A program made the position numbers and the translations under genes. A model generated the notes under the pieces. The model ran no database searches, was not told where the DNA came from, and saw only the letters and a program-made list of their open reading frames with translations. From the NCBI RefSeq assembly GCF_964204865.1, contig NC_135252.1, forward strand, positions 9,755,383 to 9,819,382: a stretch of 64,000 nt of DNA. Direction: 5' to 3'. Below are positions 1 through 64,000 of this stretch, in pieces. The DNA is from Styela clava (lineage: Eukaryota > Chordata > Ascidiacea > Stolidobranchia > Styelidae). Position 1 is the first letter of the stretch. Every line of letters begins with the position of its first letter.

Positions 1-147
1 TTATCCCATTCTTCAGTTTTTGAAGTCAAACTACATCTTTTGCCTCTCACTTTCATTTTCTGGTGATATTGTCGATTTTATACCCCTAAAGATCATAACA
101 TAGCACAAAAGTACTTAATTGTTATCAATATGCATACATGAGTTGTC

Positions 148-300
148 AGTAGTGACTCGGCGGTGTAGCACATCGTGCTTAGCGTTACAAATTCGGTCAC
201 CACCACACCTCAGATTACCCTGCGTGGGTTCACCGAAGTTTACGAGGGGCCGTGGTTTGCCATGTGATTAAGCCGTCTTGTTGCCTTTCCTCTTCTCCTG
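148..300 (+). repeat. tRNA-derived SINE, degenerate copy
   Basis: It sits in the intron before the first visible exon. It shares with the better copy at 5927-6275 the order: tRNA-like head, CTGCGTGGGTTC box, then the GAGGGGCCGTG...TTAAGCCGTCTTGT tail. It is truncated and diverged. Confidence 0.55.
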
Positions 301-442
301 TCCTAATTCGCTCATATGGGGGCATCATCCCTTGAAGCCACCAATTTGGATGTTATTTAAGATCAACACTTTTCTCTACAGTTTATTCATATCATCTTTG
401 TCATTATACCTGTCCAATTCTAACAAATTTTCTTATTTCAAG

Positions 443-3400
443 AAAACGTACAAACCCCATCAAATGCTAGAAATGGCCCCTCAGGTGTTCCAGTGCAATG
501 CAGTGAAGAGTTATCTAATAAACGAAAGAAGACTACTTCACCGAAAAACGGAAATGCATTCTTAACTCATCAGAAGGTGAGATTTCAGAGTATTGACCTT
601 TGAAGATTTTTAAGTATGTACATTTGTACAGTAGATTATAAATGACATTAATGTGGATGTCTTGTTTTTTTGGGATGTCAATACCGGTAATAGATTTTTC
701 TACCTAATATGCCCTTTTATCATCTACTGTTGGGCTTCAACTCAGACATTTTAACCCTACGAGTTTATTCTTTAATTCTTTGTTTCTTATGCTGTACTAT
801 TGCCTAATTGAGTTCAGGATATGTTTGAGCCTTGCAGTAAACAATTTCCTAAATAGTTGGGCATGATGGTCTATCGGTCTAGCTTATTGTATTGATATTA
901 ACTAATGTTTGGATGCTGATTAGTGCTACTATTTAAACTATTGGTTGTACACTATTCAACCCATCCTGCCCTGAATGAAAACAGTCAAAAACTATGTCTA
1001 ACTGTAGAATTTTTGATCATTTCAAATCTTAGTATCTTTATACGTGTATGTCTGAACAGGGATGCCAGCGAAAATTTACCAATGAGCCTTGACTACAGGT
1101 TGTGAAAATTTTTCCTCCGAGCTCCGACACACACATCAATTTTAATAAAAGTAATTAAAATGTTAGCTAATGCAGGCGTCCTGTAGTAGGATGTTAAGAA
1201 AGTTTAGTGAATGCAATACTCTTTAGTTTCCATAGGAAATTTCGATTTTTTTGATATTATGAAAATTCGCCCTTTGTATCTGTAATAATGTGCCAATTTC
1301 TCGACTATACAAACAACCCTGTATTTAAACCTAGTCCTACAGCTATTTATTAATCACGCCATGAACTAAACTTTGTTACAATATTACAGGCATGTATGGA
1401 TGGTTTTCCACCAAATGATGTTCGACATGTTATTGGTTCTTCACTGCCAAGTTCTCATCACGATTCATATGGTCCAACTACAACAAATTCAGACTATTTT
1501 TTACATTCTCGGCAAATGCCTTCGAGATCTCAAGAGGAAACTCCAATTTCTACAAACGCAACTGTTATTTTGAAACCAACGGAAGAATTTATTCGTGGTA
1601 TATCAAAGGAGAATGGAACGGTTAGTTCTCTATTGTTATTGCCGGGTGATGTAATATCGGAATCAAAATCTTTTTAGAAATGGTCACAAATTGAACTTTT
1701 GGGCACTGCACCAAATTTTAAAAATATGCTAACTTGCTTTATTCCTTATTGAATGTAAATTGAAGGTGAATTGATATTATTGATATTGCAGATACTTGCT
1801 TTTGTTATAATTGAAGCAATGCATCTGAAATAGGTAACTGGTTAACTATTCCATACCCAACATGGACTGGTAATCAGACAAGAGGCTGTGCCATATGATT
1901 CCTTTCTTCCAGGATACATATACAAATCCTACTCCTAGCGAAATATTTTTGGTTTAGCAAAGCAGACTGAATTAAAGTTATTTGAACCCCAAATCTAAAT
2001 TGATTGTGTGATTTATATGAATTAGTTTCAAAAATAGCAGCACAGCTCAAAATTCCTACGATTGAGTCTGTAACGTTTTCTATGTTTGATACTCGTAGGA
2101 TATTATCTTTCTCATGAGAAAATTCTTCTGTGTTAGAATCGTAAAACTGGAAGACCGCCACCAAGAAACGAAAGTTTTGAATATAATACTTTGTTTCCTC
2201 CAATGACTGTTGCACGAGTAATTCACAACCACGAATCTGGGCTACAAGATTCGAATCCAATGATTTCAAGACCTGGAACTTCTGAAAATTTTAGTGATGA
2301 TTTTGTTGCAATACCAACACCCTCACAACATATTCCAAACAGGTATGTCAATAATATTATTTCCAGTTTTACGTTCAAACTTATACACTATATAATAAAT
2401 TCAAATTGACTTTAGTTCTTATGCCAGAGGTTATGTTGCTGTTATTTGACAAAGAATAAAGTAGTCCAAAACGAATCAAATGTTCATGTTATGTTCATTC
2501 AACTCGAACTTTAGAGTACCGGTAGTTTTATTCGAAAATCTACTGTATGAGCAAAAAAGCCTTTGTTCAATTGCTGAAAACTGTAAAATGTAGAAAACTA
2601 ATCAATTTATTGTTCTTCTGCAACCTTCCTGAATTTTCAAAACGAACACATTAAATATACATTGACTTTCATGTGTTCTCAATTGGGAATATATTCAATA
2701 TTTTATATCCGCAAATATTATTTTAAAATGTATTTGAACAATAGATGATTCGGTTTTGGCCATTCCTTACCAAGCTACTGCAGCCGATCACATCTTATTC
2801 AACTCAGTGCTAAAGTGATAACCCACTTTCTATGTCACAGATTAAGCATCGAGTCATTTCACTAATCGCCAAGTGGAAATAATTTCAGAACCCACTCGAT
2901 TTCAGTTCTAAAAAGAACTGTCATTGAGTAATGATTTGAGTCATTCCAACTGCGATTACATATTTTGATTTCACAGCATAATAATAGATTATGAGTCCAG
3001 ATCTCACACTATCATAACTCCAGCCTATTTTTGTACTACTTATCTCCTTGTTGCAATTTTTATGGTATTAATTGTTCAGATTATCACGAAACTCATATTT
3101 TTATGTTTCCAGCATTGGTGCGACCTCCAACACTGCTACAGGAGTACAGTATACTCAAATGTTTAATGGAAACATTGCTTCACATATTCATCCTTTTTCA
3201 AATGTGCAGCAGCCTCCTCTCCTTCATAATACTGGACAAAGTGAGTTTAATAAACCATTATCACACAAACACAAACGGCTAAATGCAATGGATGTTTACC
3301 CGAGCATTTTGTTTATTTCTCTAACCATTACCGTTCAGCGATAAGTCAACAATTGTAATTTCTGCACCCGCTTAGACACTTATATGCTCAGACAGATAAT

Positions 3401-6400
3401 CGAGCATGAACGTAAACATTGCTTCGTTTTTGTGGTTTTGCATGTTATTTGGCAGTTTTCAGTTGTGTTTCAAAAAAGTAGTTGCAAATTAAATAACTTG
3501 ATTGTCATTATGTCCTCTGACGAGCTGTAGTTTAGTTGCAATATTTGAAGATTAGTTTCGCAAATTCTACAATGGTCTGGGCCAGTGGTTCCCACTGGGG
3601 TCCGCGAACCTTTACAGGTCCGCGAAACAAATCTGTAATTTGGCTAATAGCTTGATAATACAAAAATTATGTGCTTAAATTTGCAGATACACATTTGTCG
3701 TATTTTGCTGCTTCGCAATCACTGCTGGAGACACTAATTCTTCACTTTTAGTTTCGATCACGCTGCCCCATTGTGATGTCACAGAGCTGTGGGCCTGTGA
3801 CATCACAGAGAGAGTTCAATTCATGCCACCACAAGTTTACTAACTGCAGAGCTGTAGCTTACGCTGCCCTTTTGCACGTTTACCAAATATCGAAACAGAC
3901 TGGATGTCACACATGTCATTAGAGTTCCGCCTTATATTCTTTCGTTTGTTTCACTATACGGCGCATTGATTTTTTGTTGTGATCTTTTAATGTTTTGCTT
4001 TAGTGCACAAGGCCGGAAATCTTTTAAAAAAAGAAGGGGTCCAGCATAAAAAAATTTTCCAAAAAGTTTGGGAACCACTGGTCTTGGCTAAAATTAGCCA
4101 TCATTGTTTTAAACATGTAAACCAGTTCGTAAGTGCCAACTCTCCAAAACACTCTCAAAATAAACAGAAAGAAATTTTGCAACAGTGAAATATGGGGGGA
4201 GAATTTTTTTGGGGTCAAGAGTCGGGGAAACAACCATCCTGTTCTTAGATAATATAAACTATAAAGATGAAAAAATAATTTTCATAATAAAGGTTTGTAT
4301 TCTTTTTGCCAGAAGACCAGATCAGTGTATTATCTGTAACTGGCCCACTCAGGAAAGTAATTGCCCATCCCTGGTTTGGTTAGTAACATTGCTGTTAATC
4401 ATAATGAGCTTGTTCTTACGCATATTTGCATCAAATGACCAGTTATTCATTTTTAAATATTTTCTGTACTGCAGACTCATTGCCGCCAGCAGATCTGGAC
4501 AGCAATCAATTTTATTCAACAAAATCATCATCTTCTCTATCAGATAATGATACAATGATCGTATCATCTACTGTTCAACCTACAAACCCCTTTTATCAGG
4601 ATATGGAAATAGGAGACCCAAGGACTATGCCTGCAACATCTCTGAATAGAATGGCTGCAGACCCATCTCTTAATCCAAATATAGATAACAAGAATCAGTC
4701 TTTAACAACAGTAAAGGATTTGATGGACTGGGGTGCTGGTATGATTGAATATAATTGCTATTGATTTTGATTAGATAGAAGTATGAAAAGGAAGATCAAT
4801 TAGAAGTTTTGAATATTCATGAAACAATCTCTGTTATGTAAATTTGGAATCCAATCCCCCATTTAGTTTTTTAAGGATATCATGTATGTTTTGTCACCGC
4901 TTCTTGATCGAAGGACCTAATCTGGGTTGAACATTTTGTTTTATTACTACAATTGGTCGGTCACTCGGTAGTCCTATTTTTTTTAGAGAGAAGAGGTATT
5001 TCTTAATAATAAGCATTATAAAGTGGCTTTATATTGTAACACTTATAATTCTCTTACCAACTCAAAGCCACTCAAAAATGCCAAAGTGACAGAATTTTAA
5101 TTTTTTGAATATTAATCTTGAATTGATTTGGGGTTGCATAGTGGATATTCTACCTGCTTTGTAAACCTTTGCCTAATTACTACATTAAGAATATTTGAAC
5201 CAATTTTAGGTAATAAGATTTTTTATCGAAGTACCCTAACCTTAAGACTCTCTATTTTTTATCCTCAGTTAACACACAAGAAACGAGGCCTCCTCAACTC
5301 AGTGCTCAATTTAGAGCAGGAGATAATTCTCACGCAACTCCTGGTAATCGTTATATTTCATCAGATGAAGATAATGATAGCGATATTACTCCTTTTCAAC
5401 CAATGCAAAACCGGGACTCAGACGGGCATCAACCTAAGGAGTTTGTTGTTCCAAAGGTACATATCTTATGCGAATATAAAATTAAATTTTCCGATTATTT
5501 GTGTGGTGTGATGGATTTAAAAGATCTTCAATTAGTGTAAAAATATGAGTTTCAATTTTTACAGATTGTCAGTCTTTATAAAAATTTTATAAAAAAAAGT
5601 TGTTAGCTACATTTTGTGTTTTTATTTGTTGAGTAATATAAGTGCAATATATCATGATGAACATTTTTACTGTTAAAGCTTTTTCAAACTATTCTCAGGT
5701 GGTGCATGCGTCTACATTAGCTGCGACAACACAGAATAGAAAAGCGTTTCAAGATTCAAGATATACTGTTCCTCCTGCTGAAGTACCACTGAGACCACCT
5801 ATTAGGGCCAAGAATGAGGTAACACAAAATTATGTAAATTTTTGATGTCTTAAGCCATTTGAAACAAATTTGAATATAGCTGATTTTAATAACCGAATTC
5901 TTTGTTTATTTCACTCAAGCTTGTGTATCTTGATGATGGCGTGTGGTGCATTGTGCTAAGTGTTAGGAATATGCTCGCCACGGTACCTCTAATTACTCTG
6001 CGTGGGTTCGCAGGTTCGAATCCCATGCGGGGATAGTTAGGTGCGAGAGGATTGCTGGACTCCTCGTAGGCGTAGGGTGGTTCACATAATCGCTGGTCGG
6101 TTACGGCCATCAAGTCCATGTGTCTGAAAACAAGCAACTGGCTAACTGATCCCATACCTGACATTGACTGGTAACCAGACAAGAGGCCGTGAGTCGCCAC
6201 TCGCCATAAGATTGAGCTGTCTTATCGACTTTCCTCTCCCCCAGGATAAATATGTAAATCCTATTCTATATCTAAAACCTCTTTGATCATCTTTGACAGC
6301 AGCCTTCAAATTTAAATCAGTCTGCATCATCAAGAACGAACAATCGACCTGAAAATGGAGGACCAGCTTTACCTCATCAGTATCCACCAACGGTAAATAA

Positions 6401-6560
6401 CATTAATAAAGGAACAAAGAGAAATTTAGAAGACGGTAACGTCAAAACTTGTCCAATCTGTATGCAAGTATTTGGTGCAGAATGGTCCGAAGACAGAATG
6501 AATAGACATATAAATAATCATTTTAGCGACGACGAGAATGATGTCTTAGTTCTCGATTAG
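443..6560 (+). CDS. 3' part of a CALCOCO/TAX1BP1-like protein with a C-terminal UBZ zinc finger (8 exons, 5' end outside window)
   Basis: Exons by splice signals and phase: 443-576, 1390-1620, 2137-2342, 3113-3240, 4475-4738, 5269-5456, 5699-5818, 6300-6560; all junctions agree in phase and give about 510 residues ending in TAG. Most of the protein is low-complexity, rich in Ser, Thr, Pro and Asn, with an acidic patch (SDEDNDSD) in exon 6, so it is probably disordered. The final exon encodes CPIC, 15 residues, then HINNH, followed by a short acidic tail ending VLVLD. The CxxC-x15-HxxxH spacing is that of the UBZ1 fingers of TAX1BP1 and CALCOCO proteins, which bind ubiquitin in selective autophagy. 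Only one finger is present, whereas TAX1BP1 has two. The SKICH domain and coiled coil typical of the family would lie upstream and cannot be seen. The finger type is fairly clear; the family assignment is inference from it and from its C-terminal position. Confidence 0.7.
1826..1932 (+). repeat. SINE tail fragment
   Basis: An intronic fragment of the same SINE family. It has the GGTAACTGGTTAACTATTCC and CATGGACTGGTAATCAGAC blocks that also occur near 6128-6180 and 16925-16980. The head is missing. Confidence 0.6.
3583..4080. mobile_element. Non-autonomous hAT element (MITE) in an intron
   Basis: The termini are inverted: CAGTGGTTCCCA at the left and TGGGAACCACTG at the right. The flanks are an 8-bp target-site duplication with one mismatch, gtctgggc (3575-3582) and gtcttggc (4081-4088). 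The subterminal GGGGTCCGCGAACC and GGTCCGCG blocks are typical of Charlie-like hAT elements. The element is 498 bp and has no transposase. Confidence 0.9.
5927..6275 (+). repeat. tRNA-derived SINE, most complete copy
   Basis: It lies in the last intron of the UBZ-finger gene. A tRNA-like head contains a near-perfect RNA polymerase III B box, GGTTCGAATCC (6013-6023), with an A-box-like stretch about 60 bases upstream. The conserved body and tail follow (GGTTCACATAATCGCTGGTC, AACTGGCTAACTGATCCC, GAGCTGTCTTATCG). Related copies are at 148, 1826, 7545 and 16835. Confidence 0.75.
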
Positions 6561-8470
6561 TTAAAACAAATTGTTTTTATTTGTTTTTTCTGCGGATATA
6601 GTTGAATGATAATTGTGCTGGCAATTGTACCATAAAATATAGTATATATAAATAACTTTTTTTATTGGAAAATCAAACGTCTTTGCGTTGTTTATATTTA
6701 AATATTACATGTGTTTATCGCATTGGAAACTAGCAGTTTTTGATAGGAAGAAATTAAATTTGAAATGTGTATTTTGGTAAACTCTGTTATTTGGGTATGA
6801 CTTAAATATACCCCTAAGAACAGATTTGATTATGAAGTATATTTCCCTTCATTATGTCACTTATTTATCTCAACTCTATAAATGACATTTATATATAATT
6901 TTTGTCTTCTATTATAGTATATGTAGTACTCCATACCTTGGAACCAATTGATTAATGTTATACATGACTAGCAAGCGGGAAAGACGAAATGGTTTTTCAT
7001 GCAAATATAATTCCTTTACCTCGGAATCAATTTGAATCGTATTGCACATTGTGCCAGATTTGTGTTTCTAAAATGTGGCATCAATGCATATGAGCAATAA
7101 TAATTTTGTATATTTTTAATCAGTGTATTTCTTTATGATCATGTCGATCAGTCTGTTTGAATATGGTTCGCATATATGAATTGACCATTTCTCGCAAATT
7201 ATTTTTTGTCTAGTTTATGTATAACCTTCATGGAACCTGGTAGATTATGTTGATACGATTATCTCTTAAAGTTTTTATTCACAAATATATTCAATTTTTT
7301 CTGATTTCTCTTCTTTTTCGCACTGTTGATGGTGTTTTCAAACTTATGTGATGAGGTTTATATTGTTTCCTATTAATGTTTGCTTCACTATCTTTTTTTT
7401 AATTGTCAATTCCACGCAATACTAATCATTCTATACTTATTGAAGCAAGTTTCTCCACCATGAGAAATATACATTTGTATTCTCGAAATCAACATCTACG
7501 AGATATAACGTTCGTACATCTGGAATCTTGAACGGTATCTATTCCTATAATTGACCTGGACTGTCGACCAGACTGAGTATGGTGGTGTTGCATATGATTA
7601 AACTGTCTTCGCAACCTTCAGCCATCCTTAGGAATTTAAATCCAACCTTTTTTAGGAATTATATTGAAACCTAACCTTTTTTCTCTCACAATGGTAGTAG
7701 GTAGTAAGAAATTTCTTGTTGGTAAAATTGAAATTGACTCGATATTTCTTATACTCCAAACGACTGTTTTGTTGGTATCTTACAATATATATCCTACATT
7801 TTCTGTGTTTTCATATTTTTTGAAAATTTAGTATACAAGTGATGAAATTTTGAAACCCATACTGACAAAGCTTAAAAGCTATCGTTGCTGAGGGAAACAC
7901 AGTCAATGCATAGAGCTACATTTCTGATCTAATTTTGGTCAATTATGGAATCCCTTTTTATAAATAATCCTTGGCTGAGCTCTGAGGCACACTGTTAGAT
8001 TTCAATATACAATTTTGGCTCCAACCAAGTCATTAAAGCATTTTCTTGCTCAGAATATATGAACATTATTGGTATGTTCTTCTGACAGTACTGCTAGCCG
8101 TCATGTTTTTTTAAAGTAAATTGTACATTTTCTTTACCAAATTTTCAATAGTTTTCATTTTTAAGTTTCATTTTATATTTCTATTAATTAAACTTTAATG
8201 CCTGGTGGGCCATCTATTTAGATATTATCTTACGATGAGAAGGCAATGGATAAATATGATAACTACACTATTCGTATGAGTGATGTCGACATTTCTCATA
8301 TGCCGTACAAATAACTGTAAATTCGTAAATTTACTACGATTTTATGCCTTTCTTTTTGACAGGCAACCCATGCGGCTATTTTACTGATACTACTATTACT
8401 TTTTTTTGGCAGCATAATTATTGTTATATTCTATTTCCCTAAATAAAAATATGATTTGAAACATGTGTGC
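6561..8470 (+). other. Probable 3' UTR and polyadenylation signal of the UBZ-finger gene
   Basis: There is no convincing gene between the stop codon at 6560 and about 8.5 kb. An AATAAA (8442-8447) is followed by a GT-rich stretch (tgtgtgctgttgttttgttg), a normal arrangement for a cleavage site near 8465. A worn SINE fragment lies at about 7545-7650. Earlier cleavage cannot be excluded. Confidence 0.4.
7545..7650 (+). repeat. Degenerate SINE fragment
   Basis: The blocks GACCTGGACTGTCGACCAGA and CATATGATTAAACTGTCTTCG match the tail of the SINE family in a diverged form. Confidence 0.4.
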
Positions 8471-8840
8471 TGTTGTTTTGTTGGGTTGTATCGTGGTGTC
8501 GGGGGTTAGGGTAAAAAATATCAATTAATCTATTTTCACGCCAATACCAATCCTTTGCCAGTGTCAATGGTTGGATACCCACATATTCGTAACCCAAAAA
8601 ATATCAATAAATGAAAGTTACCGGTAAATCATTGCTTTTTCTTATAAATACGAGTATATCAGTCATACCGTTCCGATTATCTTCTTGCTCTAATTTGAAG
8701 AAAGGTTTTGAAATTGGCAACTTGAGTGAAAATGAAATGTCAGTGGTAAATTTGGCATGAGTGAATCGGAAATTGAAATGTTTTGGGAAAGGTATTTACC
8801 GACAACTGAAACTATCATGTGCTACTTCAAATTACAAATA
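8471..8840. other. Intergenic, nothing recognised
   Basis: AT-rich sequence with no supported exon, repeat or RNA gene. Confidence 0.5.
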
Positions 8841-8850
8841 TTTATTTTCA

Positions 8851-9012
8851 TCATGCAAGACCTAATAGAAAGAAGAAAACACCTAATATAACTGAAATAG
8901 TAAACATTGACTCATAGCAGTTGAACGGGCGCTGCGAAAGACCCTGATTCATCCGATCAACGACACCTTTCTGGCGAAAACAGCAGCAAATATAACAGAG
9001 AAACAATCTCAT
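8851..9012 (-). CDS. Possible small single-pass membrane protein (53 aa)
   Basis: I do not recognise this protein. An ATG-initiated frame on the minus strand encodes a Cys-rich start (FLCYICCCFRQKG, about residues 4-16), a polar middle (VVDRMNQGLSQRPFN), and a hydrophobic C-terminal third (FTISVILGVFFFLLGLA) that could span a membrane. An AATAAA on the same strand (8846-8841) begins right after the TGA, so transcript end and stop codon would nearly coincide. A TATA-like palindrome ctttataaag lies about 160 bases upstream. The Cys cluster next to basic residues could be palmitoylated. It lies between the UBZ-finger gene and the receptor gene, antisense to both. Without a homologue it could still be a chance frame. 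Confidence 0.3.
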   Translation of the reverse strand: MRLFLCYICCCFRQKGVVDRMNQGLSQRPFNCYESMFTISVILGVFFFLLGLA

Positions 9013-9989
9013 AAAAACTTTTCTTAAAATACACAATCGAAGAATGTTGAAAAAACGCTTTATCGTCTATGGCAGCGTAGTATCATGTAACTCAAACACC
9101 TTGTAACCTTAAATATTTGCAAATAAAAAATATAAATAAAATCAGCTTCTCCTCATCTCCCATCTTTATAAAGACGTGTTGCCACTATATCAATAGAAAA
9201 CAGATACGGCAATGAAATAATTTTCAACATGGATGGTGGAAATTGGAGTCAGATTTTCAAAAAGTCTGATGCATTGTGTTGATTACCGCGATCAGATGTA
9301 CAAACACAATACCGGAAATCCAGTATTCGGGATTATAAGGGAAACGCACGAGAAGTACTCTGTTCTTCTGATCCTGGTGACTGGCACAAGCGGAATAAAA
9401 TTTAGACTAATTCCGTTCACACGTCGCAACTGGACACGAAATGGGAATTGTGCGAATCGTATCAAGTACTTTGAATCAACATTCTAGTTCAAATGTAGCC
9501 CGTGCCACTCTATGAACGCTGTGTCGCTGAAAATAACCTATTTGTCGTAGCTTATATAGTTGAAAAGTTGTCATTTTGAGCAGTCAGTGGGAACCTGATA
9601 TTATGTAAACTACTATCGACAAGAGCTGTAAAATCGTGAGAAAAACGAACATGTTATAATTGATTATTAAAGTTGAGGGTTTTGGTTTGGTTTGGACTAT
9701 GACTTTCGGCAAACGCGGTTATATTAGAGTTTGCCCTTTTGCAACTTGGGCTGTCTTCGAAATTATATAAACATAGAATAAAACTTAGTTTTTCTAAATT
9801 TATTCTGTATGCCTATACAACTGAGTGTACTTGCATTCGCTGAAAAACTTTAATGTGCGCTAATGTGTCCACTGTTCTGTGAAAACAATTACACTCATGG
9901 AAGTTAGACAAGTTTTAGCGCAGATGGGCAAACAAGAATTGGAATAGGTATAGTTAGTTCTCCGATAAAATACGTTTAATGTTGTTCGT

Positions 9990-10213
9990 TCATATAAAAT
10001 TCGGCAGATATCATTAGGTAGAATGAATCATTTAGGTAGTATGAATAGATAGATCACTAGAAAGGCCTGGGATTCGTGTTTCCCAAGGTTTCAGTCCTTG
10101 GTTCGTCCTGGATATCCCTCAATGTTGTTTTATAGCGTTGAATGTAAACTTAACAATTTTTCTGCATGTTTGCCTCGGAATTATAGTTTGAAAAATATAA
10201 TACGTTCAAAATT
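9990..10213 (+). promoter_or_regulatory. Candidate promoter / 5' UTR of the CTLD receptor gene
   Basis: This is the stretch just before the receptor start codon. A TATA-like tataaaa lies at 9993-9999 and another, tatataaa, at 9764-9771. No initiator, trans-splice acceptor or CpG island is evident, so this is positional inference. Confidence 0.25.
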
Positions 10214-11006
10214 ATGGAGAGAAATAAATGTTTGCCAATATATACAATGCTGATGATAGTATCGATGCTGCAAATTTTTTACCTTGCTGATGCACAAACG
10301 ACGATGGCAGTAGCAGGTAAACTAGGATAAATGTTCTTTTTTATTCCTATTTATCAAGTATTGGCACACCAGTAATGCCCCCTTCCACTATATTTGAACC
10401 ATGTTCAAATACTTCTCGAGCTTTTTTTTTGTGAATCACGGGAATAAATGTATAAATTAGAAAGTTAAAAATGTCAGGTATTTACGGCATTCAAATATGA
10501 AATTCAAATTACCAGTTTTTCAAATAGTTTAATTTCGTTATATTCATTACCATCGCATGACATAGAATAAACTAAGAATTCTATTGACTTGATTTTATGT
10601 CTCAATGCTGGAGACTATGCCAAAAGCTTACCATTCGATAAAATTTCGCATCGGTTTTAAAAAACGGACATTACAGAATAGTGTACAGTGTCACCATACA
10701 TGTTATTCCAAATAAATATTTCGGAATTCAATTTGGTTTTCCAAATTATTTTTCGCACGAACATTCGAAATGTGATTCTAATTGAAACAATAGTTAGTTT
10801 ATTAACGTCATGCGCTCATCGTATGCTTTTACGTTATTTTTTTTTCACAAAAATTTATTCTCAAAAATTGAAATAAATGGCTATTTGAATTTATTCAGCT
10901 ACACCATCAAGCAATCAAACGGCAACACAGACTATTCCTCCTACAACTACACAATCTCCCACCACTCCAAATGTAGCGCAAACAACACCGTTCGACAATT
11001 CTTCAG
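10214..11006 (+). CDS. Receptor exons 1-2: signal peptide and Thr/Pro-rich stalk
   Basis: The first ATG with a hydrophobic leader is at 10214; residues about 9-26 form the core and cleavage is plausible after ADA (about residue 26). Exon 1 ends in phase 1 at a gtaaac donor. Exon 2 is a 36-codon Thr/Pro/Gln/Ser-rich segment likely to be O-glycosylated. MRC1 has its ricin-type cysteine-rich domain at this place; none is found in the intron around it. Confidence 0.85.
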
Positions 11007-14000
11007 GTTTGTTAATTCGAAAATAAGAAGTCTGCCTTCTCGAATTTCGTAAATAAACTAGTGATCAATAATATTAATTTATAATCAGTAAATTACTAAT
11101 AGTTTGGCTTGGAATTGTGAAAATAATGATTCGGTTCACTAGAATCTGTAATCGGAAGTTCTTAAAAACGAATATCATAAATCTCTTTTCGATTATTTCT
11201 CGTTCTCTTATTGAATGAGTACGCAAACTTATAAATACTTTGAATTCATTTATGTTTGTTTCTTGTGAAATGATTTATCGAAAATATTCGTGCACTTCAC
11301 TTCTGATTTGCTCCACAATTTCCTCGAATGTTCGTTCATAATACCATGTATAATTAAACAATGGGTATAACATTATTTCAATGACGTTTAGCCGATAAAA
11401 GTTATTTGAATTCTCGCCAGAAAACCAGCCCTTTTACTATTGTGAATTGAAGAAAATATATAACTACGTCCTAATTTATCGACAATCAAGAAACGTCTTA
11501 TCCGTATTCTATTTGGCTCGTTTGATTATAGTCCAGGGTAATTTCTAACGAATTTTTCTGTTGTTCGTAGTGATTTACACGATTGGTGGAAACGCCGGTG
11601 GAGATCCTTGCGTATTCCCCATGGTTTTCATGGGAGTTACGTATTATTCGTGTACGACTGCTGGTAGATCGGATGGATATAAATGGTGTGCAACTACAAA
11701 CAATTATGCAGTGGATTATAATTGGGGATTTTGTCCTCAACCAGGTAATGTAAACACAAAGTGCAGTATAAGTAGCTGATTGTTGTCAGATAAATGACAA
11801 TGCATAATTCCATCCTCTCCTGTTCTAAAATATTGTTATTTTGTAGCATTTCCTTACAATGGGGAAAATAAATATGATTTCACTTACATATGACTTGATA
11901 TATATGGTATTCTAAAATAGCATGTGAAAGTTATAGGCTACTAACTCAGTAATTAGTATCGTATGGTAATCTTATCGTTGCCAAATGTTGGGAGGAAATT
12001 CAAAATTCGAAATCATTTTTAGTGCGTTCATTTTTTTACAATCTTGTTATCTTATTTAGTATACGGGTGCGGTGATTTTTGGGACGAAGAACCGTTCGGA
12101 AAATTTTGCTATCAGTTCAATTTTCAGTCTTCATTGACATGGGTGCAGGCGCGGGACGCTTGTCGACAGCAAGGCGCCGATCTTCTGAGTATAACAACTC
12201 CAAAAGAACAAGGATGGATAGCAGGTAGTAACCAGAAGATAGCCCACCAGAAAGTTTGAAATTCAATTTTTAATCGAATATATAATGATGACGTCTGGTA
12301 TTTTAATTTCTAAAAATTAAAACTGTTCCCTTTTGTTGATGTCATCATCACTTAACACATAACCTACATTCGGTATACAAAAAACTAACATCAAAAATCG
12401 AATGACAAAAATTATCCAATGTCAGTATACTCTTTTTCTCAATCAAACACTGTAACTTTGTATTTGAGTTCAACAAGAGAAGGCCCAACGTACAACATCC
12501 TTTTTCATGTTCTTAAGAAGAACATAAAACATGTAAACTTCAAGCGACAATAACAATACTATTCCATAATATGGAACTCGAAGATAATGGAATATATTTT
12601 ATGAAAAGTGAACGTTGAAATGAACACATCATAATTTTTGCATATATCATTTATTCAGGTCGTATTCAAATTGTCACAACCGTAATGTGGCTGGGATTGA
12701 GTGATATAACGGTGGAAGGTAACTGGGGATGGACTGATCAATCTCCTCTCACATATCTGAACTGGCGAGCAGGTAAACGTCTCGTAAAATGTGATCAATT
12801 TTTACACTATGTTGGCCGAAAAATCCCAAACGCTTTACTTTTTTATGCTTGAGAAATAGGAAAGCACGAGCTTCCACGTAGTGCGTGACCATCAGAGATT
12901 ACTCCAGAGAGTACAATGATTTCCTATTACTTCCTTTCTCGAAAATACTTTGTCACAATCGAAATTGAGATTAAATTGAAATCGAGCCTGTCAATTTTTC
13001 GCCTTTTTGGTCACACTTTGGGACTCATAAAAATTTCTGCTCAACCTTGAAAATTGAATTCTTTGGCAAGTACAGAACGCATACTCGACAAACAAATTCG
13101 AATTTTTTCCCTGACAAATTCTTAGATACAATTTACGAATAATACTATGTTGTACAGGACAGCCGAATAGTTATGGTGGAAACGAAGATTGTGGTGCAAT
13201 CATTACAAGAAATGGATTATGGGGAGACACACCTTGTTCAAGACAACTAAGCTTCATTTGCAAGAAACTTGGTATAGCGTTTTTGGAATTTGAAAATAAC
13301 TTTGTCTTCACATTACGCCGAATTAGTTATGTGACGATACCTCATATATATAAAAAAAATTGTCTTCAGATCTATAACGTACTGTATAAAGATGGAATTA
13401 TAGTAACACTATTTTCTTCGAATTAAGAGACAAATTCCTTTATTTCATGATTGTTTACAAAATCTGTTTTAATTATAGACGAATCTTCTACACCGCCTCC
13501 GAAAACGACTCCCACGCCATCAAACTCCAGTGATATAAATGTGGCTTGTTACCATGGTGATGGAACTTTTTACAAAGGGAACAAAAACACTACAGTTTCA
13601 AACAAAACTTGCATTAATTGGAAAGAGCATACTCCAAATTTTGGTAAGGCATTCTGAACTTAAGTAATTGATTTGGAAACCACATACATTTTTCACCGAT
13701 ATTGCTTCCCTGCCACTGTTAGTCAAAAAAATTATGATTAGGGCGAAAATGATTCGGATGGGGCATTCCCATTCATTTTCCTTATCACAACGATAACGAG
13801 AAATATTTTTGTATAATATACACTCAACTTTATGGAATGAAAATCATATGCTTAATTGTTCTAGGTTTAGAAGGAAGTTTTTGTCGAAATCCAGATCATT
13901 CACCAATGCCGTGGTGCTACACCAGTGATTCAAAGACTCCTTGGGAATACTGTGACATACCCCGATGTGAAGGTTGGAATTATATTTTGTCTACCACTGT

Positions 14001-17000
14001 CATTAATATTAGTAAATGCGCGTGAAAATGTTTTGATCATTTGCACCATTCAACGGCCTTCATGGCACTGACTAGTCTTCAGGATTTTTTTATTTTAGAA
14101 CATGACTCGTTCATGCTTGATAATCCAAGATTGGCTAATAGGTAAATATACCAGTAAACTACTTTTTGAAACACGGGGATAGGTCACAGTTCGACCGTGT
14201 ATGCCGGTACAAGGATTCCGATCTGTTGGTACCAGTTCACGACTGTTATAAGATGCCTCCAATAGGGGCTATTGGTATGCATCGAATTCCATTTTTGTTC
14301 TCTTCTGATATCGAATATTTCATTCACCTTTATCAGGCAATACCGCAGTATCGTTTCCGCAGATTTTTCAAAATGCTTGTTTTAGCGCAGTACTAAATAC
14401 AGTATTTAATGAAAAGCGATGTTTCCAACTTGACACAATTCTCCTTTTATAGGTCGAAAATACTGTAAACAAGGCTGGAAACAGGTCGGAGGACTATGCT
14501 ACAGGCTTGGATGCACTATACCATCAATATGGACGGCTGGTCAGGAACAATGCAAACGTGACGGAGCAAATCTTGCACGAATAAACAATGCAGAGGACAT
14601 GAATGAAATTTTTGCATGGTTAAAACAAATTCAACCCTGGACTGGTAATATTTGTAGTGAAAAAAATATTGCATAATTTTTTGCCGTAAAAGTAGGAATG
14701 ACCAATGACTTACATAACAGAATAAATCAAGCCTCTTGTAACCGTAACATTTTAACATTTTCATTTCCAATGATTTCATTTATGTTTGAGTTTTGAAACA
14801 ATGTAACATAGATTTATATAAAATCCACGAAAACTTGTAAAAATTGATTGTGTGATGATAATTTTTTGTGATGTAGATGGGAAGTAATTCATAATGAGCA
14901 TTTCCATGAGACGGAGAAAATATATATATATATATATATTTTCTCCGTCACATATATATATATATATATATATACATAATTAAACTTATTTCAGGCCTCA
15001 GTGAAATTTGGATTGGATTGAATGATCGAAATCACGAAATGATGTTTACATGGGTTCCCAAGCTTACGGTGAATTTTACTTACTGGGATAGAGATCAGCC
15101 GGATGATATTAAAGGTATGGACTCTTGCAGATTGTCAGACTACAATCAGTTTTTAGTTACTAGTTGCTTGTCAGCTTTTTAATATAGAGTGGGCTAAATA
15201 CCTTGTTGTACGTCATTATACTGCGACAATTTCTTTGCTGCTCATCAAGTATAATTGATTATCGTTTTGCAATATGGACATTGTCTCACATACGTCATGT
15301 TTTTGAATGACCTTTTTTTAATCACAGCCAACGTTTTACCCGAGTCTGGTGTAACAACCATGTTTGTTCTGTTGTAAATCCGGTAATTTCTTTTGTCAAC
15401 TTTATTCACTAATATTATTGATGAAGATGGTCAATACTTATTACCATTGGCCTAAATTTATACCTGCTAATAGCCCGTCTCTAATTCAAGGGACTGATGA
15501 TTGTGTGAGAATGAATCTGACAAGCGGGAGATGGAACGACATAAACTGCAACACAAAACTTCAGTTTCTGTGTGCCCAAGAACCAACGGAACCTAATATA
15601 CCTGATACCGGACTTTCAGACGGAATATGCCAGGGTAGGCAGTCTGGTGGAACACCAGGCAAATTCAATCCAGGGCAAGGTGAGATTGAGATTAATGTTC
15701 TGTTAGATAATATTTCACAGATTGAAAACAATAGAATTTATTTTTATTCTACTATATAGGTTCAAATGGAACATCAATTCAATATCCGACCGCACCTACA
15801 TTACCTGGTAAGTATTTCTTTAAATAGCAAACATTTCTTCAAGTGTGTGCGTGTATATAGTATTGCTCTCGTCGTAGTAATCTATTGATCCTTATGGCAT
15901 ATTGTTTATTTTCGTTTGTATGATTGTGGTTGGTCTTGCTTCAAAAGGAAAAAACGTACTTAAACTGATGTATTGATAAATTTTATACCAATCAATATGT
16001 TTTTTAAATTTCGGAGAAATTCTATAGATTTCAAAAAATGTAATATTATACCACGAGCATTTTGCTGCTTTTCTTCTATATATGTGTGCGATGCATTATA
16101 ATGGTTTGCTCAATTTATTTTCTGATTAGGCTGCGATGACGGTTGGGTTGGATATGGTCAATACTGCTTCAAATTTGAACACGATATGGCCAATTGGACA
16201 ATTGCTTATAGAACATGTAAAAATCGATATGGTGATGATGCAAAGCTAATTCTCCCTCACGATAGGTAAGTATAAAATACATTGCGCCCCCTTTTTTTTT
16301 ATAAAAACGTCATGATTTGTGATATGTAGACATATTTCTTTGATTTCCTAAGAGACCCAAGTAATATTTATTCCCTAAACTAAATTCGATAAAACGCCCT
16401 CGGCCACGTCAAAAAGTGGGACCCCGAGGTTTTCTATGAAATCACGGTCTAAAGGCAAGGCTTCAATTTGCAGATATGAGCAGGCTTTCATAGCAAGCCA
16501 ACTTGCTCGATACAGTGGTGACGTGAAGTTCTTCTTGAATATGTTGGCAGTAAATCGACAACCTCACTCATGGCTTTTCTTGGACGCAAATTTGGATAAT
16601 TTGACAAATACAAAACAGATATCATACACTTATTGGGCACGAAGACAACCTGTTGCACTACCGGATGTCAAATGTGAGTTATTATGTCCATTTTATGTAG
16701 AATGCTTTATGCAAGCAATCGTCGAATTTCCCTCTACGAAAGTATCTCCACATTATTAAAAAATGGCCTGGCCGAAAATGCGACACTTCTGTCCTGCGGT
16801 ATCGCAATGAATAAATTGGCCATCCCGCAACGGTTTTCTGGACTTTTCGCCCCTGGGGTGGTTCACATAACCACTGGTCGGTTACAGCTTCCTCCACCAC
16901 CAAGTCCATGCATCGGAGAGCAAATAACTGGCTAACTAATCCCATACCCGACATGGACTGGTAGTCGGACGAGGGGCCGTGTTCGCTACAGGATTAAGCT

Positions 17001-20000
17001 GTCTTATCGGCTCTCCCCTCCCCGGGAGAAATATGCGAATCTTATCCTATAAAGATGTGTTGTATTTCAGATGGTATGTGCGGTTACATCAGTGCTGGGC
17101 ATACTGGAGGCTTGTGGAGCGTGGGTGATTGCTCAGACACTCACCGTGTTGCATGCATGAAGATGAGAGAAGGTGCTACACCATATCCTCCTACGCCATC
17201 AACACCTCCTCCTGCCGACTGTCCCGATGGTTGGGAGGTAAGTAATGCTTTTGACGTCGTTTTTCGTAAAATCTCTATGATTAAAGCTATAAACAAAAGT
17301 ACGCCGAGATCTTGACTCTGCGACCAAACATAGTTTGACCCGATCTACTACAGATATTATATCAATATTCTCCTCACAGTAACTAAAACAAATATATATG
17401 ATATATAAATTGCAGGCAATTGGAGACAAATGCTACAAAATTTACGTCAAGCATTATCGGAGAGAACGCAAAACATGGTCTGAAGCAAGAGATTTGTGCA
17501 TTTCAAATGGTGGACCTGGCAACGTAGGACAAGGCAATTTGGCCAGCATACATAGTGTTCAACAAGAAGAAACATTAAAGAAGCTTTTGCCATACTGGGT
17601 GCCTGGAACAATATGGATTGGTCTTAGCGACCGAAACGGAGAGGGGAAGTATGTAGACCTGTTGAAATAACATGATAACATATAATATAATGTTGTAAAA
17701 ATCGCATTCTAATGAGCATGTGAAATATCAAAATTAACTTTACAATTTGGGGTGAAGTCATTTCAAATTACACACACATAAAGAATTAAAAATATAAAGC
17801 GAGAGGTGCGAGATTTAAAGCTAGTATCAGTGGATTACAGTTGCTAGTCTCAAGATTCTATTATTCAACCCAACACAGCCAGATGGCATATACACAGTAT
17901 TATTCATTATTTTAGAGTATCCATTCTTGCTATAATAGTGGTTTTGGTGTTGTTCTGTTGGAAAATAACACAAGAAAACGTTGAAATAAAAATTTATTAA
18001 CCCTCTACTAGACACAAAATCTCGCAAGTTCAATAGAAATTTTGGAATTTTGGCGTATAAAATTTTTTTTTAGAGGAGTGCGTTTTACATAATTGCTGAA
18101 TAGAACTCTGGCACACGGAAAGCCATGAGTAAAGCTTTCGGGCTTGATGGTAGACTAGACAAAAAAACTCATGTAAATTGGCAGTAGATCGACCGGCTGT
18201 GTTTTAATTGCAAATAATTTTTGTTTCTTTAATGATATTTTTACTGAAAGGTACACCTGGTCTGATGGCACCACACTGTCTTACATTAATTGGGCAGAAA
18301 ATGAGCCAAACAATAAAAATAATAACGAAGATTGCGTTGCATTTAATTCGCATAAGAGTCCACCAGCATGGAATGACGGAAATTGCAACACACTGAGAAG
18401 TTGGATGTGTCAAATCAAGTAAGACTACTATTCAGAATTATTCAAGTAGAGCTGCAACTAACTCAGTGAACAACCTATTGAAAAAGACAAACTGAAATTG
18501 GCTATAGAGCTCGTCAGATACTTAACGTGTTCTTCGTAAATCACGATGCGCTAAGTATTACTTGGGACCTTACCTATTAGTGAGATTTCGTTACATTTAT
18601 ATTGGAAAGGAATGTTATCCTGTTGTAGTGCCCTTCATCGCACAATATTCATGATTCTACTATTACTACAAAGATAATTACTTTTCTAGCGTTTAGCGTC
18701 ATCGAATACTTATGTTTATGAATGTGTTTTTAGTCGTGGTGCAGTTATACCTGATATGACGAATGTAACAACGCCTGCTCCAATAAACTGCGGAGATTCA
18801 TCATGGGTATATTTTAATGGAAGTTGTTATTATTTCAGGTAAGGGATATATCATTTAATTTATTGTATTAGCAGACTGACCAAACAGCAATGATCAAAAT
18901 AGTCTTCAAATTATGCCTAATTGTTGCCATAACATGATTTCGTTACTCAGCTTTTTCCGACGGAGCATTGCTAAAACTTTTATGAAGAATGCACTGTTAA
19001 CACAACGCCAATGAAACGATTAACGATATACAATGCATCACTTCGCGTTTCCTACTTCTTATTACATCTTTAGCTTGAATATTAGTTTGCTTTTTTATTT
19101 TATGAAAAAGGAGCAAAAGAATATGACGTCATAATTCAAAAAACTCTACCATTCACAATTCCTCGCAACATTGATAAATATAAATTTAGATGACAAGGTT
19201 GGGGTGGTTTAAAACCTAGATATAATAATTATTAATTTATATAATTAGAGTTTATAAAATTCAATAAAACCATATGAGATGTTTCTTTAGTTAGAAAAGA
19301 TGGCACTAACAGCATATGATATGTTTGCTATTTTTTACTGCATGATTAAATGTAAAAAATCCAAACTATAAGTGATGTGTAAACAAGGTATTTTTCATAA
19401 TTCAGTCAACGCGAACGATTAACTTACTACGACGCAAGAGACAGCTGCATGGAAAAGGGAGGAGATTTAGTGTCAATACATTCAATGAACGAGCAAGATT
19501 TTCTTCATGTTCAAATCCAAAGACAATCAACGATGGAATGGTGAGTTCAAAGTTCACTTTGAATCAACTAGAAAATGATTGCATATCATAAATGTCCAAT
19601 CCAGAAGATATATATGGTACTCTGTGTTTGGCCATGTATGATTTGAAATTTTCTCTAGCTGATTCTTGAAATAGTATGATGTTTACAATCACCTTTGTAA
19701 TTGATTGGGGTGATTTTATGCAGGAGGCTGCCGAAGCGTCTCGAAGATGCCCTCCGTAGTTGGTAAAGTACAAAAATATGAATATTCTGATTGCTTTATG
19801 TATTATAAAATTCGATGTTTAAAAACATATATACGTAGATAACTACAAAAAAACTGTAATAGCGCTCAATTTCGAGTAACACTTCTTGATTTTTTTACAT
19901 TTGTATAGATCATTTTCATTCAAAAATTTGTAATGTAGAAATAATACGATAGGACAACATTGCATAAAATTATTGTATAAGAACTAAAATATTCATATAA

Positions 20001-23000
20001 AAATTAGTTTTGTTTGTATCCGTTGATACTTTCAAAAACGTTAATTAATATTTGAACGTAGCAACGATAATATGTCAACCTTGCATTTTGTTTCAAAATG
20101 ACCTGTTTTGCTTAACTTATTGACTATATTTTTCTGCTATTATAAGCATTATAACGTACGTATTTGATCATATGCCGTTGTTTTTAAAAGGTGGATTGGT
20201 CTCGATAGCAACACTAGAGATCGAGAATTTCTTTGGACTGACGGGACGCCAGCCAACTTTTATATGTGGGGAGAAAGTAGGTTTCAAGCAATAATGCGCC
20301 AAAATTAAAACTATCACTTATTTTATATATAACTCTTTTTTTTGTTCTTATTTTCTCATTCAGTGTTCTACTTTTCGCCAATTCAAGTTCTGTAATTTAT
20401 TCTCACTATCAATTTTCTCGATATATATTTTCAACCATTATTTCCTATAGTGACCCTTATTTCGACACTGTGAACTCCGCTACCATATTAGAAAGGTCAT
20501 CATTATTTAACCATCCAATTGTAATTGATAATCTAAAATGGATTAGATCAGCTAAGACTTCTGATGCAGTCACACAGATACAATTGCTCTAACGTTTTTA
20601 TAGATGACGTTGACAATGTATAAATCCACATTTCTGTGATATTTTCCCCACCTATTTAATTTACTGAAAAACTTTGTTTTTCCATTTCACTCAATGCAGA
20701 GGAACCAAACGATGTTAATAGACAAGAACAATGCGTACAAATGTATCAAACGGAGGGACAATGGAACGACGTAAACTGCGGAAAGCGTTATGGGTAAATG
20801 TTATTATCGATATAATAAACCGTTTCATACATTGCTTGAAAATTCTTTTGTGGTAATATCATTTTTAGTGTGTTTACTTTTGCATTCCATTTTCTCGTTT
20901 AGTTATATCTGCAAAAGATTGAACGGTACCTCAACGACTGCGATCACTCCAACGCCAGAGTACCGACCAAGGGGATATTGTCCTGAGGATTGGTGGATTT
21001 ATCGGGGTTACTGCATTAAAGTGTTTGGCATAGGCGAACAAGACAAGTAATTTCACCTCTTTCACGTATTTATTATTGTGTAACAATACCAATATACATT
21101 ATTTTGCAATGAACACAAGCGACAATTACATACTCAATTATATTGTGCTATCTCATTGTGCTTTTTTCACATGGCTTCTGTAGTTTTAGACTGCTTGTTT
21201 AATATGGCCAACTATTAGTCACTTGGAATTACCAATATTGGTGGAATTGACAGCTAAGTGCAGTGCATGTTAATAATCTTTTACAGTAGAATTGATCAAG
21301 TCACAAAACATTTTCTTTTAGGTTGAACTGGACCGATGCGCGTGACGAATGTATGGCATTAGGAGGGAATCTCGTTTCGGTTTCAAATGCTCAGCAGCAA
21401 TCATACATAACGGTATCTACATTTTTCACATATCTAGGTCTAAGTGTAGATACGTCACTTTGTAATTAATATGAAAAGTTTGATAATGACGAACAATATA
21501 CCAAACAGCTGGTTGTAATAAATCTCACCTTTTGAGGGGCTCTGTCAAAATTACTGTTCACAGAATAGAAAAGAGCTGTTATCCTTTACCCACTGAACTT
21601 TCCTTCTAAAAAAGCAAACTGCAACCTTGAATCTTACTTCGTATCTATGTATGTACGTCTATATATCTTCAATTTCTTTTCTTTTTATATGACGCCTATA
21701 CACACGTTTCGCTCCAAACGAGGTCCTGTGTAAGCACTACTGATATCTAACGCTATATATTTATTTGTAAGGACTGAAATCGGTACCCCGTAGTGTATGT
21801 ACCAGGTTAGGGTTAGGTTATAATTTTATTTCGATTTTCCTTATTTTAGTTCTATTACGAGCTCGGGGATTGTCTGTGTTAGACAAGTGAATATACCCCC
21901 TGCCCATATGTTTCAGTCCCTCTACACAACTTGATGTAAAGTAGGCGAACAAAATTAGTTACCCCCATATTGATACACACACTTCTGGAGCGCCCTGGAA
22001 TCTTTCTAATCTGGCATTGCTACCAAATTTAGGTGAGGAGGGGCATGAAATTTAAACCCGAGGTGTGCAATCCGCGATGTCAACGATTTCAGTCTAATGC
22101 TTTAACCGCTGGGCACCGTCCTAATTAAAGGAGTTTAGGTAGATATAGCTTCAGCTTATCAAGACATGGATTATATAATAACAAACATTGCTCCAGACCC
22201 CTAAACAAACTGTATGTCTTATGCATAATGACAAATTCTGTTATATAATTTTGTTATTTATTTGTCATGTACAATTTTTTTCATTTTTATTAGAGTATGC
22301 TGATAGGAATCAATGCCACCGATATGTGGATTGGCTTGAATGATTTATTTGGTGAAGGCAGTTTTGTATGGAGAGATGGAACATCTTATCAATTTACAAA
22401 TTGGAAACATGGCGAACCAAATAGCCCCGCTTACAGAATAGCTGCAGCAAATGTAAGTGAATTCATGACAGTTTATAAATAAATTATTTTCTGTCAAAAA
22501 TTAGGCAATATTGTAGATGTTTGTAAGACAATGCAGCATACTCATTTGTGTTTTAAATATCACTTTTGAATTTGCTCGCTTTACCAGTTATTTATTCTGT
22601 CTTTTTCGTTGCATTGCTGTTGTTTAGTATGTGGGCATTCTTAAATTTGTAATTTGAAGACAAAGTAATTATAAAATAGATTTGTTATTTTTTTCTAAGA
22701 TAATGAATTAAAGAAAAGAATATATTTGCATGGACGTTGGCAGTGTACAAACTTCTGATTATTCTGTGCTCTTTGTTGAATATTTCCATATTATGGTGCT
22801 CGTGATTATGGTATGGCTATTTGATGTTGATGTTCATTTTTTATCTTGTAGCAAGACTGTGTGAAAATGGTGACAGAGAAATGGAATGTCGGTCGGTGGG
22901 CTGACGATGTTTGTGCAAACGAATACGCTTATATTTGTGAAAAACATCGATCTGCTAATGCCGAAGACTTATGTCGTGACAGCCCGAAGTGGCCTTCTAT

Positions 23001-26000
23001 GTGTCAGGTAATATTTTTTCAAATAATGTAATTTAATTGGTTGAAACACTTCATGTGGCAATTCGTTTTATCTAAGCATTTTCTTTAATTTTTCGCATTA
23101 TCGCGGAGATGTGACAGAAAATATTTGACTGATACTGACAGAGATTGTTCCTATTCATTTTTACCTTCCGTTTTATCGTAATTGAGTAATCTCACAGTGT
23201 GTTAGGAAAAGCATTCATTTTTGTCTTTAAAAAACGTTGGATTTTCATCACTATTTTATTTCACTGTATTAAACAATTAAAAATTAAAAAAATTAAAGAA
23301 AACGAATACAATCACTTCAGTAATCAATACGTTTCTTTTCAATCAAGGATGTAACAAAAAACAAAGATTGCAAGAAAATGAGACGAAGGCAAAAAGAAAT
23401 GTGTATGAGAACATGTCAAATGTGCGATAGATTTATAAAACCAGCTAAGTCTTCTAATGCCAATCCGTGTCAGAAAGGTTGGAGATCATGGAACAATGAA
23501 TGCTGGACATTAACTAAAAATAATATGACATGGGACGAGTGAGTACTTTGGTATTATTAGAGGATTAAAAGTTTTGATTCGAAAGTCTAAAATAATTTAA
23601 CATAATATAAAATAATCGGTTCCAGAGTTTAGTTTTCTCAAATGCATTACCGATGGTGGGATTCAATTTTTTTTCAAAGGTTTTGTATCGAACTCACTAA
23701 CAACAGGTTCCCTCATTTCACAAAACCATGGCGAACCTATAGCTTTAAAAACAAGATCGACTTCGATGATAATCACGACATCCCCTGAATTCCACTAGTA
23801 CCAACAATTAGGAAAATGCACATGACCTGTAACCAGCTAAAACTGCATAAGCCATAAATATTTAAATCAACTCAATTATAAATGGTCCTAGCCAGGTAAA
23901 GATTAATTTGGAGTGGTCACCCTTGTGCGGTATATTTAAACGGATGTAATGGAATCCTCCAGAAGCGTGAATGTTGTATGTAATACGGATTGTACACCGG
24001 AGACACACAGGGAATTTTCGCCCTTTTGTGATTCGATTTCATTTACACGTACAAATTCTTTTGCTAATAATCTATGTATTCATTTGTTCTTATGTACTGT
24101 GCTAAAATCATTCACATGACTTTGTAGGGCCACGAAATATTGCTCCGATGCTGGCGCTGAATTAGCAACGATAGGTGATGAATACACACAAGCATGGGCT
24201 TTCAGTCAACTTGCGGATCCAACGGAAAATCCGGACTTATCTCTTCCAGTGGGTCAGAAAGGTTGGATCGGATTGAGACAATACAAGGGATCTGATTCTT
24301 ACACATGGAACAGCAAATGGTAAGTTACTGGACTACGGTAATAAAATTGTGCTACTTTATGTTAGTATTTTATTGATATTTTTTATTGATGTTTTTTGAG
24401 TGTTTGACCTCGTTTCTTTAATTCAGTTTGAATATTTCCGTTTTATCTTTATTTATATCTTTTATTAATTTTACTAAACAAGAATTACAGTGTTTGTCTC
24501 TTAATCTGTTAATCTAATGTTATACAAACGAAACCATAGAAGTCGTAAAATGATATATCATAAAAAACAATTTCTGTTGCATTTTCTCAATATTTTAGTC
24601 AAATATTCAAATTATTTTTGCTACCAGGCCAGTGCTATACACAAACTGGGGCCGTGGTCAGCCAAAATCAGCCAATGGAACCACTCCTGGATGTGTTATT
24701 ATGGACGGTAAGACGGACAAAAGAAAGCAATGGCAAGGAGGGTTCTGGTTTGATACTGATTGTTCTAGTAAAATGATGGCACTCTGCAGAAAAAGCGACA
24801 AAAAGCCACCGAAAAATATCACAGTTTTTCCTGGAAAATGCCCTGACGTATGTACATAAATTTTTTTGTTTCTACAAATTTTGCGTGTGTTTATTCATGT
24901 TTTATTATAAAAACGCACAAAAACATTTATATGAAACATAATAAAACTACTTCAAATATATGTTATATCTTAGCAACTATAAATTTCATTTGCACCCATT
25001 AACCCACTATATTATCTATAACTTATACAGCATTCATATTTTGACACTTTTTAAATTTTCTGCAGAATTCGTGGGTGCCATATAAAGAAAACTGCTACTT
25101 ATTCCGATCGGAACAAATGTCAACATGGTACCAATCAGAGTTCGACTGCTTGAAACTGAATGCACATTCTGCTAGCATACATTCGGAAGATGAATCCAAT
25201 TTTATTATGCGTCAGTCAGCCAACACGAGATCATCTTCATTCATTCGGCGCAATGTGTATGTGGATTCATCATTTTTTTCCTAATTTGTATATTTAAAGG
25301 TGTAATCACAGTGTTCTTTTATTTACAATTGCAATTAAACACATCATTTCGTGATTCAAACTTTTTTATGGTTTCTCCGAACAAATTTGCAAATTTATTG
25401 AGGTCGCATCAATATTGTTATTTTCTTTTACTAGTTGGATAGGATTGTACAGATCGCTGGATGATGACAGTTACTCGTGGACAGACAATTCAGCTCTGTC
25501 TTATCTAAACTGGCAGGAAAAAGAACCTACAAAAAGTGGTGGACTGTTTAAAGTAAGAAATATGTCTAATCGATTATGATTTATTAGTTTATGTTTAGAT
25601 TAGTCCAATTTTGAAGTATAGCAGGGGATTAAAATTTTCGTTTGTTAATTTGGAATTAGTTTATATTAATTGTATCTTACATACAGTTAGTTCTCTATTC
25701 ACGAGTGCCTTACTTATATTTTGCAGGAGGTTTGCACCGAATTATCTGTGTCGAATGGCAAATGGTACGATACGACATGTAACAAAATTGGAATTTCAGT
25801 TTGTAAGATACCAAAAATGTTAGGTAAGAAAACTTCTGCATGTAGCAATTAGGGATCGTGCTACAATCCCGACGTGAAATGTTATTAACGGTGGTGCATT
25901 TGGATATCGGTATATTGCAAAAGATGTACAAACTTCTTTATATAATCAGAATTCATTGAATTACCTGGATTTGAAAATTGAAATATTATTGTGTCACTCG

Positions 26001-26892
26001 GTATAAAATGTACCAATTGCCAACAATAAAAATATAATTCTGCAGGAAACAGCGAACGTGACTAAAGATATCACTATATCAATCCGGTTTTAGATATGAT
26101 TGTATTAATCTAGAAATACGCAAACTTGTATATCCGTTATGTTATCATCTGCAAACTATTGTGAAAATAAATACTCGCTCCAATACTTGTTTCAATTCAT
26201 TTTGGTGTTTCTATTTTACTATTTAAAGTATATTTTTATGGATTACAATTCCTGCTTGGATTCTGTTGCCAAATGTGATCATTGATAAATTATAATGAGA
26301 AAACAGGCCAGCAAATTTCATATTGGCTTAGGTACATCAACTGTGAATTGTTGAAAATAATTAATAAAACTATACATTGACTTATTTTAGACGGATCTGG
26401 AAATTCTGGAAAAACTATAGGTCCAAAGCCCGCAGCAAGTAAGTATTCTTACATTAACTTCGTAAATTGAGTTGGCTTTATCTCGGCATCAAATAGCTCA
26501 AAAACACTATCAAATGCAAGCAACATGTTTCATTTTATCTTCGATAAATTCCATATAAGACTAGATAAATTTTGTATTATATCACATCATTCCCTAATAC
26601 TATTTCATATTCTCATTTCACAGGTAACATTGCTCTTCCAATTATTTTGGTTTTCGTCGTGCTGATTATAATTGGATTTGCGTGTGTAGTGTTTTATTAT
26701 TATAAATCACGAAGTGGAAAAGGAAACTACGTTCTTCAGCTGCCTAGCGTATCATTTCGTGACTTCTTGTCAACAACTCCTGGCCTGCGAACCTTCATGA
26801 CGTCTGGTTCAGGCGATCAACAAGGTCTTGTAGAAGAAGTTGGAGACGACGAAGGAGACTCGCTTATGAGTAAAGATGGTGGATATAGATAA
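10214..26892 (+). CDS. Mannose-receptor-like multi-CTLD receptor with FN2, kringle and ShK-type modules (33 exons, 1599 aa)
   Basis: A complete type I membrane receptor. Exons: 10214-10316, 10899-11006, 11571-11744, 12060-12224, 12659-12772, 13158-13271, 13479-13643, 13865-13972, 14453-14644, 14995-15114, 15491-15679, 15760-15807, 16130-16265, 16474-16673, 17071-17237, 17416-17648, 18251-18418, 18734-18838, 19406-19540, 20191-20276, 20700-20793, 20903-21046, 21322-21412, 22294-22452, 22852-23007, 23348-23538, 24128-24319, 24628-24847, 25066-25256, 25435-25552, 25727-25823, 26391-26438, 26624-26892. Phases agree throughout and total 4800 nt. Order: signal peptide, Thr/Pro stalk, FN2, CTLD1, kringle, CTLD2-6, ShK-type domain, CTLD7-8, membrane span, tail. 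Vertebrate MRC1 is ricin-type domain, FN2, eight CTLDs, span; here the ricin-type domain is missing and two modules are added. Sugar binding, endocytosis and innate recognition are likely roles by family. Exons from mid-CTLD8 onward are duplicated twice downstream. Confidence 0.93.
11007..11570 (+). other. Receptor introns, general note
   Basis: The introns of the receptor gene (this one as an example) are 80-880 bp and AT-rich. No RNA gene or further exon was recognised in them apart from the repeats listed separately (14910-14948 palindrome, SINE at 16835, MITE at 21782). Confidence 0.5.
11571..11744 (+). CDS. Receptor exon 3: fibronectin type II domain
   Basis: One exon (residues about 71-128) holds the whole FN2 domain. 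It has the four cysteines in DPCVFP, YSCTT, KWCATT and GFCP, with the conserved GRSDGYKWC turn. In vertebrate mannose receptors the FN2 domain binds collagen, so a matrix-binding role is possible by analogy. Both borders are phase 1, which suits module shuffling. Confidence 0.93.
12060..13271 (+). CDS. Receptor exons 4-6: CTLD1
   Basis: Residues about 129-259. The features are [17 protein letters not shown], the [18 protein letters not shown] helix, MWLGLSD, LNWRAGQPN and the closing SFICKK. The sugar/calcium loop reads QPN and the following WND position reads WGD. Calcium-dependent binding is therefore uncertain. Confidence 0.92.
13479..13972 (+). CDS. Receptor exons 7-8: Thr/Pro linker and short kringle domain
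   Basis: Residues about 260-350. A Thr/Pro/Ser linker is followed by all six kringle cysteines: CYHGDG, KTCINW, FCRNPD, PWCYT, EYCDIP and RC. First to last cysteine is 67 residues, about a dozen fewer than usual; the loss lies between INWKEHTPN and GSFCRN, where the exons join. The DxD anionic centre of lysine-binding kringles reads D-H-S, so classical lysine binding is doubtful. A very small exon in the 221-bp intron cannot be excluded. Confidence 0.92.
14453..15807 (+). CDS. Receptor exons 9-12: CTLD2 (QPD type) and linker
   Basis: Residues about 351-533. It runs from [15 protein letters not shown] through [10 protein letters not shown] to LQFLCAQ. The binding loop is QPD and the second site is WND, the pair typical of galactose-type calcium-dependent C-type lectins. 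The exon starting at 15491 uses the acceptor attcaag, chosen because it keeps phase 1 and gives DDIKGTDDC. A Gly/Pro-rich linker of about 50 residues follows. Confidence 0.88.
14910..14977. repeat. (TA)n microsatellite within a perfect palindrome
   Basis: The arms gacggagaaaa and ttttctccgtc flank an uninterrupted (TA)n core (14910-14948); a second (TA)n run follows. It is intronic between CTLD2 exons and could extrude as a cruciform. Confidence 0.85.
16130..17237 (+). CDS. Receptor exons 13-15: CTLD3 (degenerate site)
   Basis: Residues about 534-690. It contains [15 protein letters not shown], the SWLFLDANL strand in place of WIGL, and the cysteine pair CGY and VACMKM. The EPN/QPD tripeptide and WND are both absent, so this domain is probably structural. 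Exon 15 continues through a Pro-rich linker into CPDGWE, the start of CTLD4. A SINE fragment lies in the intron before exon 15. Confidence 0.88.
16835..17050 (+). repeat. SINE body and tail fragment
   Basis: This intronic copy shares GGTTCACATAACCACTGGTC, AACTGGCTAACTAATCCC and TTAAGCTGTCTTATCGGCTC with the copy at 5927-6275. It is cut at its 5' side, without the B box. Confidence 0.7.
17210..18418 (+). CDS. Receptor exons 15-17: CTLD4 (EPN/WND, mannose type)
   Basis: Residues about 695-835. [38 protein letters not shown], then WAENEPNN and AWNDGNC. EPN plus WND is the canonical mannose/fucose/GlcNAc-type calcium site. CTLD4 is also the main sugar-binding domain of vertebrate MRC1. Confidence 0.92.
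18734..20930 (+). CDS. Receptor exons 18-22: CTLD5 (EPN/WND, mannose type)
   Basis: Residues about 850-985. [54 protein letters not shown] and QWNDVNC, closing YICKR. It has a second intact mannose-type calcium site, again at the same ordinal position as in MRC1. The domain is cut by four introns. Confidence 0.92.
20960..22960 (+). CDS. Receptor exons 22-25: CTLD6 (EPN, altered WND)
   Basis: Residues about 995-1148. [63 protein letters not shown] and YICEKH. The EPN loop is kept but WND reads WADD with an insertion before it, so calcium coordination may be weakened. The long intron before exon 24 contains an MITE (21782-21994). Confidence 0.9.
21782..21994. mobile_element. hAT-like MITE (family with GG...CC ends), copy 1
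   Basis: The ends are inverted (GGTACCCCGTAGTGTATGTACC against the complement of GATACACACACTTCTGGAGCGCC). It is flanked by an 8-bp duplication with one mismatch, ctgaaatc and ctggaatc. The core ACCAGGTTAGGGTTAGG...GAGCTCGGGGATTGTCTG is shared with the copies at 33179, 48669 and 58018. It is intronic in the receptor gene. Confidence 0.8.
22955..23460 (+). CDS. Receptor exons 25-26: ShK-type six-cysteine domain
   Basis: Residues about 1148-1186 contain six cysteines spaced C-x9-C-x8-C-x10-C-x3-C-x2-C, ending MCMRTCQMC. This fits the ShKT fold family, known from many extracellular enzymes and receptors as well as peptides that act on channels. The middle is very basic ([10 protein letters not shown]). 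It lies between CTLD6 and CTLD7; MRC1, PLA2R and DEC-205 have no such module. The intron falls inside the domain, in phase 0. Confidence 0.8.
23460..24847 (+). CDS. Receptor exons 26-28: CTLD7 (degenerate site)
   Basis: Residues about 1190-1345. [15 protein letters not shown], the [16 protein letters not shown] helix, [19 protein letters not shown] and ALCRKS. The tripeptide is QPK and WND reads WFDTD. Calcium-dependent binding is unlikely. Confidence 0.9.
24835..25823 (+). CDS. Receptor exons 28-31: CTLD8 (altered site)
   Basis: Residues about 1357-1494. [61 protein letters not shown] and SVCKI. EPT and WYD replace EPN and WND. The upstream breakpoint of the tandem duplication falls inside exon 29 at about 25174, so later copies carry only the second part of this domain. 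Confidence 0.92.
26391..26892 (+). CDS. Receptor exons 32-33: Gly-rich stalk, transmembrane segment and cytoplasmic tail
   Basis: A 16-residue stalk exon is followed by a terminal exon with about 24 hydrophobic residues ([20 protein letters not shown]) and a stop-transfer YYYKSRSGK. The tail has 61 residues. It lacks an FENTLYF-like motif of MRC1 but has EGDSLM, an acidic dileucine-like signal (ExxxLM), and a terminal tyrosine (GGYR). Confidence 0.93.
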
Positions 26893-27365
26893 AATTCAAA
26901 AACTGTGACTATATATATTTCAAAATTATTGAAAGCAGTGCCAACTTATACTTAATTACATAAGTAGGAGTAGTTCATCCTCTGACTGGCTTTTCTCAAA
27001 ATAATTTTCTAACCTGCATTTTTGAATGAATGTAGTCGAAGAGCCTTTCATTGATAATGTGTAAAGGCCTTAAAACTTTTGTCTTCACTATCAAAATCAT
27101 ACAGACGAGCTATTGTTGACGCAACACCCCACTCGAAGACTACCATTTCATAAAATTTGTATTAATAAATTTGATGTTTTCAAAAGTATGGATAATAATA
27201 TTTTTGAGAAAAAACTTAGTTTTTAAAATTTCAGTTGAAATCTTAATAACAAGTTGGAAGAATTACATATTTGATTTTGTTGAAATTGCACTCGTAATAA
27301 TAGTGCAGTTTTATAAGTGCAATTTGTATTAAAATTATTCCAAATAAATTCCATTTGTTATAATA
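26893..27365 (+). other. Receptor 3' UTR with polyadenylation signal (copy A)
   Basis: AATAAA at 27343-27348 is followed by ttgttataatatgttgtttt, a T/G-rich downstream element. Both are conserved in copies B (39218-39223) and C (54656-54661), so each terminal-exon set keeps its own signal. Confidence 0.6.
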
Positions 27366-27944
27366 TGTTGTTTTTTGTCAGTTGAGAGGTCGAACTTATT
27401 AAATTAGAAAAGTTTTGAAAAACGATTTTGGTGACAAATCACAGCGTGCGTTACGTTTCTTTTCTGGTGGACGCAACTATTTTACTTACTCTTCTAGAAA
27501 ATTCTTGGAGGATATGAATTTTCTCAATATATGTATAGAAACGTTACAGGGTCATTATTCACGTCAATCGACGTCACTCAATTTGAAGGAAAGTATGAGA
27601 CTAAATTGCATGGGCACCACTCATATTCGTGTTTTCCCATATTCATTTTATTGCATTGGTCTGAATAAATCTGATGAGGCTGGGGGACATGACTTGTTAC
27701 ATGTACTTTGGTGAAGTAACTGGTAAAGGTGTAGCAACGAGTTCGCTGAGCAAAGTGGTGGCAATCGTGAAATTGCAAAATGATATTAAAAGAAATGAAA
27801 AGTACCTAATTAATGTTTGAAGTCGGAGATTGGGCTCGAATAAAAAGATGAATTTGGGATTACAATTCCAAATCAAATTTGTCGAGTAATAGGTTTATTC
27901 AGTTATTTTATTATTACCCTTTTCAATTAAGTACCTTGAGACAA

Positions 27945-28060
27945 CTCGGTGGGGCGGTTTAGTCAACGTGCTGCCCAGTCATTCGCACTTTATCTGTGGA
28001 CACACGGTAATCGCACTGTAAACCCTGGGGTTCGACCTGGACCACGTTGAGAAGCCCTGC
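27945..28060 (+). repeat. Second tRNA-like SINE type (copy A)
   Basis: GGTGGGGCGGTTTAGTCAACGTG resembles a pol III A-box region, and GGGGTTCGACCTGG about 70 bases further resembles a B box. Copies lie at about 39820-39935 and 55256-55370 in units B and C. The copy in C is mutated in the B box. Confidence 0.55.
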
Positions 28061-28103
28061 TTTAGATAATGCTTGCTGAATGTTGATTTACGTTTGACCA
28101 AGT

Positions 28104-28212
28104 AGACCAGGGGTCGGCAAACTACGGTCCGTGGACCAGATGCGGCCCGCGACGCTTCACTGAATTATAGCAGGGGTGGCCAACCTGCTTTCGGCCGCTA
28201 TCGACTAAAATA
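28104..28212 (+). mobile_element. Truncated pair of hAT termini (copy A)
   Basis: Two hAT left ends in a row: CAGGGGTCGGCAAACTACGG, then, after the flank aattatag, CAGGGGTGGCCAACCTGC (from 28171). The second is cut about 42 bp inside its end, where foreign sequence starts. Copy C keeps both elements whole (55421-57131), which shows that this is the duplication boundary. Copy B repeats it at about 39979-40087. Confidence 0.8.
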
Positions 28213-30761
28213 GTTTCAGCATCATTTCCCCGAAAATTGTACGATTTTCGTGTCCCACGTGTCCCATGGGAAATACAAATGTGCGCTGTCCCATCCCACT
28301 CCCATGGGAATCCCATTCCCATGGACAACCCTGATAATGTCCCAGTGACCAAGCATTTTTTTTTCAAAATTAGTTGCAATTTAAGTTTTCTCGCTTTCCG
28401 AATGAATAAAATTTTCTGATGATGATAATGTTGACAATGCTGTAGGTAATGGTCTTTAGTACAAAACAATGTTCGCAAAATCCGTTGAAATGTCAAGCAA
28501 TTCTGTGTAAATATGTATTCAGGACGCAATGATCAGTTTGCAGTCGGAATTAAAAAAAATTGATATTTGCATGTCTGCTCTTTCAATTAATTTATAATCG
28601 ACTCTTCTTTCAGATTTTTAACAACTTTTTTGTATCCTCTTGTAATAACTTATAGCGGCTGCAATGAGGGGAAGGTACTCAAACGTTGAAAAACCATTGG
28701 TGTAGTTGACAAAATAGCTATCCTTGGGAACAAAATGGCTGATAAATTATGTTTAACTACGCCTGGGAAATTCAGTTCAACCACTAACCGTTTGGCTGAG
28801 TGTTGAGTTTGTTTGACATTAATTTGATTTATGATGATGTTTTTCCGTTTCCTTACGAATAACTTAACATTAAATATACCTATAGTCGTTGATATTGAAA
28901 ATAGTAAATACGGCGAGTTGGAATATTGATTCATTAATTGAACATGTGTACGAGAACAAAATATTTTATACATAATAGGATATACCAAATATATCATTTA
29001 TATAAGTATGTTCATTAGGGCTGAAAATTCCAGTGCAAATTCTTTAATCGTTACTCTGAGAGAATTACCGATCAATCACCGTCAACGTGAAAAAGCATCA
29101 CAAAACAACAATAAAGTTGCCTCAGGTATTCATGAAGATGGGAAATAACTTTTACCTTTACGATTCTGAAGGATTTTCGCCCAAGTATCGAAATAGTTTA
29201 GTAATTTGATATTTGGCCACTCTCTTGCGAAAATTGGACGGACTAAATGGAATAATTGCAATCAATTTAAAACGGTGCTTTTTACGTCTACATTTAAAAC
29301 GATTGGTTGAATCTAATCGAAATGGTCTGCGTACTGAGTAACAAAACAACAAAGCGTGAAACTAAGAAAGTAGATCAAAATCTGAATATTTATTGATGAT
29401 AATGAACAATACACATCCAAGGCCCTAATCTAAAAAGAACAAAACTTGCTTTGAGAAAATAAGTAAAAATATAATTTTGATTTTAAATTTGTGTAACTGT
29501 TTATTGAAATATATTGGCGAATATTTTACTTCACAATATGTCTAGATACCATATCAAGACTACCTAATTTTTTGTATACTTTGACATTCGCCATTTTGTT
29601 TTGAACTACTCGACATTCAACCCGAGCGTGACGAGCTTTCGTTCGTTGAAAACAAAAACAACATGAGAGTTTCACTTTTAGACAGAAAGCCCCAATATTC
29701 CCAAATAATTTTCAAATGCCATATTGACTACGGTGATGTATACTCTATTTTGACGTCTACCCCAAGTTCAAACTTGTTTACAGTATCTAAATCCAAATTG
29801 AGGAACCGAAAAAACTGCCGAGGAACCGAAACTACGTTCAAGCGTATTACCACGCAATTGCCTGAACTGCGAGCACGCGGTGTGGAATCTAGATAAGAAT
29901 ACTTATAAAATGACTTAACGAGCCCCCACGACTGTGAAACTAAAATGAACGCAGGAAATTCAATTGCACTATTTGCGAATGACTTACAAGTATGCTGATT
30001 GATTTCTGTTTTACGGCAAAGCATTTTCAGGAATGTTAAGTCCAGAGTTCTCTATACAGCAAAATGCATACCTCTCAACCTGCTCGGAACCCGCAAAGTC
30101 ACATAGTATGTGTTTGGCCTTGCTCGAATGTATATCAAGAATAATGTAGATTTGATTTACTCGATTATATTTATTCATATATACTCAAAATTGCCGACTA
30201 GCTAGAGAAAAAAAAGTGTTTTTTACTGAATGAATGTTTCAGAATTGTTCGAAAAGTAGCAAGCAAAAACATCGGAGTAAAAGAGTATTCACTGCTGAAA
30301 CCTTTAGCAATATTTTTGAACGGTGCATATTGTGCTACTTATATCCTAAAGCTAAATGTTTCGATGAGTTACCGCCGATTGCTCTTCCGCCGCCGATATT
30401 CAACCACATGGCCATTGTGCCTGCAGTATTTTCAAACGGATTCAGTCCTTTTTGATGGCTGATATAAAAACGTGTTATATTAGTTAATGGCAGAATACAT
30501 ACCAAGGCGAAATATTCTAAATAAATCAACCAAAGCTATTTTCCATATTTGTGCCACATTTGAAACGATTTCACTCCAAACAAGGTTACACATGAGAATT
30601 ACATGAAAACGAAAACATGCTGCTAATTTTGTTAATAACTGGAAATTATTTGTAAGATTTATAAAAAAATCAACCGCCAATAAATATTATGACGATGAGA
30701 CAACATTATAATGAGTTATATTATTAGAGTTTGTTCATAGATATATTTATATGGGCGTTTG
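28213..30761. other. Non-genic part of the inserted segment (copy A)
   Basis: AT-rich. It has a cluster of CCCATGGG/CCCATTCCCATGG motifs at about 28255-28335, and open frames with no convincing support. One minus-strand frame at 30529-30335 is richer in G+C than its surroundings, ends in a Gly/Ala-rich stretch (LNIGGGRAIGGNSSKH) and is unchanged in copy B, but it lacks a clear start or splice context. Confidence 0.4.
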
Positions 30762-31460
30762 TTATTTTTTCGGCATATACTTCAGAAGCTGTTTTTGATT
30801 AGAAGCAACTACAAAAAGTAATAAAAAAAAAACTGACCAAATGCCAATAATTCTAATGATGCTTTTTGTTTGCATGTCGAGCATTTCTTTCTCGTGTCGG
30901 TACTGCATTTCTTGTTTCTCCCTTGCTATTCTTTCTCGAATTTGTGCTTCCGACAACTCATTCTTTTGCTTTGATACTGCTATTTCATATTCGTTTTTAA
31001 ATCTCCTCATTTCCCGTTCGTGTCGGTAGCGGTCTTCGGCCATATCCTCTGCAAAAAGTGTTTATTAGCGTTTATGGTATTTTTGATATTTGGAACAATT
31101 TGTAGCGTATCAGAATATTATAACTGCTGTCATGTTCAGTAAAAATTGCACATGCATTCAAAACATATAACTTAAGATACTGTGTTTTGATAATATAAAT
31201 GGTATTTCTCTGTGAATTGAGGTACAGTATATTAGTACGGATTTTCATTTTACAATGAGTGATTGTCAGTAACTTTTAGATACCAAGAAATGAATAAATA
31301 TTTGGATTCAATTTTTATTACTTAATTCAGATATATTACTTGCATTTTCTTTGGTAATTATAGTGGCTAAATGATGACTACTTTTTATATCTTGAAATAT
31401 TCGAATTATAAAAAAAAATCCAGCTTAAAACAAAAACTTACTGGAAAATATAAATCCCAT
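30762..31460 (-). CDS. PLGRKT-like small membrane protein, copy A (2 exons, 101 aa)
   Basis: Exon 1 is 31460-31442 (ATG plus six codons, gtaagt donor); exon 2 is 31048-30762 after a tttttgcag acceptor; the phases agree. The N-terminus MGFIFSKDM closely resembles the start of the plasminogen receptor PLGRKT (DUF2368 family) as I know it. MGxxxS also fits the N-myristoylation consensus. Residues 10-66 are a highly charged Arg/Glu/Lys/Gln-rich helix, likely a coiled coil. A membrane span follows (about 70-88, IIGIWSVFFLLLFVVA), then a short tail ending in two lysines. PLGRKT is near 147 residues with two spans, so this protein is shorter by one span and the tail, yet it keeps a C-terminal lysine, the feature by which PLGRKT binds plasminogen kringles. 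It lies inside the duplicated unit, antisense to the receptor. The gene model is strong; the homology rests on the N-terminus and general layout. Confidence 0.68.
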
Positions 31461-32188
31461 AATGAGTATTACTCGGTTAAATCCAGTTTATTGAACAACT
31501 GAGTGTCTTCAAAATCTGGTGTTAACTAAACAATTTAGTTATTTCCTAAGAATCTCTGCGAAAAAAAGATAACATCAACAATGCTAATATTTGATGATCA
31601 CGTTAAAAATAATTTGACATAAATCAACTTTCGGATTTCTATCGTGCATACAAAAACGTACATCTACAAGAAGATTTTGCAGATTTTTTTATATATTCGA
31701 GAGGACAGGTGTAATAGCATCTCGTAAGCAGCCGCGAGGTAACAAATTTGGGCAAAAAATATTCCGACTTAAGGCGTACCCGCTAACATTTAAAAATGGT
31801 TTTTGTCATTTTGAAATCTTTTGGTGTTTTTCTCAAAAGTTAATTTTTAAAGTGAAAACATATGAAATTCCACAAAACGTTCAGAAAACGTTTTTTTTTA
31901 TCTGACATGCGGATGCAACATTACCGATTTAAATTTAAACCTTAGATTCATCACCAACCCCCCTCTTAAATATGCGTGTAAACATGTTAGATTTGAAAGC
32001 AGTAAACCTTTGTAAATAACAGGATGTTAAAAACGTTGAGCACTTCATATAAAAAATACATTTTAACATGTTTTAACAGGCTGTTTATACATCAATATAA
32101 ACAGTCTGCGGGTAAATAAAACGAAATTAGGTACGTCCACAACTTTAGAGAAAACATTGTATATTTTTCGACTTTAAAAAATATTTCA

Positions 32189-32971
32189 TTACCGCAGTGG
32201 GTACTGGACTAAAAAGTATACCGTATATACAAAGTTACTCAGGAGGCAGTTTTGAAATTGGATTCTAGACTTATGGAGTTTGATAAGTCGAGCACATTTA
32301 ACAATCCTGCAAGTAGTTTCAATGTTTAGAAAATAATTACAATGTTTACTCCTAATATTTCGTCCTCCAATTTTAATAGTTTTGGAAAGGGCAATCAGGT
32401 CTTCAGTTTTTGCAAGTGTTTGTTTTGAGGTTCTTGTTTCATTAATTTTTCTACTCTTTCGCGACATTCCCATTCTGAAAAACTTTGCTTTTTCTCTTTC
32501 TATCTTGAGCTTCATCATATTTTTTTGTGTCTGTAGAGGTCTTCCGCCATTTGCTCTGTGAAAATTGTTTATTTTTCATCATGTAATGAAGTAGGTTTTA
32601 CATCAGAATACTTATGACTACTGTTGGATTCAGCGAAGAAATCCATATATTTCCATATTATATAACTTGAGATACTGGGCTTTGAATATTTAAAATTTAA
32701 ACCGTCGATCTTCGTGAATCGGGGTATATTAGTATGTATTTGCATTTGAAAATGAGTAATTTTCAGTAACTACTGTATACCCAGAGCAGAATAAATATTT
32801 TTATTTGTTTTTTAATGCTCAATTCTTTTATATCAATGGCGTATTCTTATACATTCTTGGCTATGGTGGTTGAATGATGGCTTTTTTGTACATTATAAAA
32901 TACAAATATTAGAAGTAGATTAAAATATCTCAAGCCTAAAACAAGAACTTACTGGAAAACAGATGGCCCAT
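32189..32971 (-). pseudogene. Broken paralogue of the PLGRKT-like gene, copy A
   Basis: Exon 1 (32971-32953) encodes MGHLFS with the same 19-nt length and gtaagt donor as the intact gene. Exon 2 begins at 32555 after a cacag acceptor and starts KQMAEDLYRHKK, matching KDMAEDRYRHER of the intact copy. An in-frame TGA follows a run of A (AAAAAAATATGA); a one-base shift opens a further basic Lys/Arg-rich frame, but no membrane span is visible. Flanking sequences also match those of the intact gene in diverged form, so this is an older local duplicate that has decayed. Confidence 0.65.
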
Positions 32972-33178
32972 TCTGCGATTTGCTCGTCTAAACCAGGCAA
33001 TTGAAGAGATGCGTATTTCCAATTGCTTTTGTGAACTAAACAATTTAGTACGAGTATTTCCTAAAACTCCCTGCTAAAAAAGAGGAGAAGAACATGTGCT
33101 ATTATCTGACCATATCACATTTAGACAAAATTAAATAAACTTTCTGCATACAAAATTGCTACTGTGTATACAATAACG

Positions 33179-33414
33179 GGAACTCTCGACGTATTTGAAC
33201 TAAGATGCCGGACACCGGAACGTAGTATGTGTACCAGGTTAGGGATAGGCCATAATTTTAATCCAATTTTCATTATTTTAGTTATATTTTGAGTTCGGGG
33301 ACTAGCCAAATGACACCCGTAGTATTTGTATCTGAAATTATGCCCTAACCCTAACTTCGTACACACACTACGTTCCGGTGTCCGCCATCTTGGTTCACAT
33401 ACTTCTGGAGTACC
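33179..33414. mobile_element. hAT-like MITE with long fold-back ends (copy A)
   Basis: The target duplication caataacg is perfect on both sides (33171-33178 and 33415-33422). The outer ends GGAACTC...GAGTACC are inverted. Inside them is a longer inverted repeat of over 40 bases built around CGGACACCGGAACGTAGT and its complement ACTACGTTCCGGTGTCCG. The core matches the copies at 21782 and 58018. Confidence 0.85.
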
Positions 33415-33422
33415 CAATAACG

Positions 33423-36000
33423 TGCATCTACCAGAGGATTTCAATAATTCAATACATCCGAAAGGGCGGACTTACAGCGCCTCGTAAGCAGCCCTAAGAA
33501 ATTTGGGTTAAAAAAGCGCTTCCGCCAACTATTTGCTTTGCGTTTTGTGCCATTTTTAGTAAATAAGATGACCATATATAGATCTAGAAGAGTTTCCTCC
33601 GAGTTAGCAAAATAGAAAAAAGGTTTTCTCTCGTTCCAAAAAATTTATGTAACGCACAAACATGAATAAACCACCAACCCCCTTTTACGTGCGTCTCGAG
33701 AGAAAGAATTGACTTGTTAGAATATGTTTTACAGTAGTTTTGTTTGAAACAAGCATAAAAGCATCCGTAAATGATTGGTTGTTAGAAACGTTTTAGATCT
33801 AACAAAGATTTCTTTGAGTTTGCAAATTAATAAAGAAAGTTTTCGCTCGTTCAAAAACTTATGTAACGCACTGACATGAACAAACCACCAACCCCATTTT
33901 ACATGCGCCACGAGAGAGAGATAATTGACTTGTTTGAATATAGTTCACATTAGTTTTGTTTGTAACAAGCTTGGAAACATCAGTAAATGACTGATTGTTG
34001 AAAACGTTCCGCAAAGTGAACAAAAATACAGATTGAAGGCTCTTTCAATCATAATTCATTAGGTACTTTTGCATATTGAATCAATATTCTTTATTCGACT
34101 GTTACAAACACCAGAGTCTGTCAGAGGTTGAAGCAAAATTAGAATTTAAAAAAAAACATTGTTTTTTTACTCTGGCTTTGAAAAATGAATTTAAGAGGAA
34201 TACATCCCAAACGTACTAAACTACTGGGATCGCGCAATATCGAAAATGGCGGCCGGAGTCTGGTTTGAGTCTGGTTTGGCAAGCCCTGTCATGATTTGTA
34301 AATATCTGTCCTTGATCACCAGACCTCTCAAAGCAGACGATGGTGGCAATTCCGGTTCCATTGCATTTGAACCCACGTACATTTGTACCCACGACAATTG
34401 CACCTGCATACTATTGCACCTATGGAAAAATTTTTGTTGTATGGATATTTGAACCCATACTAACCCTAACCCTTGGGTTTTAGCACCCGCATATAACCTC
34501 AACCCGCGGATATACACATAGGTTCAAATGTACGTGGGTTCAAATGTACGGTCACTAGCAATTCCTTATGTTTTTGATCATAGACCTTTCAGGCCGAATT
34601 AGTGATCTGCTGCTCATGGTTTTATCCGCGGTCTGTTCTTGTTCGACAAACAAAATACCTTCGCTTAAATGTCTTGGATGCCGTCATAGTCAGCGAGCCA
34701 ACACACCCGCACAAAGAAGAATATTTTTGGAAAAATCTCGACTGTCCCATGTCAACCAAGCTTAGCTTTAACTAATACCAAGTATAGGCTATATGACTTT
34801 GCTAAACATATTTTCAATGACACGGTTTAACGGGCTTTCGGCAGGTATACTGTACTAGGGGCGTAGAAAAAAGGGCGGGTTAAGCGTTGGACCCACCCTT
34901 TTTAAAATATAAAAAAATATTCCCTATCTTACATACCAATTTTTTGTAGGTTGAAACGTTTTTTAGACCTTCAAGACTATTTCTGGAAATATATTCAACA
35001 GAATTGCTCATTGCTAATTTGAAAGAGAGAAATAATGATAGAATAAGCCTTTACGCAGAGCGTTGCAAACATCATGAATAAACCACCAAGCCCTATGTGA
35101 GCCACGAGAGAAAGAATTTTCTGGGTTAAATATGGTATGGTACGGGATTTATTGAGTCTGGTTTGGAAAGCTGTGGAGTGCTTTCTAAACATCTGTCCCT
35201 ATCACTGGGGCTCCCAAAAGCTGCCGATGGTACAATTCTAAATGTATTTGATCATAGACATTTAAGGTGGTGTGCTTCTTATTCGACCAAAAAATACCTT
35301 TGTTCTAAAATCTTTAATGCTGTGGTAGTCAGTGGGTCAGCACACATGGTCCGAGCCTCCTTTTTGGAAATGTAAAATAACATATTCTTTATTATACATA
35401 GCAATTTTAGTTTGGTTAAAGCCTTTTTAAAACCCTCTTGAAACCCATTGAAAAACTCCAGCTGTTACAGTCTAACTTGGCAATCAGAAATTCTTGTCTA
35501 CGTCATTGTACTGTACTTGCTTTAAATTAACCCTGTATTGCAACAAAAGCTCTCAGTACAAATAAAAGAAACAAGCAAAGCACAAGTCTAAGAAATCTAA
35601 TTTTTAAACGAGAGAAATACCGATAGAAAAAGGTCTATAAGTGCGTGCCAAACTTCGCCTCATTTGTCAAAGAAGAAACTTTGCACTTGAACAAGGTAAC
35701 ATCAAATCTGATTTATGATTCGAAGTATCGGTTCCTCAAAAGTAGATTAACCTTGGCTACAAATAAAAGCAGCACAAATGTGGCCACACAATAACTAATA
35801 AAACCCCGTCTGTTTGTGTAGCAAAATGAGAACTTTGTCACTTTATTGTTCCGAAAGATTATGTATAATAATAAGTCATTCATACAAAAGCCAACGAACG
35901 TGCTAATTAAAATTCTACATTAACATCAATTGAACAGATGATATAGTTACATTGCAATGTGGTGCAGAAGTGCTTAATCTCAATTCTCTCGTTTAGGTTA
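33423..36000. other. Old local repeats, no supported gene (copy A)
   Basis: A block with ATGAATAAACCACCAACCCC followed by a GAGAGAAAGAATTGACTTG-like stretch recurs at about 33662, 33878 and 35073. A second pair (about 34565-34760 and 35230-35370) shares TTTGATCATAGAC...TTCGACAAAATACCTT and related words. These are diverged duplications that predate the copying of the whole unit. Open frames here differ in length between units and look accidental. Confidence 0.5.
34365..34555. repeat. Fold-back cluster of TTCAAATGTAC motifs (copy A)
   Basis: The left part is on the C-rich strand (TTTGAACCCACGTACATTTG, TGCACC) and the right part on the G-rich strand (GGTTCAAATGTACGTGGG, twice). The whole is an imperfect inverted repeat around ACTAACCCTAACCCTTGGG. 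Copy B is at about 49845-50035. Confidence 0.6.
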
Positions 36001-36009
36001 CCTCTGTAC

Positions 36010-36770
36010 CCATGTACATTTTCACCACTTAACGGAACCCAGGACATTTGCACGTGCATACAGATTGCACACATTCACTTTTGTACCTGCATAATTTTAC
36101 ACCTACTGACGATTGCTTTCCCATAAGTTTGCACCCACATACACATTGCATCCATGGACAATGCATCCACAAACGTTTGCACAGGTCAAAGTCATTCATT
36201 TATGGGTGCAAATGAATAGGGGTGTATATGATTGTGAGTGCAAATGATCCGGATACAAATGTCAGCTGGTGCTAATATACTGGGTTGCAAAAGTCCAAGG
36301 ATGCCAATGTTAAGTGACCCATGTGACTGTGGCTGCATATGACTTGACTTTTAGTGAAAATGTACGGGGTAGGAAATATATGTGACTATGGGTGCAAATG
36401 GTGGTAATTTCGTAGCATACGTACCAGGTTAGGGTTACCTCTGTTCCTCTGTACTGAAGGCAAATTTCGCACGTGCATATGACTGTGAGATCAAATGTAC
36501 TGAGTTGTATATTACTGTGGGTGCAAATGTACGGGGTTGCATATGACGATTGATACAAATGCACTGGGTGCAAATATGTTTGGATGCATACGCCTAAGTG
36601 TGCAAATGTAGTCCTACGTGAGTGCATATGGCTGGATAAGAATGTCCGCGGGTATAATCTATATGCCCATGTGAATATGTGGGTGGAAATGCTTGCCAGT
36701 TCAAATGTTTGCCTGTGCATATGACCGTGTGTGTAATGTCCGGATGCAAATGGTGAAAATAATGCATCGA
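36010..36770. repeat. Degenerate TGCAAATG/TGCATATG array with a strand switch (copy A)
   Basis: Roughly 18-25-base degenerate units such as GGGTGCAAATGTAC and GTGCATATGAC. From 36010 to about 36185 they lie on the opposite strand (GTTTGCACCCACATAC); from about 36200 on they read on the plus strand. TGCAAAT is seven of the eight bases of the POU octamer ATGCAAAT. Copy B is at about 51455-52215. Confidence 0.75.
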
Positions 36771-37047
36771 TACCATTAGAAGTTATGAACAACATTGTGC
36801 GTTGCAACTATGTCTGAGTTCATTTCCGTCTGCTGTATTGCGTGCGATCGCGTTATTTCATTCATTAGTGGGTAAATCTAGCAATTGCTAGTTTTAACTA
36901 CACCTTTTTCCTCTGAAAAATTTCACAAACAAAATTTTAGTACCACCGGCGATAAGCAAGGCAAATTTATAATTCAATAGTAGATCATTCATTCTATGCA
37001 TTCATTTCCAAAGTCTTTGTGATTCTTGGCATGATTGGTTAATCCAG

Positions 37048-38767
37048 AGCATACATTCGGAAGATGAATCCAATTTTATTATGCGTCAGTCAGCCAACAC
37101 GAGATCATCTTCATTCATTCGGCGCAATGTGTATGTGGATTCATCATTTTTTTCCTAATTTGTATATTTAAAGGTGTAATCACAGTGTTCTTTTATTTAC
37201 AATTGCAATTAAACACATCATTTCGTGATTCAAACTTTTTTATGATTTCTCCGAACAAATTTGCAAATTTATTGAAGTCGCATCAATATTGTTATTTTCT
37301 TTTACTAGTTGGATAGGATTGTACAGATCGCTGGATGATGACAGTTACTCGTGGACAGACAATTCAGCTCTGTCTTATCTAAACTGGCAGGAAAAAGAAC
37401 CTACAAAAAGTGGTGGACTGTTTAAAGTAAGAAATATGTCTAATCCGTTATGATTTATTAGTTTTTGTTTTAGATTAGTCCAATTTTGAAGTAGAGCAGT
37501 GGATTAAAATTTTCGTTTGTTAATTTGGAATTAGTTTATATTAATTGTATCTTGCATACAGTTAGTTCTCTATTCACGAGTGCTTTACTTATATTTTGCA
37601 GGAGGTTTGCACCGAATTATCTGTGTCGAATGGCAAATGGTACGATACGACATGTAACAAAATTGGAATTTCAGTTTGTAAGATACCAAAAATGTTAGGT
37701 GAGAAAACTTCTGCATGTAGCAATTAGGGATCGTGCTACAATCCCGACGTGAAATGTTATTAACGGTGTTGCATTTGGATATCTGTATATTGCAAAAGAC
37801 GTACAAACTTCTTTATATAATCAGATTTCATTGAATTACCTGGATTTGAAAATTGAAATATTATTGTGTCACTCGGTATACAATGTACCAATTGCCAACA
37901 ATAAAAATATAATTCTGCAGGAAACAGCGAACGTGACTAAAGATATCACTATATCAATCCGGTTTTAGATATGATTGTATTAATCTAGAAATACGCATAC
38001 TTGTATATCCGTTATGTTATCATCTGCAAACTATTGTGAAAATAAATACTCGCTCCAATACTTGTTTCAATTCATTTTGGTGTTTCTATTTTACTATTTA
38101 AAGTATATTTTTATGGATTACAATTCCTGCTTAGATTCTGTTGCCAAATGTGATCATTGATAAATTATAATGAAAAAACAGGCCAGCAAATTTCATATTG
38201 GCTTAGGTACATTAACTGTGAATTGTTGAAAATAATTAATAAAACTATACAATGACTTATTTTAGACGGATCTGGAAATTCTGGAAAAACTATAGGTCCA
38301 AAGCCCGCAGCAAGTAAGTATTCTTACATTAACTTCGTAAATTGAGTTGGCTTTATCTCGGCATCAAATAGCTCAAAAACACTATCAAATGCAAGCAACA
38401 TGTTTCATTTTATCTTCGCCAAATTTCATAGAATACTAGATAAATTTTGTATTATATCACATCATTCCCTAATACTCTTTCATATTCTCACTTCACAGGT
38501 AACATTGCTCTCCCAATTATTTTGGTTTTCGTCGTGCTGATTATAATTGGATTTGCGTGTGTAGTGTTTTATTATTATAAATCACGAAGTGGAAAAGGAA
38601 ACTACGTTCTTCAGCTGCCTAGCGTATCATTTCGTGACTTCTTGTCAACAACTCCTGGCCTGCGAACCTTCATGACGTCTGGTTCAGGCGATCAACAAGG
38701 TCTTGTAGAAGAAGTTGGAGACGACGAAGGAGACTCGCTTATGAGTAAAGATGGTGGATATAGATAA
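37048..38767 (+). pseudogene. Second copy of receptor terminal exons (unit B)
   Basis: Exons 37048-37130 (truncated CTLD8 exon), 37309-37426, 37602-37698, 38266-38313 and 38499-38767 match receptor exons 29-33 with all splice signals kept. The encoded residues from the breakpoint to the stop, including membrane span and tail, are the same as in copy A; one silent change (CTT to CTC) is seen in the last exon. There is no start codon, signal peptide or upstream CTLD, so alone it is a 5'-truncated fragment. The junction puts ccag before AGC, a potential acceptor in phase 0. Confidence 0.8.
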
Positions 38768-40990
38768 AATTCAAAAACTGTGACTATATATATTTCAAAA
38801 TTATTGAAAGCAGTGCCAACTTATACTTAATTACATAAGTAGGAGTAGTTCATCCTCTGACTGGCTTTTCTCAAAGTAATTTTCTAACCTGCATTTTTGA
38901 ATGAATGTAGTCGAAGAGCCTTTCATTGATAATGTGTAAAGGCCTTAAAACTTTTGTCTTCACTATCAAAATCATACAGACGAGCTATTGTTGACGCAAC
39001 ACCCCACTCGAAGACTACCATTTCATAAAATTTGTATTAATAAATTTGATGTTTTCAAAAGTATGGATATTAATATTTTTGAGAAAAAACTTGGTTTTTA
39101 AAATTTCAGTTGAAATCTTAATAACAAGTTGGAAGAATTACATATTTAATTTTGTTGAAATTGCACTCGTAATAATAGTGCAGTTTTATAAGTGCAATTT
39201 GTATTAAAATTATTCCAAATAAATTCCATTTGTTATAATATGTTGTTTTTTGTCAGTTGAGAGGTCGAACTTATTAAATTAGAAAAGTTTTGAAAAACGA
39301 TTTTGGTGACAAATCACAGCGTGCGTTACGTTTCTTTTCTGGTGGACGCAACTATTTTACTTACTCTTCTAGAAAAATCTTGGAAGATATGAATTGTCTC
39401 AATATATGTATAGAAACGTTACAGGGTCATTATTCACGTCATTCGACGTCACTCAATTTGAAGGAAAGTATGAGACTAAATTGCTTGCGCACCACTCATA
39501 TTCGTGTTTTCCCATACTCATTTTATTGCATTGGTCTGAATAAATCTGATGAGGCTGGGGGACATGACTTGTTACATGTACTTTGGTGAAGTTACTGGTT
39601 AAGTTGTAGCAACGAGTTCGCTGAGCAAAGTGGCGGCAATCGTGAAATTGCAAAATGATATTAAAAGAAATGAAAAGTACCTAATTAATGTTTGAAGTCG
39701 GAGATTGGGCTCGAATAAAAAGATGAATTTGGGATTACAATTCCAAATCAAATTTGTCGAGTAATAGGTTTATTCAGTTATTTTATTATTACCCTTTTCA
39801 ATTAAGTACCTTGAGACAACTCGGTGGGGCGGTTTAGTCAACGTGCTGCCCAGTCATTCGCACTTTATCTGTGGACACACGGTAATCGCACTGTGAACCC
39901 TGGGATTCGACCTGGACCACGTTGGGAAGCCCTGCTTTAGATAATGCTTGCTGAATGTTGATTTACGTTTGACCAAGTAGACCAGGGGTCGGCAAACTAC
40001 GGTCCGTGGACCAGATGCGGCCCGCGACGCTTCACTGAATTATAGCAGGGGTGGCCAACCTGCTTTCGGCCGCTATCGACTAAAATAGTTTCAGTATCAT
40101 TTCCCCGAAAATTGTACGGTTTTCGTGTCCCACATGTCCCATGGGAAATACAAATGTGCGCTGTCCCATCCCACTCCCATGGGAATCCCATTCCCATGGA
40201 CAACCCTGATAATGTCCCAGTGACCAAGCATTTTTTTTTTCAAAATTAGTTGCAATTTAAGTTTTCTCGCTTTCCGAATGAATAAAATTTTCTGATGATG
40301 ATAATGTTGACAATGCTGTAGGTAATGGGATACGGTCTTTAGTACAAAACAATGTTCGCAAAATCCGTTGAAATGACAAGCAATTCTGTGTAAATATGTA
40401 TTCAGGACGCAATGATCAGTTTGCAGTCGGAATTAAAAAAAATTGATATTTGCGTGTCTGCTCGTTCAATTAATTTATAATCGACTCTTCTTTCAAATTT
40501 TTAACAACTTTTTTGTATCCTCTTGTAATAACTTATAGCGACTGCAATGAGGGGAAGGTACTCAAACGTTGAAAAACCATTGGTGTAGTTGACAAAATAG
40601 CTATCCTTGGGAACAAAATGGCTGATAAATTATGTTTAACTACGCCTGGGAAATTCAGTTCAACCACTAACCGTTTGGCTGAGTGTTGAGTTTGTTTGAC
40701 ATTAATTTGATTTATGATGATGTTTTTCCGTTTCCTTACGAATAACTTAACATTAAATATACCTATAGTCGTTGATATTGAAGATAGTAAATACGGCGAG
40801 TTGGAATATTGATTCATTAATTGTACATGTGTACGAGAATAAAATATTTTATACATAATAGGATATACCAAATATATCATTTATATAAGTATGTTCATTA
40901 GGGCTGAAAATTCCAGTGCAAATTCTTCAATCGTTACTCTGAGAGAATTACCGATCAATCACCATCAACGTGAAAAAGCATCACAAAACA
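38768..40990. other. 3' flank of terminal-exon copy B and start of the inserted segment
   Basis: The same contents as 26893-29110: AATAAA (39218-39223), the tRNA-like SINE (about 39820-39935), truncated hAT ends (about 39979-40087) and CCCATGGG motifs. Nothing new is seen. Confidence 0.6.
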
Positions 40991-41000
40991 ACAACAAGAG

Positions 41001-41183
41001 AGCTATGCTCAAATATATGGACACGTAGAGTCACATAATTTTGATGACGTCATAGCGAAAAAAGAAGTAATAGCCTTCTGGAGAAAATTTTTATCTTTAA
41101 CCACTAAAAATTTCAAAGCAATTGGTCCAGTATTCGAAGAGAAAAGCGACTTTTTTAAAACGTGTCAAGCGGTACTGAGTTAG
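41001..41183 (+). CDS. Array-borne open frame, unit 1 (60 codons)
   Basis: Not recognised. The frame begins within QQE-SYAQIYGHVESHNF, has a Lys/Phe-rich middle (FWRKFLSLTTKNFKAIG) and ends KTCQAVLS-TAG. It has no ATG of its own here, so it could be an exon, a transposon fragment or chance. It is intact in all three array units. Confidence 0.25.
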   Translation, partial: SYAQIYGHVESHNFDDVIAKKEVIAFWRKFLSLTTKNFKAIGPVFEEKSDFFKTCQAVLS

Positions 41184-42241
41184 CAGTCAGGCAGCATCTT
41201 ACCTGTACACTGTAGGCCATATACGGTAATTGATCACAGAACAGTTGTTCCCTTGCAAATTTTATGTTGTTTACACTTTAGGACAGATAATTGATCACAG
41301 AACAATTCTTCCCTTTCAAATTTTATGTTGTTTCCAGTAGACTCTCATCAAAATAAACAAATATAGTAGGCTACAAGTGCTACAACGCTTGCATTACTGC
41401 ACTGGTAGGACCGTGAAAGAATAAGTTACGGTAATTTCATTGTGGTAAGACACCGGTACCGGCACCAGTACCAGTATCGTACTTACGTACTGAGCTACCA
41501 GTACCGGTTAGCAGTCAGCCAGCATCTTACCTGTACACTGTAGGCCATATACGGTAATTGATCACAGAACAGTTGTTCCCTTGCAAATTTTATGTTATTT
41601 ACACTTTAGGACAGATAATTGATCACAGAACAATTCTTCCCTTTCAAATTTTATGTTGTTTCCAGTAGACTCTCATCAAAATAAACAAATATAGTAGGCT
41701 ACAAGTGCTACAACGCTTGCATTACTGCACTGGTAGGACCGTGAAAGAATAAGTTACGGTAATTTCATTGTGGTAAGACACCGGTACCGGCACCAGTATC
41801 GTACTTACGTACTGAGCTACCAGTACCGGTACCGAACCTGTAGGTCTGATATTCCGTTCCGCATACGATAGGCTATAAAACTTGCATTGCAGCATTAGTA
41901 ATACCGCGGAAGGAATAAGTCAATTTCACTGCGTTACGGCACCGGTATGGCAACTTACCAGTACCGACCTACAGTAGCTGTAGTACTGAGCAAGACAATC
42001 GATCGCGAAACCGCTTGAAATAAGTGTAAAACAGTGTTCCCATGAGTAAAAATAAATACCGCGAAATTTTGTATGAAATATCATATCTCATAGGATTCAT
42101 ATAAAATTTAAGAATAAACAAAAGTAATAGCCTTCTAGCGAAAAAATTAATCTTCAACCACTGAAAATTTCAAAGCAATTGGTCCAGTATTCGAAGAGAA
42201 AAGCGACTTTTTAAAAACGTGTCAAAGAACAAGAACAAGAG

Positions 42242-42424
42242 AGCTATGCTCAAATATATGGACACGTAGAGTCACATAATTTTGATGACGTCATAGCGAA
42301 AAAAGAAGTAATAGCCTTCTGGAGAAAATTTTTATCTTTAACCACTAAAAATTTCAAAGCAATTGGTCCAGTATTCGAAGAGAAAAGCGACTTTTTAAAA
42401 ACGTGTCAAGCGGTACTGAGTTAG
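42242..42424 (+). CDS. Array-borne open frame, unit 2 (60 codons)
   Basis: The same frame as unit 1 with one visible replacement (DFLK for DFFK), ending at the same TAG. Upstream is an AACAAGAACAAG run, with no start codon in frame nearby. Confidence 0.25.
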   Translation, partial: SYAQIYGHVESHNFDDVIAKKEVIAFWRKFLSLTTKNFKAIGPVFEEKSDFLKTCQAVLS

Positions 42425-43131
42425 CAGTCAGGCAGCATCTTACCTGTACACTGTAGGCCATATACGGTAATTGATCACAGAACAGTTGTTCCCTTGCAAA
42501 TTTTATGTTGTTTACACTTTAGGACAGATAATTGATCACAGAACAATTCTTCCCTTTCAAATTTTATGTTGTTTCCAGTAGACTCTCATCAAAATAAACA
42601 AATATAGTAGGCTACAAGTGCTACAACGCTTGCATTACTGCACTGGTAGGACCGTGAAAGAATAAGTTACGGTAATTTCATTGTGGTAAGACACCGGTAC
42701 CGGCACCAGTATCGTACTTACGTACTGAGCTACCAGTACCGGTACCGAACCTGTAGGTCTGATATTCCGTTCCGCATACGATAGGCTATAAAACTTGCAT
42801 TGCAGCATTAGTAATACCGCGGAAGGAATAAGTCAATTTCACTGCGTTACGGCACCGGTATGGCAACTTACCAGTACCGACCTACAGTAGCTGTAGTACT
42901 GAGCAAGACAATCGATCGCGAAACCGCTTGAAATAAGTGTAAAACAGTGTTCCCATGAGTAAAAATAAATACCGCGAAATTTTGTATGAAATATCATATC
43001 TCATAGGATTCATATAAAATTTAAGAATAAACAAAAGTAATAGCCTTCTAGCGAAAAAATTAATCTTCAACCACTGAAAATTTCAAAGCAATTGGTCCAG
43101 TATTCGAAGAGAAAAGCGACTTTTTAAAAAC

Positions 43132-43419
43132 GTGTCAAAGAACAAGAACAACAACAAGAACAACAAGAACAACAACAACATAATATTGAAACGATCGTTA
43201 TGTCCACTACGTGTCCAACAAGAACAAGAGAGCTATGCTCAAATATATGGACACGTAGAGTCACATAATTTTGATGACGTCATAGCGAAAAAAGAAGTAA
43301 TAGCTTTCTGGAAAAAATTTTTATCTTTAACCACTAAAAATTTCAAAGCAATTGGTCCAGTACCGGTATTCGAAGAGAAAAGCGACTTTTTAAAAACGTG
43401 TCAAGCGGTACTGAGTTAG
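43132..43419 (+). CDS. Array-borne open frame, unit 3 (95 codons)
   Basis: This is the longest version. A Lys/Asn-rich stretch from the AACAAGAAC run leads into LKRSLCPLRVQQEQE and then the shared SYAQIYGHVESHNF frame. Relative to unit 1 it has FWKKF for FWRKF and a two-codon insertion (GPVPVFEE). The first codon is the near-cognate GTG or TTG type, not ATG, so translation is doubtful. Confidence 0.25.
   Translation: MSKNKNNNKNNKNNNNIILKRSLCPLRVQQEQESYAQIYGHVESHNFDDVIAKKEVIAFWKKFLSLTTKNFKAIGPVPVFEEKSDFLKTCQAVLS
43207..43258. repeat. Short hairpin at the junction of array motifs
   Basis: ctacgtgtcca and tggacacgtag form an 11-bp stem with a loop of about 30 bases. The left arm is part of the motif aacgatcgttatgtccacta, which also occurs near 44513 and, inverted, at the end of the window. 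Confidence 0.7.
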
Positions 43420-44600
43420 CAGTCAGGCAGCATCTTACCTGTACACTGTAGGCCATATACGGTAATTGATCACAGAACAGTTGTTCCCTTGCAAATTTTA
43501 TGTTGTTTACACTTTAGGACAGATAATTGATCACAGAACAATTCTTCCCTTTCAAATTTTATGTTGTTTCCAGTAGACTCTCATCAAAATAAACAAATAT
43601 AGTAGGCTACAAGTGCTACAACGCTTGCATTACTGCACTGGTAGGACCGTGAAAGAATAAGTTACGGTAATTTCATTGTGGTAAGACACCGGTACCGGCA
43701 CCAGTACCAGTATCGTACTTACGTACTGAGCTACCAGTACCGGTTAGCAGTCAGCCAGCATCTTACCTGTACACTGTAGGCCATATACGGTAACTGATCA
43801 CAGAACAGTTGTTCCCTTGCAAATTTTATGTTATTTACACTTTAGGACAGATAATTGATCACAGAACAATTCTTCCCTTACAAATTTTATGTTGTTTCCA
43901 GTAGACTCTCATCAAAATAAACAAATATAGTAGGCTACAAGTGCTACAACGCTTGCATTACTGCACTGGTAGGACCGTGAAAGAATAAGTTACGGTAATT
44001 TCATTGTGGTAAGACACCGGCACCAGTACCAGTATCGTACTTACGTACTGAGCTACCAGTACCGGTACCGAACCTGTAGGTCTGATATTCCGTTCCGCAT
44101 ACGATAGGCTATAAAACTTGCATTGCAGCATTAGTAATACCGCGGAAGGAATAAGTCAATTTCACTGCGTTACGGCACCGGTATGGCAACTTACCAGTAC
44201 CGACCTACAGTAGCTGTAGTACTGAGCAAGACAATCGATCGCGAAACCGCTTGAAATAAGTGTAAAACAGTGTTCCCATGAGTAAAAATAAATACCGCGA
44301 AATTTTGTATGAAATATCATATCTCATAGGATTCATATAACATTTAAGAATAAACAAAAGTAATAGCCTTCTAGCGAAAAAATTAATCTTCAACCACTGA
44401 AAATTTCAAAGCAATTGGTCCAGTATTCGAAGAGAAAAGCGACTTTTTAAAAACGTGTCAAAGAACAAGAACAAGAACAACAAGAACAAGAACAACAACA
44501 ACATAATATTGAAACGATCGTTATGTCCACTACGTGTCCAACAAGAACAAGAACAACAACAACATAATATTGAAACGATCGATATGTCCACTACGTGTCC

Positions 44601-46245
44601 AATAAAGTTGCCTCAGGTATTTATGAAGATGGGAAATAACTTTTACCTTTACGATTCTGAAAGATTTTCGCCCAAGTATCGAAATAGTTTAGTAATTTGA
44701 TATTTGGCCACTCTCTTGCGAAAATTGGACGGACTAAATGGAATAATTGCAATCAATTTAAAACGGTGCTTTTTACGTCTACATTTAAAGCGATTGGTTG
44801 AATCCAATCGAAATGGTCTGCGTACTGAGTAACAAAACAACAAAGCGTGAAACTAAGAAAGTAGATCAAAATCTGAATATTTATTGATAATAATGAACAA
44901 TACACATCCAAGGCCTTAATCTAAAAAGAACAAAACTTGCTTTGAGAAAATAAGTAAAAATATAATTTTGATTTTAAATTTGTGTAACTGTTTATTGAAA
45001 TATATTGGCGAATATTTTACTTCACAATATGTCTAGATACCATATCAAGACTACCTAATTTTTTGTATACTTTGACATTCGCCATTTTGTTTTGAACTAC
45101 TCGAAATTCAACCCGAGCGTGACGAGCTTTCGTTCGTTGAAAACAAAAACAACATGAGAGTTTCACTTTTAGACAGAAAGCCCCAATATTCCCAAATAAT
45201 TTTCAAATGCCATATTGACTACGGTGATGTATACTCTATTTTGACGTCTACCCCAAGTTCAAACTTGTTTACAGTATCTAAATCCAAAATGAGGAACCGA
45301 AAAAACTGCCGAGGAACCGAAACAACGTTCAAGCGTATTACCACGCAATTGCCTGAACTGCGAGCACTCGGTGTGGAATCTAGATAAGAATACTTATAAA
45401 ATGACTTAACGAGCCCCCACGACTGTGAAACTAAAATGAACGCAGGAAATTCAATTGCACTATTTGCGAATGACTTACAAGTATGCTGATTGATTTCTGT
45501 TTTACGGCAAAGCATTTTCAGGAATGTTAAGTCCAGAGTTCTCTATACAGCAAAATGCATACCTCTCAACCTGCTCGGAACCCGCAAAGTCACATAGTAT
45601 GTGTTTGGCCTTGCTCGAATGTATATCAAGAATAATGTAGATTTGATTTACTCGATTATATTTATTCATATATACTCAAAATTGCCGACTAGCTAGAGAA
45701 AAAAAAGTGTTTTTTACTGAATGAATGTTTCAGAATTGTTCGAAAAGTAGCAAGCAAAAACATCGGAGTAAAAGAGTATTCACACCTTTAGCAATATTTT
45801 TGAACGGTGCATATTGTGCTACTTATATCCTAAAGCTAAATGTTTCGATGAGTTACCGCCGATTGCTCTTCCGCCGCCGATATTCAACCACATGGCCATT
45901 GTGCCTGCAGTATTTTCAAACGGATTCAGTCCTTTTTGATGGCTGATATAAAAACGTGTTATATTAGTTAATGGCAGAATACATACCAAGGCGAAATATT
46001 CTAAATAAATCAACCAAAGCTATTTTCCATATTTGTGCCACATTTGAAACGATTTCACTCCAAACAAGGTTACACATGAGAATTACATGAAAACGAAAAC
46101 ATGCTGCTAATTTTGTTAATAACTGGAAATTATTTGTAAGATTTATAAAAAAATCAACCGCCAATAAATATTATGACGATGAGACAACATTATAATGAGT
46201 TATATTATTAGAGTTTGTTCATAGATATATTTATATGGGCGTTTG
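44601..46245. other. Non-genic part of the inserted segment (copy B)
   Basis: Equivalent of about 29109-30761. The 195-base open frame at 46013-45819 (minus) matches 30529-30335. A short deletion near 45783 removes bases present in copy A. Confidence 0.5.
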
Positions 46246-46944
46246 TTATTTTTTCGGCATATACTTCAGAAGCTGTTTTTGATTAGAAGCAACTACAAAA
46301 AGTAATAAAAAAAAAACTGACCAAATGCCAATAATTCTAATGATGCTTTTTGTTTGCATGTCGAGCATTTCTTTCTCGTGTCGGTACTGCATTTCTTGTT
46401 TCTCCCTTGCTATTCTTTCTCGAATTTGTGCTTCCGACAACTCATTCTTTTGCTTTGATACTGCTATTTCATATTCGTTTTTAAATCTCCTCATTTCCCG
46501 TTCGTGTCGGTAGCGGTCTTCGGCCATATCCTCTGCAAAAAGTGTTTATTAGCGTTTATGGTATTTTTGATATTTGGAACAATTTGTAGCGTATCAGAAT
46601 ATTATAACTGCTGTCATGTTCAGTAAAAATTGCACATGCATTCAAAACATATAACTTAAGATACTGTGTTTTGATAATATAAATGGTATTTCTCTGTGAA
46701 TTGAGGTACAGTATATTAGTACGGATTTTCATTTTACAATGAGTGATTGTCAGTAACTTTTAGATACCAAGAAATGAATAAATATTTGGATTCAATTTTT
46801 ATTACTTAATTCAGATATATTACTTGCATTTTCTTTGGTAATTATAGTGGCTAAATGATGACTACTTTTTATATCTTGAAATATTCGAATTATAAAAAAA
46901 AATCCAGCTTAAAACAAAAACTTACTGGAAAATATAAATCCCAT
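46246..46944 (-). CDS. PLGRKT-like small membrane protein, copy B (2 exons, 101 aa)
   Basis: Exon 1 is 46944-46926 and exon 2 is 46532-46246. The predicted protein is the same as copy A over all 101 residues: MGFIFSKDM start, charged helix, single membrane span, two C-terminal lysines. The splice sites are also unchanged. Identity at this level, with scattered differences in flanking DNA, points to a recent duplication. Whether both copies are expressed cannot be seen. Confidence 0.68.
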
Positions 46945-47673
46945 AATGAGTATTACTCGGTTAAATCCAGTTTATTGAACAACTGAGTGTCTTCAAAATC
47001 TGGTGTTAACTAAACAATTTAGTTATTTCCTAAGAATCTCTGCGAAAAAAAGATAACATCAACAATGCTAATATTTGATGATCACGTTAAAAATAATTTG
47101 ACATAAATCAACTTTCGGATTTCTATCGTGCATACAAAAACGTACATCTACAAGAAGATTTTGCAGATTTTTTTATATATTCGAGAGGACAGGTGTAATA
47201 GTATCTCGTAAGCAGCCGCGAGGTAACAAATTTGGGCAAAAAATATTCCGACTTAAGGCGTACCCGCTAACATTTAAAAATAGTTTTTGTCATTTTGAAA
47301 TCTTTTGGTGTTTTTCTCAAAAGTTAATTTTTAAAGTGAAAACATATGAAATTCCACAAAACATTTAGAAAACGTTTTTTTTTTATCTGGCATGCGGATG
47401 CAACATTACCGATTTAAATTTAAACCTTAGATTCATCACCGACCCCCCTCTTAAATATGCGTGTAAACATGTTAGATTTGAAAGCAGTAAACCTTTGTAA
47501 ATAACAGGATGTTAAAAACGTTGAGCACTTCATATAAAAAATACATTTTAACATGTTTTAACAGGCTGTTTATACATCAATATAAACAGTCTGCGGGTAA
47601 ATAAAACGAAATTAGGTACGTCCACAACTTTAGAGAAAACATTGTATATTTTTCGACTTTAAAAAATATTTCA

Positions 47674-48461
47674 TTACCGCAGTGGGTACTGGACTAAAAA
47701 GTATACCGTATATACAAAGTTACTCAGGAGGCAATTTTGAAATTGACTTCCAGACCTATGGAGTTTGGTTTGTCGAGCACATTTAACAATCCTGCAAGTA
47801 GTTTCAATGTTTAGAAAATAATTACAATGTTTACTCCTAATATTTCGTCCTCCAATTTTAATAGTTTTGGAAAGGGCAATCAGGTCTTCAGTTTTTGCAA
47901 GTGTTTGTTTTGAGGTTCTTGTTTCATTAATTTTTCTACTCTTTCGCGACATTCCCATTCTGAAAAACTTTGTTTTGCTTTTTCTCTTTCTATCTTGAGC
48001 TTCATCATATTTTTTTGTGTCTGTAGAGGTCTTCCGCCATTTGCTCTGTGAAAATTGTTTATTTTTCATCATGTAATGAAGTAGGTTTTACATCAGAATA
48101 CTTATGACTACTGTTGGATTCAGCGAAGAAATCCATATATTTCCATATTATAAAACTTGAGATACTGGGCTTTGAATATTTAAAATTTAAACCGTCGATC
48201 TTCGTGAATCGGGGTATATTAGTATGTATTTGCATTTGAAAATGAGTAATTTTCAGTAACTACTGTATACCCAGAGCAGAATAAATATTTTGATTTGTTT
48301 TTTAATGCTCAATTCTTTTATATTAATGGCGTATTCTTATACATTCTTGGCTATGGTGGTTGAATGATGGCTTTTTTGTACATTATAAAATACAAATATT
48401 AGAAGTAGATTAAAATATCTCAAGCCTAAAACAAGAACTTACTGGAAAACAGATGGCCCAT
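47674..48461 (-). pseudogene. Broken paralogue of the PLGRKT-like gene, copy B
   Basis: Exon 1 (48461-48443, MGHLFS) and exon 2 from 48045 repeat the layout of copy A, including the TGA after the A run. A five-base insertion (near 47972) distinguishes it from copy A, a further sign of decay. Confidence 0.65.
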
Positions 48462-48668
48462 TCTGCGATTTGCTCGTCTAAACCAGGCAATTGAAGAGAT
48501 GCGTATTTCCAATTGCTTTTGTGAACTAAACAATTTAGTACGAGTATTTCCTAAAACTCCCTGCTAAAAAAGAGGAGAAGAACATGTGCTATTATCTGAC
48601 CATATCACATTTAGACAAAATTAAATAAACTTTCTGCATACAAAATTGCTACTGTGTATACAATAACG

Positions 48669-48904
48669 GGAACTCTCGACGTATTTGAACTAAGATGCCG
48701 GACACCGGAACGTAGTATGTGTACCAGGTTAGGGATAGGCCATAATTTTAATCCAATTTTCATTATTTTAGTTATATTTTGAGTTCGGGGACTAGCCAAA
48801 TGACACCCGTAGTATTTGTATCTGAAATTATGCCCTAACCCTAACTTCGTACACACACTACGTTCCGGTGTCCGCCAGCTTGGTTCACATACTTCTGGAG
48901 TGCC
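48669..48904. mobile_element. hAT-like MITE with long fold-back ends (copy B)
   Basis: A duplicate of 33179-33414 with the same caataacg target duplication (48661-48668 and 48905-48912). It moved with the unit; it is not an independent insertion. Confidence 0.85.
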
Positions 48905-49844
48905 CAATAACGTGCATCTACCAGAGGATTTCAATAATTCAATACATCCGAAAGGGCGGACTTACAGCCCCTCGTAAGCAGCCCTAAGAAATTTGGGTTA
49001 AAAAAGCGCTTCCGCCAACTATTTGCTTTGCGTTTTGTGCCATTTTTAGTAAATAAGATGACCATATATAGATCTAGAAGAGTTTCCTCCGAGTTAGCAA
49101 AATAGAAAAAAGGTTTTCTCTCGTTCCAAAAAATTTATGTAACGCACAAACATCAATAAACCACCAACCCCCTTTTACGTGCGTTTGAAAGAATTGACTT
49201 GTTAGAATATGTTTTACAGTAGTTTTGTTTGAAACAAGCATAAAAGCATCCGTAAATGATTGGTTGTTAGAAACGTTTTAGATCTAACAAAGATTTCTTT
49301 GAGTTTGCAAATTAATAAAGAAAGTTTTCGCTCGTTCAAAAACTTATGTAACGCACTGACATGAACAAACCACCAACCCCATGCGCCACGAGAGAGAGAT
49401 AATTGACTTGTTTGAATATAGTTCACATTAGTTTTGTTTGTAACAAGCTTGAAAACATCAGTAAATGACTGATTGTTGAAAACGTTCCGCAAAGTGAACA
49501 AAAATACAGATTGAAGGCTCTTTCAATCATAATTCATTAGGTACTTTTGCATATTGAATCAATATTGTTTATTCGACTGTTACAAACACCAAAGTCTGTC
49601 AGAGGTTGAAGCAAAATTAGAATTTTAAAAAAAACATTGTTTTTTTACTCTGGCTTTGAAAAACGAATTTAAGAGGAATACATCCCAAACGTACTAAACT
49701 ACTGAGATCGCGCAATATCGAAAATGGCGGCCGGAGTCTGGTTTGAGTCTGGTTTGGCAAGCCCTGTCATGATTTGTAAATATCTGTCCTTGATCACCAG
49801 ACCTCTCAAAGCAGACGATGGTGGCAATTCCGGTTCCATTGCAT

Positions 49845-50035
49845 TTGAACCCACGTACATTTGTACCCACGACAATTGAACTTGCATACTATTGCACCTA
49901 TGAAAAAAAATTTTGTTTTATGGATATTTGAACCCATACTAACCCTAACCCTTGGGTTTTAGCACCCGCATATAACCTCAAACCGCGGATATACACATGG
50001 GTTCAAATGTACGTGGGTTCAAATGTACGGTCACT
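49845..50035. repeat. Fold-back cluster of TTCAAATGTAC motifs (copy B)
   Basis: Equivalent of 34365-34555 with a few substitutions. Confidence 0.6.
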
Positions 50036-51454
50036 GGCAATTCCTTATGTTTTTGATCATAGACCTTTCAGGCCGAATCAGTGATCTGCTCATGGTTTTA
50101 TCCGCGGTCTGTTCTTGTTCGACAAAATACCTTCGCTTAAATGTCTTTGATGCCGTCATAGTCAGCGAGCCAACACACCCGCACAAAGAAGAATATTTTT
50201 GGAAAAATCTCGACTGTCCCATGTCAACCAAGCTTAGCTTTAACTAATACCAAGTATAGGCTATATGACTTTGCTAAACATATTTTCAATGACACGGTTT
50301 AACGGGTTTTCGGCAGGTATACTGTACTAGGGGCGTAGAAAAAAGGGCGGCTTAAGCGTCGGACCCACCCTTTTTAAAATATAAAAAATATTCCCTATCT
50401 TACATACCAATTTTTTGTAGGTTGAAACGTTTTTTAGACCTTCAAGACTATTTCTGGAAATATATTGCAACAGAATTGCTCATTGCTAATTTGAAAGAGA
50501 GAAATAATGATAGAATAAGCCTTTACGCAGAGCGTTGCAAACATCATGAATAAACCACCAAGCCCTATGTGAGCCACGAGAGAAAGAATTTTCTGGGTTA
50601 AATATGGTATGGTACGGGATTTATTGAGTCTGGTTTGGAAAGCTGTGGAGTGCTTTCTAAACATCTGTCCCTATCACTGGGGCTCCCAAAAGCTGCCGAT
50701 GGTACAATTCTAAATGTATTTGATCATAGACATTTAAGGTGGTGTGCTTCTTATTCGACCAAAAAATACCTTTGTTCTAAAATCTTTAATGCTGTGGTAG
50801 TCAGTGGGTCAGCACACATGGTCCGAGCCTCCTTTTTGGAAATGTAAAAAAACATATTCTTTATTATACATAGCAATTTTAGTTTGGTTAAAGCCTTTTT
50901 AAAACCCTCTTGAAACCCATTGAAAAACTCCAGCTGTTACAGTCTAACTTGGCAATCAGAAATTCTTGTCTACGTCATTGTACTGTACTTGCTTTAAATT
51001 AACCCTGTATCGCAACAAAAGCTCTCAGTACAAATAAAAGAAATCTAATTTTTGAACGAGAGAAATACCGATAGAAAAAGGTCTATAAGTGCGTGCCAAA
51101 CTTAGCCTCATTTGTCAAAGAAGAAACTTTGCACTTGAACAAGGTAACATCAAATCTGATTTATGATTCGAAGTATCGGTTCCTCAAAAGTAGATTAACC
51201 TTGGCTACAAATAAAAGCAGCACAAATGTGGCCACACAATAACTAATAAAACCCCGTCTGTTTGTGTAGCAAAATGAGAACTTTGTCACTTTATTGTTCC
51301 GAAAGATTATGTATAATAATAAGTCATTCATACAAAAGCCAACGAACGTGCTAATTAAAATTCTACATTAACATCAATTGAACAGATGATATAGTCACAT
51401 TGCAATGTGGTGCAGAAGTGCTTAATCTCAATTCTCTCGTTTAGGTTATCTCTG

Positions 51455-52215
51455 TACCCAGTACATTTTCACCACTTAACGGAACCCAGGACATTTGCAC
51501 GTGCATACAGATTGCACACATTCACTTTTGTACCTGCATAATTTTACACCTACTGACGATTGCTTTCCCATAAGTTTGCACCCACATACACATTGCATCC
51601 ATGGACAATGCATCCACAAACGTTTGCACAGGTCAAAGTCATTCATTTATGGGTGCAAATGAATAGGGGTGTATATGATTGTGAGTGCAAATGATCCGGA
51701 TACAAATGTCAGCTGGTGCTAATATACTGGGTTGCAAAAGTCCAAGGATGCCAATGTTAAGTGACCCATGTGACTGTGGCTGCATATGACTTGACTTTTA
51801 GTGAAAATGTACGGGGTAGGAAATATATGTGACTATGGGTGCAAATGGTGGTAATTTCGTAGCATACGTACCAGGTTAGGGTTACCTCTGTTCCTCTGTA
51901 CTGAAGGCAAATTTCGCACGTGCATATGACTGTGAGATCAAATGTACTGAGTTGTATATTACTGTGGGTGCAAATGTACGGGGTTGCATATGACGATTGA
52001 TACAAATGCACTGGGTGCAAATATGTTTGGATGCATACGCCTAAGTGTGCAAATGTAGTCCTACGTGAGTGCATATGGGTGGATAAGAATGTCCGCGGGT
52101 ATAATCTATATGTCCATGTGAATATGTGGGTGGAAATGCTTGCCAGTTCAAATGTTTGCCTGTGCATATGACCGTGTGTGTAATGTCCGGATGCAAATGG
52201 TGAAAATAATGCATC
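51455..52215. repeat. Degenerate TGCAAATG/TGCATATG array with a strand switch (copy B)
   Basis: Equivalent of 36010-36770, nearly unchanged. The orientation switch is at about 51640. Confidence 0.75.
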
Positions 52216-52494
52216 GATACCATTAGAAGTTATGAACAACATTGTGCGTTGCAACTATGTCTGAGTTCATTTCCGTCTGCTGTATTGCGTGCGATCGCGT
52301 TATTTCATTCATTAGTGGGTAAATCTAGCAATTGCTAGTTTTAACTACACCTTTTTCCTCTGAAAAATTTCACAAACAAAATTTTAGTACCACCGGCGAT
52401 AAGCAAGGCAAATTTATAATTCAATAGTGGATCATTCATTCTATGCATTCATTTCCAAAGTCTTTGTGATTCTTGGCATGATTGGTTAATCCAG

Positions 52495-54205
52495 AGCATA
52501 CATTCGGAAGATGAATCCAATTTTTTTATGCGTCAGTCAGCCAACACGAGATCATCTTCATTCATTCGGCGCAATGTGTATGTAGATTCATCATTTTTTT
52601 CCTAATTTGTATATTTAAAGGTGTAATCACAGTGTTCTTTTATTTACAATTGCAATTAAACACATCATTTCGTGATTCAAACTTTTTTATGGTTTCTCCG
52701 AACAAATTTGCAAATTTATTGAAGTCGCATCAATATTGTTATTTTCTTTTACTAGTTGGATAGGATTGTACAGATCGCTGGATGATGACAGTTACTCGTG
52801 GACAGACAATTCAGCTCTGTCTTATCTAAACTGGCAGGAAAAAGAACCTACAAAAAGTGGTGGACTGTTTAAAGTAAGAAATATGTCTAATCGATTATGA
52901 TTTATTAGTTTATGTTTAGATTAGTCCAATTTTGAAGTATAGCAGGGGATTAAAATTTTCGTTTGTTAATTTGGAATTAGTTTATATCAATTGTATCTTA
53001 CATACAGTTAGTTCTCTATTCACGAGTGCCTTACTTATATTTTGCAGGAGGTTTGCACCGAATTATCTGTGTCGAATGGCAAATGGTACGATACGACATG
53101 TAACAAAATTGGAATTTCAGTTTGTAAGATACCAAAAATGTTAGGTAAGAAAACTTCTGCATGTAGCAATTAGGGATCGTGCTACAATCCCGACGTGAAA
53201 TGTTATTAACGGTGGTGCATTTGGATATCGGTATATTGCAAAAGACGTACAAACTTCTTTATATAATTAGATTTCATTGAATTACCTGGATTTGAAAATT
53301 GAAATATTATTGTGTCACTCGGTATACAATGTACCAATTGCCAACAATAAAAATATAATTCTGCAGGAAACAGCGAACGTGACTAAAGATATCACTATAT
53401 CAATCCGGTTTTAGATATGATTGTATTAATCTAGAAATGCGTATATCCGTTATGTTATCATCTGCAAACTATTGTGAAAATAAATACTCGCTCCAATACT
53501 TGTTTCAATTCATTTTGGTGTTTCTATTTTACTATTTAAAGTATATTTTTATGGATTACAATTCCTGCTTAGATTCTGTTGCCAAATGTGATCATTGATA
53601 AATTATAATGAAAAAACAGGCCAGCAAATTTCATATTGGCTTAGGTACATCAACTGTGAATTGTTGAAAATAATTAATAAAACTATACATTGACTTATTT
53701 TAGACGGATCTGGAAATTCTGGAAAAACTATAGGTCCAAAGCCCGCAGCAAGTAAGTATTCTTACATTAACTTCGTAAATTGAGTTGGCTTTATCTCGGC
53801 ATCAAATAGCTCAAAAACACTATCAAATGCAAGCAACATGTTTCATTTTATCTTCGCCAAATTCCATATAATACTAGATAAATTTTGTATTATATCACAT
53901 CATTCCCTAATACTCTTTCATATTCTCATTTCACAGGTAACATTGCTCTCCCAATTATTTTGGTTTTCGTCGTGCTGATTATAATTGGATTTGCGTGTGT
54001 AGTGTTTTATTATTATAAATCACGAAGTGGAAAAGGAAACTACGTTCTTCAGCTGCCTAGCGTATCATTTCGTGACTTCTTGTCAACAACTCCTGGCCTG
54101 CGAACCTTCATGACGTCTGGTTCAGGCGATCAACAAGGTCTTGTAGAAGAAGTTGGAGACGACGAAGGAGACTCGCTTATGAGTAAAGATGGTGGATATA
54201 GATAA
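52495..54205 (+). pseudogene. Third copy of receptor terminal exons (unit C)
   Basis: Exons 52495-52577 (truncated CTLD8 exon), 52756-52873, 53048-53144, 53704-53751 and 53937-54205, again with intact splice sites, membrane span, tail and stop. One replacement is visible in the first fragment (Ile to Phe, ATT to TTT at about 52523). As in copy B, no 5' part of a receptor precedes it. The same ccag-AGC junction offers an in-phase acceptor. Copy C is followed by complete hAT elements and non-duplicated sequence, so its right flank may be the original downstream flank of the gene. Confidence 0.8.
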
Positions 54206-55420
54206 AATTCAAAAACTGTGACTATATATATTTCAAAATTATTGAAAGCAGTGCCAACTTATACTTAATTACATAAGTAGGAGTAGTTCATCCTCTGACT
54301 GGCTTTTCTCAAAGTAATTTTCTAACCTGCATTTTTGAATGAATGTAGTCGGAGAGCCTTTCATTGATAATGTGTAAAGGCCTTAAAACTTTTGTCTTCA
54401 CTATCAAAATCATACAGACGAGCTATTGTTGACGCAACGCCCCACTCGAAGACTACCATTTCATAAAATTTGTATTAATAAATTTGATGTTTTCAAAAGT
54501 ATGGATAATAATATTTTTGAGAAAAAACTTAGTTTTTAAAATTTCAGTTGAAATCTTAATGACAAGTTGGAAGAATTACATATTTGATTTTGTTGAAATT
54601 TCACTCGTAATAATAGTGCAGTTTTATAAGTGCAATTTGTATTAAAATTATTCCAAATAAATTCCATTTGTTATAATATGTTGTTTTTTGTCAAGTTGAG
54701 AGGTCGAACTTATTAAATAAGAAAAATTTTGAAAAACGATTTTGGTGACAAATCACAGCGTGCGTTACGTTTCTTTTCTGGTGGACGCAACTATTTTACT
54801 TACTCTTCTAGAAAAATCTTGGAGGATATGAATTGTCTCAATATATATATAGAAACGTTACAGGGTCATTATTCACGTCATTCGACGTCACTCAATTTGA
54901 AGGAAAGTATGAGACTAAATTGCATGGGCACCACTCATATTCGTGTTTTCCCATATTCATTTTATTGCATTGGTCTGAATAAATCTGATGAGGCTGGGGG
55001 ACATGACTTGTTACATGTACTTTAGTAAAGTAACTGGTTAAGGAGTAGCAACGAGTTCGCTGAGCAAAGTGGCGGTAATCGTGAAATTGCAAAATGATGT
55101 TAAAAGAAATGAAACGTACCTAATTAATGTTTGAAGTCGGAGATTGGGCTCGAATAAAAAGACGAATTTGGGATTACAATTCCAAATCAAAATTGTCAAG
55201 TAATAGGTTTATTCAGTTATTTTATTATTTCCCTTTTCAACTAAGTACCTTGAGACAACTCGGTGGGGCGGTTTAGTCAACGTGCTGCCCAGTCATTCGC
55301 ACTTATCTGTGGACACCCGGTAATCGCACTGTGAACCCTGGGTATCCACCTGGACCACGTTGGGAAGCCCTGCTTTAGATAATGCTTGCTGAATGTTGAT
55401 TTACGTTTGACCAAGTAGAC
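54206..55420. other. 3' flank of terminal-exon copy C
   Basis: AATAAA at 54656-54661, then sequence equivalent to 27365-28103, including the tRNA-like SINE (about 55256-55370). No gene is supported. Confidence 0.55.
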
Positions 55421-57131
55421 CAGGGGTCGGCAAACTACGGTCCGTGGACCAGATGCGGCTCGCGGCGCTTCACTGAATTATACCAGGGGTGGCCAACCTG
55501 CTTTCGGCCGCTATGGACTAAAATATTCAAAATAGCTCGCGATCGACCGATCGGTAATAAGGTCATACACAGAAACGGATGAGTATTCTGAATAAGCAGA
55601 TAGCTACACACATGCATATAAAAACTCCACCGCCGCCAATAAACTCGGCTCTGTGGGCGCACTCTTAATAAAATTGCCCCAAAAATTTGTATTTTGCATT
55701 CAATTTGTAATTTTGATTATGTACATGTTTCATCATTTATTCAAAAATTATTCAAATTACACAATTCAGAACTTTGACCTGACTAACTCTTAATCATACG
55801 TGTTGAAAACTCGTCAAAAAACTTGCCAAGTATTCATGCATTATCTGAACAGCGAAAAATAAATATTCTCAAACCGTAAATGTTGCATGACTGATTAAAC
55901 TCCCGTAGTATAAGTACGATTCTTCGCTCGCTTGGAATCAGAAAAAATTGGGCTCTCTAATGTCACTGTTACTTTTGTGAAGAAATTTTATCACCCTTGG
56001 AGTGACATAATAACTTTCGCACACTGCAGAAGTTATTGTAGGATCGTTTCTCAGTCAAAACACATGGTATTCGGCACATTCGTTTCTAAACCTCGCCAGC
56101 GTCGAAACTTGCATTTGTTATGTAAGAATATGCTCTATCGACTTGCCCAGACACAGTGTATGTGCATATCATATTCCACGTATGTACAGTACTGTATTCT
56201 TCCTTTTTTAAAACACACAACAGGCGCTGAATAAAACTGGTTTAAGGTAAATTTTTGAAGTATGTTATTAAAATTCACTCAAAATCAGACGCGATCGACT
56301 AATCGAGACGTGACGATCAACCGGTCGATCGCGATCGACGTGTTGGCCCCCCCTGAATTATAGTAACAAAACGGTTGTCTTGAACATTATATTCTTTACG
56401 TAACAGAATTTATTATGAGACACGTGTAGACTAAATTATATTATATATAACCTAACAAGTATATATTCACAATTACACGTTTAATGAGCCTATAATTTAA
56501 TTATAGTTAGACGAATGGCAACAAAACGCAGAATAGTTGATTCTAAGTGCAATGGGTTCAATGGCGCAGAAAATAAACAAATGGGAATTTTTGAGATGCA
56601 ATGCAATGAGGAAATAAATATGTATTCTATTCGAGAAATGTATCACTGCTTGATTTTTATAAAAAGTATCTTCTTGAAGGAAAACTGCATCCAAATTTGA
56701 CAAGCCATGCGAAAAAATTCACATCGATGTTTGGAAGTAGCCATGCATGCATGCAATTATTTTCGAACTTGAACATTACAAAGAACAAGCGGAGAACTCA
56801 GATAAGTGATTTTCATTCATAAAATGTTTTAATCTTGGCTTTATCCAGTGTCCCATTCATTGATGTCGAAATCGTATCAGGCGACAGGCGTGATGCAACA
56901 AAAAGTGTCACATTACTAAAATGTCATGTGTATATTTTTTTCTTGAAGTAAGACGACTAAGTTGAGTCTTCGCGCGCTGCTTAAAATTTAAAATCCCCAC
57001 TTCTGATCTGTGTGAAAAAATTGTGATTCATCAGCCATCCGTTCGGTTTTTAACTTTCTAAAAATATGTGCGACACGGCAAGGCTTGCAACCCTTAATTT
57101 TGGCTCGCGAGCGACAAAAAGTTGACACCTG
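55421..57131. mobile_element. Outer hAT element with transposase remnants
   Basis: The left end CAGGGGTCGGCAAACT and right end AAAAGTTGACACCTG are inverted; the flanks aagtagac and cagtagac (57132-57139) form an 8-bp duplication with one mismatch. Subterminal GGCTCGCGGCGC and GGCTCGCGAGCG are typical. The interior encodes scraps of a hAT transposase: a start-like TKRRIVDSKCNGF (from 56515), then, frame-shifted (about 56690-56880), KKFTSMFGSSHACMQLFSNL, RRTQISDFH, a stop and NVLILALS. These resemble the N- and C-terminal ends of GTF2IRD2/ZBED-like transposases, so the middle is deleted. The element is interrupted by a second hAT at 55484-56355. Confidence 0.85.
55484..56355. mobile_element. 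Inner hAT element nested in the outer one
   Basis: Ends CAGGGGTGGCCAAC and GTTGGCCCCCCCTG; target duplication aattatac (55476-55483) and aattatag (56356-56363), the left copy mutated once (units A and B keep aattatag). Subterminal GCGATCGACCG and GCGATCGACG blocks. No transposase is recognised in its 872 bp. Its left end is the site where units A and B diverge from unit C. Confidence 0.88.
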
Positions 57132-57139
57132 CAGTAGAC

Positions 57140-57771
57140 CATCCTACGTATCTATAATGAAATTGAAATTGGCATCGATAGGTTAGAATGATTGCGTATC
57201 AGACATAGGTCGGAACAAACTGCAATTAGATGGCGATGTCCATCATTACTTTACCCTAAACACACTTATGTATATGCAAATATCATTTATAACATAATAA
57301 ATTTATTGATTTCCTTTTCACAATATATGTGATGTTTTTTTTCTTCTCATGCAGCCAAGCATGCCGATGCTCTTATTCATCCATTTCAATATTTCAAAAT
57401 ATTACAATTTCTATCCTAATTTTAGTTGATTTAAATATGAGTATACCGCAGTATGCTAGCAGAACTAAAATAATCCCAATCTAATCCGTATAGTTTTAGG
57501 TTCGAATCATAAATCAGTAGCGACTACCACCGCAATCCTCACCGCTGGCCTCATTATGGCATTCAAAATGCTTGGTAATGAGACCCAGCCTACGAAAGTT
57601 ATTACGACCACAGTGAGAAAAGCGGTGAGCTTTTACATTCAAGCTATTTACTACCGCTTTTGTCGGAATCAGTCGACTCCGACTAACTTATACGGTTTGA
57701 TTTCTACCATTGTCAAGTTGCCTCATTGTGCAAAGATGGCAGGCCTTCTTTCTCTATTCATTCGACCGAGT
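57140..57771. other. Region between the hAT elements and the GPCR, with one unresolved open island
   Basis: A G+C-richer stretch at 57503-57624 is open on both strands. On the plus strand, tatagttttag / GTTCGAATC to a gtgagc donor would encode a hydrophobic segment (ATTTAILTAGLIMAFKMLG). On the minus strand it would encode LTAFLTVVVITFVGWVSLPS and a stop, which looks like a GPCR helix. I cannot decide. A possible minus-strand AATAAA lies at 57307-57302. Confidence 0.3.
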
Positions 57772-60700
57772 TCAGCTTTTGATGACGTGCTCATTTTTTT
57801 CTGTACATGACTGAAGTTCTGGTGCTCTGTCGTTAACTTTGCACTTCCCAGTTTGAGAAAGTTTAGAGCAATTTGTTTCTTCGACAATTGGTTCCTTTTG
57901 ACAGGGACAGGCTTCTGCATCTTCTTCACAGACCCCATCGTCTTTCATAGCTCGCTCTGCAAAGCAAAAGAACGATGGCCCTTTAAATGAGCAGCTCAAG
58001 TACCTTACTGAATTGTCGGCACTCCCGTAGTGTGTGTACCAGGTTAGGGTTAGGCCATAATTTTATTCCGATGATCCTTATTTCAGTTCTATTACGAGTT
58101 CGGGGACTGTCTGTGTTAGCCTAATGAATATAAATACTTCCTGCGCATAGGCTTCCCGTCCCTTTACACAACTTGATGTAAGGTAGGCGAAACAAAATAG
58201 TTACCTCCATATTGGTACACAAACTTCTGAAACGCCGAATTTTCTATAGTTCTTTGTTCGTTAGCAATTATTGGTATACCTAGTTGATTGTTGAAGCGAA
58301 AGTAACTTGAGATAAAATGGATCCAGTGCTTAACATTTTCTATGCATCGATTCTGTGCAATCTTAATAAAATTATGAAAATATAAACCTCTCTTGCATGT
58401 AATGCAATCGGCACCGTTGGCGCATACTCTCGCTGCTTTTTTGTGGCATTGTTGAATAAGTCTTGCTATGTCACTCCGTAGTTTTCCTAACATTGCAGTG
58501 TATATAAACGGATTGAGTAAACTTGAGATCGATGTCGTCATTTCTAATCCTGCTGCTGTATTCGGTGCTAAAGTAGACGCATAATACAACCTTTGCTCAA
58601 GATAACCTAAAAAAAGAAGATATAATAAATACGGATTTAGGATAATTATAGTAGCAAGGATGACAAAAATTAAAACAAGATCAATGACTAACTACTCATG
58701 AATCCGAAACTGAAAACTAATTTCAGCGTTTCCCACAGAAATACAAGTTGCACTTCAAAAATATAGACAGAAGATTTCCAGTTGTATTAAAATGAAATAA
58801 TATTAGTTTCAACTCTGCCATTGTCATGAACGCCATAGAAACAGAATTGGAAATGATTTGTGCAAAAGCAAGTTTCCAAACAGCGTCCGTAGGACAAACA
58901 TCAATGGATAACTTTGAGTAGTGTTCATGTAGCTAATTTCGTATTTCAAAGCATCCAACTAGAGTGAAAGGCGATTAATCGCATTACCGCCACTTTATAA
59001 ACTAACGTTACACCTCTCAAGGCAATAATGAGATTTTTGCAACGCAATACATTTACGTAATAGCCCAAACTGGAGGTTAATCATATTTTAACTCGTGTAT
59101 GTTTCATGGTACATCGCCGCAAAAATCCGCATAAATTTAATAATATGGCATTATACGTCTTTGTTCAAGGCTTCCTATAGGGTCGACAAACAAATTCGAT
59201 TACCAATAACAGGTCAGAAAATGCATCAAGGTTGCTTACGTCAAGAGCTTATTGAACGATTCCAAGGTCTAAGGGTAATTGATTATTCATGTAACAAGCC
59301 AGGTGATTGATTACCTGAATATTAAATCTGTAATAGCACTTGCCACGAAGAGCTGATTTAATTTTCGACCCGGATTTTCATACAGCGATCGAACAATTAC
59401 CTAGGCGAACAACAAGCAAGAAATATATAAGCTCACGGGCACCATTGCCGTTTTAAATTTATTATTTTCGTGCAAGGGTCCTTATGCACTGATTTTATTG
59501 TTCGGAGCAGAGTCTAAGCGTGAAGTCTATGTCCATTTAGCATTAATTGAATAATCTGTTTAAAATAATTGATGCACAAGTTATACGAGTTAAATATGTT
59601 CCATATATATATTCTAAGAGAAATAGGTCTATCTCTTTTCCCACGACTAGACTTGATTCACATGGTCACCTAGGATGCTTTGAATGAACTTGATTCACTT
59701 TGAAAGACAATGTAACAACATATGGAACCTATACCACAGCGTAGATGATTCATTAAATCATATATACTAATTGCCATACCGTATTTATCGGATTTTGTGT
59801 GTATGGGAGTGCGTTCAATTCGTTTTATAACAGCAGGTCTTGGAATTGAGACTACAGCAAGTAAATAAACTTTAGGAGCTACAATCACAAAAACAATGTA
59901 TTGTATGTAAATAAAGGGTACGCGAAAAATTTGTATTGGCTTACCTCCTTCCGTGGTGAAGCTGAAGATAACATATGGAATTGTAGATATTGTCATAGTT
60001 AATGTGATTATTCCCACCAAAAGTGATGAATGGTCCCACGTCAATCCTGGCTTGTGCCTCAAAGTCAAAATGATGTCGCCACTCACAGCACGAACACTCT
60101 TTGTTTAAAAAAAATTCAAGAAATTAAAAATAAAAGAAAACGACGGAATTAGCATTTTAAGTTTCGTTAACTAGATGCCAATGTTGGATGGGAAGCTGGA
60201 TTGGTGCGTAAATCAATTACTCATAAACTTAACATGGTAGTCTAAATTTTAATTGTTATATTCACAAAAATTATTTAAAAAAGTTAGACCTAAGATTAAC
60301 ATATAGCGCTTTACTCTACCTTATTTTCACATTTTTAAATGAGTGTAGTTCTAACTGACCTTTCTAACAGTTGTTCTTATGAATATTGTCATCATGTTGC
60401 ATATAAGCATAAGACACCATGAAACAGTTATGCAAAAATTCAATATCAAGATGTATGACCGACTGTTTGGTGGACGAAGAAAGGAGCAATCCATTTTTCC
60501 GATTCCTTCTTCATGAGCAGAAAAACCTAAAACCACACACAAAAAATAAGCTATAATCTTGACTTGATAAGTAGTTGGTATAAGATTGGTATAAGATCCG
60601 CGTTAATGGCAGAAAGCGTAAATGATTCCATTATAAACATTTGATTAGCCTCTGAACATTGTCATTTTAATTCGCTGTTTTTTTTAATTGTTTATATTAT

Positions 60701-62722
60701 TTTTAAAATAAGCATATCTTCTCATTGCAAATATTTGGTAAAAATTTAAATAAAATATTCTTTTTTATAAAAAAAAATGAATCGACTCGGATAATGATGA
60801 ATTATTAGTGTGTTCGTTTTTGACAATATATTACGTACGTATATTACTATCACTCTAATTGCGCACATGAATACGTAGTATAGGTAGAATGATCTAACAA
60901 TTCATCATACTTTTTATATAGTGAAACATAATAATGAGATTTTACGTGTGCGAATATTGACTTCATCGTTGATACATAATCGGATTGTAAGATAAAAAAT
61001 ACGTTTCTGATTTATCGATCTTCTTAGTGCCCGCAATAAGTGTCATTATGCATTTGTATCGATTTTTCTCCGCTAAGTAAAATAAGTGCATGTACTAAGT
61101 TTACGCTTAATCCTAAGCTGCCATTGGCAACGTTAAATTTTGCACGTTATTCAGACCAACCGCGAAATAAAGCCTTTTATATACAAATGGTTGAAAAAAA
61201 CACAAACAATTTTTTTTTTTAACGAAAATTTTTATTGATGGTAATTTGTTAAAACACGAAAATATTAAGCGCTTGTTGATTGGGATTGCCGAAATAAAAT
61301 TATTGAAGGACAAAACATATTCATAAAATTTGTTATTGATGGATAAGATTGAAAATTATTAACGATCAGCATTGTTAGAATGATTTTAAAATTATTGGTA
61401 GAAACACTATTTTCTTTATTTTTCACCGGGAGTGAATTGTGAATCAATTTCTATCCTTAATCCAGGGGCCGAAAAGAATAAAATATTACTTATTTTGACC
61501 ACGAAGTTATATTCAAGATCAAGTTTGATTGCCGTTCGATTAAAACTTTAAAATTGATTTGATTTAAAACATACCAGAAATTAGTAAATGCATGATTAGC
61601 TTCAAAGGGTCGAAAAAAATTATGAAATAGAAATGCATACATGTATGAGCATAATATCTAATGACCATGATATTAGGTTTGTTACCTCAAAAAATCAATA
61701 AACATCAATAAAACTAATAACTTGTTCGATATGTGTAATTTGTAATTAGCTTGGAAATGAGAGCATTTTACACACTTATTAAACACATAAATTTAGAAAA
61801 AAAGATCCTTATTACAAAATATTATTTGCAAAAAAAAACATTTATTATTTTAAATTTATTATCTTAGAAAAGCTATTCTACACGTTTTGTTTTTAAACAA
61901 AAATTGCTTTCAATTTCTCAGCATCGATAAAATTTAATTGATTGTTTACTCAACAATTATAATAAAAAAATGCCTATTTTTATATGCTTTTTTACTTATT
62001 AGTCCATTGTAATAACTTACTTTTAAGACTGTCCATAACTGGAGTGATTTTTTCTTCAAGTATACTTATTTTATAAGTTTTGAAGTCATTAGTGCATCTC
62101 GTTATATGTTGATGACAGTGTATTTTCAACGGAGTCACAATAAAAGTTAATGTGAGAGCCCATATAAATCCAATGAGAACTCTTGTGGTTTTTGGACATC
62201 TCAAGGAAGGAAAACGTAAAAACGAAAATCGTCTGGGTCTCTCTGCTTCTATTGCCGCCGCCCTAGCAAGAGCTCTGGTGTAAGTCATTCGAAGAACCTG
62301 TGAAGATTTTCTAATAAGCTAGAATCGAAATAATACATCACATTGCTATAGCTGATATATATATCTATATATACTATTATGTAAAAAAAATCAATGTTAG
62401 ATTGCAGTACAGTTTTGTTGTTAGCTTCCTGTCATACATGACTTTCGGTTCTAATTTTGATCTTATGTATTTTCTCGGTAGAATTTATCATTCATAACTA
62501 AAAATATTTTTGTAACAACAAAGTATATCTTTGTAATACTTGAACAAATAAATGTTAGTTTAAACTGAACTCATTACAATATGAATCCTAAACTTAAAAG
62601 GCAAAGTACTTACAAGATTCAGCAAAGATGCACTAGCAAGAGCTGCAAAACAACTCCCGTGTATTACACCAGTTATCAGGTTATTAGCTATGTCTTTCAA
62701 TTCATTTTTGAGAAGACTCTCT
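57772..62722 (-). CDS. Class A (rhodopsin-like) GPCR, TM3 to C-terminus (6 exons, 5' exons not placed)
   Basis: Exons: 62722-62614 (TM3), 62297-62021 (loop 2 and TM4), 60526-60360 (TM5), 60098-59945 (TM6), 58606-58388 (TM7, helix 8), 58007-57772 (tail); phases agree and give 387 residues. TM4 has its Trp (GFIWALTL), TM6 its Pro (STIPYVIF), and TM7 the NPxxY motif (LLNPFIY) followed by an amphipathic helix 8 with a Cys. The DRY region at the end of TM3 reads LRMTYTR, so the Asp-Arg-Tyr switch is missing; TM5 lacks its usual Pro. The ligand is unknown; no subfamily is recognised. The tail exon is Cys- and Glu-rich. It was joined by phase across an intron holding an MITE; the TM7 exon could instead read on to a stop at 58164, which lies in the MITE. 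The first five exons are firm. Confidence 0.8.
58018..58236. mobile_element. hAT-like MITE (family with GG...CC ends), copy at GPCR tail
   Basis: Ends GGCACTCCCGTAGTGTGTGTACC against the complement of GGTACACAAACTTCTGAAACGCC; 8-bp flanks gaattgtc (58010-58017) and gaattttc (58237-58244) differ at one base. The core ACCAGGTTAGGGTTAGGCC is shared with 21782 and 33179. It lies just upstream of the tail-exon acceptor. Confidence 0.85.
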
Positions 62723-63967
62723 CTGTAAATAGAATATAATAAAATGTTTAACGAATTAGACGTATGACGTTAATGATGCTTAGTAAGATACATTATTATT
62801 AATAATAATTTGCTAAAGGTTTCACGCCCGCACATGCAAACAAATTTCAGCAAATATTTTAGTAATAAATACGTAGAATCTAATATAAACTTAGATGGAG
62901 ATAATGAAAATATTGAAAGCAATACTAAACGATCCCGTTTTATCATTGTTTGTTTACTACTGTAGACAGGGCGCTGCATCATGATGAGTGTCTTAAATTG
63001 TTGGTGACCAATAAATAAATTTATTGGAATAATTTGAAGGAAAATTTTATACCAATCTAGAAAAAAATCGACGAAACTTATGTAACTAATAATCAGATTG
63101 ATATTGAAACAAGTTTCATGTACCCGTATCCACTTCAAGGTAGACAGTTTGAACTTGCGGCTCTGCCTAATTTACAGAATTATGCCTTTGTTGGGCTTGG
63201 TTTCAATATTAGGCAATTTTTAACTTGGCCAAAGATATTACTTGATGTTTGAAACCCCACAAACATTATAAAACAGCATAAGCAATGTTTTAGAAACGAC
63301 AACAACATGGCTATACATTTATAGTGATGATATTACTATTTCAATTCCATTTCTTGTTTGTGACTTGGATATAAATATGAAGAATAATAGTTTATTGAGG
63401 TTATGCACGCTCCACGAATCCACATGACCTTAGCAATTTCACACCACGGGGACAGAAAGATTGAATTCAGTTTATAAAGCGCCAATCGTATTTAATTTAC
63501 AATATTTAGGATAAATGAGAATATGACACGGTAAACAACGCTGTATTCTATCGGGCGTTTACCTCTTGAAGATCCTAATCACGCGGCAAAAAACTTGAGA
63601 TATAAAATATTAATCAAGGCGTGCTTAAATCGAAAGAGCATTCTTCACAGGCCATGGATATTTTTAATTAATTCAGGATGGAAATTTTAGTCCGGCATTA
63701 GCCACCAACCCGATAAATAATGGATTTTGGACTGTAATAATGGACTGTGGGATCATAAGTCATCGAGTCACAAAAATATAGGAAATTTTGTGACAGATTA
63801 AATTTTTGTGTTGACGAAAGTATCTTAATGTATTCTAAGTATAAATAATGGCTGCTATATACTATACCAAATCAGTAAACTCAAATATGTTTGCACTGTC
63901 TAATACCGACTACATCTGTCTTGTGAAGTGGTTTGGTTCAACGGGTTCAAAATTGTGCTACTGTGAC
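62723..63967. other. 5' side of the GPCR, exons uncertain
   Basis: A minus-strand frame around 63165-63020 could follow an attag acceptor. It has a basic stretch (RQSRKFKLSTLKWIRVH) and then a hydrophobic, Asp-bearing segment (NLIISYISFVDFFLDWYK) like loop 1 and TM2. No donor in the right phase joins it to the TM3 exon without a stop, so I do not call it. The rest is AT-rich with nothing recognised. Confidence 0.3.
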
Positions 63968-63968
63968 T

Positions 63969-64000
63969 TATTGGACACGTAGTGGACATAACGATCGTTT
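63969..64000 (-). repeat. Inverted copy of the array motif at the window edge
   Basis: The last 32 bases are the reverse complement of aaacgatcgttatgtccact and the following acgtgtccaata, the motif that occurs near 43193-43217, 44513-44541 and (one change) 44577-44603. An inverted array member may continue beyond the window. Confidence 0.8.

Follow-up and report, generated by a model that had tools for sequence, protein, structure and literature searches.

The vertebrate mannose-receptor family constitutes the group VI CTLD proteins, with eight (or ten) CTLDs in a chain. Its members (MRC1, MRC2/Endo180, PLA2R, DEC-205 and, in chicken, FcRY) share with the protein described here an FN2 domain directly before CTLD1, eight CTLDs, a single membrane span and a short tail; the likeness extends to the sugar-site letters at CTLD4 and CTLD5 and to the Endo180-type FN2 residues. 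The vertebrate proteins also have an N-terminal ricin-type (cysteine-rich) domain, which is missing here, whereas the present protein carries a kringle between CTLD1 and CTLD2 and an insert with six cysteines that separates CTLD6 from CTLD7, and its gene has 33 exons as compared to 30, with fixed intron phases, in the vertebrate family.

The kringle is best known as a module of blood-clotting proteins, and its lysine pocket is dispensable for the fold. The present kringle resembles kringle 4 of plasminogen and the HGF kringles in its six cysteines and its CRNPD/PWC/WEYC core, though it is without about 11-12 residues ahead of the GLE motif and, unlike plasminogen and HGF, the protein has no protease domain.

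Some of these modules have been described together outside the vertebrates. The 'RpMR' proteins of the Manila clam are likewise non-vertebrate multi-CTLD proteins with a kringle listed among their domains, so that a kringle combined with CTLDs is not unique to the present protein; their CTLD counts range from 1 to 14, and the available text of the account names neither FN2 nor ricin and specifies neither the kringle-bearing protein nor the domain order (PMC12321717). The shrimp LvMR has FN2 followed by CTLDs and no ricin domain, as here, but comprises just two CTLDs in 315 residues, and the main text of its description nowhere mentions a kringle (PMC10341498). Adhesion GPCRs of lancelet, which are non-vertebrate chordate receptors, are reported with N-terminal modules that include Kringle and Lectin C-type domains, but span the membrane seven times, and the available report describes no FN2-plus-eight-CTLD array (PMC2246102). 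A precedent for contact between a CTLD and a kringle is tetranectin (CLEC3B), which has the C-type-lectin fold and binds kringle 4 of plasminogen; there, the two modules belong to separate proteins and the binding is weak, with a Kd of 20-50 uM (PMC10770464).

Gene model and domain order

The window is the whole stretch of 64,000 nucleotides that was analysed, and its features are collected in the table. A model rebuilt by hand reproduced the 33 in-phase exons of the original prediction, with a start at 10214, a stop codon ending at 26892 and 4800 nt after splicing; the spliced frame contains one stop codon, the terminal one, and all 32 introns (80-881 nt, median 345) have GT-AG borders. The predicted figure of exactly 1600 codons holds if the stop is counted, the protein itself being 1599 residues long. 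Pfam confirmed FN2 (fn2, residues 84-125, E=2.7e-15), the kringle (Kringle, residues 283-349, E=8.7e-16, 58.5 bits against a cutoff of 34.3) and eight CTLDs (Lectin_C, eight stretches, E=1.6e-133) in the full protein. With such E-values these domains are not chance matches, and the predicted domain order is upheld in all but the ShK-type label.

Features of the locus (positions within the window)
Feature	Position	Strand	Basis or remark
Whole gene model	10214..26892	+	33 exons, 1599 aa + stop; single open frame
Exon 1: hydrophobic N-terminus, putative signal peptide	10214..10316	+	Hydropathy windows
Exon 2: Ser/Thr/Pro-rich linker, where vertebrate relatives place the ricin-type domain	10899..11006	+	
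FN2 domain, exon 3	11571..11744	+	Pfam fn2; residue map
CTLD1, exons 4-6	12060..13271	+	Pfam; forms one alignment block with FN2 against vertebrate FN2-CTLD1
Ser/Thr/Pro linker and kringle (residues 281-350), exons 7-8	13479..13972	+	Pfam; phase 1-1 cassette
CTLD2, exons 9-11	14453..15679	+	QPD, DDC, WND calcium-site letters
Linker exon 12 and CTLD3, exons 13-15	15760..17165	+	Gene model, Pfam
CTLD4	17214..18734	+	EPN / E / WND letters complete
CTLD5	18786..20924	+	EPN / E / WND letters complete
CTLD6	20973..22947	+	EPN present, but Q and WAD: site incomplete
Six-cysteine segment (residues 1144-1185), between CTLD6 and CTLD7	22963..23428	+	ShKT-like spacing only
CTLD7	23462..24799	+	Pfam
CTLD8	24833..25816	+	Pfam
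Membrane span, exons 32-33	26438..26709	+	Highest 19-residue hydropathy windows, starting at residues 1513-1517
Cytoplasmic tail with EGDSLM and acidic DDE	26704..26892	+	
Truncated second copy of 3' end (from within exon 29 through exon 33, with flank)	37048..40994	+	
Truncated third copy of 3' end	52495..55525	+	

Hydropathy exceeded 1.6 (19-residue windows) at two places only, namely the N-terminus, in windows starting at residues 6 and 7, and one type I membrane span near the C-terminus, which is followed by a tail of about 60 residues. The linker of exon 2 consists of S, T or P to 56% (residues 30-70). In the tail, EGDSLM fits what we take to be the dileucine-type endocytic pattern and DDE is presumably an acidic motif; YxxPhi, in the form of the pattern assumed here, was not found in the tail. 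Judged from its sequence, the gene looks intact and looks like that of an animal cell-surface uptake receptor akin to the vertebrate mannose receptor.

In the assembled sequence, both downstream copies begin inside exon 29 and thus have no exon 29 acceptor. Their use as alternative 3' ends, which would need exon 29 of the first copy upstream or the skipping of exons 29-30, was not adopted; if spliced in, they would encode a nearly identical tail. No RNA family reached its gathering score within the window.

The kringle cassette and the six-cysteine segment

The kringle predicted between CTLD1 and CTLD2 is borne out by Pfam, which scored the region alone at 70.1 bits (E=2e-19), and by exons that splice in frame. 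It has all six cysteines, and its best solved matches are plasminogen kringle 4, with 34 of 71 aligned residues identical, and the HGF kringles. At what we take to be the lysine-pocket positions, one acidic residue and the Trp are kept, S stands in place of the second acidic residue (D) and P in place of the basic residue (R), and the lysine loop is deleted in the alignment to plasminogen kringle 4. As the lysine-site residues are mostly missing, this is probably not a classical lysine-binding kringle. Other splice sites do not lengthen it: if exon 7 is extended into the intron, a stop codon follows in no more than five codons, and the 30 open codons upstream of exon 8 end in IICLIVL, which by eye is not kringle-like. 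Since neither extension gives kringle sequence, the short loop is taken as real.

On the sequence evidence, the kringle is a genuine, frame-neutral, phase 1-1 cassette of two exons, without which the gene would count 31. All of introns 1-12 are in phase 1, as compared to 2 of the 18 introns from 13 to 30, and a phase-1 cassette in such surroundings is a sign of exon shuffling. Skipping of exons 7-8 would leave the reading frame unchanged, which makes kringle-plus and kringle-minus isoforms possible.

The same skipping, together with a false fn2/Lectin_C fusion documented among lancelet gene predictions (PMC4967905), could be read as a sign that the gene model is an artefact, and that a different gene owns the kringle exons or the six-cysteine segment, or the real transcript omits them. 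That is very improbable indeed, as evident from the lengths of introns 6, 7 and 8 (207, 221 and 480 nt), which leave little room for a gene end, a new promoter and a signal exon, and from the in-phase GT-AG junctions at both sides. The six-cysteine segment, for its part, is split by intron 25, a phase-0 intron, its exons also encode parts of CTLD6 and CTLD7, and the frame is lost if exons 25-26 are skipped. A single gene is favoured by the fact that just one signal-like start and just one membrane span occur in the whole chain.

The insert between CTLD6 and CTLD7, named an ShK-type module in the original prediction, does contain six cysteines, but its identity as ShKT was not accepted as established: the cysteine spacing alone fits, and searches of the segment at E up to 10 gave no Pfam family and no PDB sequence match, a further Pfam search at E up to 1 being likewise negative. 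A true ShKT domain, which would bind or block an ion channel or another partner, is a tentative possibility. The spacing of 9, 8, 10, 3, 2 and the C-x-x-T-C-x-x-C end speak for it; so does the rarity of such a pattern when the protein is shuffled (1 case in 20,000), the ranges of the pattern having been set around the observed spacing. Against it stand the missing matches and the fact that six cysteines within 40 residues by themselves arise in 61% of shuffles. ShKT domains, whose six cysteines are bonded C1-C6, C2-C4 and C3-C5 (PMC6409789), are known in sea-squirt and lancelet astacins (PMC9848320).

Relation to the vertebrate mannose-receptor family

When the full protein was searched against PDB sequences, the highest scores among the best 60 of 337 matches went to the mannose-receptor family, namely FcRY (470 bits), PLA2R (402) and DEC-205 (387), and, as partial chains, MRC1 (282) and MRC2 (267). 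Among these 60, FN2-CTLD1 forms one alignment block of 135.5-161.3 bits in all five chains printed, which represent four proteins (FcRY, PLA2R, DEC-205 twice and MRC1). CTLD3-6 give one collinear alignment with PLA2R (139.6 bits, among the same 60), and CTLD7-8 with the membrane span give one with FcRY (96.6 bits; the next scores 38.8); the best DEC-205 match of CTLD7-8 is the last two CTLDs of that protein (66.2 bits).

Agreement by position is incomplete. Against FcRY, the best match is the unit of the same number in four of the six units compared (CTLD1 with FN2, CTLD2, CTLD4 and the CTLD7-8 pair, the other two being CTLD5 and CTLD6), and for CTLD4 the lead is small (31.6 versus 28.6). CTLD5 prefers the vertebrate CTLD2, both in FcRY (75.8 versus 50.1 for CTLD5) and in PLA2R (68.9 versus 54.7), and CTLD6 prefers CTLD1 in FcRY (48.0 versus 28.8 for CTLD6) but CTLD6 in PLA2R (40.4 versus 38.2). 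CTLD4 finds its best match in CTLD1 of PLA2R and in CTLD2 of DEC-205, and scores 84.3 bits with the single MRC1 domain 1egg, which we take to be CTLD4 of MRC1. In the full-length search (best 60 of 337), CTLD5-6 align also to FcRY CTLD2-3 (113.5 bits), and the last CTLDs of PLA2R align to CTLD5, not to CTLD7-8. The positional agreement is poorer with PLA2R and DEC-205 than with FcRY, and one-to-one orthology of the CTLDs is only partly supported by these alignments.

The misplaced matches of CTLD5 and CTLD6, along with the absence of the ricin domain, would suit a convergent assembly, in which independent shuffling brought FN2, kringle and CTLDs together and the protein does no more than resemble the family. 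The phase-1 introns 1-12, typical of freely shuffled modules, point the same way, and the phase contrast with introns 13-30 leaves room for separate histories of the N-terminal half and the remainder. Such an origin is nevertheless rather improbable, given that the FN2-CTLD1 match spans the junction between the two domains, that CTLD3-6 and CTLD7-8 align collinearly over long stretches, and that there are eight CTLDs with complete sugar-site letters at numbers 4 and 5.

Some residue-level comparisons likewise support a receptor built on the family core. At the FN2 site mapped by Endo180 residues mutated for gelatin binding (PMC4635314), the protein has F90, R103, D105, Y116, W122 and F124; five of the six are identical to Endo180, and the sixth is changed from Y to F, as in MRC1. 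Complete mannose-type calcium-site letters (EPN/E/WND) occur in two of the eight CTLDs, only CTLD4 and CTLD5, and in the mammalian mannose receptor sugar binding is carried by CTLD4 with CTLD5 (PMC9672410). The extra N-terminal cysteine pair, assigned in the vertebrate family to domains 2, 3, 4, 6 and 8 (PMC4229073), is present in all eight CTLDs; the rule is not strict, because CTLD1 of FcRY, PLA2R and DEC-205 likewise shows two cysteines there. Of the predicted receptor with an eight-CTLD plan and two gained modules, the eight CTLDs, FN2 and the kringle stand, and the ShKT identity of the second module is not supported beyond its cysteine spacing. A query of 113 residues (FN2 and the start of CTLD1) gave 3 pattern matches in viral_contigs and 89 in the prokaryotic genome_contigs, none confirmed, a result without bearing on animals.

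Judging by the sequence, the absence of the ricin-type domain is the other main difference from the vertebrate family, beside the kringle, and one on which the original prediction is silent. Pfam found no such domain in the protein and none in the 8 ORFs submitted (8611-11545) of the 54 listed for 8000-11571. The domain may once have been present and then been lost, as opposed to a state that precedes its gain by vertebrates. Loss does occur in the family, since chicken MRC1L-D is without both CysR and FNII exons (PMC4229073). It is unlikely here, as the named invertebrate 'mannose receptors' are reported without a CR domain (PMC10341498), a survey tables the fn2-Ricin pair of MRC1 among vertebrate domain-shuffling pairs (PMC11788884), and the 8 nearby ORFs submitted of the 54 have no ricin match.

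Proposed function and significance

The protein is fairly probably a type I receptor that takes up glycans and collagen as an endocytic scavenger, built on the FN2-plus-eight-CTLD core of the family with a kringle gained. Its mode of action would be that of a mannose receptor or of Endo180: collagen or gelatin would be bound at the FN2-CTLD1 surface, CTLD4 and CTLD5 would bind sugars with calcium, perhaps joined by CTLD2 with its galactose-type QPD, and uptake of the cargo would depend on the dileucine-type signal of the tail. The kringle may supply a protein-binding face beside the collagen-binding end, and the six-cysteine insert would most simply be a rigid spacer in a flexible CTLD6-CTLD7 linker.

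The kringle sits in the linker between CTLD1 and CTLD2, domains that are packed together in Endo180, and might break this packing. A further proposal by analogy, that the kringle touches the neighbouring CTLDs within the chain and that the cassette, alternatively spliced, opens or closes the CTLD1-CTLD2 hinge and in this way switches the uptake of collagen or glycans, is very improbable; if the in-chain contact were true, Endo180-like collagen uptake and kringle recognition would be fused in one chain. Against such contact, the lysine pocket tied to the tetranectin contact in a cited title is mostly missing here.

Kringles have already been published for multi-CTLD proteins of invertebrates (PMC12321717), which calls for caution. 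The kringle adjoins the place where Endo180 binds collagen, and the locus thus offers a natural experiment on modifying the collagen-binding end of such a receptor. Should the host prove to be an invertebrate deuterostome, the FN2-plus-eight-CTLD core stands without the ricin domain, which fits the survey placing fn2-ricin among vertebrate domain-shuffling pairs (PMC11788884), and the order in which this immune and matrix-uptake receptor was assembled would become testable across a few genomes.

Gene model and similarity to the mannose-receptor family

Joining of the exons by hand gave a receptor gene at 10214-26892 (+) with 33 exons and 4800 nt, encoding 1599 residues and a stop. The coordinates, exon count and domain order of the original prediction were confirmed by this joining and by Pfam, and its 1600 codons hold if the stop is counted. 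GT-AG boundaries were found in all 32 introns (80-881 nt, median 345), and the GC content is 43% in coding and 31% in intronic sequence. Pfam analysis of the full protein revealed eight Lectin_C stretches (C-type-lectin-like domains, CTLD1-8; E=1.6e-133), fn2 at residues 84-125 (E=2.7e-15) and Kringle at residues 283-349 (E=8.7e-16); no family matched the CTLD2-CTLD3 linker. In 19-residue windows, mean hydropathy exceeds the threshold of 1.6 only at the N-terminus and in one stretch near residues 1506-1540. Judged from its sequence, the gene is intact. By eye, intron 9 carries at 14910-14949 a ten-base inverted pair, GACGGAGAAA / TTTCTCCGTC, flanking a run of AT dinucleotides.

A lancelet fn2/Lectin_C fusion proved to be a prediction error (PMC4967905), which is a caution for every gene model without transcripts. 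The FN2-CTLD1 junction of the receptor is supported by homology, FN2 and CTLD1 aligning together as a unit in each of the five chains printed, which represent four proteins with DEC-205 counted twice (135.5-161.3 bits). Among the best 60 of 337 matches, the top PDB chains are FcRY (470 bits), PLA2R (402) and DEC-205 (387), with partial chains of MRC1 (282 bits) and MRC2 (267 bits). CTLD3-6 align to PLA2R in a single piece (139.6 bits), CTLD7-8 and the membrane region align to FcRY with 96.6 bits (next stretch 38.8), and the last two CTLDs of DEC-205 are its best match to CTLD7-8 (66.2 bits).

Position tests covered CTLD1 (with FN2), CTLD2, CTLD4, CTLD5 and CTLD6 individually and CTLD7-8 as a pair, the CTLD numbers within PDB chains being counted from hit order. 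Four of these units find their best FcRY match by position: CTLD1, CTLD2 (39.6 vs 28.8), CTLD7-8 and CTLD4 (31.6 vs 28.6); CTLD5 favours FcRY CTLD2 (75.8 vs 50.1) and CTLD6 favours FcRY CTLD1 (48.0 vs 28.8), and CTLD5-6 also match FcRY CTLD2-3 in the full-length search (113.5 bits). PLA2R is best by position for CTLD2 (34.2) and CTLD6 (40.4), not for CTLD4 or CTLD5, and its best stretch for CTLD7-8 lies elsewhere, while CTLD2 gives a near tie in DEC-205 (47.4 vs 47.1). The matches of CTLD5, CTLD6 and the others off position count against a simple one-to-one descent of the CTLDs.

Kringle and six-cysteine segment

The kringle by itself scored 70.1 bits in Pfam (E=2e-19). Among solved structures, a PDB sequence search ranked plasminogen first, the strongest alignment being to kringle 4 (34 identities over 71 aligned residues), and angiostatin (plasminogen kringles) and HGF next. 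As compared to plasminogen kringles, about 11-12 residues are missing from the stretch that runs from the W following the second cysteine to the GLE motif; the gap lies at, or a few residues from, intron 7, its placement varying between alignments. A splice-site mistake is disfavoured as the origin of this short loop, which probably does not stem from a wrong splice site, because exon 7 extended into intron 7 meets a stop within at most five codons and nothing kringle-like is seen by eye upstream of exon 8. Of the lysine pocket, at the positions we take to form it, one acidic residue and the tryptophan are kept, the second acidic residue is replaced by Ser and the basic residue by Pro, and the lysine-bearing loop is deleted; classical lysine binding is therefore unlikely.

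Introns 1-12, spanning the linker, FN2, CTLD1, kringle, CTLD2 and the next linker, are in phase 1 without exception (12/12), as are introns 31-32 but only 2 of the 18 introns 13-30. The kringle cassette, exons 7-8, is of phase 1-1 and its omission keeps the frame, which is broken by omission of exons 25-26. The phase-1 introns and frame-neutral exons thus fit an insertion of the kringle by exon shuffling, of which such a phase pattern is a prediction. Possible kringle donors occur in tunicates, such as the Ciona best hit to HABP2, for which FN2, PAN, kringle and trypsin domains are tabulated (PMC6337849), and kringle and Lectin C-type modules are reported in lancelet adhesion GPCRs (PMC2246102).

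The module predicted as "ShK-type" between CTLD6 and CTLD7 is present as a six-cysteine insert (residues 1144-1185; spacing 9, 8, 10, 3, 2); the ShK label is unproven, with no Pfam or PDB sequence match at E up to 10. Six cysteines inside 40 residues occurred in 61% of 20,000 shuffles of the protein, and the ShKT-like pattern, its ranges set around the observed one, in 1 of 20,000. Unlike the kringle, the segment is not bounded by introns; intron 25 (phase 0) splits it, and the exons that encode it also carry the last part of CTLD6 and the first part of CTLD7. An ShKT domain is a possibility.

Absence of the ricin-type domain and three copies of the 3' end

No ricin-type domain was found by Pfam in the full protein, nor in the 8 ORFs submitted of 54 in 8000-11571 (both strands); in its place, exon 2 lies in a linker of 56% Ser/Thr/Pro. 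The fn2-Ricin_B_lectin pair of MRC1 stands among vertebrate pairs in the table of a domain-shuffling survey (PMC11788884), and Hyalella, Crassostrea and Lingula are described as having mannose receptors with 12-15 CRDs and neither CR nor FNII, and shrimp as having one with FNII and two CRDs (PMC10341498); FN2 and eight CTLDs without ricin may therefore be the older plan. The ricin domain may instead have been lost in the history of the gene, as CysR and FNII were from chicken MRC1L-D (PMC4229073). The vertebrate plan has 30 exons, as against 33 here, and its domains 2, 3, 4, 6 and 8 each contain an additional pair of cysteines (PMC4229073); such a pair is found in 8/8 receptor CTLDs and also in the printed CTLD1 rows of FcRY, PLA2R and DEC-205.

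Features in and around the receptor gene
Feature	Position	Strand	Remarks
Short ORF	9221-9487	+	Jak1 PH-like domain match, E=0.0026, weak, below cutoff
Linker, CTLD2 to CTLD3	15491-15807		~48 residues, one extra cysteine
Exon 12	within CTLD2-CTLD3 linker		mini-exon, 48 nt, phase 1-1
3' end (mid-exon 29 through exon 33) and flank, three copies	25174-28212, 37048-40994, 52495-55525		~98% identity
Two ORFs	58164-58691, 59670-60104	-	membrane-protein-like pieces, from appearance of sequence

The 3'-end copies differ at 1-2 of 615 aligned coding bases, 22-28 of 1104 intron bases and 18-36 of 1320 flank bases (coding vs intron, Fisher p 8.5e-5, 0.0042 and 5.1e-5), and are either alleles that were left uncollapsed or a genuine tandem duplication held under constraint. 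A segmental duplication of 11 kb (29109-40087 and 44600-55525, 98.3%) is accompanied by nested repeats of ~0.3-1.3 kb within 40981-44552. The short plus-strand ORF may be part of an upstream gene or its match may be due to chance. For both minus-strand ORFs Pfam gave nothing at E up to 0.1; one contains an LNPFIY motif of the kind found in GPCRs.

Predicted function

In the mammalian mannose receptor, mannose binding is carried by CTLD4 with CTLD5, flexible linkers lie around CTLD3 and CTLD6, and CTLD1-2 are in close contact (PMC9672410). Complete EPN/E/WND letters occur in the receptor only in CTLD4 and CTLD5 among the eight, and CTLD2 has QPD with WND. The tail contains EGDSLM, which fits a dileucine-type pattern, and lacks YxxPhi. 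In Endo180, Y193, R206/D208, Y219, W225 and F227 of FN2 were mutated, their counterparts mattering for gelatin binding; collagen is placed by the authors on FN2 extended by a CTLD1 face, and the CTLD1-CTLD2 linker is partly disordered (PMC4635314). The receptor has the same R, D, Y, W and F, and in place of Y193 it has F, as in MRC1.

No description of FN2, kringle and CTLDs in one protein was found in the titles and abstract openings of the papers retrieved. Clam 'mannose receptor' genes have a kringle among the domains named, with no order given in the excerpt (PMC12321717), and a 'macrophage mannose receptor 1-like' of Ciona has been recognised by its CLECT domain (PMC10433773). The domain architecture, for which this search gave no description, follows a known receptor plan. 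The receptor is predicted to capture mannose-type glycans in a calcium-dependent manner, and collagen or gelatin as well; the captured ligand would then be taken up by the cell, and the kringle may provide an additional protein-binding face.
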